A stretch of DNA of 35,858 bases from a virus. The notes beneath the pieces are model-generated. The model made no database searches. It saw only the letters and a list, made by a program, of their open reading frames with translations, and had not been told where the DNA came from. Shown here in pieces: positions 1 to 35,858 of this stretch. The DNA lies in IMG/VR virus record IMGVR_UViG_3300031251_000069, positions 1 through 35,858 of that record, one strand, 5' to 3'. Positions within the stretch are counted from its first letter, which is position 1. The number at the start of each line of letters is the position of its first letter. The position numbers were made by a program, and so were the translations under genes.

Positions 1-228
1 GACGCCTGATGGTCTAGAAACGCCATCATTTGCTGCAAGGTTGTCTAAATATGGTGCACTAGCAGTCTTTATAAAGAATTGGTCTTTGATAGCAACTATA
101 AGATTAGCTAAGTTTTGGTCCGATTGACCAATGGCCGAAATTAATGCGTTCCAATTCTTGTTAGTCCTAGAATTAAAATGAGCAGGAAGAAGATCGTGAA
201 TTTGGTCTATTTTTGTTCTATTCTGCAT
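1..228 (-). CDS. Baseplate-associated protein, N-terminal part (runs off the window)
   Basis: An open frame starts at the ATG at 228-226 and is still open at base 1, giving about 76 residues. It begins MQNRTKIDQIHDLLPAHFN and contains QFFIKTASAPYLDNLA. This style of start (short helix, repeated 'I.Q', then 'FFIKTAS.PYLD.L') is what I associate with phage baseplate wedge proteins encoded next to J-like proteins. It lies two bases after the stop of the J-like gene, so the two are probably translated together. The C-terminal part is outside the window, so the exact wedge role is inferred from position only. Confidence 0.7.
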   Translation of the reverse strand, partial: MQNRTKIDQIHDLLPAHFNSRTNKNWNALISAIGQSDQNLANLIVAIKDQFFIKTASAPYLDNLAANDGVSRPSGV

Positions 229-230
229 AG

Positions 231-3200
231 TTAAGCAATCGATATCGAATCTGCGTTTATAATTGCCTTTTCGTTCTTAGCTAGCGTTATACTCTGTGTA
301 CTTGGAACTGGCTTAGTAAATACAACTGAGGCTACGCCATTAATTGGTTGAATGTCAGCAATAATCTGCGATAGAACAATAGGAGCACCAACATCAAGAC
401 TTTCAATGTAGTTAATTATAGTACTTTTGATGTTATTAGAGACATCTCCAAGATTAACGCCGGCATTAGTAATAACAGTAAGAGCTAGATTGACCTGGAA
501 TGGCAGAGGTGGTAATGTCTCGATGGCGCTTCCAACCGCACGCTGCCCTGGGAAATCAGTTGCATTTGGCTCAAATCCATCAACAATGCGCTGAACTTTT
601 TGGAGCAGGCCAGTGTAGTAAGTATATCCATCAACGCCAGTGACAATTGTGTTACTATAGCCGATCTTACCTAAGTGCGTTACACTAGACTTGTTGGCAG
701 GCGTAAACTTATAGCTTCTGCTCCAAGGAGTGATGTAGATGTTTCTCCAGTTATTGTTACCAGCATCCAACACTGAGTAATGAACTTCTCTAATAGTGTA
801 GAACTTGTTAGCAAGACTCTCAATGATATAGAAACCGTTCGTACTCACAGATAGTAGTGCTGTGTTTGCGGTCACTGCAGCAGGATTAATCACTCTTAGG
901 AAAGGAGTATAGTTAGATTCGGTACCATATTGAACGATTGTATAGCTACCAACATTGTTGACATTGAACCAATTTGGCTCAACTAGGTCCTGTACAAATA
1001 GTGTGTCACCTTGTACTACTGCATCGCCCTCGTAGATGGCAATGTCGCCTGCATTCTCAAGGAACACGCCTTGATCGTAGTCGATAGTCTCTCTGTAGAT
1101 AACACCGGCAGAAGAACCAGTTGAACCTGCATAGTTACCGCCAAGGTTAATTTGAGTAGCAAGTGCTGGATTCACATTATTGATGCTGATAACTTGTAGG
1201 TAATATGAGTCTGGGTCAGATTGCCCCTTCACCCAATCACCTACTTGAACATACTTGAACGTGCCTACTGGTCCAGTGATGTAGTTAGCGTTTGCTGTAA
1301 ATACAGCATCGAGTGTCTGGTTGTTCATTGGCCTGACAGTGTTGAGCTGATCTGAGCCTGATAAATTTATGAAAATGATAGAGTCATTATCTACCGCTAG
1401 CACTCTAAAACGGCCATTGTTGTTAGAGGCAAAAGTTGATCCACTGAGTACTAAGTAGTCATCTACAGCTACACCAACGTCTAAGAAACTTGGAGATTGT
1501 CCATTCTGTCTGTTCAGTCTCATCAATCCATTAAATTTGAGAGATTGTAGCCTATAGCGAGATTGCGTAAGCGTCGACTGGATTAGGGATGCGAACGTTG
1601 GGATCTCAGTGAAGTTAGGGCCGGTATATGCAAACGTCAACTGTGTTGCACTGATTACAGTGACGGTATAAACACCATCTAGCACGTTGGTGCTGTCACG
1701 TAATGAGATGCTGTTACCAGTGTTCAAGAAATGAGGGGTCAAGGTGTTCACTGTAACTACGTTTGCAGTACTGCTCAAGCTTGCTATTGTAACGTATGCA
1801 GCGTGTGCAGGTGTCCACTGTATGATTGGGGTTGGGCAGATTTGAATTGTGCCACTTCCGACAGCAGTAGAAGACATAGCAACACCAAATGGATTGACAA
1901 CATCTACATAGTTAGAACCAACGTTAACAGCAACGATTGGTAAGCCTGACACAGTGGCATCGCCAGATGGTTTAGCTTTATTCTGTTGTGCCCAGCCAGA
2001 TAGTGAACCAAATGCATAGATTAAATCACCTGGGTTTACATTGACAAGGTTTACTCCAACGCCTGAAGCTGTCCATCTCCATATAAAACCAGCAGGAATA
2101 GAGTATGAGGCTGATACATCGACAATTGTGAATAATGTTGAGGATCCGAAACCTGTGGTCTTAGCATTGTAGGCATATTCAATAGCATTTGTTACAGGGT
2201 TAATATTAGTTACAGTGATACTGTCTGAAGCTTGCAGACGGTTCAATCTAGCAACACCAGAATCGTTTTGCAAGAGCACTGTATCTCCAGCGACAAAGGT
2301 ATCTGGGAATGCTGGGACCTGTACTACAAGATAGCTGCCGCTACCGTCCGTAGCAACTTCAGATTCAGCCTCGAGATACATCTTGATCTGGTTACCGGTA
2401 CCACCAAGAATCTCTACTGCGCCTGCAGAACCAAGTTGCATTGACTTAATCTGAACATTTCTCCTGTCATCTGTAATGTCGACAGTGGCAACGATAGGAA
2501 GCTGAGATAGCGCAGGTTGTGTAAACTGATGATAAAGGTTTTGTACCGTTGTAGGAATGAGTTTGAATAACTCTCCGTTTGTAGCAGTGTCAAAGTTAGG
2601 GACTGTGTCCATTGAGTAGACAGAAGGTTGTACACCCTGAAGCAAGAATGGTGTCTTCATGGTGAAGTTGGGGTTAGGATTTTCAAATGACTTAACCCAG
2701 TTTGCTCCATCATACGCGCTGACGTAATTATTACCCGGAGTGAATCCATATGCTAATGTAGCGGAAGTTTCTTCCTGCGTTGCTTTAGCAATCGTTAGGG
2801 AACTTACTCCAACTGGTGTAGCAGACATTATAGAGCTAGCATTAATAGTCGTAGAGATATTAAGTGTAGAAGTTCCAACAAGGGGGAAGATATTGATGCC
2901 AGCAGGATTATTGATTACTTCTGGAGTAGCCAATGAACCTGAGGTAGATGATACTGCAAAACCAGAAGTTCCAGCGCTTGCGGCGTGTACATTTCCATTA
3001 AATGTGTTTGTTATAGTTACTACGTTGCCTACAACGCCTGGTGTTCCGAAAGATGGGTCGCCTGTTACGGCTTGCTGTATAGCTAAGGCAACTGTGTTTG
3101 CACTAGCTCCAGGACTTAAGTTATAAACTCTTATATTTCTATACGATCCGTCATATGGCTCAGATGCACCCTGATTACCGATGTCAAACCAAATAGACAC

Positions 3201-6200
3201 TGGACCACCATTATCGTAAACGATAAAGTATTTATCGGTTAGTGAATTATTATTGGTACCAACAACGCCAGAGCCACCAGATATGGCCGCTGCAATGATG
3301 TTTGCTGCTGAGCTGATTGTTACAGCTGCAGTGAGGGCAATCAAGCTGCCGTTAATTGTTCCACCAGAGGTATCTGTGATACTTGCGTGAGCTATGACAT
3401 TTCCGTTGAATGTACCAGCATGACCTGAATTTAGTGTAGCTGAAGAACCAACGATCCAATAAACGTTGGCAGCAGTTGCACCACCAGTTAGTGTAATAGT
3501 TGGTGCGCCACCTGCACCAGTTGTAAGAGTGCTTGAGCATTGAAAGATATATGTTCCTGCTCCATTTAAAGTTAGAGTTCCAGGTCCAGAAGCAGCCAAA
3601 TTAAACGTACCAGAGGCTTCTTTGTACACACCAGGTGTGTATGTGTGTCCGTCAAGGATAGCTGGTATAGCTGTAGCAGACATTGCATTCATTGACGTGA
3701 AAGCAGCTAAGGCATCAGATTGTGCTTGCTGTGCTACGGTGTTAGCAATATATTCTGTTCCAGAGTATGTTCCAGGTGGAAATCCTGTAATAGATGTTCC
3801 TGGATATAAACCTAAGTTACCAGTCAATACACTTGAACCAGAGTTGGTAACTGTTGAGGCACCCAACACAGCAAAACTTGCAGCTGTAGCTAGAGAAGAT
3901 GGTGAAGACATGAAGAACCCAGATGTGCCAACGCTAGCACTTGGTAATGCTCCATTTTGAACATTAGTGATTATTAAACTAGAACCACTAGTAGTTGCTG
4001 TGAATGCGCTGCTCTGATTGATGGTTTGAGCAATTTTAGTTGCAATAGTTGAAGCTGAGTCATTAGCTAAAATTGTACCAACCATTAGATAGCTGTTAGC
4101 TCCAACAGTAGGAGGAGCAGACGTACCATTCTCGTTGATCCATACAGCAACAGAGCCAGCTGTGTCATAGATTAGAAAATATGTTCCGTTGAGAGAACCA
4201 CTAGAATCAGCTATAGTGGTGAAACCATATGAAGTAGGAGTACCTAATATATCGGCAACAGTTGTAATCGTATTAACTTCTGGGGTTCCGGGTGTTGTTA
4301 CAGATGCACTAGGATTTAATACGCGGATAGTATTACCACTAATATTTTGTACACTGAACTGGCCGCTATTGGAGTTAGAGACACCAGAAGATAAAATAAC
4401 ACTTATTATGTCGCCAATTTGTACAGAGGCTAGTGTGCCAGCACTAAATGTGTAATCGTAATAGCTTCCGCTAGATGCAGCGCCGTTTGGAAAGTTTGTG
4501 GTCGTTGTAGGATATGGACCGTGTACAGTGATCGTGTTTCCAGTTGTGAGTGCAGTAGCTCTTGCAGGACCAGAACCAAAGAAATAGTTGAAGGTCGTAA
4601 ACGACGGCGTGTTAGAGAATGAAGTTAGCGCAGTCTGATTAGGGATAGAGGGATATTGCATGCTAAAGCGCAAGAATTCACCGTCTGGACCATACTCATT
4701 GGCTCTAACAATCATAGCACCGTTACCAGATCCTACACCACCAGAGGCATACCAGTTTCTAGCTCTAAACCACATGGCATAGTCACTGAAGTTGGTGCTG
4801 TTAATCGCCGTGCCCCAGACGTTGTTATTGCCAAAGTCAATACCTGGTTGATTGTCAGCGTCTGTAGCAGAGAGTTCTGTTGTAGTTGGGATGAAGGACC
4901 CAACGGATGAGTCTCCGCTTATGTATCCAGCTTCTGTTCCATTACCAGAGTTAACCTGACCGGTTCTAGCTAAAGGAATATTGATTGTATTATTTTGAGG
5001 ATTGTTGTCGATGACAACAGCGACAGTGTCTGTAGCAGATAGTTCTAGCGGCTTGACGATTTCGAATTGATCCCCAACAATGTTGTCGAGACTTGTTCTG
5101 GCTAGTGCTTCCTGTGTACCAACTTCATCACTGCCTAGAATAGCAGCTATACTCCTTAGTTGGTTCTTGTTGTTGCCTCTAGTAAACGATATAATACTAC
5201 TATAATCAATATGACTCGTATTAAGTTCGCCAGTAGACTGTAGCACCTCACTGTATGGTCCTGAGTATGGATATACATCGGGGATTGCATTAAGTGTTAA
5301 AACACCTTTAGAATCATCGAATACTTGTCTGTTAAGGAATGTATTCTTGTTGGTTGTTTGATCGATCTTGAAGTGCGTCAACAAGCTCTTGCTAGATACA
5401 ATAGAGGCAGTCAAAGGTGGGTTACCAAACAACGCTAAAGGCGTAGAGGTAAACAGCGCAATTGCATTGCTTCCCATAACAACAGGTATAGCGATCGAAC
5501 CACCGTTTTCGGTTGTAGATGTGATCTTAATTGAATTAGATTCAAATACTGTTGCTAGAACGTTGATGAGACTATTATTGATAGAGTTAACGATATCATT
5601 TAAAGACGCTACTGGAGGATTTGGCGTAAACGTACCAAGCCAAAGTTGAGGGTACCCATCGGTGGCAAAAGCTTGTATATCAGCAGGATCTGTGACAGAG
5701 ACAACTTGAGATGTAATACTAGGTGTACCCAAGTTACCAGCGTTGAGAACGTCAATATATGTGTCGGTTCCGGCAGTTGTGTGCGAGCCCTTGTCAATAA
5801 TTTTGAACAGACCGGTGTTGTTAGAAGCCAACCATCCAATAGATCTTTGTGTAATGTATACGAAGTCACCTGGCAATAAGGCAGGAAATGCTGTAAGCAA
5901 GTTAGACATGATTCTCATCACGTTAGTACTTGGATTGCTTATCGTAAGAGTTGAACCGATAGCTATATTAAGTGCACGCTGAGTACAAAAAGTAGAATCA
6001 GGGACAACAATCATCTGAGAGGCGCGACCAGAAGCATCAGAAGATACGTTGTAGTTGCCACTAGCAGTCACTGTTGAAATTACAAAGCCCTTAGTGTCTG
6101 CTGAGCCAGCTGTAATATTATCGCCAGCCTTAATAGTAGTAAGAATCTCTAAGTTGCCTGTTTGTCTATTAAGAATGAACTGACCAGTTTGACCTGTAGA

Positions 6201-7988
6201 CGTTGTGGTCTGTGTAGGAAAAAGTTGAGCTAGTAGTGAACCACCAAGAATTTTAAGCGATGAACTAGATCCACTTTGATTAGAGTTGATCTTCATTGTC
6301 TGATTTGATGTTGCAGTTGCAGTGATGCCCGCAAATTGCTGATTGAATGCTGTCACCCATTCAGCTAGAGTGAGAGATGTAAAAGTCGATGCTCCTGGGA
6401 AATTACTTAAGTTAAACGCCCTGTCTTGTTGTGGCGTTCCATCTACTGAGATAACTAAGTCTCCTGGACTAGTAACATTCCAAGAACCAAATGTGGTTGT
6501 CTCGACTTGAGCGCTGATGGTTTTTTCTTTTAAACGCGTACTGTTCTGATATAGAGCGATAAATGAGAACTGAGCAGTTGGAAACTGTAAAATTGAGTTA
6601 GCATATAAAGTAGCATTGTCAGTTGCTTGTAGTGTAGCTACCTGGATGATTTCTGCATCCCATACATTCGGATACAAAAGAATGTTGGTCGAATTGTTGG
6701 TTAATCTAGCACTAAAAATTGTTGCTTGTTTGTTAATAGCTACAACAACTTCACCTACTTGAGCAGAAGAGATATTTATAAAGTCAGTAGTAGTAAAAAC
6801 TACAGTTTGAGTAATACCATCCACAGAGACACTAAGTGTTGATCCATTAACAAGTGAGAAAGGTCCAATGGCAGCGTTAATGACCTGCGGTCTAGTTACT
6901 GGAAAGTTAGCCAGTTGTAAAAACTGCTCTTTTCCAGTAGCGTTCGTAAGTAGAGTATCCACTGACTGACCGGCATATGAAGGTTGAAAGCCTGTACCAT
7001 CATCGATGTAAAGAATGGAAGGTTGACCTAAACTAGGTGGCTCGGTGATTACGGCAGAAGCAACTTGTTTGTTATCTATAGAGTCAGATATGCCTCTAAC
7101 AGCTGCAAGGATAGCCGCCTCTGTTCCTCTAGCAAGTGTATTAGTGTAAGAGTTAATTCTGTCTCTAAGTTCTTGATCTGTCTCTACGTCAGTACCACCG
7201 ATGAAGGCAGAAGTATTAGTAACTACTGCTCCTACAAAAGGAGAAGTATTAAACTGTGTTATTGTATTGACTGGCGCATTACTAATAGAGCCAGCCTTAA
7301 TAGCAATAGCAGCTATATTGTTAACTATAGTTTCACCAGCTGGCAGGATAGCATCCCTAAGAATGCTGAAATCGATCTCAGGGTTCTGATTATTGGCAGG
7401 GATCTTGACGATCGTACCTGCTGCAATAATGCGATCTGGTTGTCCCTGGGAGTTTACAATAGTGTCCGAGATGAGATGATTGTTCTGCAGGGCAGATGAA
7501 AGATTGATCTGAGAATAGGTTGGAAACACGGTGATAGAACTATAAGGAATAGGACCTTCAAATGAGGTCGTTCCCCTGCCAATGTACAAGGTTCCTGAAT
7601 TTGTCCAACCTGTGGTGTTGTTAACGTATAGTACGGTCTGACTAGCAATAGGTGGTGGCTTGAGGATATATAAGCTAGTACTTTGCAACTTAATACCAGA
7701 ATTAGAGATGCTGACATTGCCGGAAGCCTGCGTTGCCGCATAGCGTGTCAAGCCGTAGTCAGCCGCTCTATTATTTAAGTCACTACCAGAAACAGTAGCA
7801 ATATTAAGCAAGTTGAGTAGACTTAATATTGCAGCATTGTTCTCAAAGTCATTAGCTGCAGCGGCTTCAAGAAGAGTAAGAAGGACAGAGCCTTGATTGA
7901 CATCGTTCAACGGGGTGTTCGCAATTATGGTGCGAATCATGGCTCCCAGGAATTGGTTATAACTCTGTATTTTAATGTTTGATGCCAT
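231..7988 (-). CDS. Giant baseplate J-like protein with internal ice-binding-like (DUF3494) domain, 2585 aa
   Basis: J-like proteins form the wedge ring of contractile tails. Residues 1-100 have the family start (DVNQGSVLLTLLEA, then AADYGLTRYAAT), and residues 268-335 carry the central segment ETDQELRDRINSYTNTLARG...YIDDGTGF. The C-terminal 140 residues (from TGVDGYTYYTGLLQKVQRIV) look like the usual J C-terminus. About 2100 residues of Thr/Ser/Asn/Gly-rich beta modules are inserted between these ends. They include a DUF3494 domain (about 1362-1572) flanked by two copies of one module (about 1262-1362 and 1576-1686). Typical J-like proteins are a few hundred residues long, so this is a greatly expanded form. 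The inserts probably decorate the baseplate and may bind host surface glycans, which is inference. The gene follows the gp25-like gene by 27 bases and precedes another baseplate gene by 2 bases. Confidence 0.88.
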   Translation of the reverse strand: MASNIKIQSYNQFLGAMIRTIIANTPLNDVNQGSVLLTLLEAAAANDFENNAAILSLLNLLNIATVSGSDLNNRAADYGLTRYAATQASGNVSISNSGIKLQSTSLYILKPPPIASQTVLYVNNTTGWTNSGTLYIGRGTTSFEGPIPYSSITVFPTYSQINLSSALQNNHLISDTIVNSQGQPDRIIAAGTIVKIPANNQNPEIDFSILRDAILPAGETIVNNIAAIAIKAGSISNAPVNTITQFNTSPFVGAVVTNTSAFIGGTDVETDQELRDRINSYTNTLARGTEAAILAAVRGISDSIDNKQVASAVITEPPSLGQPSILYIDDGTGFQPSYAGQSVDTLLTNATGKEQFLQLANFPVTRPQVINAAIGPFSLVNGSTLSVSVDGITQTVVFTTTDFINISSAQVGEVVVAINKQATIFSARLTNNSTNILLYPNVWDAEIIQVATLQATDNATLYANSILQFPTAQFSFIALYQNSTRLKEKTISAQVETTTFGSWNVTSPGDLVISVDGTPQQDRAFNLSNFPGASTFTSLTLAEWVTAFNQQFAGITATATSNQTMKINSNQSGSSSSLKILGGSLLAQLFPTQTTTSTGQTGQFILNRQTGNLEILTTIKAGDNITAGSADTKGFVISTVTASGNYNVSSDASGRASQMIVVPDSTFCTQRALNIAIGSTLTISNPSTNVMRIMSNLLTAFPALLPGDFVYITQRSIGWLASNNTGLFKIIDKGSHTTAGTDTYIDVLNAGNLGTPSITSQVVSVTDPADIQAFATDGYPQLWLGTFTPNPPVASLNDIVNSINNSLINVLATVFESNSIKITSTTENGGSIAIPVVMGSNAIALFTSTPLALFGNPPLTASIVSSKSLLTHFKIDQTTNKNTFLNRQVFDDSKGVLTLNAIPDVYPYSGPYSEVLQSTGELNTSHIDYSSIISFTRGNNKNQLRSIAAILGSDEVGTQEALARTSLDNIVGDQFEIVKPLELSATDTVAVVIDNNPQNNTINIPLARTGQVNSGNGTEAGYISGDSSVGSFIPTTTELSATDADNQPGIDFGNNNVWGTAINSTNFSDYAMWFRARNWYASGGVGSGNGAMIVRANEYGPDGEFLRFSMQYPSIPNQTALTSFSNTPSFTTFNYFFGSGPARATALTTGNTITVHGPYPTTTTNFPNGAASSGSYYDYTFSAGTLASVQIGDIISVILSSGVSNSNSGQFSVQNISGNTIRVLNPSASVTTPGTPEVNTITTVADILGTPTSYGFTTIADSSGSLNGTYFLIYDTAGSVAVWINENGTSAPPTVGANSYLMVGTILANDSASTIATKIAQTINQSSAFTATTSGSSLIITNVQNGALPSASVGTSGFFMSSPSSLATAASFAVLGASTVTNSGSSVLTGNLGLYPGTSITGFPPGTYSGTEYIANTVAQQAQSDALAAFTSMNAMSATAIPAILDGHTYTPGVYKEASGTFNLAASGPGTLTLNGAGTYIFQCSSTLTTGAGGAPTITLTGGATAANVYWIVGSSATLNSGHAGTFNGNVIAHASITDTSGGTINGSLIALTAAVTISSAANIIAAAISGGSGVVGTNNNSLTDKYFIVYDNGGPVSIWFDIGNQGASEPYDGSYRNIRVYNLSPGASANTVALAIQQAVTGDPSFGTPGVVGNVVTITNTFNGNVHAASAGTSGFAVSSTSGSLATPEVINNPAGINIFPLVGTSTLNISTTINASSIMSATPVGVSSLTIAKATQEETSATLAYGFTPGNNYVSAYDGANWVKSFENPNPNFTMKTPFLLQGVQPSVYSMDTVPNFDTATNGELFKLIPTTVQNLYHQFTQPALSQLPIVATVDITDDRRNVQIKSMQLGSAGAVEILGGTGNQIKMYLEAESEVATDGSGSYLVVQVPAFPDTFVAGDTVLLQNDSGVARLNRLQASDSITVTNINPVTNAIEYAYNAKTTGFGSSTLFTIVDVSASYSIPAGFIWRWTASGVGVNLVNVNPGDLIYAFGSLSGWAQQNKAKPSGDATVSGLPIVAVNVGSNYVDVVNPFGVAMSSTAVGSGTIQICPTPIIQWTPAHAAYVTIASLSSTANVVTVNTLTPHFLNTGNSISLRDSTNVLDGVYTVTVISATQLTFAYTGPNFTEIPTFASLIQSTLTQSRYRLQSLKFNGLMRLNRQNGQSPSFLDVGVAVDDYLVLSGSTFASNNNGRFRVLAVDNDSIIFINLSGSDQLNTVRPMNNQTLDAVFTANANYITGPVGTFKYVQVGDWVKGQSDPDSYYLQVISINNVNPALATQINLGGNYAGSTGSSAGVIYRETIDYDQGVFLENAGDIAIYEGDAVVQGDTLFVQDLVEPNWFNVNNVGSYTIVQYGTESNYTPFLRVINPAAVTANTALLSVSTNGFYIIESLANKFYTIREVHYSVLDAGNNNWRNIYITPWSRSYKFTPANKSSVTHLGKIGYSNTIVTGVDGYTYYTGLLQKVQRIVDGFEPNATDFPGQRAVGSAIETLPPLPFQVNLALTVITNAGVNLGDVSNNIKSTIINYIESLDVGAPIVLSQIIADIQPINGVASVVFTKPVPSTQSITLAKNEKAIINADSISIA
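2931..3263 (-). repeat. Duplicated beta module, copy 2 (downstream of the DUF3494 domain in the protein)
   Basis: Residues about 1576-1686 contain LTDKYFIVYDNGGPVSIWF, then NTVALAIQQAVTGDPSF, then VVTITNTFNGN and SAGTSGFAVSS. It aligns with copy 1 along its length, so the DUF3494 domain sits between two members of a tandem module duplication. Confidence 0.75.
3273..3905 (-). other. DUF3494 (ice-binding-like) domain inside the J-like protein, canonical order
   Basis: Residues about 1362-1572 of the J-like protein follow the DUF3494 pattern in the usual order. First comes ASFAVLGASTVTNSGSS, then GNLGLYPGTSITGFPPGT, then a helix (AQQAQSDALAAF). Next are the TPGVY strand, LTLNGAGTYIFQCSSTLTTG, the ATAANVYWIVGSSATLNSG core and GGTINGSLIALTAAVTI. 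In known proteins this fold is an irregular beta-helix with an ice- or ligand-binding face and is best known from psychrophile ice-binding proteins and bacterial adhesins. Ice binding is not implied here; a surface-adhesion role is equally possible. A second, permuted copy is in the tail sheath. Confidence 0.85.
3905..4205 (-). repeat. Duplicated beta module, copy 1 (upstream of the DUF3494 domain in the protein)
   Basis: Residues about 1262-1362 of the J-like protein contain LNGTYFLIYDTAGSVAVWI, then a helix ASTIATKIAQTINQSSAF, then LIITNVQNGALPSASVGTSG. The same order and many identical residues recur after the DUF3494 domain (about 2931-3263). The boundaries are approximate. Confidence 0.75.
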
Positions 7989-8015
7989 CGCTACTCTATT
8001 CTACTCTGAACTACA

Positions 8016-9608
8016 TTAAGTGTAGTTCACAGAAAAACTGATTGGTATCACTTGATTCCCGCCAGCCAACCTAACACTCATCTCAATCACTATCACTGCG
8101 GCTCCAGTTGAGCCCGCCACATAGTCGATGCTCAAAGATTCGATCCTATCGAATCTACTGTCCTGGTTAACTTGATTTATTATAGAACTAGTGATAGCTG
8201 TCTTAACTGAGGCTAGATTGTTGTTTTTATTACCTATTACGCTCACCAAGCCAAATCCTTGGTGATATCTCAACTCTCCAAGTTCTGTTACTATCTTTAA
8301 CTTCATTGCTTGACTAGCATTCTGCAGACTATAACTTAAACTTAAGTCATTATTTGGAGTGAAAACTAAATCATCGTTATCGCCAATTAAGAGGTCTATG
8401 CCCATTCTTTTTTCATCTGTAGCGCTTTGAGCTAAAAACCAAGGAATAACATCTTGCCTTTGGTTTGGTAGAGGAGTTTGAGATGGTATTAGGATAAACA
8501 AAGAACTGTTGACTGTATCTGGTGCATACACTAAAACGGTAGCGCTGTCTGCAGTGGTGTATTGACTTAAGTTAGCAGCACCGTTAAGCGTTATTACAAG
8601 GTCATTGGTGATCTTGTTTATGTTGATGTTAGTTACATTTCTTTGGTTTGGAAACGGTATAGAATTTGACTGTAAAAAAACGGTCTGATTGACATAAAAT
8701 TTCTCACTATTGTCATTACCTTGAGCATCAGTTGCGGCTATGTTAATCTGGTTACCGTCTGCATTAGATTGTAGTGGAACCATCTGTCCTATCTCATCTA
8801 TGTAAGGAGGTTGTAAACCATTTGCTAAAGCAATGTCTATCCACTTATTTGGGTCGCCTAAGTACCTGGTAGCTAGTGACTCGAGATCATCACCGTACTG
8901 AAATCTTACTAGTTGGCCAGAGGAATACTGCCCAATGTTGACAGCTGGGTTATTGGCATTAGCTCTTGCAATAGCGAATGGATCTACGGCTGTATCAACA
9001 GCAAATAGGTTCGCTAAAATGAAATCTATTGTCTGCATAGATGCTTGAAGAGTTTCTAGGTACTCTACGTCTTGAACTTGTGCACTTGTTTGCGTCGCCA
9101 CAGCACTCCTGTTAAAGGTTTTATTATATGTGGTATCTGTCAAACCAAGTGTGTCCGCAAGACTGTCTCTATACACCATGATGGTATCTTGCAGTGCTAG
9201 GAAATCATTTCTAGTATACTGAGATACTGTGGTGGTAGCATTTGTAATGATGGTTTGCTCTTGAACAGTAAGGTTAATAGATTTGATAAATATATTGTCA
9301 AACACAGTATAAAACTTATAAAGTATGCTGGTGTTAGAAAGTGGATTAATGAGAGAAGCGTTGTTCCTCTGAATATCAACGAAGTCAGTAAATGCTATAA
9401 GTTGCGCAGCAAATAAGTCCGAAAATTGATATCCAGGTACAAGGGCTTGAAGGCCTGGTAGGATCATGTTCCAGTTTTGACTGAAGTATGTCCACCTAAG
9501 GGCAATAAGTTGCGGTACGTCAGTGAGAACCAGTGGATCACCTGTTTGAAGTTTGAACCAGAGATTGATGTTAGCTGTAGCTTGATAGGCTTGAGCAATA
9601 TTTGCCAT
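8016..9608 (-). CDS. Baseplate wedge protein with LysM-like segment and gp25-like C-terminal domain, 530 aa
   Basis: The protein has three visible parts. Residues 1-220 are largely helical with no motif I recognise. Residues about 232-280 resemble a LysM-like module as found in tail proteins (LVRFQYGDDLESLATRYLGD, then PNKWIDIALANGL). The C-terminal 130 residues resemble the gp25/lysozyme-like wedge family (GIDLLIGDNDDLVFTPNNDL, a helix, then ELGELRYHQGFGL). In contractile tails the gp25 protein helps dock the wedges to the sheath. Fusing these parts is less common than having separate genes. It lies 2 bases downstream of the preceding baseplate gene and 27 bases upstream of the J-like gene, in the same transcription unit. 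Confidence 0.78.
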   Translation of the reverse strand: MANIAQAYQATANINLWFKLQTGDPLVLTDVPQLIALRWTYFSQNWNMILPGLQALVPGYQFSDLFAAQLIAFTDFVDIQRNNASLINPLSNTSILYKFYTVFDNIFIKSINLTVQEQTIITNATTTVSQYTRNDFLALQDTIMVYRDSLADTLGLTDTTYNKTFNRSAVATQTSAQVQDVEYLETLQASMQTIDFILANLFAVDTAVDPFAIARANANNPAVNIGQYSSGQLVRFQYGDDLESLATRYLGDPNKWIDIALANGLQPPYIDEIGQMVPLQSNADGNQINIAATDAQGNDNSEKFYVNQTVFLQSNSIPFPNQRNVTNININKITNDLVITLNGAANLSQYTTADSATVLVYAPDTVNSSLFILIPSQTPLPNQRQDVIPWFLAQSATDEKRMGIDLLIGDNDDLVFTPNNDLSLSYSLQNASQAMKLKIVTELGELRYHQGFGLVSVIGNKNNNLASVKTAITSSIINQVNQDSRFDRIESLSIDYVAGSTGAAVIVIEMSVRLAGGNQVIPISFSVNYT

Positions 9609-9610
9609 AA

Positions 9611-10561
9611 TTACCTACCAAACAGATTTATGCCGTTAGCAACTGATCCTACAATGGCCTTAGCATTACCAGACACGCTCTTGATGTCAGATAGTAAGGT
9701 GGAACCTTTTACACCATTTAATCCTAGGTCCGATAAGCGTTGAGTTAGGCTGTCAAGAGCTTCTAAACCTCCACATTTTCGTATGTTGTAACCTCGCATT
9801 GTTATTGAATAATAGTACAACATTGGATTCTCAACTGACTTTCTTAATGTAAAATTTTTTATAGCAACATCATATTGATTGCCATCTTTGTAATTGAAGA
9901 ATGTAAGTGGATGTTTAGTGCGTGGAATATTGCTCTCTACGCCAGCAGCATCTTTTTTGTACTTTAATAAAAAACGATACAGATTGTGAAAAGCAAGGTA
10001 GCCAGTTTGATCAGTGTAGACACCTGTTTCAACTTGATTTGCGGTACTAGTGTCTAACGCTTTACCTGCTTGACTTAAAATATTAGTTACTTGAGCTATT
10101 GTACTTGAGAAAAAACCACCTAATGCACCTGATGAAGTTATAGGGAATGATGCTCTTCCCTTTTTTTTTGAGCTAGAATATACAGCCGATGGATCTGAAC
10201 TTGATACGGGGGTAACAAACTTAGGGGCCATACCTGTTGTCCCTTCTATGACTATATCGTAGTATCTAACATCTGAATGTTCTTCAACCGTACCATATAT
10301 AGTTGGTATTACGTTGGTGGCAAAATTTGTAGATATATTGATGTTACTAGGGCTAATAGGTAGAAACATCACCCAACTTGAACCATCTCTTCTGTTGGCC
10401 TTAAATCCATATGGTTTTGCTGTGTACCAGCTGCTACTATCAATGTCATATATTTTTTCTAGGGAAAGATTTGCACTTGCGACCGTGTCATTTAGTGCAG
10501 ATTTCACTAACTGAGATGGATCCAGCGTGCTAGCCAGACTTGATGAAGATGGAATACTCAT
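9611..10561 (-). CDS. Baseplate/tail-hub-associated structural protein, 316 aa
   Basis: I do not recognise a named family with certainty. The protein starts with a Ser-rich helix, then a beta-rich core (WVMFLPISPSNINISTNFAT, TIYGTVEEHSDVRYYDIVIE). A conserved-looking stretch follows (MLYYYSITMRGYNIRKCG), of the kind seen in baseplate proteins coded between the hub/spike and gp25-like genes of myoviruses. The C-terminus is helical and Gly/Ser-rich. Its place between the spike candidate and the gp25-like gene supports a role in the inner baseplate or hub assembly. There is no signal peptide or membrane segment. Confidence 0.65.
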   Translation of the reverse strand: MSIPSSSSLASTLDPSQLVKSALNDTVASANLSLEKIYDIDSSSWYTAKPYGFKANRRDGSSWVMFLPISPSNINISTNFATNVIPTIYGTVEEHSDVRYYDIVIEGTTGMAPKFVTPVSSSDPSAVYSSSKKKGRASFPITSSGALGGFFSSTIAQVTNILSQAGKALDTSTANQVETGVYTDQTGYLAFHNLYRFLLKYKKDAAGVESNIPRTKHPLTFFNYKDGNQYDVAIKNFTLRKSVENPMLYYYSITMRGYNIRKCGGLEALDSLTQRLSDLGLNGVKGSTLLSDIKSVSGNAKAIVGSVANGINLFGR

Positions 10562-10585
10562 AGTTGTATTATATCATCTAAGCTA

Positions 10586-11587
10586 TTAGCTTAAAGTTCC
10601 CTTGATTTGGTTAATCTTTGACTGAATCTGTATAACCTGCGGCCATTGGGGAGTACCTTGAAGAGGAGTACATGGACCGACTGGTGAGATAGCCGTTACC
10701 ATCCCTAGAGCATCAATTAGTTTAGAAAGTTGATCGAGAAGTTCAATGCTATCATGTCCTATTGCGATCTTAGGGGAATCGATAGAAGCAGTTGAACTTG
10801 CCTTAAGTTTGTAATCACTCGTGGTCTCTGTTATGCTCTTAGTAGCATTTATAGTTAGAGTTTCGCAGGTCAATGTGACAGATTGGTCACTCTTCTTCAT
10901 CACTAATGATACTTGTCCTGCGGTTACAGTAACAACTCCATTAGCCTTATCTATAAACATAGATTGTGGATCACTAGAGGCATTATCGCTTACAGTCCAA
11001 CTGCCGGTCTTGTCAAACTTCATGAAGCTGCTACCAATGTCTGTGTTGTATTCGGGTGCTGGTAGTTCTTTAGACGGTGTATTATTTAACTTGTTAAGGT
11101 TTGTAGGTTGCCCTTTAAAAGTAAGTATCCATTCTCCATCTGCGTTTATATTTGTGTGGATGCCGTTGAACTCGGCATCGTATTGTGGTCCATTGATAGC
11201 TTGGATTGCTGTCTTGCGAGCTGCATGGGTGAGACCGCCTAAAATAACGCCTTCTCTACCCTGCCCATTAAGTTGTCCAATTAGAACAGCGTCGCCGGCC
11301 TTAGCATCAAAACCAGCAACAGGATCTGGACTATCGTTGGTCTTGTAACCACGGTCGATGTAGTCTTCATAGTTATACACACCGCCGAATCTTCTCATCA
11401 TTCGACAGTTCATGTTGATCTTCTTGGCATTACTCTGGATCTCGACCAGGTACCTAAGTTCGCCAGTATCTACATCGTTAAAAGCACCCTTAACGATGCC
11501 TATTCTGATAAGGCCATCAAGCCTGTTAGCAACAGACATATTGTCTGGGTCTGACCAGATAGAGCTGTCTTTAACAGTACCGTTCAT
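10586..11587 (-). CDS. Baseplate spike protein candidate (gp5/gpV-like), 333 aa
   Basis: Residues 25-120 fit an OB-fold as in gpV/gp5 spikes: LIRIGIVKGAFNDVDTGELR...VEIQSNAKK, ending in GDAVLIGQLNGQGREGVILG. The middle (about 140-280) is a run of short beta strands (GEWILTFKG, FDKTGSWTVSD, GVVTVTAGQVSLVMKKSDQS) as expected for a trimeric beta-helix. The end has LLDQLSKLIDALG and SPVGPCTPL, similar to spike-protein C-termini. It would pierce the cell envelope as the tip of the tube. It follows the hub gene, with 3 bases between them. Confidence 0.78.
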   Translation of the reverse strand: MNGTVKDSSIWSDPDNMSVANRLDGLIRIGIVKGAFNDVDTGELRYLVEIQSNAKKINMNCRMMRRFGGVYNYEDYIDRGYKTNDSPDPVAGFDAKAGDAVLIGQLNGQGREGVILGGLTHAARKTAIQAINGPQYDAEFNGIHTNINADGEWILTFKGQPTNLNKLNNTPSKELPAPEYNTDIGSSFMKFDKTGSWTVSDNASSDPQSMFIDKANGVVTVTAGQVSLVMKKSDQSVTLTCETLTINATKSITETTSDYKLKASSTASIDSPKIAIGHDSIELLDQLSKLIDALGMVTAISPVGPCTPLQGTPQWPQVIQIQSKINQIKGTLS

Positions 11588-11590
11588 AGA

Positions 11591-13366
11591 TTAGTCTCCA
11601 CGTAGTTTCTGTGGGTCTGGATCTATGGGGTGAGTTGGATCGTTGATCCCATCAGACGTGCTGACCGTGTTGGTTGTGTTTTTATATAGAATATTTTGCA
11701 GAGTGGACGCTAGTTCGTCCAACGAACCACTGCCAACAAGTGTATAATTACCGTTACTCTTATTAACTACAAGACCTCTTACAAACTGTATTTGAGTTGT
11801 ATAGGTTCTAGCTCCATCAGGACTTACGGTGAAGTTATGATCTATATTCTCTACATGTGCAAGTATGTAATTAGTGTTTTGACTTTGATTGGCCCCAGTG
11901 TTTATGTTCATCGTAGGATTTATCAGTCCTGCTTCGAACAAGATGTTATTGCCGACACCAATATACTCAGTAGCACCAGTCATAGTCAACGTACCGTTTA
12001 ATAACTTATGTGTATCAAAGTACCATTCTTTAAGAAGCGCAACCCAACTTGATAATTGACCAGCATCATACGTTCCAGAGGTTCCAGATGGTAGAACAGG
12101 AAACTGCTTAGTTCCTATTATCAATGGCCTAAAACCTTCTCTGTTGAATGCTACAGGATCAAAGCCTTGTGCTTTTTGTGCTGTCCAGCCTTCTAGTATC
12201 TTAAAGTCTTGGAACAGTGGCCTTATCTCTACAAAGTTATATTTGTCGCGCCAGTTAGTTCCAATGTTTATGCTCATCACCTTGATGTTATCGATAGTGT
12301 GAGTTTTTAATAGTGTAAATGGTGACCTTATGCCAGACTCTGACGCAGCAAATGAAAGGTTTGTACGATACGAGAATGGCTTTATCCTATTGTATATAGT
12401 TAGTGATGGACCTATATCGCCCTGGTTGTTTTGATCCCACTCGATCTCGTTATAGAGTTCATTTAGTGCAGGATTGCTATTGTCCATCAAGATTTGCCAA
12501 AACGTGTTGGTGCCCTGAATTGAAAAAGGATCTATAAAGCCAAAAGCCTCATTAGTGTCCGTGTACGTATTGTAAGATGATAGTTTACCGGTCTGAAGTG
12601 TCAATAGGTCAGATAATGTAGTTAGTTGACTAGCATTCCCATCTCCATCTACAAAGTTAAAGTACTGGGCCATCTTTGTTGGAATGAGAAAGTCATATAT
12701 AGACTTATCTATCCTGTTTATAGCGCCCGATGCCTTAACTAGCCCCTCAGTTGAAGCTCCAAATATTCCAAGTAGTGCAACCAAATTATCTGCGACTTTA
12801 AAACTCTGCGGGGTGTTTCCGTCTCCAAATAGCTGTTTCTGAAGCGCAATAGCAATAGTATTACCTTGATTTACTGGATCGCTAGCACTCGCTATGAGAT
12901 TGTCTATATATAGTACATTGTTAAAGATATGACCCCAGTCTGTACCTGTCACTATGTATCTAGTGTGTCTAGCACCTTCTTCATCAACGTTAACATCCAT
13001 TCTAACAGACTCAATCTTGCCTATCATCTTTACATAGTTTTTATCAGCCTTACCGCCACCTGTTGGTAGTTGTGCTTCTGTAATTGGCTGATTAGACATT
13101 AAAATTGTGCACCAAGATCCTGCAGTAATCTGCGACACCCAGTCTCTCCACGGTGCTAGTTCAAACTGAAATGTACCAGCTGGAGAACTCTTACTCTTAC
13201 TGGTATGAATAGATACGCAGGATATTGTGTCCAATATAACTTGATTTACAGTGTTAACTGTTGAATTATCAGTCGGATTACTGCCTAACCTATCATCATA
13301 ATTCCATATGATAATACATGCATGAGGTGTAGTAAGTTTAAAGTTATTAGTTTGATTTAAAGTCAT
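11591..13366 (-). CDS. Baseplate hub protein candidate (gp27/gpD-like), 591 aa
   Basis: This large soluble protein lies between the tape measure and the spike gene, the position of the tail hub in many myoviruses. The N-terminal part contains CVSIHTSKSKSSPAGTFQFE and APWRDWVSQITAGSWCTIL, typical of hub domains where a 'P.G.F...L.P...W...I..GDW..I' pattern recurs. Residues 130-160 continue with YVKMIGKIESVRMDVNVDEE and RYIVTGTDWG. The hub would cap the tube and hold the spike. The stop is 3 bases from the spike start, suggesting coupled translation. Confidence 0.75.
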   Translation of the reverse strand: MTLNQTNNFKLTTPHACIIIWNYDDRLGSNPTDNSTVNTVNQVILDTISCVSIHTSKSKSSPAGTFQFELAPWRDWVSQITAGSWCTILMSNQPITEAQLPTGGGKADKNYVKMIGKIESVRMDVNVDEEGARHTRYIVTGTDWGHIFNNVLYIDNLIASASDPVNQGNTIAIALQKQLFGDGNTPQSFKVADNLVALLGIFGASTEGLVKASGAINRIDKSIYDFLIPTKMAQYFNFVDGDGNASQLTTLSDLLTLQTGKLSSYNTYTDTNEAFGFIDPFSIQGTNTFWQILMDNSNPALNELYNEIEWDQNNQGDIGPSLTIYNRIKPFSYRTNLSFAASESGIRSPFTLLKTHTIDNIKVMSINIGTNWRDKYNFVEIRPLFQDFKILEGWTAQKAQGFDPVAFNREGFRPLIIGTKQFPVLPSGTSGTYDAGQLSSWVALLKEWYFDTHKLLNGTLTMTGATEYIGVGNNILFEAGLINPTMNINTGANQSQNTNYILAHVENIDHNFTVSPDGARTYTTQIQFVRGLVVNKSNGNYTLVGSGSLDELASTLQNILYKNTTNTVSTSDGINDPTHPIDPDPQKLRGD

Positions 13367-13375
13367 ACTTTATAC

Positions 13376-16123
13376 TCATGGTCCTGGTAGTTTCGCTCTT
13401 TGTCTATCTGAGTTACTTGGCCCAATGTTGGCTTTAGATAAAGCATTATTTAAAACTGTACTAAGGTTTTTTATTGCGCTATTGAGTTCGACAATAGTTA
13501 CGCTCATACCCTTGTCTCCACCCGCTGCTTTTCCAGCTGCAGTTGTAGCTTCGCGCTCTGTTCCCGGCATGGCCTTTATTAACTTATCGAATGCTGCAGT
13601 GAGCGTATTTACAGCGGTAGTTGCTCCGCCAAGTGCAGTCGCGCCAGTAGCTGCTGCTGTGGCGAGTTGCTCAAATCCCGCTGTGCGAATCTTGTCTGCC
13701 TTACCTAGCGCAGTATTGTCAGTTGGTGCCCCTGGACCAAATGTCTCTTTCCCAATGGCAGCTTTAACACCCTTTAGCATACCGTACTGGTCTTTGGCTC
13801 CCATGCCAGCTGGAGCGATGTCGGCAAGTTCGGTTACGTCTTCTCCGTTAAGCTCATCCATCGATTTTGATGCATTTACTCTTTTCAAAAGTGCTTCACG
13901 GTTGCTGAAGTTGAATCCTCTTCCACCGCCTTCCATCATCTTCATCTGCCTGTTTTCAAGCATTTTGCTAACAGTGCTATTAACGTCCTTGTTGCCTGCC
14001 AGGTTTATTCCTGCCTCTTGCAGCATGCGAACCTTTTTAGCAGGATCTTTTTCGTCGTTGATGGCCATTAATGCAGCTGTATCGATACTCTCTGCCTTTA
14101 CGGCCTGTATGCCACCAATGCCAGTTGTTTGCTGTGTTCTCGCTATAGAGACCATGCCCGCATAGTTGGTACCAATGTTTGTACCCACGGTGTTAGCATA
14201 GTCTTGTACGCTAGCAGCACGCTCTAGCGCTGCCTCTTTGTTAGGTGTATCTTTGGTGATGCCTGCCATCAATAATGCAGCAGCTGCACCAGACGTATCT
14301 AAGCCTATAGCGCGTCCCATGGATGTCGATGCCATCTGAGCAGTATGATCTACAACTGCATTAAGTGCCTTAGATGAGTCAAGTCCTTTTGCTACTGCCG
14401 CTTCTGTAATGGCACCAAGCGACGCCGCAGGATTGTTTGATCCAGCTGAGGCCAGTGCAGCTGTTCTCTGCAAGTTTTCCTGCATCGTGCCAAGGCCATG
14501 CTGTTCATTAGCACGAGCTGAAAATACCATGTTCTCATTGAACATGGAGCCCATGCTGTCTACGCCCATCTTTGACATCTGGATCATCTGTTCAGGGCTA
14601 ATTCTGGCGCTAGCCATGCGACTTAAATTAGAGTCAGAGATTGTTCTGTTTAAGAAACCTTCACCGCGTGAGCCCATGCCTATGGCTGCCGCACCCATAC
14701 CTACGTCAAAATCTTTAAAACCTTGTACCTGTTCTGCACCAACAGCGTTTACCGCACGCGATAGATCTAATCTAGCTTGACGACCTTGTAAGACTGCTTG
14801 TCCAGCACTAACACCTGTTCCTAGGTCGTTAGTCGCTATCATACCTGTTGCCGCGCCTTCTGCAATGTTCTTAATACCTTGTTCTACTGCTTGAGCTTGT
14901 TGACCACTGCTGAGAGTATTTGATAACAAATTGGCGCCGGTTGCTACTTCAACACCTCCGACTCCTATTTGTGTTGCGGCTCCGCCAATCTGTGCAACCA
15001 ATGCAGCATTCTGAGCAAACTTAAGTTCATTGCCAAAAGATTCGGCGGCACTAAATTGACTAAGTTGCATCAATGATGCAATATCTCCGCCAGCGGCAGC
15101 CTTATAAGTTTGATATTTTTGATTTTCAAAATCTGCAAAACCAGTTGCGTTTGAAACCTGACCCAATCTCTGGTTTACACCTATCTGTTGAAATGAAGCT
15201 CCTATTGCGCTAAATCCTGTACCTACGACACCTAGTTTTCCAATCAGTTTCTCTGCTGTGGTTCTATCGCCTCCACCAGCTGCACTTTCTTTAAATTTCT
15301 TACGAGCTTCTTGGAACTCTTCAGTGACCTCACCCGCTGAATCCTTCAAATCCTTGAAAGTCTTAATTAGATCTTTAGCTGCTTCATTTGTCGGATCTTT
15401 TTCAATAACTTGTTTGGCTCTAGCAACGTCTTGTAGTAATGAAGTTGCTTGCGATTTAGAATCGGTCCCTAATGTCCTCTGCTGTCCTTCCACTGCTTGC
15501 AGTACACCAAGCTCACGAGTTAATTCTTGAGCTTCATTGGTGTGTGCGTGCATGGTGCCAAACACACTTTTGTTATAGCCTCGTCTACTTATTAATTCAG
15601 ATCCTAATGCTTGTTGAATTTCACCGATCGTGTTAAGTCGTGATCTAAGTTTGCGTCTCTGAGCAACAACTTCATTGCTAGGCATGTCTACCATACTCAT
15701 AGCTCGTTGCTGTGCTTCTGGAGAATTAGCTACATCGCTAATTCTGCCATTAATACTAGACTCAGAGTATTCTCTGCCAAGTTCATTTGTGACCTGAGAA
15801 GTCAATCTTTTCTCAGTTGACTCAGCTCGTACTCTAATTCTACTTGTTAGTCGGCGTTGATCTGCAAGAGCCTTATAATACTTTGTTTTGGCCTTTGGAT
15901 AAACTGAAAACAACGCATCCCGTTGGACGCTTGTGAGATTTTCGATGTGCTCAATGTCGGCGTTAATCCCTTTTCCAGTTTCATTACTTAATCTTCTTCT
16001 GTCGCCTCTATCCCCGCCAGTTACCCTATCCTGCATTCCTATTTGGGCCACACGAGATAGACCAAAGTCATCTATCTGGTTAGGAACTGTAGAGTTGTTG
16101 CTGCTGTTGGGATCTTTAGCCAT
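13376..16123 (-). CDS. Tail tape measure protein candidate, 915 aa
   Basis: Assigned by place (after the chaperone pair, before the hub) and by composition. It is long, Ala/Gly/Met-rich and mostly helical, with an Arg/Glu-rich N-terminal third that looks coiled-coil (residues about 60-290). Hydrophobic Gly-rich stretches sit in the middle (GVVGTGFSAIGASFQQIG; AALVAQIGGAATQIGVGGVE). The protein would set tail length. With the usual rule of about 0.15 nm per residue this predicts a tail near 135-140 nm (inference). No peptidase or lysozyme motif is visible. The start follows the small upstream gene by 9 bases. Confidence 0.8.
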   Translation of the reverse strand: MAKDPNSSNNSTVPNQIDDFGLSRVAQIGMQDRVTGGDRGDRRRLSNETGKGINADIEHIENLTSVQRDALFSVYPKAKTKYYKALADQRRLTSRIRVRAESTEKRLTSQVTNELGREYSESSINGRISDVANSPEAQQRAMSMVDMPSNEVVAQRRKLRSRLNTIGEIQQALGSELISRRGYNKSVFGTMHAHTNEAQELTRELGVLQAVEGQQRTLGTDSKSQATSLLQDVARAKQVIEKDPTNEAAKDLIKTFKDLKDSAGEVTEEFQEARKKFKESAAGGGDRTTAEKLIGKLGVVGTGFSAIGASFQQIGVNQRLGQVSNATGFADFENQKYQTYKAAAGGDIASLMQLSQFSAAESFGNELKFAQNAALVAQIGGAATQIGVGGVEVATGANLLSNTLSSGQQAQAVEQGIKNIAEGAATGMIATNDLGTGVSAGQAVLQGRQARLDLSRAVNAVGAEQVQGFKDFDVGMGAAAIGMGSRGEGFLNRTISDSNLSRMASARISPEQMIQMSKMGVDSMGSMFNENMVFSARANEQHGLGTMQENLQRTAALASAGSNNPAASLGAITEAAVAKGLDSSKALNAVVDHTAQMASTSMGRAIGLDTSGAAAALLMAGITKDTPNKEAALERAASVQDYANTVGTNIGTNYAGMVSIARTQQTTGIGGIQAVKAESIDTAALMAINDEKDPAKKVRMLQEAGINLAGNKDVNSTVSKMLENRQMKMMEGGGRGFNFSNREALLKRVNASKSMDELNGEDVTELADIAPAGMGAKDQYGMLKGVKAAIGKETFGPGAPTDNTALGKADKIRTAGFEQLATAAATGATALGGATTAVNTLTAAFDKLIKAMPGTEREATTAAGKAAGGDKGMSVTIVELNSAIKNLSTVLNNALSKANIGPSNSDRQRAKLPGP

Positions 16124-16132
16124 ATAAGACCA

Positions 16133-16426
16133 TTATAACTTAAAAAGCTTAAGGAAGGTAGGCCCTTTATAGGAGGGTGAAACTATAGATCTATCAACCT
16201 GGTTTATGCGCTCAACCTTGTAGATGTAGTTTTCTATAGTAGTGACCCCATATGAGCATATTGACTGCCCATATAGCCTTGTCCTTATGTTGTCGCTGAG
16301 TGGGCGCCGATCGGCGCCAAAGACATCAGTAATAGTGGTGTCGCTGATATTTGCCCTTACTTTGATAGATAGGTTGTTATCAAGTTTATATTTTGAGTAT
16401 AGATTTTTATTCTTCAAAATTGACAT
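16133..16426 (-). CDS. Small structural-block protein, 97 aa, unknown function
   Basis: A basic protein (many Lys/Arg) with short beta-like segments (LSIKVRANISDTTITDVFG, YIYKVERINQVDRSIV). It starts 20 bases inside the end of the chaperone-like gene and stops 9 bases before the tape measure, so it is translated within the operon. Its place between chaperone and tape measure suggests a tail assembly role, but nothing in the sequence identifies the family. Confidence 0.6.
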   Translation of the reverse strand: MSILKNKNLYSKYKLDNNLSIKVRANISDTTITDVFGADRRPLSDNIRTRLYGQSICSYGVTTIENYIYKVERINQVDRSIVSPSYKGPTFLKLFKL

Positions 16427-16904
16427 CTAAATCTTCTCCAAAAGTCTCGCCAAACTGAGTTTTATTAAGTTTAATCTGTTCTTCCATCCATTTAACATTG
16501 TCAGGATCCTTTGTCGGATCTACTGGTTTCTGTTCTTGAACAGTAGCCGTAGCTTTCATCTGCTCCAACTCTTCCTGCTCCATCTTATCGGCCCAGTCAA
16601 GATCGGCCTTTTCTTTGCTTTCTTCTTGTTTAACATCTATCTTCTTTGTGCGTTCCTGTTCCGCCAGTTCGCGTTCAATGCGGTCATAGAACTCATAGAG
16701 TAGCTCTTCTAGAGTGTATGTCTCTAATAGAGGATCTTTAAGTGGCCTATTGTAGGTTCTAGACCACCAGCTTTGCAGAAATAGTCTCAGCTGATCCTCA
16801 GTGTTGAGGTCAGCTCTAGCGTTCTTCGCTGCGATTGCTCTTATTGATTCGGCGATTGAGAGTCCGTCGGTGGGGTTGCCAAATCTTTCACCTTCTGACG
16901 CCAT
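16407..16904 (-). CDS. Tail assembly chaperone-like protein, second frame (T-like), 165 aa
   Basis: The N-terminal 80 residues are helical (SIAESIRAIAAKNARADLNT, LQSWWSRTYNRPLKDPLL, EELLYEFYDRIE). The rest is a very acidic, charged tail (EQERTKKIDVKQEESKEKAD...). Position just before the tape measure and a 64-base overlap with the preceding gene in the -1 frame match the G/GT arrangement of tail assembly chaperones. It has an ATG at 16904 with only a weak purine-rich leader, so it could be made alone or as a frameshift product of the upstream gene. No canonical XXXYYYZ slippery heptamer stands out in the overlap. Confidence 0.6.
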   Translation of the reverse strand: MASEGERFGNPTDGLSIAESIRAIAAKNARADLNTEDQLRLFLQSWWSRTYNRPLKDPLLETYTLEELLYEFYDRIERELAEQERTKKIDVKQEESKEKADLDWADKMEQEELEQMKATATVQEQKPVDPTKDPDNVKWMEEQIKLNKTQFGETFGEDLDVNFEE

Positions 16905-17227
16905 TCTCTCTCTGCTTTCTCTACTTGATCATACAGATCAAGTAGAACGTTTTCATCTTGAATGGCTGCACCACCAAGACTTTGCTTCCACCACTCAGGT
17001 GCATCTGTAATCTTAGCTCTTAGGTTTGCAAATATGATAGCAATGCCTTTAAGTTCTTCAGTTGGATTTTGATGATTACCAAGGAGGCGAGTTCTTTCGA
17101 GCTCCATGGCGTGTTTTTGCCCCATTGACAGGACACAACGACAAGTAAATTGTCCTTTGTACTCCTTGAACGTAGTATCTCCAAGAGCATCAATTTCAAA
17201 CGTAGCTTCGTTCTTCGGTAATTCCAT
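16841..17227 (-). CDS. Tail assembly chaperone-like protein, first frame (G-like), 128 aa
   Basis: A soluble protein with an N-terminal beta part (ATFEIDALGDTTFKEYKGQF) and a helical C-terminal half (ENVLLDLYDQVEKAEREWRQ). It lies between a tube paralog and the tape measure, which is where the G-like chaperone is usually found. Its last 21 codons overlap the next gene. The next frame is -1 relative to this one, the direction used by known G/GT frameshifts. AGAGGT precedes the ATG at a normal distance. A TATAAT lies upstream (17247-17252, minus strand), which may give it a promoter of its own. Confidence 0.6.
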   Translation of the reverse strand: MELPKNEATFEIDALGDTTFKEYKGQFTCRCVLSMGQKHAMELERTRLLGNHQNPTEELKGIAIIFANLRAKITDAPEWWKQSLGGAAIQDENVLLDLYDQVEKAEREWRQKVKDLATPPTDSQSPNQ

Positions 17228-17259
17228 GTCTTAAACCTCTACCAGATTATACCCTTCAT

Positions 17260-17862
17260 TTATAGGGTATTTAAGAAGTTGGTAGCTGACTTAATTGTTC
17301 CACCTAGCCCGTTAACTCCTGCAGAACTTACAGTTGATGCTTCTTTGTAATGGGTCGCTGGCTGAGGAGGAGACGCTTCGTCTATAAAGCCGATTGCTCT
17401 CCAACGGAGAGTCACATTAGAGAGTTGATCAACTCTTATTTCTTCACTTCTAGTTAATATCATGGCCTTATCTGTGGCAAAGATTATCTGGTTAGTTGCT
17501 GAGTCTCTTGCTTCAATCGCGATATAAGGAGCAAATAAGAATGATAATACGTTTGGTTGCCAGTTAAGAGTTCCGGGACTCACGCCAGGTATATGAAGTG
17601 CAGAAATAGTTCCTTCCACAGTGATCCTCTGAGGAGCAAGTTCGTAGGGTAGATAATCATCTATAGTATTGACCTCTGTCACCATTGTGTTGATAGTCCA
17701 ACTAATGCTAAAAGCAAAGCCAACAAGTTGGTTGTTGATCTTGAGTGTACACCTAGCTCCACTCATGAACTTGGCATTAGGGCGAGTAGATAGTACGCCG
17801 GCTAGGTTACTTGCAGCGTTAGTTAGAATATTCGGTTGATTGTCAAAACCTGTATTTGGCAT
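17260..17862 (-). CDS. Tail tube-like protein, paralog 3, 200 aa
   Basis: Residues about 30-60 have the segment shared by all tube-like genes here (FMSGARCTLKINNQLVGFAF, then SISWTINTMVTEVNTID). The rest is beta-rich (ITVEGTISALHIPG; SNVTLRWRAIGFIDEA), as expected for the gp19-like tube fold, which stacks hexameric rings inside the sheath. Three such genes lie within 2.6 kb. One is presumably the main tube protein, and the others may be tube initiator or terminator rings or may carry accessory domains. The C-terminal tail (GVNGLGGTIKSATNFLNTL) differs from the other two. Confidence 0.7.
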   Translation of the reverse strand: MPNTGFDNQPNILTNAASNLAGVLSTRPNAKFMSGARCTLKINNQLVGFAFSISWTINTMVTEVNTIDDYLPYELAPQRITVEGTISALHIPGVSPGTLNWQPNVLSFLFAPYIAIEARDSATNQIIFATDKAMILTRSEEIRVDQLSNVTLRWRAIGFIDEASPPQPATHYKEASTVSSAGVNGLGGTIKSATNFLNTL

Positions 17863-17865
17863 GTA

Positions 17866-18411
17866 TTACTCTAAAAAATTAAGTTCATGAGGACTTACAA
17901 TGACTTCATGTTCGTTTTTAAACTGTTCATGGGGTGTTTTGTCGTGACCTATGGCATTGGGGATATGGTGAACATACTTCTCTGGAATCCAAGCACTCAT
18001 GATGCTACCATTGTGACCTTCAGCAAAATCCTCTGCTGTATCCTTAAGTGGCGACCAGCTCGTTCTTGTATCAATCTTTCCTACTTTATGAGCATTAATC
18101 TCATCTTGAGACGCACCTCTATGTAGTAAAAATTCTCGCTCTTTTGTGTTTGGATTTATCCTAGATTGAGTCATAGAAGAAAGTTTATGAAGTCCTCTGA
18201 TACGAGCTGGACCTTCTAATTTTGGTATTTGCTCACGCTTTATCTGCTCGCGCCTAACATTTCCTTTGTTGCGCATGGTCCAATCTTGTACTATGGGTAA
18301 TTGTCTGCCGTAAGAAGAAACAGCGCTTGGAGTCATAGGTGCAAGTCGTCTCATTGCTCCTTTCTCTAAGCTCCACTGACCACTCTTATTGAACTTAAGA
18401 AATTCACTCAT
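17866..18411 (-). CDS. Putative mono-ADP-ribosyltransferase with shared N-terminal tag, 181 aa
   Basis: The C-terminal half matches the R-S-ExE class of mono-ADP-ribosyltransferases. R98 is in EFLLHRGAS (NAD-binding Arg strand). TSWSP at 117-121 is followed by AEDFA (the STS-type motif). NEHEVIVSP contains E167-x-E169 (catalytic ExE). Such enzymes modify host proteins, and some phages package them in the virion to act at once after injection (T4 Alt is the known case). The first 17 residues follow MSE-x-LKF-x-K-x-GQWSL-x-K, which also begins the 232-aa protein at 19907-20605. The gene sits between tube paralogs 2 and 3. It starts 4 bases inside the upstream gene, consistent with virion-stage expression. 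A packaged, injected effector is inference. Confidence 0.65.
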   Translation of the reverse strand: MSEFLKFNKSGQWSLEKGAMRRLAPMTPSAVSSYGRQLPIVQDWTMRNKGNVRREQIKREQIPKLEGPARIRGLHKLSSMTQSRINPNTKEREFLLHRGASQDEINAHKVGKIDTRTSWSPLKDTAEDFAEGHNGSIMSAWIPEKYVHHIPNAIGHDKTPHEQFKNEHEVIVSPHELNFLE

Positions 18412-19001
18412 GAGTTTTGCTGTCCTGAGCCAGAACTTTGTGCCTGAGATACGTCACCATCTACATATAAAGCAACAAATTCAAACCTATCTTGACCTGG
18501 TGACTTCTTATTGATGCTAAAATCTGCCTTAGTTATCCTTGCGTTTCTTATCTTTATAATTCCGAGTGGATCGCCATTTGGATTATGCTGATAAACTTCT
18601 ATGTCAAATGTAGTTCCTTGAGAGAACTTATTGGGGTTCAAGGCTTCATAAGCTCTACCACCAGTTCCACCAATTGTAGAAAGCACGTTACCAAAGCCGC
18701 CGCTGCCCCACGTAGCTGCACTGTTACCCATATCTAGGTCACTTACGCCATTTGGCGGAGTTCCACCAATATTAGCTATAGCATTGTGAACATATCGAAT
18801 TATGCTGAAACTACCAGCTACATTATAGGAAAGGGGTTCAACTGATACCGGCTCATACATTCCTAAAACATGAGGAGTCTGGTGCATAATTTGTGTAGAG
18901 CAGTTTAAGTCCGTAGCAAAAGCTATGGTCTTACCATCTAGTATTATTCTAAGTTTGTCTCCTGTTACGAAGAACGGTTTTGTACCAGCCATAGGATTCA
19001 T
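18408..19001 (-). CDS. Tail tube-like protein, paralog 2, about 197 aa
   Basis: I place the start at MNPMAGTKPFF (19001) or MAGTKPFF (18992). A longer frame opens at 19067, but its extra N-terminus would lie across the divergent small gene at 19042. Residues PFFVTGDKLRIILDGKTIAF and HVLGMYEPVSVEPLSYNVAG align with tube paralog 1 (PSFITGANARISVGGKTFAY; ETMGRYEAVSNEPVNYSVSG). The C-terminus (ITKADFSINKKSPGQDRFEF) also aligns. The fold should be the gp19-like beta barrel. A bidirectional terminator separates it from paralog 1, so it probably has its own promoter in the AT-rich divergent gap. There is no strong ribosome binding site for either start. Confidence 0.72.
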   Translation of the reverse strand: MNPMAGTKPFFVTGDKLRIILDGKTIAFATDLNCSTQIMHQTPHVLGMYEPVSVEPLSYNVAGSFSIIRYVHNAIANIGGTPPNGVSDLDMGNSAATWGSGGFGNVLSTIGGTGGRAYEALNPNKFSQGTTFDIEVYQHNPNGDPLGIIKIRNARITKADFSINKKSPGQDRFEFVALYVDGDVSQAQSSGSGQQNS

Positions 19002-19041
19002 TATAAGGTAAAATGACTTAGAAAACATGCATAATATAAAC

Positions 19042-19197
19042 ATGACAATTAGACAAGAATTTATCAATCAAGAGGAGATCTTTATAGAACCTTTACGTAA
19101 GCTAATCATGCTCTTACTTCAACTTGGTGTAATAGACCGAATAAACGTCACCGTTAAGGAAACGGGAGTCAGGGGTCAGATGTGGATGGAAAGATAA
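19042..19197 (+). CDS. LLxKLG-family mini-protein A, 51 aa, antisense to the structural block
   Basis: A 51-codon plus-strand frame (ATG at 19042, TAA at 19195) lies alone between two minus-strand tube genes. It contains LRKLIMLLLQLGVIDRINVTV, matching the motif of the tiny genes far to the right of the window. It is followed within 3 bases by a strong hairpin terminator. The ATG is 40 bases from the divergent start of tube paralog 2. There is no clear Shine-Dalgarno; a TAATAT lies just upstream of the ATG, so a leaderless or near-leaderless message is possible. The motif and dedicated terminator argue that it is a real gene. Confidence 0.7.
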   Translation: MTIRQEFINQEEIFIEPLRKLIMLLLQLGVIDRINVTVKETGVRGQMWMER

Positions 19198-19199
19198 AT

Positions 19200-19232
19200 A
19201 AAAAAGGGCAGCTGAATAGCTGCCCTTTTATT
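19200..19232. terminator. Bidirectional intrinsic terminator
   Basis: An 8-bp stem GGGCAGCT/AGCTGCCC with a GAAT loop is preceded by a run of A and followed by TTTTA. It can end transcription from the mini-gene at 19042-19197 (plus) and from tube paralog 1 (minus). Confidence 0.9.
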
Positions 19233-19251
19233 GACTTATTGACTTAAATTA

Positions 19252-19815
19252 TTAACCGGAGCTCAAATCGATGTCGCCAGAGTGACCAGCTGCGAATGAA
19301 TCATCTTGCATCAGGATACCTACAAACGCCAAGCGATCGACAAGAATTCCGCGCTTGTTCAATCCACCGCTCATCCTGTTGAATCTGCAGTCGGAGATGT
19401 TGATAAATCCAACTTCAGCAGTGTCTGAACCAGAGTTAACAGTCTTCTGATAAACATTTAGATCCCACGTTTGAGAAGCTAGCATATTAACTGGGTTGAT
19501 ATGATCAGACGCAAGTTGACCAGTAGATAGAGTAACGTTACCTAAACCGTTACCAGTACCTGTTGAACCTGCGGGAGGTGTAACTTGATTTGCAATAGAC
19601 TTAGCTAGTTTAGTGTAGCGAACAATGCTAAGCTCGCCAGAAACTGAATAGTTAACTGGTTCGTTTGACACTGCTTCGTAGCGACCCATCGTCTCGATAG
19701 GAACTGTGTCTATAATAACTTGATACGAAACGTCAGCCGCGTAGGCGAATGTTTTGCCGCCTACGCTTATGCGAGCGTTTGCGCCTGTAATAAAACTTGG
19801 AACCATACCTGCCAT
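19252..19815 (-). CDS. Tail tube-like protein, paralog 1, 187 aa
   Basis: Beta-rich protein with the shared tube signature near the N-terminus (PSFITGANARISVGGKTFAY; ETMGRYEAVSNEPVNYSVSG) and a C-terminal DRLAFVGILMQDDSF segment. Its position shortly after the sheath gene and its own terminator suggest it is the abundantly expressed major tube protein (inference). It has an AAGGA ribosome binding site 5 bases before the ATG. The 90-base upstream gap holds inverted repeats and possible promoter elements. Confidence 0.75.
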   Translation of the reverse strand: MAGMVPSFITGANARISVGGKTFAYAADVSYQVIIDTVPIETMGRYEAVSNEPVNYSVSGELSIVRYTKLAKSIANQVTPPAGSTGTGNGLGNVTLSTGQLASDHINPVNMLASQTWDLNVYQKTVNSGSDTAEVGFINISDCRFNRMSGGLNKRGILVDRLAFVGILMQDDSFAAGHSGDIDLSSG

Positions 19816-19850
19816 ATACTATCCTTGCCAGTTCGGTTCTGGCTACCTAG

Positions 19851-19907
19851 AATTTAACTCCACAACAGTGTGGATTGACTTAAATATACCAGGTTATGAG
19901 TTAAATT
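19851..19907. repeat. Inverted repeat upstream of tube paralog 1
   Basis: AATTTAACTC (19851-19860) and GAGTTAAATT (19898-19907) are perfect 10-bp inverted arms with 37 bases between them. Inside is a smaller hairpin TCCACA-ACAG-TGTGGA. It spans the gap between the 232-aa gene and tube paralog 1, and could be an operator, a processing site or a weak terminator. Confidence 0.55.
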
Positions 19908-20605
19908 TACTCGTCATCCTTTTGGCCGCCTAAGCGGCGTCTAACTCTAGCATCACGGGCCATATGAAAATTGGTCATCGTCTGAGCTAAGTGCTTGTGA
20001 TCCTTAGATTGATCTACAGCTAGAGAGGCTTTAGCTTTATTCTGTTCATGGGCACCACTAGAACGAATAGCTTCATGTGCAATTTTCTTGGCTGTAGCGT
20101 GATCAGGAGTCTTAGCTACTTGATTAATGTGGTCCATGCTAAAAATATGGTTAGACTTGATGCCAGGTACGGCCATCTTTTCCAAGGTCTCAAGCATTTG
20201 ATCCAGAAGTTCTTCGCACTTTTTAACTGGATGCTTTTCTCTAGGTGCGTTTGTTAAATCATGTTCTTCTTCATACTTACGACGTAATCCTGACGCTCCG
20301 CTTATGCGTTGGCGGGGTTTGCCATTGATATGCTCTACATTGTCTTTTTCTTTACGAGGGTCACCACCGTGAATCTTGCCATGCTTACCACCTAATCCTG
20401 GGTTTAAACTAGGATCTGTGTGTTCACTGGAAGTATCAGGTTCATGAATCTTAGGTTTTGCTGCGCCCATTAGACCAAGCTTTGGTCTTTTACCTACGTC
20501 GGGAGAGGGAAGATTTGCAACACTCTTCTTAGACTTCATGTCAATAATCTGAGCTTTGTCCAAGCTCCACTGACCGTTCTTATCAAACTTCAAAACTTCG
20601 CTCAT
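19907..20605 (-). CDS. Basic structural-block protein with shared N-terminal tag, 232 aa
   Basis: The first 17 residues follow MSE-x-LKF-x-K-x-GQWSL-x-K, almost the same as the N-terminus of the ADP-ribosyltransferase candidate (13 of 17 identical). A long, low-complexity, Lys/Gly/Pro/His-rich linker comes next (residues about 25-120). The C-terminal half is helical (CEELLDQMLETLEKMAVPG; THHATAKKIAHEA-like spacing, seen as DHATAKKIAHEAIRSSG) and ends in a basic tail (RDARVRRRLGGQKDDE). I do not recognise the family. The shared N-terminal peptide suggests that both proteins dock to the same partner, perhaps in the virion (inference). The start is 80 bases after the sheath stop, past a terminator. 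Confidence 0.65.
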   Translation of the reverse strand: MSEVLKFDKNGQWSLDKAQIIDMKSKKSVANLPSPDVGKRPKLGLMGAAKPKIHEPDTSSEHTDPSLNPGLGGKHGKIHGGDPRKEKDNVEHINGKPRQRISGASGLRRKYEEEHDLTNAPREKHPVKKCEELLDQMLETLEKMAVPGIKSNHIFSMDHINQVAKTPDHATAKKIAHEAIRSSGAHEQNKAKASLAVDQSKDHKHLAQTMTNFHMARDARVRRRLGGQKDDE

Positions 20606-20631
20606 AGACTCATTTTACCACATTAGAAACT

Positions 20632-20664
20632 AAAAGGCCCAGATCACTTTCGTAACCTGGGCCC
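20632..20664 (-). terminator. Intrinsic terminator after the sheath gene
   Basis: On the minus strand, GGCCCAG pairs with CTGGGCC across a 14-base loop and is followed by TTTT (20635-20632). It lies about 20 bases past the sheath stop. Confidence 0.8.
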
Positions 20665-20685
20665 TATACTTAGTTTACTTAACTA

Positions 20686-23550
20686 TTAAGCTGACGACGT
20701 AGCTCTTTGAAGTGTAATTGTTGCTAGAACGAAATCTATGCCCTCTACGAGTTTCACAACTACGCTAATGTTGATGGTATTGCCGACGATCTGTACTACA
20801 AGTTGCTTATAACCGTTAGGTGCATCACTTGTGCTCACTGTAATGCCTTGAGCTAGATAACCAGTCAAGATGCTGTCGCAGGTGCTTTTTACTGCTGCTG
20901 CACTCACTGTGTTCTTTACACCAACATAGATAGCTTGAAGCTGATTACGGAAGTCGTAAGCTAGAACGTCAGATGCATATAGCACGTTAGCACGATTAAA
21001 TACCCAGTTTGGATCTGCACCGTAAGTCGTATTGTCAACTACAAGGCGGAAACCACCGGTTGGTGGCTTTTCCCAGAAGGTGATGCCATTTTGGATAGCA
21101 TCGTCATACTGAGTCGCAGGATTGAAGTCATTGACAATCTGAGCAGCAGGCGTAGACATTAATTGACCAGTCTGGCGGATACCAGAAGTATTGAAGTACT
21201 TGAAGGTCATTGGTAATCCTACTGGAGAACCACCGCGTGCACCAGCTAACATACAAGCTCCTGCCCAAGGCAAGAACCATACAAGACTACCAAGAGAATT
21301 AACTTCCAACTGATCTTGGATTGCAAGTTGGCAACGAGCATCGGCGAGATTCTGAGCTTGAAGCTTACAGTTGAGGTATGTGTCATGAAGCGACAAGTAG
21401 CCTTGGCACTCAGAACGAGCCTTAGTTGTAGCTTGTAGACTCAAGAAGGTCTTGACAGATTGATGAATTGCGGCAATCGTATAGTTAGAGCTTGGATCAG
21501 TCATCAAGTCCAAGATATCCTTAGAAGCATCTCTCGAGAAGAGGGGTACAACTGAGTTCACATGGACAGCTTGAATTGCCGCCAACGCGTTAGGAATATC
21601 AGCAGATTGAGTTGCGCCGAGTGACCCACCAGCGAAGTAGGTAGGACCTTGTGGGTCTAGAAGACCGTTAACGCCCTGTCCAGAGGTCTGGATCAACTTC
21701 ACGTTAGAGCTTTGAGCAAAGAATTGCTTAATTGCGTAAGCGTCGTCCTTAAACTGAGCGGGTAAAGAACCACCTGAGCTGTTTGCCCCAACATTTGCAG
21801 CTTCATCAAGAGCACTTGGTGGTAGTTGACCTACGAGTGCACTTGGTAACGCAGCAGTCCAAAGACCAGCAGTACTTCCGTTAATGAACTGTACAAGACT
21901 ATTCATAGATGGGAAGTTAGCGAGTGGGATCGTATACTCGATAACACTGTTGTTGATCAAGAGCAGGTTGGTTGCATTAACTGTAGCTACAGGAGCAACG
22001 CTACCACCGCCGACTCTTCCGAGTTCGAGGATAATAGTTCCACCGACAGTACCTGACTCAGTAGTCAAGGCGCCAGTGTTATTGATCGTGATCACTGACA
22101 TGTCTTCAGTCTCAGATATATATAGACCAGCTAAGATATTGACAGCTGCTAGCAAACCTCCGCTTACAAGCTGAAAGTTTAAACCGTGACCATTGCGCTG
22201 TGGATTAGATCCAAGTGCTTGTGCAATGTTCAAGAACGCTGCAGTATCAGCAGAACCAGAAACCGTGAAGGTCATTCCGGAAGGAAGACCAGCACTCCAG
22301 TTACCTGCATTTGTTAGTGCACTTTGAAGCAATGCTCTCGTCACGATACCACTTGGTAATGTGAACGTGTTGTCGTTAGCGCTTGCATCACCGTTGAGGC
22401 GAAGCACCATAGTAAGACCACCACCAGCAACAATTGTTCCACCAGCTAGGGTTACAGAGGTTCCAGGGCTTGTTCCTACGTTTCCGTAGAAGAAGCTTGA
22501 ACCAGTGTTAGTAATAGTTGAAGAAGCAAGAGCAGCGAAGCCTCCTGCTGCACCCAAAAGACTTGAGCCTTGTGAATGAACTTGGGCTGCAGCTGCGTAA
22601 GTAATTGCTCCAGTTAGAGCTACCATACTACCGTTAATCGTTGCTGTCTGAGAAACTGAGATACTTACATCAGCGATAACGTTACCTTGAAAGATTGCGC
22701 CAGCACTTGAAACACCTGAGTTGATTGTAGCAGAGCTACCGACAACCCAATATATGTTAGCAGCTGTTGCGCCACCAGTTAAGATCATAGTTGGAACAGC
22801 ACCAGCACCAGCACCAGTCACCAATGTGCTTGAAGTAATGATGACATAAGTTCCCGCGCCATTGAAGGTGAGAGTTCCACTTGAAGTTCCTGCTAAGCTT
22901 GCTGCACTAGTGCTATAAACACCAGGAGTCAAGGTTTGACCGTCGAGTACTGCAGCAATTGGAGTCGCAGTTTCACCAGTGAATGCAAGGTAAGCAGCAA
23001 GCGCATTTGCTTCAGCTTCTTGAGCGAGAGCATCATTTAAGTGCGGAGATCCGCTGACAATCATGTCGAATGGAGCACCAGTAAGGTTGAATGAGGCAGT
23101 TGAAGTTGTCTGTGCTGGTTGAGCTGGAACAGCGACATCTTGATACGTGATCAAGTTTCCACTAGTTCCATATTTAAGCGACTGCAGAGTTCCAAAATTA
23201 TTTGCTAAAGCGAGCGAAGACTGTGTGGAGTTATTTGTCTTGTAGATGTAAACCGTCTGCGCTCCACCTGGCACTGCTCCGTCAGCAGCTGGTGCAAACA
23301 AGAAAGAGCAAGCGTCAACGATTGGACCACTTCCATATAGCGCTTGAATTGCAGGAAGTTGATCTGGTGTAAACTTACTGTTCGAGATATCAGAGATAGT
23401 AGATCCAGGAGGACCTGCAGTTGATTCGCCGAAGATGGCGACTAGTCCAGTTGGTCCTACAGGGAAGCCACCGCTCTTGTCGATGATCTCCTGAGAGTAA
23501 GCACCTGGTTTCATAATGGTCGCACCATTAAAGGTTACATTGATAGACAT
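20686..23550 (-). CDS. Tail sheath protein with inserted, circularly permuted DUF3494 domain, 954 aa
   Basis: The N-terminus has the sheath pattern (MKPGAYSQEIIDKSGGFPVG, LVAIFGESTAGPPGS). Residues about 600-954 form the conserved core and C-terminal handshake region (FAGGSLGATQSADIPNALAA, NGITFWEKPPTGGFRLVVDN, NRANVLYASDVLAYDFRNQL, VVKLVEGIDFVLATI). The sheath contracts to drive the tube through the envelope. About 210 extra residues (about 165-375) are a DUF3494 domain whose segments are in permuted order, inserted just after YGTSGNLITY in the variable outer domain. Many sheaths are 380-700 residues, so 954 reflects inserts. A standard AGGAG site precedes the ATG. The gene ends before an intrinsic terminator. 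Confidence 0.9.
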   Translation of the reverse strand: MSINVTFNGATIMKPGAYSQEIIDKSGGFPVGPTGLVAIFGESTAGPPGSTISDISNSKFTPDQLPAIQALYGSGPIVDACSFLFAPAADGAVPGGAQTVYIYKTNNSTQSSLALANNFGTLQSLKYGTSGNLITYQDVAVPAQPAQTTSTASFNLTGAPFDMIVSGSPHLNDALAQEAEANALAAYLAFTGETATPIAAVLDGQTLTPGVYSTSAASLAGTSSGTLTFNGAGTYVIITSSTLVTGAGAGAVPTMILTGGATAANIYWVVGSSATINSGVSSAGAIFQGNVIADVSISVSQTATINGSMVALTGAITYAAAAQVHSQGSSLLGAAGGFAALASSTITNTGSSFFYGNVGTSPGTSVTLAGGTIVAGGGLTMVLRLNGDASANDNTFTLPSGIVTRALLQSALTNAGNWSAGLPSGMTFTVSGSADTAAFLNIAQALGSNPQRNGHGLNFQLVSGGLLAAVNILAGLYISETEDMSVITINNTGALTTESGTVGGTIILELGRVGGGSVAPVATVNATNLLLINNSVIEYTIPLANFPSMNSLVQFINGSTAGLWTAALPSALVGQLPPSALDEAANVGANSSGGSLPAQFKDDAYAIKQFFAQSSNVKLIQTSGQGVNGLLDPQGPTYFAGGSLGATQSADIPNALAAIQAVHVNSVVPLFSRDASKDILDLMTDPSSNYTIAAIHQSVKTFLSLQATTKARSECQGYLSLHDTYLNCKLQAQNLADARCQLAIQDQLEVNSLGSLVWFLPWAGACMLAGARGGSPVGLPMTFKYFNTSGIRQTGQLMSTPAAQIVNDFNPATQYDDAIQNGITFWEKPPTGGFRLVVDNTTYGADPNWVFNRANVLYASDVLAYDFRNQLQAIYVGVKNTVSAAAVKSTCDSILTGYLAQGITVSTSDAPNGYKQLVVQIVGNTINISVVVKLVEGIDFVLATITLQRATSSA
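22426..23058 (-). other. Circularly permuted DUF3494 (ice-binding-like) domain in the tail sheath
   Basis: Residues about 165-325 hold the parts that normally come second: a helix (AQEAEANALAAY), LTPGVYS, LTFNGAGTYVIITSSTLVTG, ATAANIYWVVGSSATINSG and ATINGSMVALTGAITY. Residues about 331-375 hold what is normally the N-terminal part: LLGAAGGFAALASSTITNTG, then GNVGTSPGTSVT. The break falls right after PGTSVT, where the J-like copy continues as GFPPGT and a helix. The two copies in this window are otherwise very alike. Confidence 0.85.
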
Positions 23551-23561
23551 AGTTGTTTCTC

Positions 23562-24197
23562 CTAAATTAACTTAAGTTGTTTCATTTCAACTTTAGTCAC
23601 TAAACTCTTTTTAAGCCCTGGATACTCTTCACAGAACATATCCCATTTTATCTTAGCGTCCGACCTAAAATATCCCTTAACTTCAATTATATCACCACTA
23701 CTTAGCTGAAAATCTGGTAGATAGGCCCTTCCATTGCTTAGTGCAAAAATGGGTTCATATTGCCAAGTAATAGATTGGGCATCTAAATAGTGAGCATATT
23801 TCACTTCCCAGGTAGACTTCATGTTGATAGTCCCTTGAGAACCTACGTATGCATGCTTAGTAACTCGTTTTCTATTTTGGGTTGCAGTGGCTAGAGATAA
23901 CTTATTTTTAGTAAGTAGGGACATTGGTTTTCGTGGAAGATGACTAGCTTTACATTTTTTGCTACAGTATGACCTTTTTGCAGGTTTAAAATCCTTACCA
24001 TTTTTAATAAAAACCTTATCACACGCTGCACAAACGTGTATATACTCTTTATAATTACTGGGGTGCCAATTGGGTAAAGCCTTTTTATAGTTTTTATTAC
24101 GACAAGAAAGTGAACAAAACGCCACATCTGTTCTAGTGAGCTGTGACAAATGCTTCATCACCTTAGTCGAGCACCCTGAACAAATAAATTCCACCAT
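23562..24197 (-). CDS. Homing-endonuclease-like protein, zinc-finger plus PD-(D/E)xK nuclease, 211 aa
   Basis: Two zinc-knuckle pairs occur in the N-terminal half: C6-x2-C9 with C28-x3-C32, and C56-x2-C59 with C78-x3-C82. A short basic helix follows (PMSLLTKNKLSLATATQNRK), similar to DNA-binding repeats of phage homing enzymes. The C-terminal half has a nuclease pattern: E131 in STWEVKYAHYLD, then P161-D162 in YLPDFQL, then E172-x-K174 in IIEVKGYFR. Such free-standing endonucleases spread their own genes into related phages. The gene fills the slot between a small neck-region gene and the sheath, with 9- and 11-base gaps and no sign of a broken neighbour. Activity is inferred. Confidence 0.75.
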   Translation of the reverse strand: MVEFICSGCSTKVMKHLSQLTRTDVAFCSLSCRNKNYKKALPNWHPSNYKEYIHVCAACDKVFIKNGKDFKPAKRSYCSKKCKASHLPRKPMSLLTKNKLSLATATQNRKRVTKHAYVGSQGTINMKSTWEVKYAHYLDAQSITWQYEPIFALSNGRAYLPDFQLSSGDIIEVKGYFRSDAKIKWDMFCEEYPGLKKSLVTKVEMKQLKLI

Positions 24198-24206
24198 CGT
24201 CTTATT

Positions 24207-24440
24207 CTACTTAATCTTCACGCCGTACTTATTAAGCGCATTATGGTAAACTTGTAAACTTTCTCTCTTTGTCAAACCTCTAGCATTAAAGTCTGCAAGG
24301 ATAATTTCCTTACGGTGCTGTACGGGAATCTTGCTCTCTACCATAGCCCACCAAGCATCAAAATCAACCTTCGGTTGTTGAGGCGCTCCTTGAGGCTGTG
24401 CGTTTTCCATCTTCTTTACCATACTTTGCTCCTTACTCAA
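24207..24440 (-). CDS. Small neck-region protein, 77 aa, unknown function
   Basis: It starts with a Gln/Pro-rich linker (MENAQPQGAPQQPK) and continues with a helical region (FDAWWAMVESKIPVQHRKEI, NARGLTKRESLQVYHNALNK) that could be a small helical bundle or DNA/protein-binding unit. It lies between the tail terminator candidate and the endonuclease-like gene. A GGAGCAAAG-like site precedes the start. I do not recognise the family. Confidence 0.6.
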   Translation of the reverse strand: MSKEQSMVKKMENAQPQGAPQQPKVDFDAWWAMVESKIPVQHRKEIILADFNARGLTKRESLQVYHNALNKYGVKIK

Positions 24441-24459
24441 TATTAACTCATTTAGGCGG

Positions 24460-25233
24460 TTAAATATTTATATCTTCTGGATCTATTAGCCCATCATGTT
24501 CGATAGACCCTGGTGTCTCTGTAATAATGCCTTTATTTGCTGTTCTGTCTACATCGCAAGGTTCTACGTCTAAGCTAGTAGCTATGTCCTCAGAGCGTGG
24601 ATTATTAATAGATGGATCAGTATGAATATGTTCAATCTCTCTAAGTGGCTCAGCCGCCCAAAAGTTCTCAGTTGTGCACCTAAATCTTACCCATCTTGTC
24701 CAAACATTATTGGCTGCTTTGTCTGCATCCTTGCTATAGTCAGAGGCGCTATAGGTTTGAAGTTTGAGGCCCCATCTTTCAGCAAGTGGTTTGTATTTGA
24801 ACAGGATATAACTAACTATGTAATAAAGCCACAAAACGTGGTCACCTCCCCTAGCCACATGGATACCTACATCAACCATCACTGTAAAGACGGCAGTACC
24901 TACCTCAGAGTTTTCTCCTGTCCCAAAGGTGTCTCCTATGGCAGCCTTAGATTCGTCTTCGGTCTCGTTTGCTAGATGAATTGATATACAAGGTATCTTT
25001 TGAGCGTTGAATGACCATGCTTGAACTACAGGTAACTTAGTTGTTGAAAACCACTCCCAGATCTGCTCTCTATAGTTAGGTCCAAAATCTGAGTTAAGTT
25101 CTGGGTTATCAAATTGAGCAAATAAATCATCAAAGGCTGGTTTATTTGCTCTTAACTCTTTTATGCCAAGGTCTATTAGTCGTCTAACTACGACTTCGGG
25201 AAAAATAAAGCCCATATTAAAATCCTTCTTCAT
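24460..25233 (-). CDS. Neck/tail-terminator candidate, 257 aa
   Basis: A soluble protein with an N-terminal helix (PEVVVRRLIDLGIKELRANK), a mixed core (IWEWFSTTKLPVVQAWSFNA; EVGTAVFTVMVDVGIHVARG; HVLWLYYIVSYILFKYKPLA) and a beta-rich end (NNVWTRWVRFRCTTENFWAA). This layout, and its place before the sheath, fit the tail terminator or neck proteins of myoviruses (gp15-like role), but I cannot name a family from sequence alone. It starts 17 bases inside the end of the previous gene, so it belongs to the same translational unit. Confidence 0.6.
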   Translation of the reverse strand: MKKDFNMGFIFPEVVVRRLIDLGIKELRANKPAFDDLFAQFDNPELNSDFGPNYREQIWEWFSTTKLPVVQAWSFNAQKIPCISIHLANETEDESKAAIGDTFGTGENSEVGTAVFTVMVDVGIHVARGGDHVLWLYYIVSYILFKYKPLAERWGLKLQTYSASDYSKDADKAANNVWTRWVRFRCTTENFWAAEPLREIEHIHTDPSINNPRSEDIATSLDVEPCDVDRTANKGIITETPGSIEHDGLIDPEDINI

Positions 25234-25858
25234 ACGAACGAAGTATATCTCTAATTCTCTCTTCCATTGTGTCTGCTAACTCTTTATTGATGCTTTGCAT
25301 GTCGCCAGTAAAATCTTTCGTTTTACTTGGTTTAACCCACTGAGAATTTGCGTCTTGCTTACTTGTAGCAGTTCTAAATTGTGTTGCCCTAGATCCAGTT
25401 GGAGCAATAGCATTGGACTGCTGCTTTGCGTTCTCAGCGCGCTCGGCGTTGATCTTCTTAAAGGCATCATATATATTAGTAGATACTTTAGGTCTTGTGT
25501 TGCTTGATGCTCCAACAGGAATAACCTTGTAAACACCAGAGCCATCCTTAATAGGTTTAGCATTTTGCAGGAGCTTACTCAACATTGGGTACGGAGGATC
25601 AGTGAACTCCATGTTACCAGAGTCTGTAGATACTTCCATACTCATGTTATTGAGTGTAAGCTCATTGATGAACTCTGGACTTCTCTGTTGAACACCGGCC
25701 TCGACAGCTTGTTGCATAGCAGACTTTCCTTGCTCTTCGAAAGCATTGGAGATCTCTCTATTGGCCTTGTTCACGATCTTCTCGATCGCTGTTGCATCAA
25801 GTCCCTTATTTCTTAGGGTAACTCTTAGTTTTTCAAGTTCAAATGATATGTTGGCCAT
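25217..25858 (-). CDS. Head-tail joining/tail completion candidate, 213 aa
   Basis: The first 70 residues are helical (KLRVTLRNKGLDATAIEKIV...AFEEQGKSAMQQAVEAG). The middle has beta-like strands with FTDPPYPMLSKLLQNAKPIK and GVYKVIPVG. The C-terminus is helical and acidic (ELADTMEERIRDILRSYEEG). A helical start with a 'YP..L....A' stretch recalls small tail completion (HK97 gp10-like) proteins, but this is only a hint. It starts in a TAATG stop/start overlap with the Nudix gene and overlaps the next gene by 17 bases. Confidence 0.55.
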   Translation of the reverse strand: MANISFELEKLRVTLRNKGLDATAIEKIVNKANREISNAFEEQGKSAMQQAVEAGVQQRSPEFINELTLNNMSMEVSTDSGNMEFTDPPYPMLSKLLQNAKPIKDGSGVYKVIPVGASSNTRPKVSTNIYDAFKKINAERAENAKQQSNAIAPTGSRATQFRTATSKQDANSQWVKPSKTKDFTGDMQSINKELADTMEERIRDILRSYEEGF

Positions 25859-27405
25859 TAGACCTTCTTAGCTATGGCTTTAGCTCTCATGTCTTGTAAG
25901 AAGTTAGTTTTTTCTTCATCTTGCCAATCTTGGGCAAAACTAATAGTTATCTTTCCGTTAGGTGATATTTCAATCTTTGGTTTAGTTAGATAGGGATAGT
26001 ACTCGTCATGTACTTTATCATGATTGGCAGGATTTGAGGAAAATGCTTCTACTGTCTGTGGGACAGATGACTTATCGTTGATCTTATCTTGAAGTTCTCT
26101 CAATTTTGCTTCTAACTCATCCATCTCTTTACCAACGGCTTGAGCAAGATGATTATGCTTGCCGACAACATCATGGACGACTTCCTCAAGCTTGTCAAAC
26201 AAGCCCATAATCCTAGCTTCAATCTGTTGAAGATCTACAGCCATGCCATTTCGCATGGTTTCACGTATAGACTCCATCTCTTCATATATATCACCGATAT
26301 TATGGCGCTTATACTCGTCTATCAAATGGTGCAAACCACCGTGAACCGCATCGTCATCTAGATCTTGGTCATCTAGCATATGCAGTTCTTTCTCGTCCTC
26401 TGGCATGTACCACTCAAATACACTCATGAGTGCAGCAGTGAGTTCAGGAAGAGACTTATTAGTGAATTGGTATACTGTCTTATGTCCGTCGTTGAGTCGT
26501 CCAGAGTATACGTCACTCATATGCTTTCTGATACTCATTGTGTATGTGTCGATCAATACATCCTTGAACTCTTCGTCCTGCATGCCTTCAACTACTTTAC
26601 GTAGAGTTCTGAACATGCCGTTTCCTACGAGTTTTAAAGCATCACCGTGAGTAACTTCAAATACGGCATCAGATTTCTGACGAATGATATTCTTCTCAAG
26701 TGTTTCAAGTGCAATCATCCCTTTAAGGGACTTACCAAATCTTTTAGATATGAAATCACTTATTGGCTTCTTACAGCATTTACGAAGTTCACTCCATGGA
26801 ATTTTATCCATCTCGTACCATTTCCAATCGGTCATGGATTCGCTGCCGTTATCACTCTTAGTATTTTTAGGCTTTCCGCGTACTATCTCGCCTAGAAAAA
26901 CTACGGTATTATTACCATTAGTTTTGCCTCTCCAGATCTCGGCTGTAATTCTTACAGGGCATCCAGTCTCTTCAGCTGCTTCTCTAGTTGCGCCTTGCTC
27001 AAAGCCTTCATCTTCGTGGCAGTGACCACCAGCGAACGCTAATCCGCCCTTGTTGTGGGTACCAAGTAGTATTCTGTTATGTTGATCCATAACTAGTACA
27101 GCTGCACAGTTGTTAGACTTATGATGTTTCTTCTCTAGATATTCTTCAAAAGACTTCTTGAGGTCCTTCTTAGACTTCTTTCTACTGATGCGATCTTCTT
27201 TTACCTTTTCTTTGGCCTTTTTATGGTGCTTCTCGCCCCATGTTCCGCCACGATCTTCACCACCATGCTCGGGTGCGTCTTTACCGGGATCGGTATACTT
27301 GGCTGCTACAGACTTTGGAGGACGTCCACGGGGTCCGTCCTTCACGTGTCCGTGAACGATAGCCATCATCATTCTATATTGTCTACGCGAGACGGCCTGG
27401 GGCAT
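25858..27405 (-). CDS. Nudix hydrolase domain fused to a structural-type protein, 515 aa
   Basis: Residues 98-215 form a Nudix domain with a perfect Nudix box: G127-x5-E133-x7-R141-E142-A-A-E145-E146-T-G148-C149. Enzymes of this family split nucleoside-diphosphate-X compounds; the substrate cannot be told here. Before it is a basic, conserved-looking N-terminus (SRRQYRMMMAIVHG, RGRPPKSVAAKYT) that I have seen at the start of phage head-region proteins. After it comes about 300 residues of helical sequence, with a coiled-coil stretch (IYEEMESIRETMRNG...AKLRELQDKIND), ending in a beta segment (KIEISPNGKITISFAQDW). A CAGGAG site precedes the ATG. Its place in the neck block suggests that it is part of, or packaged in, the head (inference). 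Confidence 0.75.
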   Translation of the reverse strand: MPQAVSRRQYRMMMAIVHGHVKDGPRGRPPKSVAAKYTDPGKDAPEHGGEDRGGTWGEKHHKKAKEKVKEDRISRKKSKKDLKKSFEEYLEKKHHKSNNCAAVLVMDQHNRILLGTHNKGGLAFAGGHCHEDEGFEQGATREAAEETGCPVRITAEIWRGKTNGNNTVVFLGEIVRGKPKNTKSDNGSESMTDWKWYEMDKIPWSELRKCCKKPISDFISKRFGKSLKGMIALETLEKNIIRQKSDAVFEVTHGDALKLVGNGMFRTLRKVVEGMQDEEFKDVLIDTYTMSIRKHMSDVYSGRLNDGHKTVYQFTNKSLPELTAALMSVFEWYMPEDEKELHMLDDQDLDDDAVHGGLHHLIDEYKRHNIGDIYEEMESIRETMRNGMAVDLQQIEARIMGLFDKLEEVVHDVVGKHNHLAQAVGKEMDELEAKLRELQDKINDKSSVPQTVEAFSSNPANHDKVHDEYYPYLTKPKIEISPNGKITISFAQDWQDEEKTNFLQDMRAKAIAKKV

Positions 27406-27452
27406 TTAAAAAGACTCCTGAATATCATTATAACTTAAGTTAAGAGTTAACA

Positions 27453-28262
27453 TTATGGTTTAACTAAGGTTTCGGCAGCTGATGGTAAGAAGTCACGACG
27501 AACCAACAATTGTTGAGGCAACCTACGGGCAACTTTCTGTCCATTTACTAGTTCTTGTGTGATTCTTAGCTCACGTAGGGTCTGAACAACTAAATAAACA
27601 GGGTGTGAATAGAATGACCATGTAAGAACCTCACCGTGCATAGTATGAGGATCATAGAACGGCTGTCTTCCGTCTACCCACACTATGTCTCCAGTAGTAT
27701 TAATGTTGAAATCCACTCCCTGCAGATAAATTTTCTCTACCTGACCGTTTTGTAGGATTGAGCTGACTCGATCTACCTTCTCAACAGGATATCTAAGTTG
27801 CTGAATATTACCAGGTCTTGGCTCATATTCTTTAAGTTCCCATAAGCGAACAGTAAAGTCGGGAATAGTAAGTTTGTCAAATGCGTTGAAGTCTGCTTCA
27901 GTTCCATCTGGGTATTCAGTTGGTAGAGTAACTACAGCAGTACCTATCTCCCATACGCCGTGAGCTTCAAATGTCTTTTGGATAGCGTTACCTGTGAACG
28001 TGCCCCAAATCTCTTTAGGATCATAGTGCTGGAAACCGTTGTTATCGCAGAAGATACAGTTGGGTTCATGAGCATTGCTATCAAGCGTTAAGATATTTGG
28101 GCATGGAGTTGCCTTCTCATGAACAAACCTAATTCCTCTGTTCTTGAGGAGATCGTCAAAGTTGGCACCCCTGATACTTGGATCTGGGTTATACATTGGC
28201 ATCTCACTCGGTGTGTTAGTCGGATAAGATGGATATATCTGTGTTGGTTTGTCTTCAGCCAT
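27453..28262 (-). CDS. Neck/head-completion candidate, 269 aa, first gene of the minus-strand block
   Basis: A mostly beta-rich soluble protein with C54, C69 and C72 (PNCIFCDN), which could hold a metal. Its core includes WGTFTGNAIQKTFEAHGVWE, LTIPDFTVRLWELKEYEPRP and VEKIYLQGVDFNINTTGDIV. The C-terminus is basic (ARRLPQQLLVRRDFLP). As the first gene before connector and sheath genes it is probably a neck protein, but the family is not recognised. A TAGGAG site lies about 12 bases before the ATG, with an extended -10 element further upstream. Confidence 0.6.
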   Translation of the reverse strand: MAEDKPTQIYPSYPTNTPSEMPMYNPDPSIRGANFDDLLKNRGIRFVHEKATPCPNILTLDSNAHEPNCIFCDNNGFQHYDPKEIWGTFTGNAIQKTFEAHGVWEIGTAVVTLPTEYPDGTEADFNAFDKLTIPDFTVRLWELKEYEPRPGNIQQLRYPVEKVDRVSSILQNGQVEKIYLQGVDFNINTTGDIVWVDGRQPFYDPHTMHGEVLTWSFYSHPVYLVVQTLRELRITQELVNGQKVARRLPQQLLVRRDFLPSAAETLVKP

Positions 28263-28286
28263 GCGGCGACTCTGCTCCTACGTTTA

Positions 28287-28295
28287 ATTATACCA
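28287..28295 (-). promoter_or_regulatory. Extended -10 promoter for the structural block
   Basis: The minus strand reads TGGTATAAT here, a TGn-TATAAT extended -10 element, 25 bases before the first structural gene. No good -35 element is seen, as is common for extended -10 promoters. It lies in the divergent gap with the plus-strand gene at 28332. Confidence 0.65.
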
Positions 28296-28331
28296 TCAAC
28301 AAACATCAACTAATGCATCTGTACAATAGAG

Positions 28332-28595
28332 ATGGGATCCGATTCTATGGACAGTATTAAAATCTTAGAACGTATAGTCGCAGAAGAAGGTAATTGCTGC
28401 TGGGCAACCCAATCAGTTTGCAAACAGTGCCCATTGGGCAGTTTGATTAGGTCTGACAATGGCGGACTCATGAGTTGTGTAGAAGCACTTAACATAGATG
28501 GACTAAGTGAAGAAGAGGCAGATATAAAGTATAAAGAAGCCGCTATCAGTAAACTTGCCGACATGGTCCTAAATAAGATTATTGAGGCCGACTGA
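28332..28595 (+). CDS. Four-Cys small protein 1, 87 aa
   Basis: An acidic helical protein with ILERIVAEEGNCCW and a cysteine cluster (C-x-x-C-P in VCKQCPLG, then a later Cys in LMSC). The next gene has the same plan (ILEEIV...G-x-C...C-x-x-CPF...C), so they are tandem paralogs. The cysteines could bind zinc or an iron-sulfur cluster; the function is unknown. The start may be ATG 28332 or ATG 28347 (MDSIKILERI, better aligned with the paralog). It ends in a TGATG overlap with the next gene. Confidence 0.65.
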   Translation: MGSDSMDSIKILERIVAEEGNCCWATQSVCKQCPLGSLIRSDNGGLMSCVEALNIDGLSEEEADIKYKEAAISKLADMVLNKIIEAD

Positions 28596-28846
28596 TGGCA
28601 CTCACTACTCTAGATAAAGACATATTAGAAGAGATCGTTACAACTGACGGGCATTGTATGAGTTCAAAGAGATGTGAGAAGTGTCCCTTTCGTGCTATAT
28701 GTCTTCCAGAGTTTTTAAACCCGATCCCACCAAGTCGGGAACAACGACTTAAGATGGCTCAAGATGTTCTCGCTCATCACTATCTCATCGACGATGAAAT
28801 AGAAGTAGAAGACATAAGGAAAGATTTCTTATGGGACAAAAAATAA
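28595..28846 (+). CDS. Four-Cys small protein 2, 83 aa
   Basis: Paralog of the preceding gene. It has DILEEIVTTDGHCMSSKRCE followed by KCPFRAICLP, giving four cysteines in a C-x5-C-x2-C-x5-C pattern. The C-terminal half is helical and acidic. The start overlaps the stop of the first paralog, so the two are translated together. A metal- or cluster-binding regulator is possible; nothing more can be said from the sequence. Confidence 0.7.
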   Translation: MALTTLDKDILEEIVTTDGHCMSSKRCEKCPFRAICLPEFLNPIPPSREQRLKMAQDVLAHHYLIDDEIEVEDIRKDFLWDKK

Positions 28847-28989
28847 GTCTAATCATTATAGATAAGCAGCTGCAAGATCAAGCAAGAATGAACCTATACA
28901 TGTTCATGCTAAAACTTCTTCATCCTAATGATCCCCGCATCAAGGTCTTCGCTATCGTTCCCCAGCCCCTTAGCTCCAAACAGTGTTAA
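28831..28989 (+). CDS. LLxKL-family mini-protein B candidate, 52 aa
   Basis: A 52-codon frame starts with ATG at 28831, inside the last 16 bases of the previous gene, with AAGGAAAG 7 bases before it. It contains MNLYMFMLKLLHPNDPRIKV, a weaker match to the motif family (Leu in place of the usual Gly/Lys). The short Ile-rich N-terminus (KISLIIIDKQ) differs from the others. The ribosome binding site and the overlap support real translation. Confidence 0.55.
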   Translation: MGQKISLIIIDKQLQDQARMNLYMFMLKLLHPNDPRIKVFAIVPQPLSSKQC

Positions 28990-29034
28990 AATAGAAGTAC
29001 AGTCACGCTCAGTGATTGCAGTAGAGGAGGATGT

Positions 29035-29277
29035 ATGTTAAACTTAGTTCTAACCATAGTTACCTCTGCTGTTCTACACACCCTCAGCATCAAAGGAAGT
29101 CATATGGAAAACCGTATCGACCAGATCGACGTTAAGAAAGACCACAAGGAGTTAATCGCTCTTTTCTATCGTATTGAACTGAGCACCTTTGTCCAGATTC
29201 TTCTATATCAACACTCCCAGCAGGGTGGAGCTACTAAAGAACTATGTTCTACTCAAAACTCACCGCAGATCAAGTAG
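29035..29277 (+). CDS. LLxKL-family mini-protein C candidate, 80 aa
   Basis: ATG 29035 has a strong GAGGAGG site. An alternative ATG at 29104 (MENRIDQ) has AAGGAAG. If the first start is right, the N-terminus (MLNLVLTIVTSAVLHTL) is a hydrophobic helix that could insert in the membrane. The middle has KELIALFYRIELSTFVQIL, a divergent form of the shared motif. The last 34 bases overlap the next gene. Function unknown. Confidence 0.55.
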   Translation: MLNLVLTIVTSAVLHTLSIKGSHMENRIDQIDVKKDHKELIALFYRIELSTFVQILLYQHSQQGGATKELCSTQNSPQIK

Positions 29278-29528
29278 CTGTTACCTACACATTATTTAGG
29301 TTTCTAGAGAGACTGAGAGTTATCGGTCATCTCCGGGCTCACACTGAGCAGGCTGAAGTAGACGGTGGCGACATCTTTGGAGACTACGAACTTCATGATT
29401 TTACTGGAGCCAACTACTCCATCGTAAAAGATGAGTATACTTCTAAGAAGGGATATATAGATGCAATCATTGCGCTCGAAAGAATTTTCGGCAGAATCAC
29501 AGTACAACAGCTCCGCGGCACTGATTAA
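29244..29528 (+). CDS. LLxKL-family mini-protein D, 94 aa
   Basis: Contains YTLFRFLERLRVIGHLRAH, a version of the LLxxLxKL-G/K-I/V motif near the N-terminus, then an acidic stretch (AEVDGGDIFGDYELHDF) and a helical C-terminus (YIDAIIALERIFGRITV). It overlaps the genes on both sides (34 and 68 bases), as do many members of this set. Confidence 0.6.
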   Translation: MFYSKLTADQVAVTYTLFRFLERLRVIGHLRAHTEQAEVDGGDIFGDYELHDFTGANYSIVKDEYTSKKGYIDAIIALERIFGRITVQQLRGTD

Positions 29529-29697
29529 TCTTTTATATAAGCTAAAGGTTATGAGTGGAAACAAGCATTTAGCTCATCATCTTTTGATAAGACATCGAGC
29601 ACTTCAATTATTGAAAGCGCTAGAAGAAGATTTGTATACAAATACAGGCTTTGACGATTTTATCGGTTTGAGCAACCAAGTGGATCCTACTTCTTAA
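29461..29697 (+). CDS. LLxKL-family mini-protein E, 78 aa or slightly shorter
   Basis: Contains AALINLLYKLKVMSGNK, a good match to the shared motif, then a helical basic part (HLLIRHRALQLLKALEEDLY). ATG 29461 gives a 68-base overlap with the previous gene; a later non-ATG start before the motif is also possible. The gene ends 11 bases into the convergent minus-strand gene. Confidence 0.6.
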   Translation: MQSLRSKEFSAESQYNSSAALINLLYKLKVMSGNKHLAHHLLIRHRALQLLKALEEDLYTNTGFDDFIGLSNQVDPTS

Positions 29698-29902
29698 AGG
29701 CCTTCTGATATTCCTTAAGTGATGTTGGATTCATATAGATTTTAGTCGGCGTTCCGAAATTATTCTGCGCTATCATCAACATGTCAAATAAATCTTGCTC
29801 AGATAGGCCAGCAAAAATGTCGGCACTCTTGATACCCAGCTTCCGTAGGAGATTTTTTAGATTCCCTGTGGCTCGCTCTTTGTTGACACCTGTGATGTTC
29901 AT
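29687..29902 (-). CDS. LLxKLG-family mini-protein F, 71 aa
   Basis: Has NLKNLLRKLGIKSADIFAGL, a canonical form of the motif, at residues 14-33, followed by a helical region (LFDMLMIAQNNFG) and a basic end (SLKEYQKAFKK). The ATG overlaps the stop of the upstream 83-aa gene (ATGA), so they are co-translated. It converges on mini-gene E. Confidence 0.7.
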   Translation of the reverse strand: MNITGVNKERATGNLKNLLRKLGIKSADIFAGLSEQDLFDMLMIAQNNFGTPTKIYMNPTSLKEYQKAFKK

Positions 29903-30150
29903 CTTCTCAATCTCTCTACGCTTCGCTTAGTTGCCTTGACAAATCTATTTCCTGTTGATTCAATGACAGATGTACTGTCGATATTGCAACGCTGCCCATC
30001 TACGCCTACTGCACCTACAATAGGTGCATTGGAACCTGATAAACCACTCAGCGAGACATTGTACTGGCCCCTGATGGGAGATCCAGCACGATTCCAATGC
30101 TTGTTTCCCCAGGGATCGTGAAAACGCCTACTCCATCTAGATATCTTCAT
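29899..30150 (-). CDS. Small basic Gly/Ser-rich protein, 83 aa
   Basis: A basic protein with RWSRRFHDPWGNKHWNRAG, a Gly/Ser/Val-rich middle (LSGLSGSNAPIVGAVGVDG) and a basic C-terminus (KATKRSVERLRR). It lacks the LLxKL motif. It overlaps mini-gene F by an ATGA, the main reason for accepting it. A TATAGT/TATAAC-like -10 lies just upstream with almost no leader and no Shine-Dalgarno, suggesting a leaderless message. Confidence 0.5.
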   Translation of the reverse strand: MKISRWSRRFHDPWGNKHWNRAGSPIRGQYNVSLSGLSGSNAPIVGAVGVDGQRCNIDSTSVIESTGNRFVKATKRSVERLRR

Positions 30151-30240
30151 GTAGTCGTTATACTATAAAATCAACCCGCCACCCCCACCCCTAAGTTGAA
30201 CCATAGTTAACTACTAAGTCCAGTTCAGTGCACAGAGTGC

Positions 30241-30441
30241 TTAATCGAAGGTGGATCCATAAAACCATTCCCTGTACTCCTTACTGTATCCGCGCGAGCA
30301 CGGATAAGGTTTTCCCTCGTACATGATAGAGGGGTAAAGTTCAAGCTTAACAAGAAGCACCAGCAGCTTGTACCGCACGATGCTGTTGCACCTAAAATAA
30401 CTGTCATCCATTATTGTTCTACCGCTCATAAAATGCTCCAA
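30241..30441 (-). CDS. LLxKL-family mini-protein G, 62-66 aa
   Basis: Contains RYKLLVLLVKLELYPSIMYE, a clear motif match, then an aromatic-rich tail (SKEYREWFYGSTFD). ATG 30429 (MSGRTIM) has a GGAG site 6 bases away and is the better start; ATG 30441 is the alternative. It overlaps the end of mini-gene H. Confidence 0.65.
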   Translation of the reverse strand: MEHFMSGRTIMDDSYFRCNSIVRYKLLVLLVKLELYPSIMYEGKPYPCSRGYSKEYREWFYGSTFD

Positions 30442-30637
30442 TCTTTGCTATCCCGCTCCGTACCACCGTATACATGCTGCAATCCTCGCTGCTGATATCT
30501 ATAAACGCATCACCCTCGCTGAGTGTGATAGGTTCCGGTATGCGCACCTTTAGTTTAGTGAGAAGTGCTAGTAGACAAGCTATCTTTAAATTTACAGGTG
30601 GCCTCCAACGTAAATGCTTTATTAATATTGTCACCAC
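30419..30637 (-). CDS. LLxKL-family mini-protein H, 72 aa
   Basis: Contains IACLLALLTKLKVRIPEPIT, a clear motif match near residue 20, followed by a beta-like part (GDAFIDISSEDCSMYTVVRS). It overlaps mini-gene I by 7 bases and mini-gene G by 11 to 23 bases. The N-terminus is basic (IKHLRWRPP). Confidence 0.65.
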   Translation of the reverse strand: MVTILIKHLRWRPPVNLKIACLLALLTKLKVRIPEPITLSEGDAFIDISSEDCSMYTVVRSGIAKIGAFYER

Positions 30638-30840
30638 GCCCCCATGTATGTACCTACCGGCAAATCTCTTCGCGCGGACTTGACGTCGAGTTTAGCAAGC
30701 AAAAGACAGAGTTTCAGATATTGGGTATTGCGGGTCTTCGCCTCGGGCCACAGCAAGGCGCGGAGCAGGCGTTTGCGTAGATGTTTGTCAGTCTCGTCGG
30801 GACCTCGCGCGATACCAAGGCATGATGCTATGTGGTCCAT
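30631..30840 (-). CDS. LLxKL-family mini-protein I, 69 aa
   Basis: The C-terminal third contains YLKLCLLLAKLDVKSARRDL, matching the motif. The N-terminal part is basic and helical (DKHLRKRLLRALLWPEAKTR). The ATG follows the stop of mini-gene J by 2 bases, and the end overlaps mini-gene H by 7 bases. Local G+C is higher here than in the structural block. Confidence 0.6.
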   Translation of the reverse strand: MDHIASCLGIARGPDETDKHLRKRLLRALLWPEAKTRNTQYLKLCLLLAKLDVKSARRDLPVGTYMGAW

Positions 30841-30842
30841 GT

Positions 30843-31043
30843 TCAGGTCCCGCTTCCATGTAAAAGCTTGTGAAGTAGTTCAAAAAGGGGAGCGTGATAG
30901 TCGTGTTGGCGTCGATTGTACAGCCAGGGAGCTGGGCAGGAGCAGGAAGGTGTATCAACATACCCGGTTATGTTAGCTGTGTAGTTGAGAGGGTGTCCGT
31001 TTAGCTTGATTGTAGCTTTGGCACCTGTGAGGGGTTTGGTCAT
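30843..31043 (-). CDS. Hybrid mini-protein J: tail-tube-like N-terminal segment plus LLxKL-like end, 66 aa
   Basis: Residues 4-28 (PLTGAKATIKLNGHPLNYTA, then NITGY) align with the conserved start of the three tube-like proteins (FITGANARISVGGKTFAYAA; FVTGDKLRIILDGKTIAFAT; FMSGARCTLKINNQLVGFAF). The last residues (APLFELLHKLLHGSGT) resemble the shared mini-protein motif. The start overlaps the stop of mini-gene K (TAATG). It may be a fusion or the trimmed remnant of a fourth tube gene. A different frame past residue 35 (from about 30945) also reads sensibly (TIDANTTITLPFLNYF), so an old frameshift is possible. Confidence 0.55.
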   Translation of the reverse strand: MTKPLTGAKATIKLNGHPLNYTANITGYVDTPSCSCPAPWLYNRRQHDYHAPLFELLHKLLHGSGT

Positions 31044-31213
31044 TAGTAGACTCCAGGAGTGTATACGGCGGTAGGGTGGTGGTGGTCGTGAGCGGAGCGA
31101 ACGCCAAGCTTGCGAAGCATGGACATAAGGCCATTGTAGCTGTTGCGCTGGTGTAGCCTCTTGATGTCCTTGTAATGTGGACCATGTATTGGGAAGTATA
31201 CTGCGATCGCCAT
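31043..31213 (-). CDS. LLxKLG-family mini-protein K, 56 aa
   Basis: A 56-codon frame with NGLMSMLRKLGVRSAHDHHH, a canonical motif match, and an end in VYTPGVY. It is the first gene of the minus-strand run K-J-I-H-G, whose members overlap or nearly touch. The stop TAA overlaps the next ATG. A TATAAT lies 12 bases upstream of the ATG, with no Shine-Dalgarno between, so the message may be leaderless. Confidence 0.7.
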   Translation of the reverse strand: MAIAVYFPIHGPHYKDIKRLHQRNSYNGLMSMLRKLGVRSAHDHHHPTAVYTPGVY

Positions 31214-31225
31214 AATATTTTATAT

Positions 31226-31231
31226 ATTATA
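31226..31231 (-). promoter_or_regulatory. -10 element (TATAAT) for the K-J-I-H-G run
   Basis: The minus strand reads TATAAT here, followed by an AT-only stretch to the ATG at 31213. No convincing -35 is seen. Confidence 0.45.
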
Positions 31232-31257
31232 CGAAAAGATGTACCGGTATCTTGTGT

Positions 31258-31415
31258 TTACCTATTAGGCACATGGTGGTGGGCCCTTGTTTATAGGGAA
31301 ATAGGTAATATACACAAAGTTTTCGCCGTGAGTACCCGTCCCGACTCAAGGGATCCCTTGTAAGGCAAGGCCAGCGGGCCCTGTTTCAGCACGATGCACC
31401 TTACAAACCTGAAAC
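31258..31415 (+). ncRNA. Structured leader upstream of the collagen-like lipoprotein gene
   Basis: Several exact pairings occur in this 158-base stretch. TTACCTATT (31258-31266) pairs with AATAGGTAA (31300-31308). CAAGGGATCCCTTG (31347-31360) is a 14-bp palindrome. TTGTAAGG (31358-31365) pairs with CCTTACAA (31399-31406), and GTTTCAG (31383-31389) with CTGAAAC (31409-31415). The last two cross, so they are either alternatives or a pseudoknot. A leader that can switch structure, or a separate small RNA, would explain this. It ends 25 bases before the ATG, upstream of an AAGGAG site. Confidence 0.5.
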
Positions 31416-31440
31416 TATAAACGATCATAAGGAGATACGT

Positions 31441-32034
31441 ATGAGAGTATACTTTGAGTCTGATAAGGTGAACGATCGGTTTGATGTGGCGAAGTTGGGA
31501 CTAGTAGGCATCGGCCTGATTCTAGCAATGAGCATGTCTGCGTGTGGAACTGTCATAGGTCCTGCTGGTCCTAAGGGAGACACGGGAGCAACCGGATCTG
31601 CTGGTGCTGCTGGATCTAACGGTACTAACGGGATAGATGCATCGTGCTCTGTTAGTGCCGTGCTTCCTAACCTGATAGCACCTGCTGGTGGGAGTTTGAT
31701 TGCGTGCTCTGATGGGACACATAGTCTGGTATTGAATGGATCTAACGGTATCAATGGAACGAACGGAGTTAACGGAGTTAACGGAGTTAACGGAACTAAT
31801 GGTACGAACGGATCTAACGGTACGGTAGTGACGGCGATACAGTTCTGCAGTGGTGTTGTGGGATCATATCCATCCACCTTCCCGGAGATAGGGTTCTGCA
31901 TAAACGATGAGATATATGCCGTGTACAGTGCCAACGGTGGGTTCTTGACGAAGGTATTGCCTGGGACTTGGAGTTCTGATGGCATCAATGCATCGTGCAC
32001 CTTCACAGTTGGTCCTCACTGCCAAGTGAACTAA
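31441..32034 (+). CDS. Collagen-like lipoprotein, 197 aa
   Basis: Residues 18-35 are a signal peptide (LGLVGIGLILAMSMSAC) with a lipobox-like end and Cys35 as the likely lipidated residue. Two collagen-like Gly-x-y runs follow (about 40-65, including GPAGPKGDTGATG; about 100-128, with NGV/NGT/NGS triplets). Between and after them are Cys-containing globular parts (six Cys after residue 60). The protein should sit at the cell surface or in the periplasm of the infected cell. Phage lipoproteins of this kind often change the host surface or block superinfection (inference). An AAGGAG site lies 7 bases before the ATG. The GTTAACGGA-type DNA repeats encode the second run and may vary in copy number. 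Confidence 0.8.
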   Translation: MRVYFESDKVNDRFDVAKLGLVGIGLILAMSMSACGTVIGPAGPKGDTGATGSAGAAGSNGTNGIDASCSVSAVLPNLIAPAGGSLIACSDGTHSLVLNGSNGINGTNGVNGVNGVNGTNGTNGSNGTVVTAIQFCSGVVGSYPSTFPEIGFCINDEIYAVYSANGGFLTKVLPGTWSSDGINASCTFTVGPHCQVN

Positions 32035-32083
32035 GTTGCCTCCTCGGTGTATATCGCCTGGCCATGGATTGGCTGGGCATACA

Positions 32084-32099
32084 CTGACACTGCTACGCC
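32084..32099. repeat. 16-bp intergenic element, copy 1
   Basis: CTGACACTGCTACGCC, identical in four copies. Here it lies after the collagen-like gene and is followed 16 bases later by CCCGACTCGATA (32116-32127). Confidence 0.8.
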
Positions 32100-32148
32100 C
32101 AGGTAGGGTACTACTCCCGACTCGATACATAGTTATAAGGAGAACGAT

Positions 32149-32313
32149 ATGCCGAAACAAAAGTTGCTTGACCAGATCAATGAACAGATTTGGGACGAGA
32201 ACCTGAGTCTATCAGAAGTTGTGAACATGTTGGAAGGATATCTTGAGAAGTTAGACGACACAGTTCTGACTCAAATCCTAGAAGAGTCAAAGAGATTAGA
32301 ACGCAACTCATAA
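32149..32313 (+). CDS. Small acidic helical protein, 54 aa
   Basis: A 54-codon frame with a good AAGGAG site 8 bases before the ATG. It is strongly helical and acidic (LLDQINEQIWDENLSLSEVV, YLEKLDDTVLTQILEESKRL). It begins a small operon: the next gene starts 9 bases after its stop, with another AAGGAG. Function unknown; the length and helix pattern would fit a small binding protein. Confidence 0.65.
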   Translation: MPKQKLLDQINEQIWDENLSLSEVVNMLEGYLEKLDDTVLTQILEESKRLERNS

Positions 32314-32322
32314 GGAGAGAAT

Positions 32323-32553
32323 ATGGACAAGCGATTCAATCGACGAAGACCTGAAGCGTATCGTCTTCGGTGCTACATGGATGGACTGAGACAAGCTGAA
32401 TCTACAACAGATGAGCAATGGCTGATGACGTGGGTGAGAGTTTGGGAGAGCGGACGAGACACTGAGTTTGTTATGAGAGATGTATTCATCGCTTACCTGA
32501 AGCAATGCATCTTTGAGGAATTAAACCAAGTATTGAAGGAGGAAGCAGCATGA
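32323..32553 (+). CDS. Small helical protein, 76 aa, unknown function
   Basis: A basic N-terminus (KRFNRRRPEAYRLR) followed by Trp-rich helices (DEQWLMTWVRVWESGRDTEF, FIAYLKQCIFEELNQVLKEE). It has an AAGGAGA site and a 4-base ATGA overlap with the next gene. No family recognised. It belongs with its neighbours to a block of small early-type phage genes. Confidence 0.65.
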   Translation: MDKRFNRRRPEAYRLRCYMDGLRQAESTTDEQWLMTWVRVWESGRDTEFVMRDVFIAYLKQCIFEELNQVLKEEAA

Positions 32554-32723
32554 AGGACCTAGATATGAGTGACACGATGGCGATGTTCCGAGAATACCTA
32601 GATATGAGGGACTATGCCATGGATATGATAGATACTTACACCAACGAGGAGATTGCCCAGATGGTTCGCGAGGGTATTCTGACGATAGATGAGGTTGAGA
32701 GCGGACTACGAAGGAGGATGTGA
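32550..32723 (+). CDS. Small Met/Asp-rich protein, 57 aa
   Basis: An acidic, Met-rich helical protein (MSDTMAMFREYLDMRDYAMD) ending in a basic tail (SGLRRRM). It has an AAGGAGG site and an ATGA overlap with the preceding stop. The last codons include the AAGGAGG used by the next gene. Function unknown. Confidence 0.65.
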   Translation: MKDLDMSDTMAMFREYLDMRDYAMDMIDTYTNEEIAQMVREGILTIDEVESGLRRRM

Positions 32724-32724
32724 T

Positions 32725-32838
32725 ATGAGGCGAACATGGTGGGATACGATGTGCAACTTATGTTTGGTTGGTCTAGCAATATGGGCGATTGTGAGTGCGA
32801 TGCAGGTCTTCGGAGAGTTGGCAACGATAATAAGATAG
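32725..32838 (+). CDS. Single-pass membrane peptide, 37 aa
   Basis: A 37-codon frame one base after the previous stop, with AAGGAGG 6 bases before its ATG. It has a basic N-terminus (MRR) and one hydrophobic stretch (CLVGLAIWAIVSAMQVFG) long enough to cross the membrane. The topology should be N-in by the positive-inside rule. It could be a holin-like or membrane-acting peptide, but size alone does not show this. Confidence 0.6.
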   Translation: MRRTWWDTMCNLCLVGLAIWAIVSAMQVFGELATIIR

Positions 32839-32845
32839 TAGATGT

Positions 32846-32874
32846 GGAGAGCAAGGTATAGAGCCTTGCTCTCC
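32846..32874 (+). terminator. Strong hairpin after the membrane peptide gene
   Basis: GGAGAGCAAGG (32846-32856) pairs perfectly with CCTTGCTCTCC (32864-32874) across a 7-base loop. No long U-run follows, so it may be a processing or stability hairpin rather than a full intrinsic terminator. The second 16-bp element starts 15 bases later. Confidence 0.6.
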
Positions 32875-32888
32875 TATACCTATTACTA

Positions 32889-32904
32889 CTGACACTGCTA
32901 CGCC
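32889..32904. repeat. 16-bp intergenic element, copy 2
   Basis: CTGACACTGCTACGCC, identical to copy 1, with CCCGACTCGATA following at 32958-32969. It lies upstream of the 151-aa conserved protein. Confidence 0.8.
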
Positions 32905-33060
32905 ACACCCCCGACACTAGAGTATAGATCTAATACCAATTTCGGGATCTAGTATTACCCGACTCGATATTAGGTTGTAAGCAAGATGATGGTTCAGAGT
33001 AATAAGATTCTGAATCTAATCAAGCACATAACAAATGGTAATAACATAGAGGAATATATT

Positions 33061-33516
33061 ATGACCAAGATGACACAAAAAGAAGCAGTATTTCAAGCAG
33101 TAGTAAATGTCTGTGGCGAACCCGATGGCGCAATCACTCCTAGCAAGGAGCAACGAGCATCTGTGAATCAGATCTTGTTCGAAGGTTTCCGAGCAGGTTC
33201 TATCGAACTTGATCGTGAGTATACCGACTCTGAACTCAAAGCATATGTGAGTGGATTGCAATCCAACTGGCTTCGCAAAGACAAGCGCCTGAACGGTGGA
33301 ACTCAGTATGTCGCCAAGAACCCTGGTTCGAGAGCAGGTTCGACTGACCCACAAATCAAGGCGATGAGAGCGCTGCTTGCAACCAAGACCGATGTCGCCG
33401 AACGCGCTGAGATCCAAGCGTTCATCGATCGCCGAGTCGCTGAAGTGAAACCAGCCAAGACCATCACCATCAACGTGGCTGATCTTCCAGCTGAACTCCA
33501 GCACCTCGCTGACTAA
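33061..33516 (+). CDS. Conserved phage protein, 151 aa, function unknown
   Basis: I choose ATG 33061 (MTKMTQKEAVFQAVVNVCGE) because AGAGGAA lies upstream; a longer frame from 32986 lacks a site. It has helical parts (PSKEQRASVNQILFEGFRAG), a well-marked segment (LKAYVSGLQSNWLRKDKRLN, then GGTQYVAKNPGSRAG), DPQIKAMRALLATKTDVAER and a beta-like end. I recall near-identical wording in proteins of cyanophages and other marine myoviruses, where it has no assigned function. It is flanked by copies 2 and 3 of the 16-bp element and is probably transcribed alone. Its codon use is more G+C-rich than that of the tiny genes. Confidence 0.75.
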   Translation: MTKMTQKEAVFQAVVNVCGEPDGAITPSKEQRASVNQILFEGFRAGSIELDREYTDSELKAYVSGLQSNWLRKDKRLNGGTQYVAKNPGSRAGSTDPQIKAMRALLATKTDVAERAEIQAFIDRRVAEVKPAKTITINVADLPAELQHLAD

Positions 33517-33622
33517 GTCTGATAAGTGTAATGGGTAGGACTTCGGTCCTACCCAACCTTTCAGTTGGTAGGACGAACGGTCTTAATATATCCACCTAAC
33601 GGTGGAGACCTAGTCCTGCCAG

Positions 33623-33638
33623 CTGACACTGCTACGCC
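33623..33638. repeat. 16-bp intergenic element, copy 3
   Basis: CTGACACTGCTACGCC, identical to copies 1, 2 and 4. A degenerate form of the second box (CCCGAAT, 33654-33660) follows. Confidence 0.8.
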
Positions 33639-33838
33639 ACACACCCACCCAATCCCGAATCTATATGTAAGCAAGCGATACACGCACAGCTAATGTGTGC
33701 AGACAAGGAATGATACCTCTGTCAGGTAAGTGGTTGATCACCACAAAGGAGCTATCAAGCTCAAGGATGAGCCATAATTACCTATTTTGCCCCTAGGGAA
33801 ACTCTCTGATTCCATCCCAACTACGCCCCGATCTACTA

Positions 33839-33854
33839 CTGACACTGCTACGCC
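33839..33854. repeat. 16-bp intergenic element, copy 4
   Basis: CTGACACTGCTACGCC, identical to the other copies. No CCCGACTC box follows. It lies about 130 bases before the first gene of the right-hand mini-gene cluster. Confidence 0.8.
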
Positions 33855-33900
33855 CACGCTCAGGTCCATGTCAGCTCCCCACCAGGACACTAATCTCCTG

Positions 33901-33942
33901 ATATAAACACCCTATATAGCCCACTAATTCTCATATAAACAC
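33901..33942 (+). promoter_or_regulatory. Tandem AT-rich direct repeats, possible promoter region of the right-hand mini-gene cluster
   Basis: ATATAAACAC occurs at 33901-33910 and 33933-33942, and each copy is followed by a TATATA-type run. Both contain -10-like hexamers. The palindrome CCTATATAGG (33962-33971) overlaps the AGGAGG site of the next gene. Confidence 0.4.
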
Positions 33943-33982
33943 TATATATCCTGATCTTATTCCTATATAGGAGGACCGAATA

Positions 33983-34198
33983 GTGTCCAATACAGACCTG
34001 AAGCGCCTCTTAAATATCCTGAGTGCTCTCGTAAATAAGGCCGATGGCTATCCGATACAAGCCTGGAGAGGGAGTAGGAGAAGGGAAGAGATGTGGCCAT
34101 ACTGGTATGTTGGACAATATCGACTTAGGATTAGACTTAGTGAGGCCACTCAGAGGGCGTCGGTCTCACCGGGGCTTTCTAAGGGGCCTAGTCAATGA
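33983..34198 (+). CDS. LLxKL-family mini-protein L, 71 aa, GTG start
   Basis: The GTG at 33983 has a perfect AGGAGG 8 bases upstream (33969-33974), which decides the start. The N-terminal part has DLKRLLNILSALVNKADGYP, a related but looser motif. A basic and aromatic region follows (RGSRRREEMWPYWYVGQYRL) with a less ordered end. The last bases overlap the next ATG (ATGA). Confidence 0.65.
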   Translation: MSNTDLKRLLNILSALVNKADGYPIQAWRGSRRREEMWPYWYVGQYRLRIRLSEATQRASVSPGLSKGPSQ

Positions 34199-34341
34199 AA
34201 TCAACAAGTTATATTGTCCAAAGAGTCCAAGGGGAAGGTATGTATAGTAAGCTTCCAGTATCCATTCGGCGCCTCTTTGTGCTCCTACGGAAGCTGGGCA
34301 TTAGGGGTACTCCTTGGTTCGTATATGGGCGTAATGAATAG
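34195..34341 (+). CDS. LLxKLG-family mini-protein M, 48 aa
   Basis: A 48-codon frame starting in an ATGA overlap with mini-gene L. The C-terminal half has IRRLFVLLRKLGIRGTPWFV, one of the clearest motif copies, and ends YGRNE. The N-terminal half (STSYIVQRVQGEGMYSKLP) is unrelated to other members. Confidence 0.7.
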   Translation: MKSTSYIVQRVQGEGMYSKLPVSIRRLFVLLRKLGIRGTPWFVYGRNE

Positions 34342-34387
34342 CTTTGTAGGGTATGCTTTATAGCGTATGTATGGGGAGGAAGAGATT

Positions 34388-34954
34388 ATGGTAGCAATAG
34401 CAAAGAAGAAGAAAAGAGTGCTTATTACTAGAGAAGACCTGATCAAGCTGTCACACCCTTATCAGGTACGGTTTGCTTGCTTCTGTGCTAGGCAGGTATT
34501 ACACCTAGTAAAAGAAAAAGATCACGCTGTGTGTAATACTGCAATAATAACAGCAGAGAAGTGGCTTGTAGGAGAAGTTACGATTGAGGAATGTAGATTA
34601 GCTTCTGCTACTGCTGCTGCTTATGCTCATGATGTTACTTATGCTGCTTATGCTGTTGCTTATGCTGCTAATGCTGCTAATGCTTATGCTACTTATGCCG
34701 TTGCTTATGCCGTTACTTATGCTGCTGCTAATGCCGCTACTACTGCTTCTGCTGCTGCTTATGCTACTGCTTCTGCTGCTTCTGCTTATGCTGCTTCTGC
34801 TTCTGCTACTAATGTTGTTGCTACTGCTACTTATGCTGCCTTTCCTACTAAAGAGAGACAGAAACTCATTGATGAGCAATGGGATCTCTATGAGGACTTG
34901 TTGAACATTGATAAGTGCTTAGAAGATGCTGTTGGGTTAGGAGAGGAGGGGTGA
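34388..34954 (+). CDS. Ala/Tyr-rich repeat protein, 188 aa
   Basis: ATG 34388 is chosen because GGAGGAAGAG lies just upstream. Residues 1-70 are a globular part (RVLITREDLIKLSHPYQVRF, ACFCARQVLHLV, ITAEKWLVGEVTIEECR). About 85 residues of Ala-rich helix with regular Tyr/Thr/Ser/Asn follow (from ATAAAYAHDVTYAAYAVAYA). A short acidic end resumes normal sequence (RQKLIDEQWDLYEDLLN). Phage proteins with 'W L . G E . T . E E . R' followed by AAYAAYAA-type repeats are common; I recall them near genes of unknown function. The repeat is written mostly as GCT-rich triplets (34605-34845), which may be prone to length change. A long amphipathic helix is the likely fold. Confidence 0.7.
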   Translation: MVAIAKKKKRVLITREDLIKLSHPYQVRFACFCARQVLHLVKEKDHAVCNTAIITAEKWLVGEVTIEECRLASATAAAYAHDVTYAAYAVAYAANAANAYATYAVAYAVTYAAANAATTASAAAYATASAASAYAASASATNVVATATYAAFPTKERQKLIDEQWDLYEDLLNIDKCLEDAVGLGEEG

Positions 34955-35205
34955 ATAGCTTGCCACATGTAAAGCAATTCTGCAGCAGTTGTAGGTATTA
35001 CATATACTATAAGTGGTATGAGTATGTAGTATTCCCTCGCGGTTCCTGGTACCACGAATGGGCTATGAATGGGGTTAGGTTGAGTACCCCTTATGCGAAG
35101 CGTAGCGGGTGTATGGGTTGCGCCCAGGTGAGCATGATCCATGCTCAGGTGCTAGGTATGCTGCTGTGGAAGCTAGGGGTAAAGATTGTGCCAGATGCCG
35201 ACTAA
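34951..35205 (+). CDS. Zinc-ribbon protein with C-terminal LLxKLG motif (mini-protein N), 84 aa, GTG start
   Basis: The GTG at 34951 follows GAGGAGGG and overlaps the previous stop (GTGA), which I prefer to the longer ATG frame from 34915. Two Cys pairs (C11-x2-C14 and C54-x2-C57) suggest a zinc ribbon around an aromatic-rich middle (YYIYYKWYEYVVFPRGSWYH). The C-terminus is QVLGMLLWKLGVKIVPDAD, a canonical motif copy. It shows the motif can be joined to another small domain. Confidence 0.7.
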   Translation: MNSLPHVKQFCSSCRYYIYYKWYEYVVFPRGSWYHEWAMNGVRLSTPYAKRSGCMGCAQVSMIHAQVLGMLLWKLGVKIVPDAD

Positions 35206-35209
35206 GGGT

Positions 35210-35326
35210 GTGAGTACTAACTCATTGTTAATGCTACTTTACAAACTGAGGATGTTTAGTCCACGTTATATAAGTTGGGCTCAAATGTACCACTACAGTC
35301 GTCGAAGGGGTAAGAGCGATGAGTAA
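35210..35326 (+). CDS. LLxKL-family mini-protein O, 38 aa, GTG start
   Basis: A 38-codon frame starting with GTG 4 bases after the previous stop. It is almost only motif plus tail: NSLLMLLYKLRMFSPRYISW, then AQMYHYSRRRGKSDE. The tail pattern Y-I-S-W-x-x-M-Y-x-Y is shared with the next gene (Y-T-S-W-x-x-L-Y-x-Y), so the two are tandem duplicates. The end overlaps the next start by 8 bases. Confidence 0.65.
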   Translation: MSTNSLLMLLYKLRMFSPRYISWAQMYHYSRRRGKSDE

Positions 35327-35483
35327 TAGGGTTAAGAGCAATAGCGTCAAGTATTTGTTAATAATGTTAAATAAGTTGGGAATACATAGTTCACAGCCAC
35401 TTTATACAAGTTGGTTTGAACTATATGGCTATACAGTGCGGGTGCAGACAAAGACTGAGCGCGCAACCTTGATCAAAGGTTGA
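35319..35483 (+). CDS. LLxKLG-family mini-protein P, 54 aa
   Basis: A 54-codon frame with VKYLLIMLNKLGIHSSQPLY, a canonical motif copy, then TSWFELYGYTVRVQTKTER. It aligns beyond the motif with mini-protein O. The start lies inside the last codons of O, where GGGGTAAGAGCG may serve as the ribosome binding site. Confidence 0.7.
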   Translation: MSNRVKSNSVKYLLIMLNKLGIHSSQPLYTSWFELYGYTVRVQTKTERATLIKG

Positions 35484-35507
35484 ATGCACTAAGAAGGGGA
35501 GAACAAT

Positions 35508-35690
35508 ATGAGCGATGGAGTGAGAATCTGGACAGGTAAGGCTAAGCGTAGGCAGCTTGCCATGGAATATAGAACATATAAGTTGATTTACCTCTTGAAC
35601 AAACTTAAACTAGTACCTGATGAGTTCGATGGCGACTGGGAAGAAGTATTTCGCTGCTACGTATATAGGATACTAAATTGGAAGGAGTGA
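35508..35690 (+). CDS. LLxKL-family mini-protein Q, 60 aa
   Basis: Contains TYKLIYLLNKLKLVPDEFDG, a clear motif copy, and a C-terminal helix rich in aromatic residues (WEEVFRCYVYRILNWKE). AAGGGGAGAA precedes the ATG. The N-terminus is basic (GKAKRRQLAMEYR). The next gene starts one base after its stop. Confidence 0.7.
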   Translation: MSDGVRIWTGKAKRRQLAMEYRTYKLIYLLNKLKLVPDEFDGDWEEVFRCYVYRILNWKE

Positions 35691-35691
35691 T

Positions 35692-35858
35692 ATGAAGTAT
35701 GAATATAGTTGGCAGCGTGATGGTTTGATGCGCTTGTTACATAAGCTTGGTGTGCACCGAGACCCGCTGTGGGACATGATAGACGAGTTTAGAGAGTTGT
35801 TTAACAAGAATATCATCAACTCTCCCACTATAGTGATTGACTCTATACCAACAATAGA
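35692..35858 (+). CDS. LLxKLG-family mini-protein R (runs off the window)
   Basis: ATG 35692 follows GAAGGAG. The frame is open to the window end (55 codons). It contains DGLMRLLHKLGVHRDPLWDM, a canonical motif copy, then a helical part (IDEFRELFNKNIINSP). The cluster therefore continues beyond the window. Confidence 0.68.
   Translation, partial: MKYEYSWQRDGLMRLLHKLGVHRDPLWDMIDEFRELFNKNIINSPTIVIDSIPTI

Follow-up and report, generated by a model that had tools for sequence, protein, structure and literature searches.

A probable circular permutant of the DUF3494 ice-binding-like domain in a phage tail sheath

The window analysed herein, i.e., the whole stretch of 35,858 bases constituting a virus record, carries on its minus strand a gene for a 954-aa protein that was assigned as a tail sheath by comparison with PHROGs (phrog_279, tail sheath; E 2.1e-27). 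For the predicted structure of this protein, the top of the structural match list consists of sheath structures (Z 16-23), the best match being the phage 812 sheath 9eui_E (Z 23.2, 480 residues, 6.1 A); the conserved N- and C-terminal core fold of sheaths is thus present in the ORF. Whereas the chains of the Staphylococcus phage 812 sheath comprise 538-563 residues, with no DUF3494 part reported, the window's sheath includes at residues 165-375 (22426-23058, minus strand) a domain of the DUF3494 (PF11999) family, the two parts of which stand in exchanged order. Throughout, A denotes the long helix and coils b2-b6, B denotes coil b1 and the cap, and AB and BA denote the permuted and normal orders, respectively. 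The features discussed below are as follows.

20686..23550, minus strand: tail sheath protein, 954 aa, carrier of the permuted domain (PHROG 279 and phage 812 sheath structures)
22564..23061, minus strand: A half, long alpha helix and coils b2-b6, residues about 164-329, which in ordinary DUF3494 domains are C-terminal (Pfam, phmmer to 6eio, structural alignment to 7bwy)
22978..23031, minus strand: the long DUF3494 alpha helix (residues 174-191), which stands first in the permuted domain (DSSP of both models)
22423..22563, minus strand: B half, coil b1 and cap, residues about 330-376, which in ordinary DUF3494 domains are N-terminal (phmmer to 6eio 13-64; HMM B, E 9e-17; pLDDT)
22552..22575, minus strand: junction at which the former termini are joined, b6 leading into b1 (equal length in 29 of 30 permuted copies)
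3309..3869, minus strand: normal-order DUF3494 domain within the J-like baseplate protein (ORF 231-7988, 2585 aa; Pfam, HMMs A and B)

According to Pfam, the sheath matches PF11999 (E 1.8e-24) in two stretches, the best of which aligns residues 144-319 with profile positions 22-203, and the profile score of the domain is 87 bits against a curated cut-off of 28.7. Likewise, phmmer aligned residues 164-318 with positions 71-221 of the crystal structure 6eio (independent E 1.6e-14) and residues 315-366 with positions 13-64 (independent E 0.0029), such that 6eio is encountered along the sheath as 71-221 and then 13-64, i.e., with its halves swapped. The chain runs through the helix, b2-b6, b1, and the cap instead of the ordinary succession of b1, cap, helix, and b2-b6, and because of this difference in chain order the domain is classed as a circular permutant of DUF3494 rather than as an ordinary member. 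The J-like protein matches PF11999 (E 2.2e-36) in a single stretch, residues 1374-1560 covering profile positions 1-204 in normal order. Both the exchanged order in the sheath and the normal order in the J-like protein, as given in a preliminary description of the locus, were therefore confirmed.

The permuted arrangement is widespread among related phages. IMG/VR was scanned with the sheath (52 loci) and with aligned permuted domains (79 loci from the best 80 of 95 candidates, in part overlapping the sheath-scan set); as both search motifs of the domain scan lie in A, neither order was favoured. HMMs of A and B, run on all ORFs of these 129 loci (L001-L129) and the window, returned 121 A-B pairs, 83 of them distinct (30 AB and 53 BA, with the domain scan limited to the best 80 of 95 candidates). 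Chance or an assembly artefact was rejected as an explanation, given that 30 of the 83 distinct domains, spread over many contigs, show the AB order. With a model of the sheath C-terminal part, 75 sheath ORFs were found (53 distinct by their last 300 residues), 31 of which, some being fragments, lack the domain. The remaining 44 (27 distinct, one being a cut copy of the window's own) all carry it as AB and none as BA. Pfam independently assigned to the same permuted ORFs in other records profile positions of about 25-207 first, followed by a stretch beginning at 1-2. Outside sheaths, permuted copies were found in a protein of about 540 aa (L049 and L066), a J-like protein (L067), and a 353-aa protein (L098), with an odd form in L086. 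Records with a domain-bearing sheath, most of which are fragments, hold normal-order copies elsewhere in seven of 16 cases (8/17 counting the window), and a PF11999 match occurs in none of the 12 records with a domain-less sheath (most being fragments and some near-duplicates).

In permuted copies, the natural tail of A (..VNAQ) passes directly into the natural head of B (SPLLG.AGSF), and the same spacing separates the two halves in all AB copies except that of L086. Ahead of A, 11 of the 12 sheath domains at the first of two insertion sites (site 1, described below) carry an SGSPHLND-like stretch that by eye resembles SGTEHIND, found after B in normal copies. This fusion and this stretch together indicate that cut and fusion were reciprocal, A and B making up one complete domain. 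It is exceedingly improbable that the halves are instead two separate, truncated remnants of a decayed tandem pair. A state of this kind would be expected as an intermediate if permutation proceeded by tandem duplication and subsequent trimming. In the J-like protein of L086 (5625-12491, plus strand), a BA copy in normal order precedes an A, a B, and the truncated start of a helix, which may be what duplication-based permutation left behind. Nevertheless, the two parts form one complete domain, the junction is of constant length in 29 of 30 copies, the domain alone is predicted to fold with a pTM of 0.89, and the B half is retained in every domain-bearing sheath ORF, with conservation along its 46 columns in permuted copies correlating with that in normal ones (Spearman 0.61); decayed remnants are accordingly disfavoured, chiefly by the constant junction and the fold prediction.

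The AlphaFold model of the domain alone (222 aa; shallow alignment of 28 sequences) has a mean pLDDT of 92.3 and places B as well as it places A, with values of 93-97 over most of B, dropping in the last blocks to 70 and 42 (the last five residues, 218-222, lie below 50). The model of the whole sheath (shallow alignment of 34 sequences) is less confident (mean pLDDT 77.5, pTM 0.64), with values of 67-91 in most of the domain. The A half of the domain model superposes on native 7bwy (VIA-align; 149 residues, 1.6 A, Z 17.8), and hence the predicted model has the right-handed solenoid with a long helix on one face. Two structural aligners, both sequential methods, aligned native DUF3494 chains to the A half, which neither proves nor disproves the packing of B, and the unrelated continuous beta-helices 4yzq, 1rwr, and 6n2b align with ranges reaching into the B coil (Z 8.9-9.3; ranges given by the first and last aligned residues only), which lends weak support to a continuous solenoid. 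The pTM of 0.89 and the pLDDT of 93-97 over most of B suggest that b1 is stacked on b6 in the permuted domain. A failure of residues 331-375 to pack with residues 165-325, which had been named as the outcome that would overturn the preliminary description, was not indicated by the confidence scores of the model, and the claim of a true circular permutation, with one folded domain placed in the variable part of the sheath, is supported at the level of the model. With a probability of roughly 0.8, we consider 22426-23058 to encode a genuine circular permutant of the DUF3494/ice-binding-like beta-solenoid, a movable module residing in the variable surface region of the contractile sheath.

Published crystal structures place the native DUF3494 coils in the spatial order b1-b6-b5-b4-b3-b2, a discontinuous solenoid, and the native termini already adjoin in a "head-to-tail" manner, with b1 beside b6 (PMC7277481). 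Since the permuted chain order of helix-b2-b3-b4-b5-b6-b1-cap matches the spatial order, the solenoid would become continuous, as judged from the native structures and the confident prediction. In the proposed mechanism, the old N and C termini (coils b1 and b6, neighbours in the native fold) would have been fused with almost no residues added, and the chain would have been opened between the cap and the long helix, so that the new termini would lie where the cap meets the helix, at one extremity of the solenoid. The discontinuous native solenoid would in this way turn into a continuous one (helix, b2 to b6, b1, cap), and, with both chain ends at its cap end, the domain would be held end-on by the sheath; the permutation thus probably makes the domain an end-attached surface module on the tail. 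Compared with the family members 6EIO EfcIBP and 7BWX AnpIBP, with which the sheath domain shares the sequence family and the combination of helix and solenoid (the A half being 35-40% identical across 149-158 aligned residues), it differs in its swapped halves, its predicted continuous solenoid, its termini at the cap|helix junction, and its location in a phage sheath.

The preliminary description further proposed that permutation permits insertion into a loop, and this part requires correction. In the family of about 540 aa, the permuted copy of L049 and L066 lies between two strands, whereas the normal-order copy of L092, L095, and L111 lies in that host domain between a helix and the strand that follows it (strands named and placements judged from sequence), the two groups thereby serving as empty-site controls for each other; L088 resembles the latter arrangement but is shorter. 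As both orders are nested in one host domain, permutation is not required for loop insertion. Although the permuted state of all 44 domain-bearing sheath ORFs could be read as selection for the only form that fits a host-domain loop, this explanation is unlikely in view of the nested normal-order copies and of the native termini, which are adjacent in any event (PMC7277481). Rather than permitting loop insertion, the permutation would alter the point at which the solenoid is tethered and make the solenoid continuous, and the insertion site seems to decide which order is present. These arrangements constitute a natural experiment on the relation of chain order, tether point, and insertion site. 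A normal-order PF11999 domain also occurs in a 322-aa phage protein (L132, 175-1143, 176 bits; L133, 446-1414), where it follows an N-terminal helical region similar in appearance to the one in the family of about 540 aa.

The domain-bearing sheaths fall into two lineages that are about 40% identical to each other and that hold the domain at different sites (alignment columns 75-79 and 90-97). In lineage 1, the domain lies directly ahead of the strand LVLRLNG; in lineage 2, it follows the strands RLNGGAVDVITL and precedes the helix NIAELVEELN (the sequence being cut about 14 residues before A, with the exact junction slightly further on). The empty site is visible in domain-less lineage-1 relatives, e.g., L013, and in Myxococcus phage Mx1 (OR576727), the nearest isolate sheath (31.9% identity over 64% of the query), which has the same small host subdomain as the window's sheath but, unlike it, matches neither HMM A nor HMM B. 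On a tree of 29 AB domains, five changes are needed to account for either site, and a constraint uniting the 12 site-1 domains in one clade was rejected (p-AU 0.003; L086 left out, with the grouping set by sheath lineage and site, but after a first domain tree had been seen). Because the site-1 domains do not form one clade, domains have probably been exchanged between the two sheath lineages; the phylogeny of the domain conflicts with that of the sheath, as would be expected of a module transferred as a cassette, which suggests that sheath surface domains are traded between lineages. When the AB rows were held together as a single origin, p-AU was 0.054 (seven rows of L105, L109, L118, L128, and L129 with long or uncertain branches left out, and L086 unlabelled), and the normal-order rows L085 and L111 nest inside the main AB clade of the domain tree. 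In sheaths of about 600 aa (L034-L038 and L046), the ice-binding-like domain is absent and so is most of the small host domain, indicating that this sheath region consists of optional modules nested within one another.

Beyond these loci, tblastn with the sheath and J-like domains found no match in 50,697 isolate phage records (low-complexity filter on), no PHROGs family matched either domain at E 1, and the BFVD matches at E <0.01 were giant-virus DUF3494 proteins only. No permuted copy was recognisable among the matches of 34 positive genomes of 296 Bacteroidota or of eight positive genomes of 45 from the phylum of L129, the sampled cellular copies being in normal order or too partial to tell. 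Within a literature search that lay outside subscription papers and preprints, no paper was found on DUF3494 in phages, on circularly permuted DUF3494, or on ice binding in connection with a tail sheath. In their available text, papers combining tail sheath and circular permutation deal with phage genomes, families, and allied subjects and not with permuted domains; in further papers checked, ice-binding or antifreeze proteins appear solely among the references or as traits of hosts. No paper naming the contigs, from which their habitat might be read, was found.

With regard to function, the domain would face outward on the assembled tail, given its place in a sheath part that is absent in relatives, and, judging from sheath stoichiometry, hundreds of copies could cover the tail. 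According to the available text of a survey of sheaths, the extra domains of multi-domain ("type 3") sheaths are thought to serve adhesion or stability (PMC9230969). Such sheaths with Ig-like extra domains resemble the present case in their conserved N- and C-terminal core, the position of the extras away from the tube side, and their occurrence in large phages; for its 112 modelled sheaths, that text names Ig-like sandwiches and helical domains but no solenoid, whereas the extra domain of the window is a permuted beta-solenoid. It is rather doubtful that the domain has a purely structural role, cementing or stabilising the sheath without binding anything beyond the particle. Such a role would accord with the proposal of extra domains as sheath stabilisers (PMC9230969), but sheaths up to 75% identical lack the domain, the domain probably moves between sheath lineages, and some of the same phages have it in J-like and other virion proteins too. 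Adhesion of some kind, whether to ice, cells, or polysaccharide, for which we would give even odds, is the putative role, and a weak, multivalent adhesin held end-on is the favoured form. Proteins of about 540 aa that bear the same module also have a chitobiase-C-terminal-like domain.

At positions equivalent to the ice-binding face of AnpIBP, an assignment transferred to the sheath domain from PMC7277481, small and Thr/Ser residues are conserved (SSAT-N, STL-T, GAVT). This retained face, together with the binding of ice by DUF3494 members, would be expected if the domains formed a functional ice-binding array, anchoring virions on ice itself or on hosts attached to ice. Similar motifs also occur in normal-order relatives, however, and may thus be a constraint of the fold, and the family includes putative substrate-binding proteins, as stated in the available text of PMC12337378; such an array is therefore quite improbable. 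We regard as speculative, and unlikely as a whole, the broader proposal that a permuted, continuous ice-binding solenoid circulates as a cassette among the tail proteins of uncultured myoviruses, with a repeating array of its flat Thr/Ser faces covering the contractile tail and binding ice or another ordered surface as a multivalent adhesin. If the domain does bind ice or solids, the phage tail sheath would be an adhesive surface.

Other features of these loci bear on the exchange of tail modules and on the gene neighbourhood of the sheath. A second small movable domain (YTFTVT.ANAT.GATY ... SGTGD.TI) occupies differing insertion places in sheaths and baseplate proteins, including residues 121-180 in L076, the region around residue 483 in L106, and the J-like proteins of L110, L070, and L085; the pattern is full in L076, L077, and L110 and partial in the others. 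In the window, the gene 11 bases upstream of the sheath gene (23562-24197, minus strand) encodes a protein of 211 aa that has cysteines resembling a zinc ribbon and a domain similar to phage endonuclease I (PF05367, E 6.7e-7). Relatives of this protein directly precede the sheath gene in L002 and L036 as well, and it may be a free-standing homing-type nuclease that drives the exchange of sheath cassettes. Also on the minus strand (25858-27405), the window encodes a 515-aa protein with a NUDIX domain, and in phage Mx1 a gene annotated as a NUDIX hydrolase lies between the capsid and sheath genes.

Follow-up and report, generated by a model that had tools for sequence, protein, structure and literature searches.

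What are the tiny genes that share one short motif in this stretch of phage DNA, and what purpose do they serve? The window, the whole stretch of DNA that was analysed, covers 35.9 kb of a contractile-tailed phage of ~175 kb, a distant relative of Myxococcus phage Mx1. The first-pass annotation of its sequence had proposed an expanded family of phage mini-proteins combining one helix with a variable rest, a proposal supported here by the 12–46 matches per genome in six relatives, translation signals, purifying selection and a modelled helix.

Results

A motif shared by tiny genes

The motif of the 15 good tiny genes is LxxLLxKL-[G/N]-[I/V]-x-S. At a score of at least 14 bits, a 12-column profile gives 12 matches, all within 28262-35858 and none at positions 1-28262, compared with a mean of 0.17 in dinucleotide-preserving shuffles. 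Shuffled sequence, which had been put forward as a control that might refute the family, yields nearly no motif frames. A refined profile finds 16 matches in the window against 0.4 expected. The sixteenth (16835-16945), which lacks a ribosome-binding site, probably arose by chance. The 15 accepted members are as follows.

19027..19197, + strand: motif mini-gene, 56 aa (LIMLLLQLGVID), located in the space between tail genes; 20.3 bits
29244..29528, + strand: motif mini-gene, 94 aa, 'LRVIG' class, for which many relatives have orthologues; 18.6 bits, 15-sequence alignment A3
29461..29697, + strand: motif mini-gene, 78 aa (LINLLYKLKVMS); 24.5 bits
29687..29902, - strand: motif mini-gene, 71 aa; 28.0 bits, 9-sequence alignment A4
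30241..30429, - strand: motif mini-gene, 62 aa (LLVLLVKLELYP), with ribosome-binding site; 18.8 bits
30419..30637, - strand: motif mini-gene, 72 aa (LLALLTKLKVRI), GTG start; 17.0 bits
30631..30840, - strand: motif mini-gene, 69 aa, of the class with N-terminal 'GIARGPDETDKHLRKRL', also in L002, L010, L018, L027 and G001; 24.2 bits
30843..31043, - strand: type-B mini-gene, 66 aa, a tail-tube mimic with CSCP and LFELLHKLLH; tube profile E 7.9e-4
31043..31213, - strand: motif mini-gene, 56 aa (LMSMLRKLGVRS); 24.8 bits
34195..34341, + strand: motif mini-gene, 48 aa (LFVLLRKLGIRG), with ribosome-binding site; 26.4 bits
34960..35205, + strand: Cys-rich motif mini-gene, ~81 aa, C-terminal motif (LGMLLWKLGVKI), clustering with an L009 gene; 22.8 bits
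35195..35326, + strand: motif mini-gene, 43 aa (LLMLLYKLRMFS); 22.5 bits
35319..35483, + strand: motif mini-gene, 54 aa (LLIMLNKLGIHS), with ribosome-binding site; 26.0 bits
35508..35690, + strand: motif mini-gene, 60 aa (LIYLLNKLKLVP), with ribosome-binding site; 21.2 bits
35692..35858, + strand: motif mini-gene, at least 55 aa, cut at the record end (LMRLLHKLGVHR), with strong ribosome-binding site; 26.1 bits

Two further genes score below threshold, yet are placed like motif genes of relatives.

28831..28989, + strand: divergent member, 52 aa (LYMFMLKLLHP), similar to the motif gene that L021 has at the corresponding position (MGQKI...LYMLLRKLL)
29035..29277, + strand: possible divergent member (ELIALFYRIELSTF), a weak case by position only, at the site of the relatives' LLYFLRDLGIKS class

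The six loci that the first-pass annotation had named are all present with the motif as it gave them, and its picture of overlapping neighbours on both strands with a shifting motif position is upheld. It had counted about 15 clear and three weaker genes; two of the weaker ones are those below threshold, and the 15 accepted members include 19027..19197, which lay outside its interval and was absent from its list. By eye, the tail of 29461..29697 bears a loose likeness to the capsid N-terminal helix, and each end of 31043..31213 has a weakly sheath-like piece (MAIAVYF..., TAVYTPGVY).

Genuine genes under purifying selection

Between motif copies, pairwise DNA identity is 16.4/36 compared with 16.3 +/- 0.26 for random synonymous codons. 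Conservation is therefore at the protein level only, in agreement with the earlier observation that codons differ between copies, and a repeated DNA element is ruled out since nucleotide conservation does not exceed the level that the peptide implies. Ribosome-binding sites precede 75 of 139 members and 432 of 1963 control ORFs (p 4e-15), and members seldom overlap long ORFs. Selection in relatives, for which the first-pass annotation had asked, was estimated from the motif ORFs of one pair, L034 and L035, and is purifying, with a pN/pS of ~0.2 (16 synonymous and 13 non-synonymous changes, p 3e-5). Stops at the motif loci of relatives had been named as a possible refutation; this comparison of near relatives contains none. 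Given their ribosome-binding sites, avoidance of long genes and purifying selection, the members are genuine genes. That the family is an artefact, either chance frames or repeated DNA read as protein, might be suspected because the ORFs are so short and their region has no known domains, but is very improbable: the shuffles, codon test, ribosome-binding-site and overlap statistics, pN/pS and near-confinement to one lineage all refute it.

Distribution and origin

Copy numbers in the six relatives range from 12 to 46 per genome, far above shuffles, and a profile search finds the family absent from Mx1. Nearly everything in IMG/VR outside the lineage lacks it. No cultured-phage or bacterial source emerges, as INPHARED has no match for the motif-family query used and bacterial genomes give scattered single matches, except for one contig filed in a Cytophagales MAG. 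Approximately 310 of the 403 motif matches cluster with no other match, and there are also mini-gene classes conserved across diverged relatives. The island of mini-genes adjoins the virion gene cluster and is accessory-like. A larger parent protein bearing the motif was rejected as a source, since long ORFs contain hardly more matches than shuffled ones (16 versus 9), and a homologue of the 'GETD' class was not found among the long ORFs of these phages. Co-occurrence does not discriminate a hub gene: four rich genomes share 73 candidates that Mx1 lacks.

The motif helix

The motif is amphipathic over positions 1-8 (moment 0.58, compared with 0.37 for shuffles), and Gly or Asn occupies position 9 in 62%. 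The motif lies at the N-terminus, in the middle or at the C-terminus of the protein. Two AlphaFold2 models of modest confidence place it in a helix; that of 29244..29528 has a helix at residues 8-23 followed by strands (pLDDT 74). Neither model has a PDB fold match, and the best match of the motif profile in the PDB has an E of 0.44. A Pfam and PHROG scan of representative mini-proteins gives no confident match apart from virion-protein PHROGs matched by mimic segments. The lack of family matches for these representatives in Pfam, PHROG, PDB-fold and INPHARED searches agrees with the first-pass view that no such family had been described.

Mimicry of capsid, tube and sheath

The flanks had been described as unrelated. 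Most resemble nothing, but several are recognisable segments of virion proteins, and ~20 members contain short pieces of the principal self-assembling virion proteins of their own lineage. The stretches copied are the sheath N-terminus, tube strands, the capsid N-arm and capsid residues 234-270, and their conservation is above that of the rest of the same proteins. The window encodes proteins of three mimicked families.

17260..17862, - strand: tube-like protein (tube-b family), mimicked by mini-proteins; phrog_3776, E 1.4e-5
19252..19815, - strand: tube-like protein (tube-a family), mimicked by mini-proteins according to profile comparison
20686..23550, - strand: tail sheath, 954 aa, from a family with an N-terminus that some mini-proteins of relatives mimic; phrog_279 tail sheath, E 2.1e-27

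With the motif masked and at E <= 0.01, 11 of 328 motif ORFs match virion proteins compared with 0 of 6,560 shuffled ORFs, and across 103 family profiles the confident matches are essentially to capsid, tube and sheath only. The 11 matches among other small ORFs (n = 16,232) comprise seven truncated or genuine tail genes, three more mimic mini-genes and one tail-tube-like ORF. In the window, the C-terminal half of 29687..29902 mimics major capsid protein residues ~234-270 (capsid-profile E 8.9e-5, motif masked). Elsewhere, an L038 mini-protein matches the same PHROG as the tube-like protein at 17260..17862 (phrog_3776, E 1.7e-4), and one from G002 weakly matches the phrog_752 major head protein (E 0.06). 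The N-terminal class of 30631..30840 possibly includes a baseplate-J-like segment; its best INPHARED match, a weak one, is baseplate gpJ (E 0.07).

In the type-B subfamily the CSCP...LLHKLLH portion is constant and the mimic differs between phages, being tube, tube, capsid or sheath, while the genes lie 2-4 kb from the same gene in different phages. DNA identity between mimic and parent gene is at the random-codon expectation in most of 18 cases, which argues that the mimicry arose long ago and has been maintained at the protein level; for the sheath mimics of L010 and G001, identity with the sheath gene slightly exceeds that expectation (z 3.0 and 2.0). Pseudogenes or recent fragment duplicates of capsid, tube and sheath genes are mostly rejected by this random-codon identity and by the purifying selection in L034/L035. 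In the capsid mimics Trp is preceded by Leu, a position taken by Phe or Met in the four own capsids checked. In a comparison of 79 capsid sequences at variable sites the mimics do not follow their own phage, and no foreign target was found.

Discussion

Our tentatively preferred explanation, drawn from sequence comparison, is that these are modular two-part mini-proteins, with a docking helix and a swappable binding segment, and that the recognisable subset are probably decoys at interfaces, directed at virion subunits or at factors recognising them. The first part would be the short amphipathic helix LxxLLxKL with its Gly or Asn plus hydrophobic stop, placed anywhere in the chain, and we infer that it most likely docks every member to one shared partner. 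The second would be a fast-changing binding segment, which in the ~20 recognised cases copies a well-conserved stretch of capsid, tail tube or sheath. As the copied stretches likely make subunit contacts, the mimic members would probably act as interface decoys, occupying either the contact surface of a virion subunit or the pocket of a subunit-recognising protein while the helix recruits the common partner. Their purpose may in the first place be to block or redirect virion assembly of competing or co-infecting phages, with the deceiving of host sensors close behind. Put at its fullest, and more guardedly, tens of mini-proteins genome-wide that couple the helix to interchangeable mimics of the phage's own virion contact surfaces, exchanged at fixed loci, might form a modular decoy toolkit against rival assembly or host virion-protein sensors. 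Since most flanks resemble nothing, mimicry may be a minority function.

The combination of a shared helix with virion-protein look-alikes in one family, found here in a group of large phages about which little is known, had not previously been described. The literature yielded assembly blockers and virion-protein sensors and no comparable family, and to our knowledge there is no inhibitor family made of virion-protein pieces joined to a common helix. The T4 internal proteins are several small, fast-changing proteins with a common N-terminal capsid targeting sequence that is removed by the prohead protease. By description, they resemble the mini-proteins in having one short shared sequence and an otherwise different rest. 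However, the mini-proteins lack an N-terminal shared targeting sequence of this type: their motif may lie anywhere and their flanks mimic capsid, tube and sheath. Short-motif effector families in general likewise comprise small, fast-changing proteins, dissimilar except for one motif, but the mini-proteins are phage-borne and distinguished by an amphipathic helix, a Gly/Asn stop at any position and virion mimicry. A functional analogy for the preferred explanation, again by description, is provided by Tab and Tai, with which mobile elements block tail assembly of other phages, Tab by targeting the tape measure protein (PMC10884400, PMC11364771). These are single genes, found in prophages, satellites and PICIs and in some cases accompanied by counter-defence partners (PMC10884400, PMC11364771), as opposed to a family of many members. 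The bacterial sensors CapRel and DSR2 recognise the major capsid protein (PMC9712102) and the monomeric tail tube (PMC11087589), respectively, and capsid and tail tube are also mimicked by the mini-proteins. The phage-made DSR2 inhibitor DSAD1 (PMC11087589) is a single protein, unlike the many-membered family here.

Among the alternatives, the mimics might serve as decoys for CapRel- or DSR2-like monomer sensors, binding without activating while the helix recruits an inhibitor or blocks activation. We judge this unlikely, if appreciable: two of the three mimicked proteins, major capsid protein and tail tube, are known sensor triggers, and the mimics copy well-conserved stretches, change quickly and occupy an accessory-like island, but most members have no recognisable mimic and a short fragment could trigger a sensor rather than block it. 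We know of no sensor of a contractile sheath. Less likely again is a role in regulating or chaperoning assembly of the phage itself, in which members tethered by the helix to a phage hub would prevent capsid, tube and sheath subunits from associating before late infection. The targets are indeed the phage's own main self-assembling proteins and the island lies beside the virion genes, but type B swaps the mimicked protein between relatives and Mx1, which lacks the family, builds a virion of the same kind. In addition, the divergence of capsid mimics from their own capsid at two variable sites argues against a tightly co-evolving own-assembly factor.

It is improbable that the mimic segments are attachment signals by which mini-proteins are carried in or on the particle to the next host, in the manner of the T4 internal proteins. 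Capsid, tube and sheath are all parts of the virion, and many small effectors with a common short tag recall cargo sorting; the absence of a virion-like segment from most members speaks against this, as does the lack of a fixed terminus for the shared motif, in contrast to the N-terminal T4 targeting sequence. The poorest prospect of these four is a gene nursery in which structural-gene fragments and random sequence become attached, time after time, to a helix module that spreads by itself, most of the products having no function of their own. It would suit the largely orphan flanks and the extra sheath-gene similarity of two sheath mimics, but fits poorly with purifying selection, with random-codon DNA identity of the motif and most mimics, and with classes conserved across diverged relatives.

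Whatever its purpose, this is a lineage-confined family of up to ~45 members per genome that is invisible to Pfam and PHROGs and that ordinary annotation apparently overlooks, a cost of ignoring genes of fewer than 60 codons. If the preferred two-part decoy explanation is true, it would account for some of the numerous tiny uncharacterised genes that large phages carry and would provide ready peptide inhibitor candidates for capsid, tube and sheath assembly. It would also reveal weak points of virion assembly or virion sensing, and would describe a form of virus conflict run by small modular proteins in which one docking helix is combined with swappable copies of virion contacts.

Phage context and motif distribution

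The window record is a single IMG/VR virus entry of 35,858 bases classed as linear, and is therefore probably a fragment. It encodes a tail sheath (PHROG profile match phrog_279, E 2.1e-27) and a 269-aa virion structural protein (phrog_1004, E 1.7e-25), with tube-like proteins also among its large genes. The nearest annotated cultured relative found was Myxococcus phage Mx1, at ~29-32% protein identity. A search with the 269-aa gene gathered 72 relatives (L002-L073), and whole genomes were read for six of the largest relatives (G001-G006, 147-177 kb) and for Mx1. Other features of the window are as follows.

231-7988 (-), 2,585-aa baseplate-like protein; by eye, one stretch seems ice-binding-like, similar to that of the sheath
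17866-18411 (-) and 19907-20605 (-), proteins with the N-terminal tag MSEvLKFdKNGQWSLeKa
20686-23550 (-), the tail sheath, with an inserted ice-binding-protein-like domain of DUF3494 type (PDB 6eio_A, E 1.6e-18, residues ~155-335)
31441-32034 (+), protein that begins like a lipoprotein and has collagen-like repeats (G-x-x / NGTNG)
33061-33516 (+), MTKMTQKEAVF... family, near the mini-gene island; also in G002 at 99057, 106806, 111099 and 124691, with what look like several paralogues per genome
34388-34954 (+), protein containing an extended low-complexity run of Ala, Tyr, Val and Thr (AYAAYAVAYA...)

The N-terminal tag is a second common short element, carried by several otherwise unrelated proteins per genome (also in G001, G002, G003, G004, L009 and L027) and by an island gene of 94-97 aa that lacks the helix motif; the tag possibly serves as a sorting signal.

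A twelve-column profile built from the window's own copies of the helical motif gave 12 matches at >= 14 bits in 28262-35858 (shuffle mean 0.17) and none in the structural part of the window. The refined profile has the consensus L-[LIF]-x-[LF]-L-x-K-L-[GN]-[IVL]-[KRI]-S.

Matches to the refined profile at >= 14 bits (shuffle mean in brackets)
Window: 16 (0.4)
G001: 46 (2.0)
G002: 45 (0.8)
G003: 12 (0.8)
G004: 29 (2.2)
G005: 29 (2.4)
G006: 13 (1.6)
Mx1: 1 (0.2)

Across all IMG/VR just 16 stretches hold the exact back-translated pattern, nearly all from the window lineage. Among 85,000 genomes of bacteria and archaea, the pattern is found at scattered single places and on one contig, LNEN01000305.1 (146,658 bases, filed in a Cytophagales MAG), which has many motif genes and the size of G005 and therefore appears to be phage DNA inside a bacterial assembly.

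The motif ORFs are genes

The tiny motif ORFs (minis) are genes. Motif DNA identity is 16.4/36 against 16.3 +/- 0.26 for random synonymous codons, and a Shine-Dalgarno-like site precedes 75/139 members compared with 432/1,963 control ORFs (p 4e-15). Only 32 of 146 members in four rich genomes overlap long ORFs, which fill about half of each genome. Between L034 and L035, a single pair 97-98% identical, the 29 changes in motif ORFs give pN 0.010 and pS 0.050 (p 3e-5), with no stops. In 22 relatives an island of 2 to 20 minis lies no more than ~9 kb from the 269-aa gene, and particular classes recur at particular positions; members outside the island are scattered across the genome.

Some mini flanks resemble virion proteins

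When minis with the motif masked were compared against 103 long-protein families of these phages, essentially only capsid, tube and sheath were matched with confidence.

Mimicked regions
Sheath, residues 1-20: MAINVxFNGATIYKPGxYS
Tube, residues 12-40: TGAxAxIKxNGKxxAYAxxVSY
Capsid, residues about 47-80: ESLExTLKSVTFDMKNLKxW
Capsid, residues 234-270

At E <= 0.01 these regions were matched by 11/328 motif ORFs, 0/6,560 shuffled ORFs and 11/16,232 other small ORFs, the last comprising seven truncated or genuine tail genes, one tube-like ORF and three additional mimic minis whose motif is degenerate (G002-97394, G006+38287, G001+176173). With weaker matches and by-eye cases about 20 mimics are recognised; most mini flanks have no recognised relative. 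An L038 mini matches phrog_3776 (E 1.7e-4), as does the window's own tube, and a G002 mini weakly matches the phrog_752 major head protein (E 0.06); these PHROG hits lend independent support to mimicry. For most of the 18 cases compared, the similarity of mimic DNA to its parent gene does not exceed what codon choice permits; two sheath mimics stand somewhat above this level (z 3.0 and 2.0). Conservation of the mimicked segments exceeds the protein average for sheath (0.89 vs 0.63), tube (0.69 and 0.73 vs 0.53 and 0.57) and capsid (0.86 and 0.81 vs 0.77). Going by what is generally known about virion proteins of this kind, we infer a contact role for these segments.

Type-B minis, which form a second subclass, run from a mimic through CSCP to LLHKLLH, and each is found 2-4 kb away from the 269-aa gene. 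The window and L010 have a tube mimic, G002 has one of the capsid N-arm and G001 one of the sheath; in L027/G004 the mimicked protein is not recognisable. Minis of the 'GETD' class, which have a common N-terminal part, adjoin type B (overlapping or within ~150 bases) in the window, L010 and L027/G004, and lie ~0.5 kb away in G001. Position and neighbourhood thus indicate that one scaffold probably holds different mimics at one place; exact orthology is less certain in G002 because no 'GETD' neighbour is recognisable there.

A shared helix and its possible role

AlphaFold2 models of two different classes (pLDDT 74 and 73; pTM 0.57 and 0.30) place the motif in a helix ending at or near the Gly or Arg-Val step, and a PDB fold search with both gave no match. 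Positions 1-8 are amphipathic (moment 0.58 vs 0.37 shuffled), and 62% of copies have Gly or Asn at position 9. By the general features of helix C-caps, the motif appears to be an amphipathic helix that ends in a Schellman-type stop, and we infer that it docks to one partner.

Regulation of the phage's own assembly would be one use for such proteins. The conserved Trp of the capsid is preceded by Met in 38, by Phe in 27 and by Leu in 14 of 79 sequences from the wider group. This preceding residue is Leu in 5/5 capsid-N-arm mimics and Phe or Met in the four own capsids available; thus the mimics do not track their own phage's capsid, which weakens the own-regulator idea. These mimics may share one ancestor, and the residue comparison identified no foreign target.

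We tentatively favour minis as two-part adaptors whose recognisable subset are interface decoys, a reading we hold as possible. In way of working, with no membership claimed, they can be likened to CapRel, a known sensor of capsid (PMC9712102), to DSR2, which is activated by monomeric tube (PMC11087589), and to Tab (PMC10884400) and Tai (PMC11364771), in which tail-assembly blocking is a known conflict strategy. The decoys would, as our first choice, interfere with virion assembly and, as our second, act as a decoy of a host sensor.
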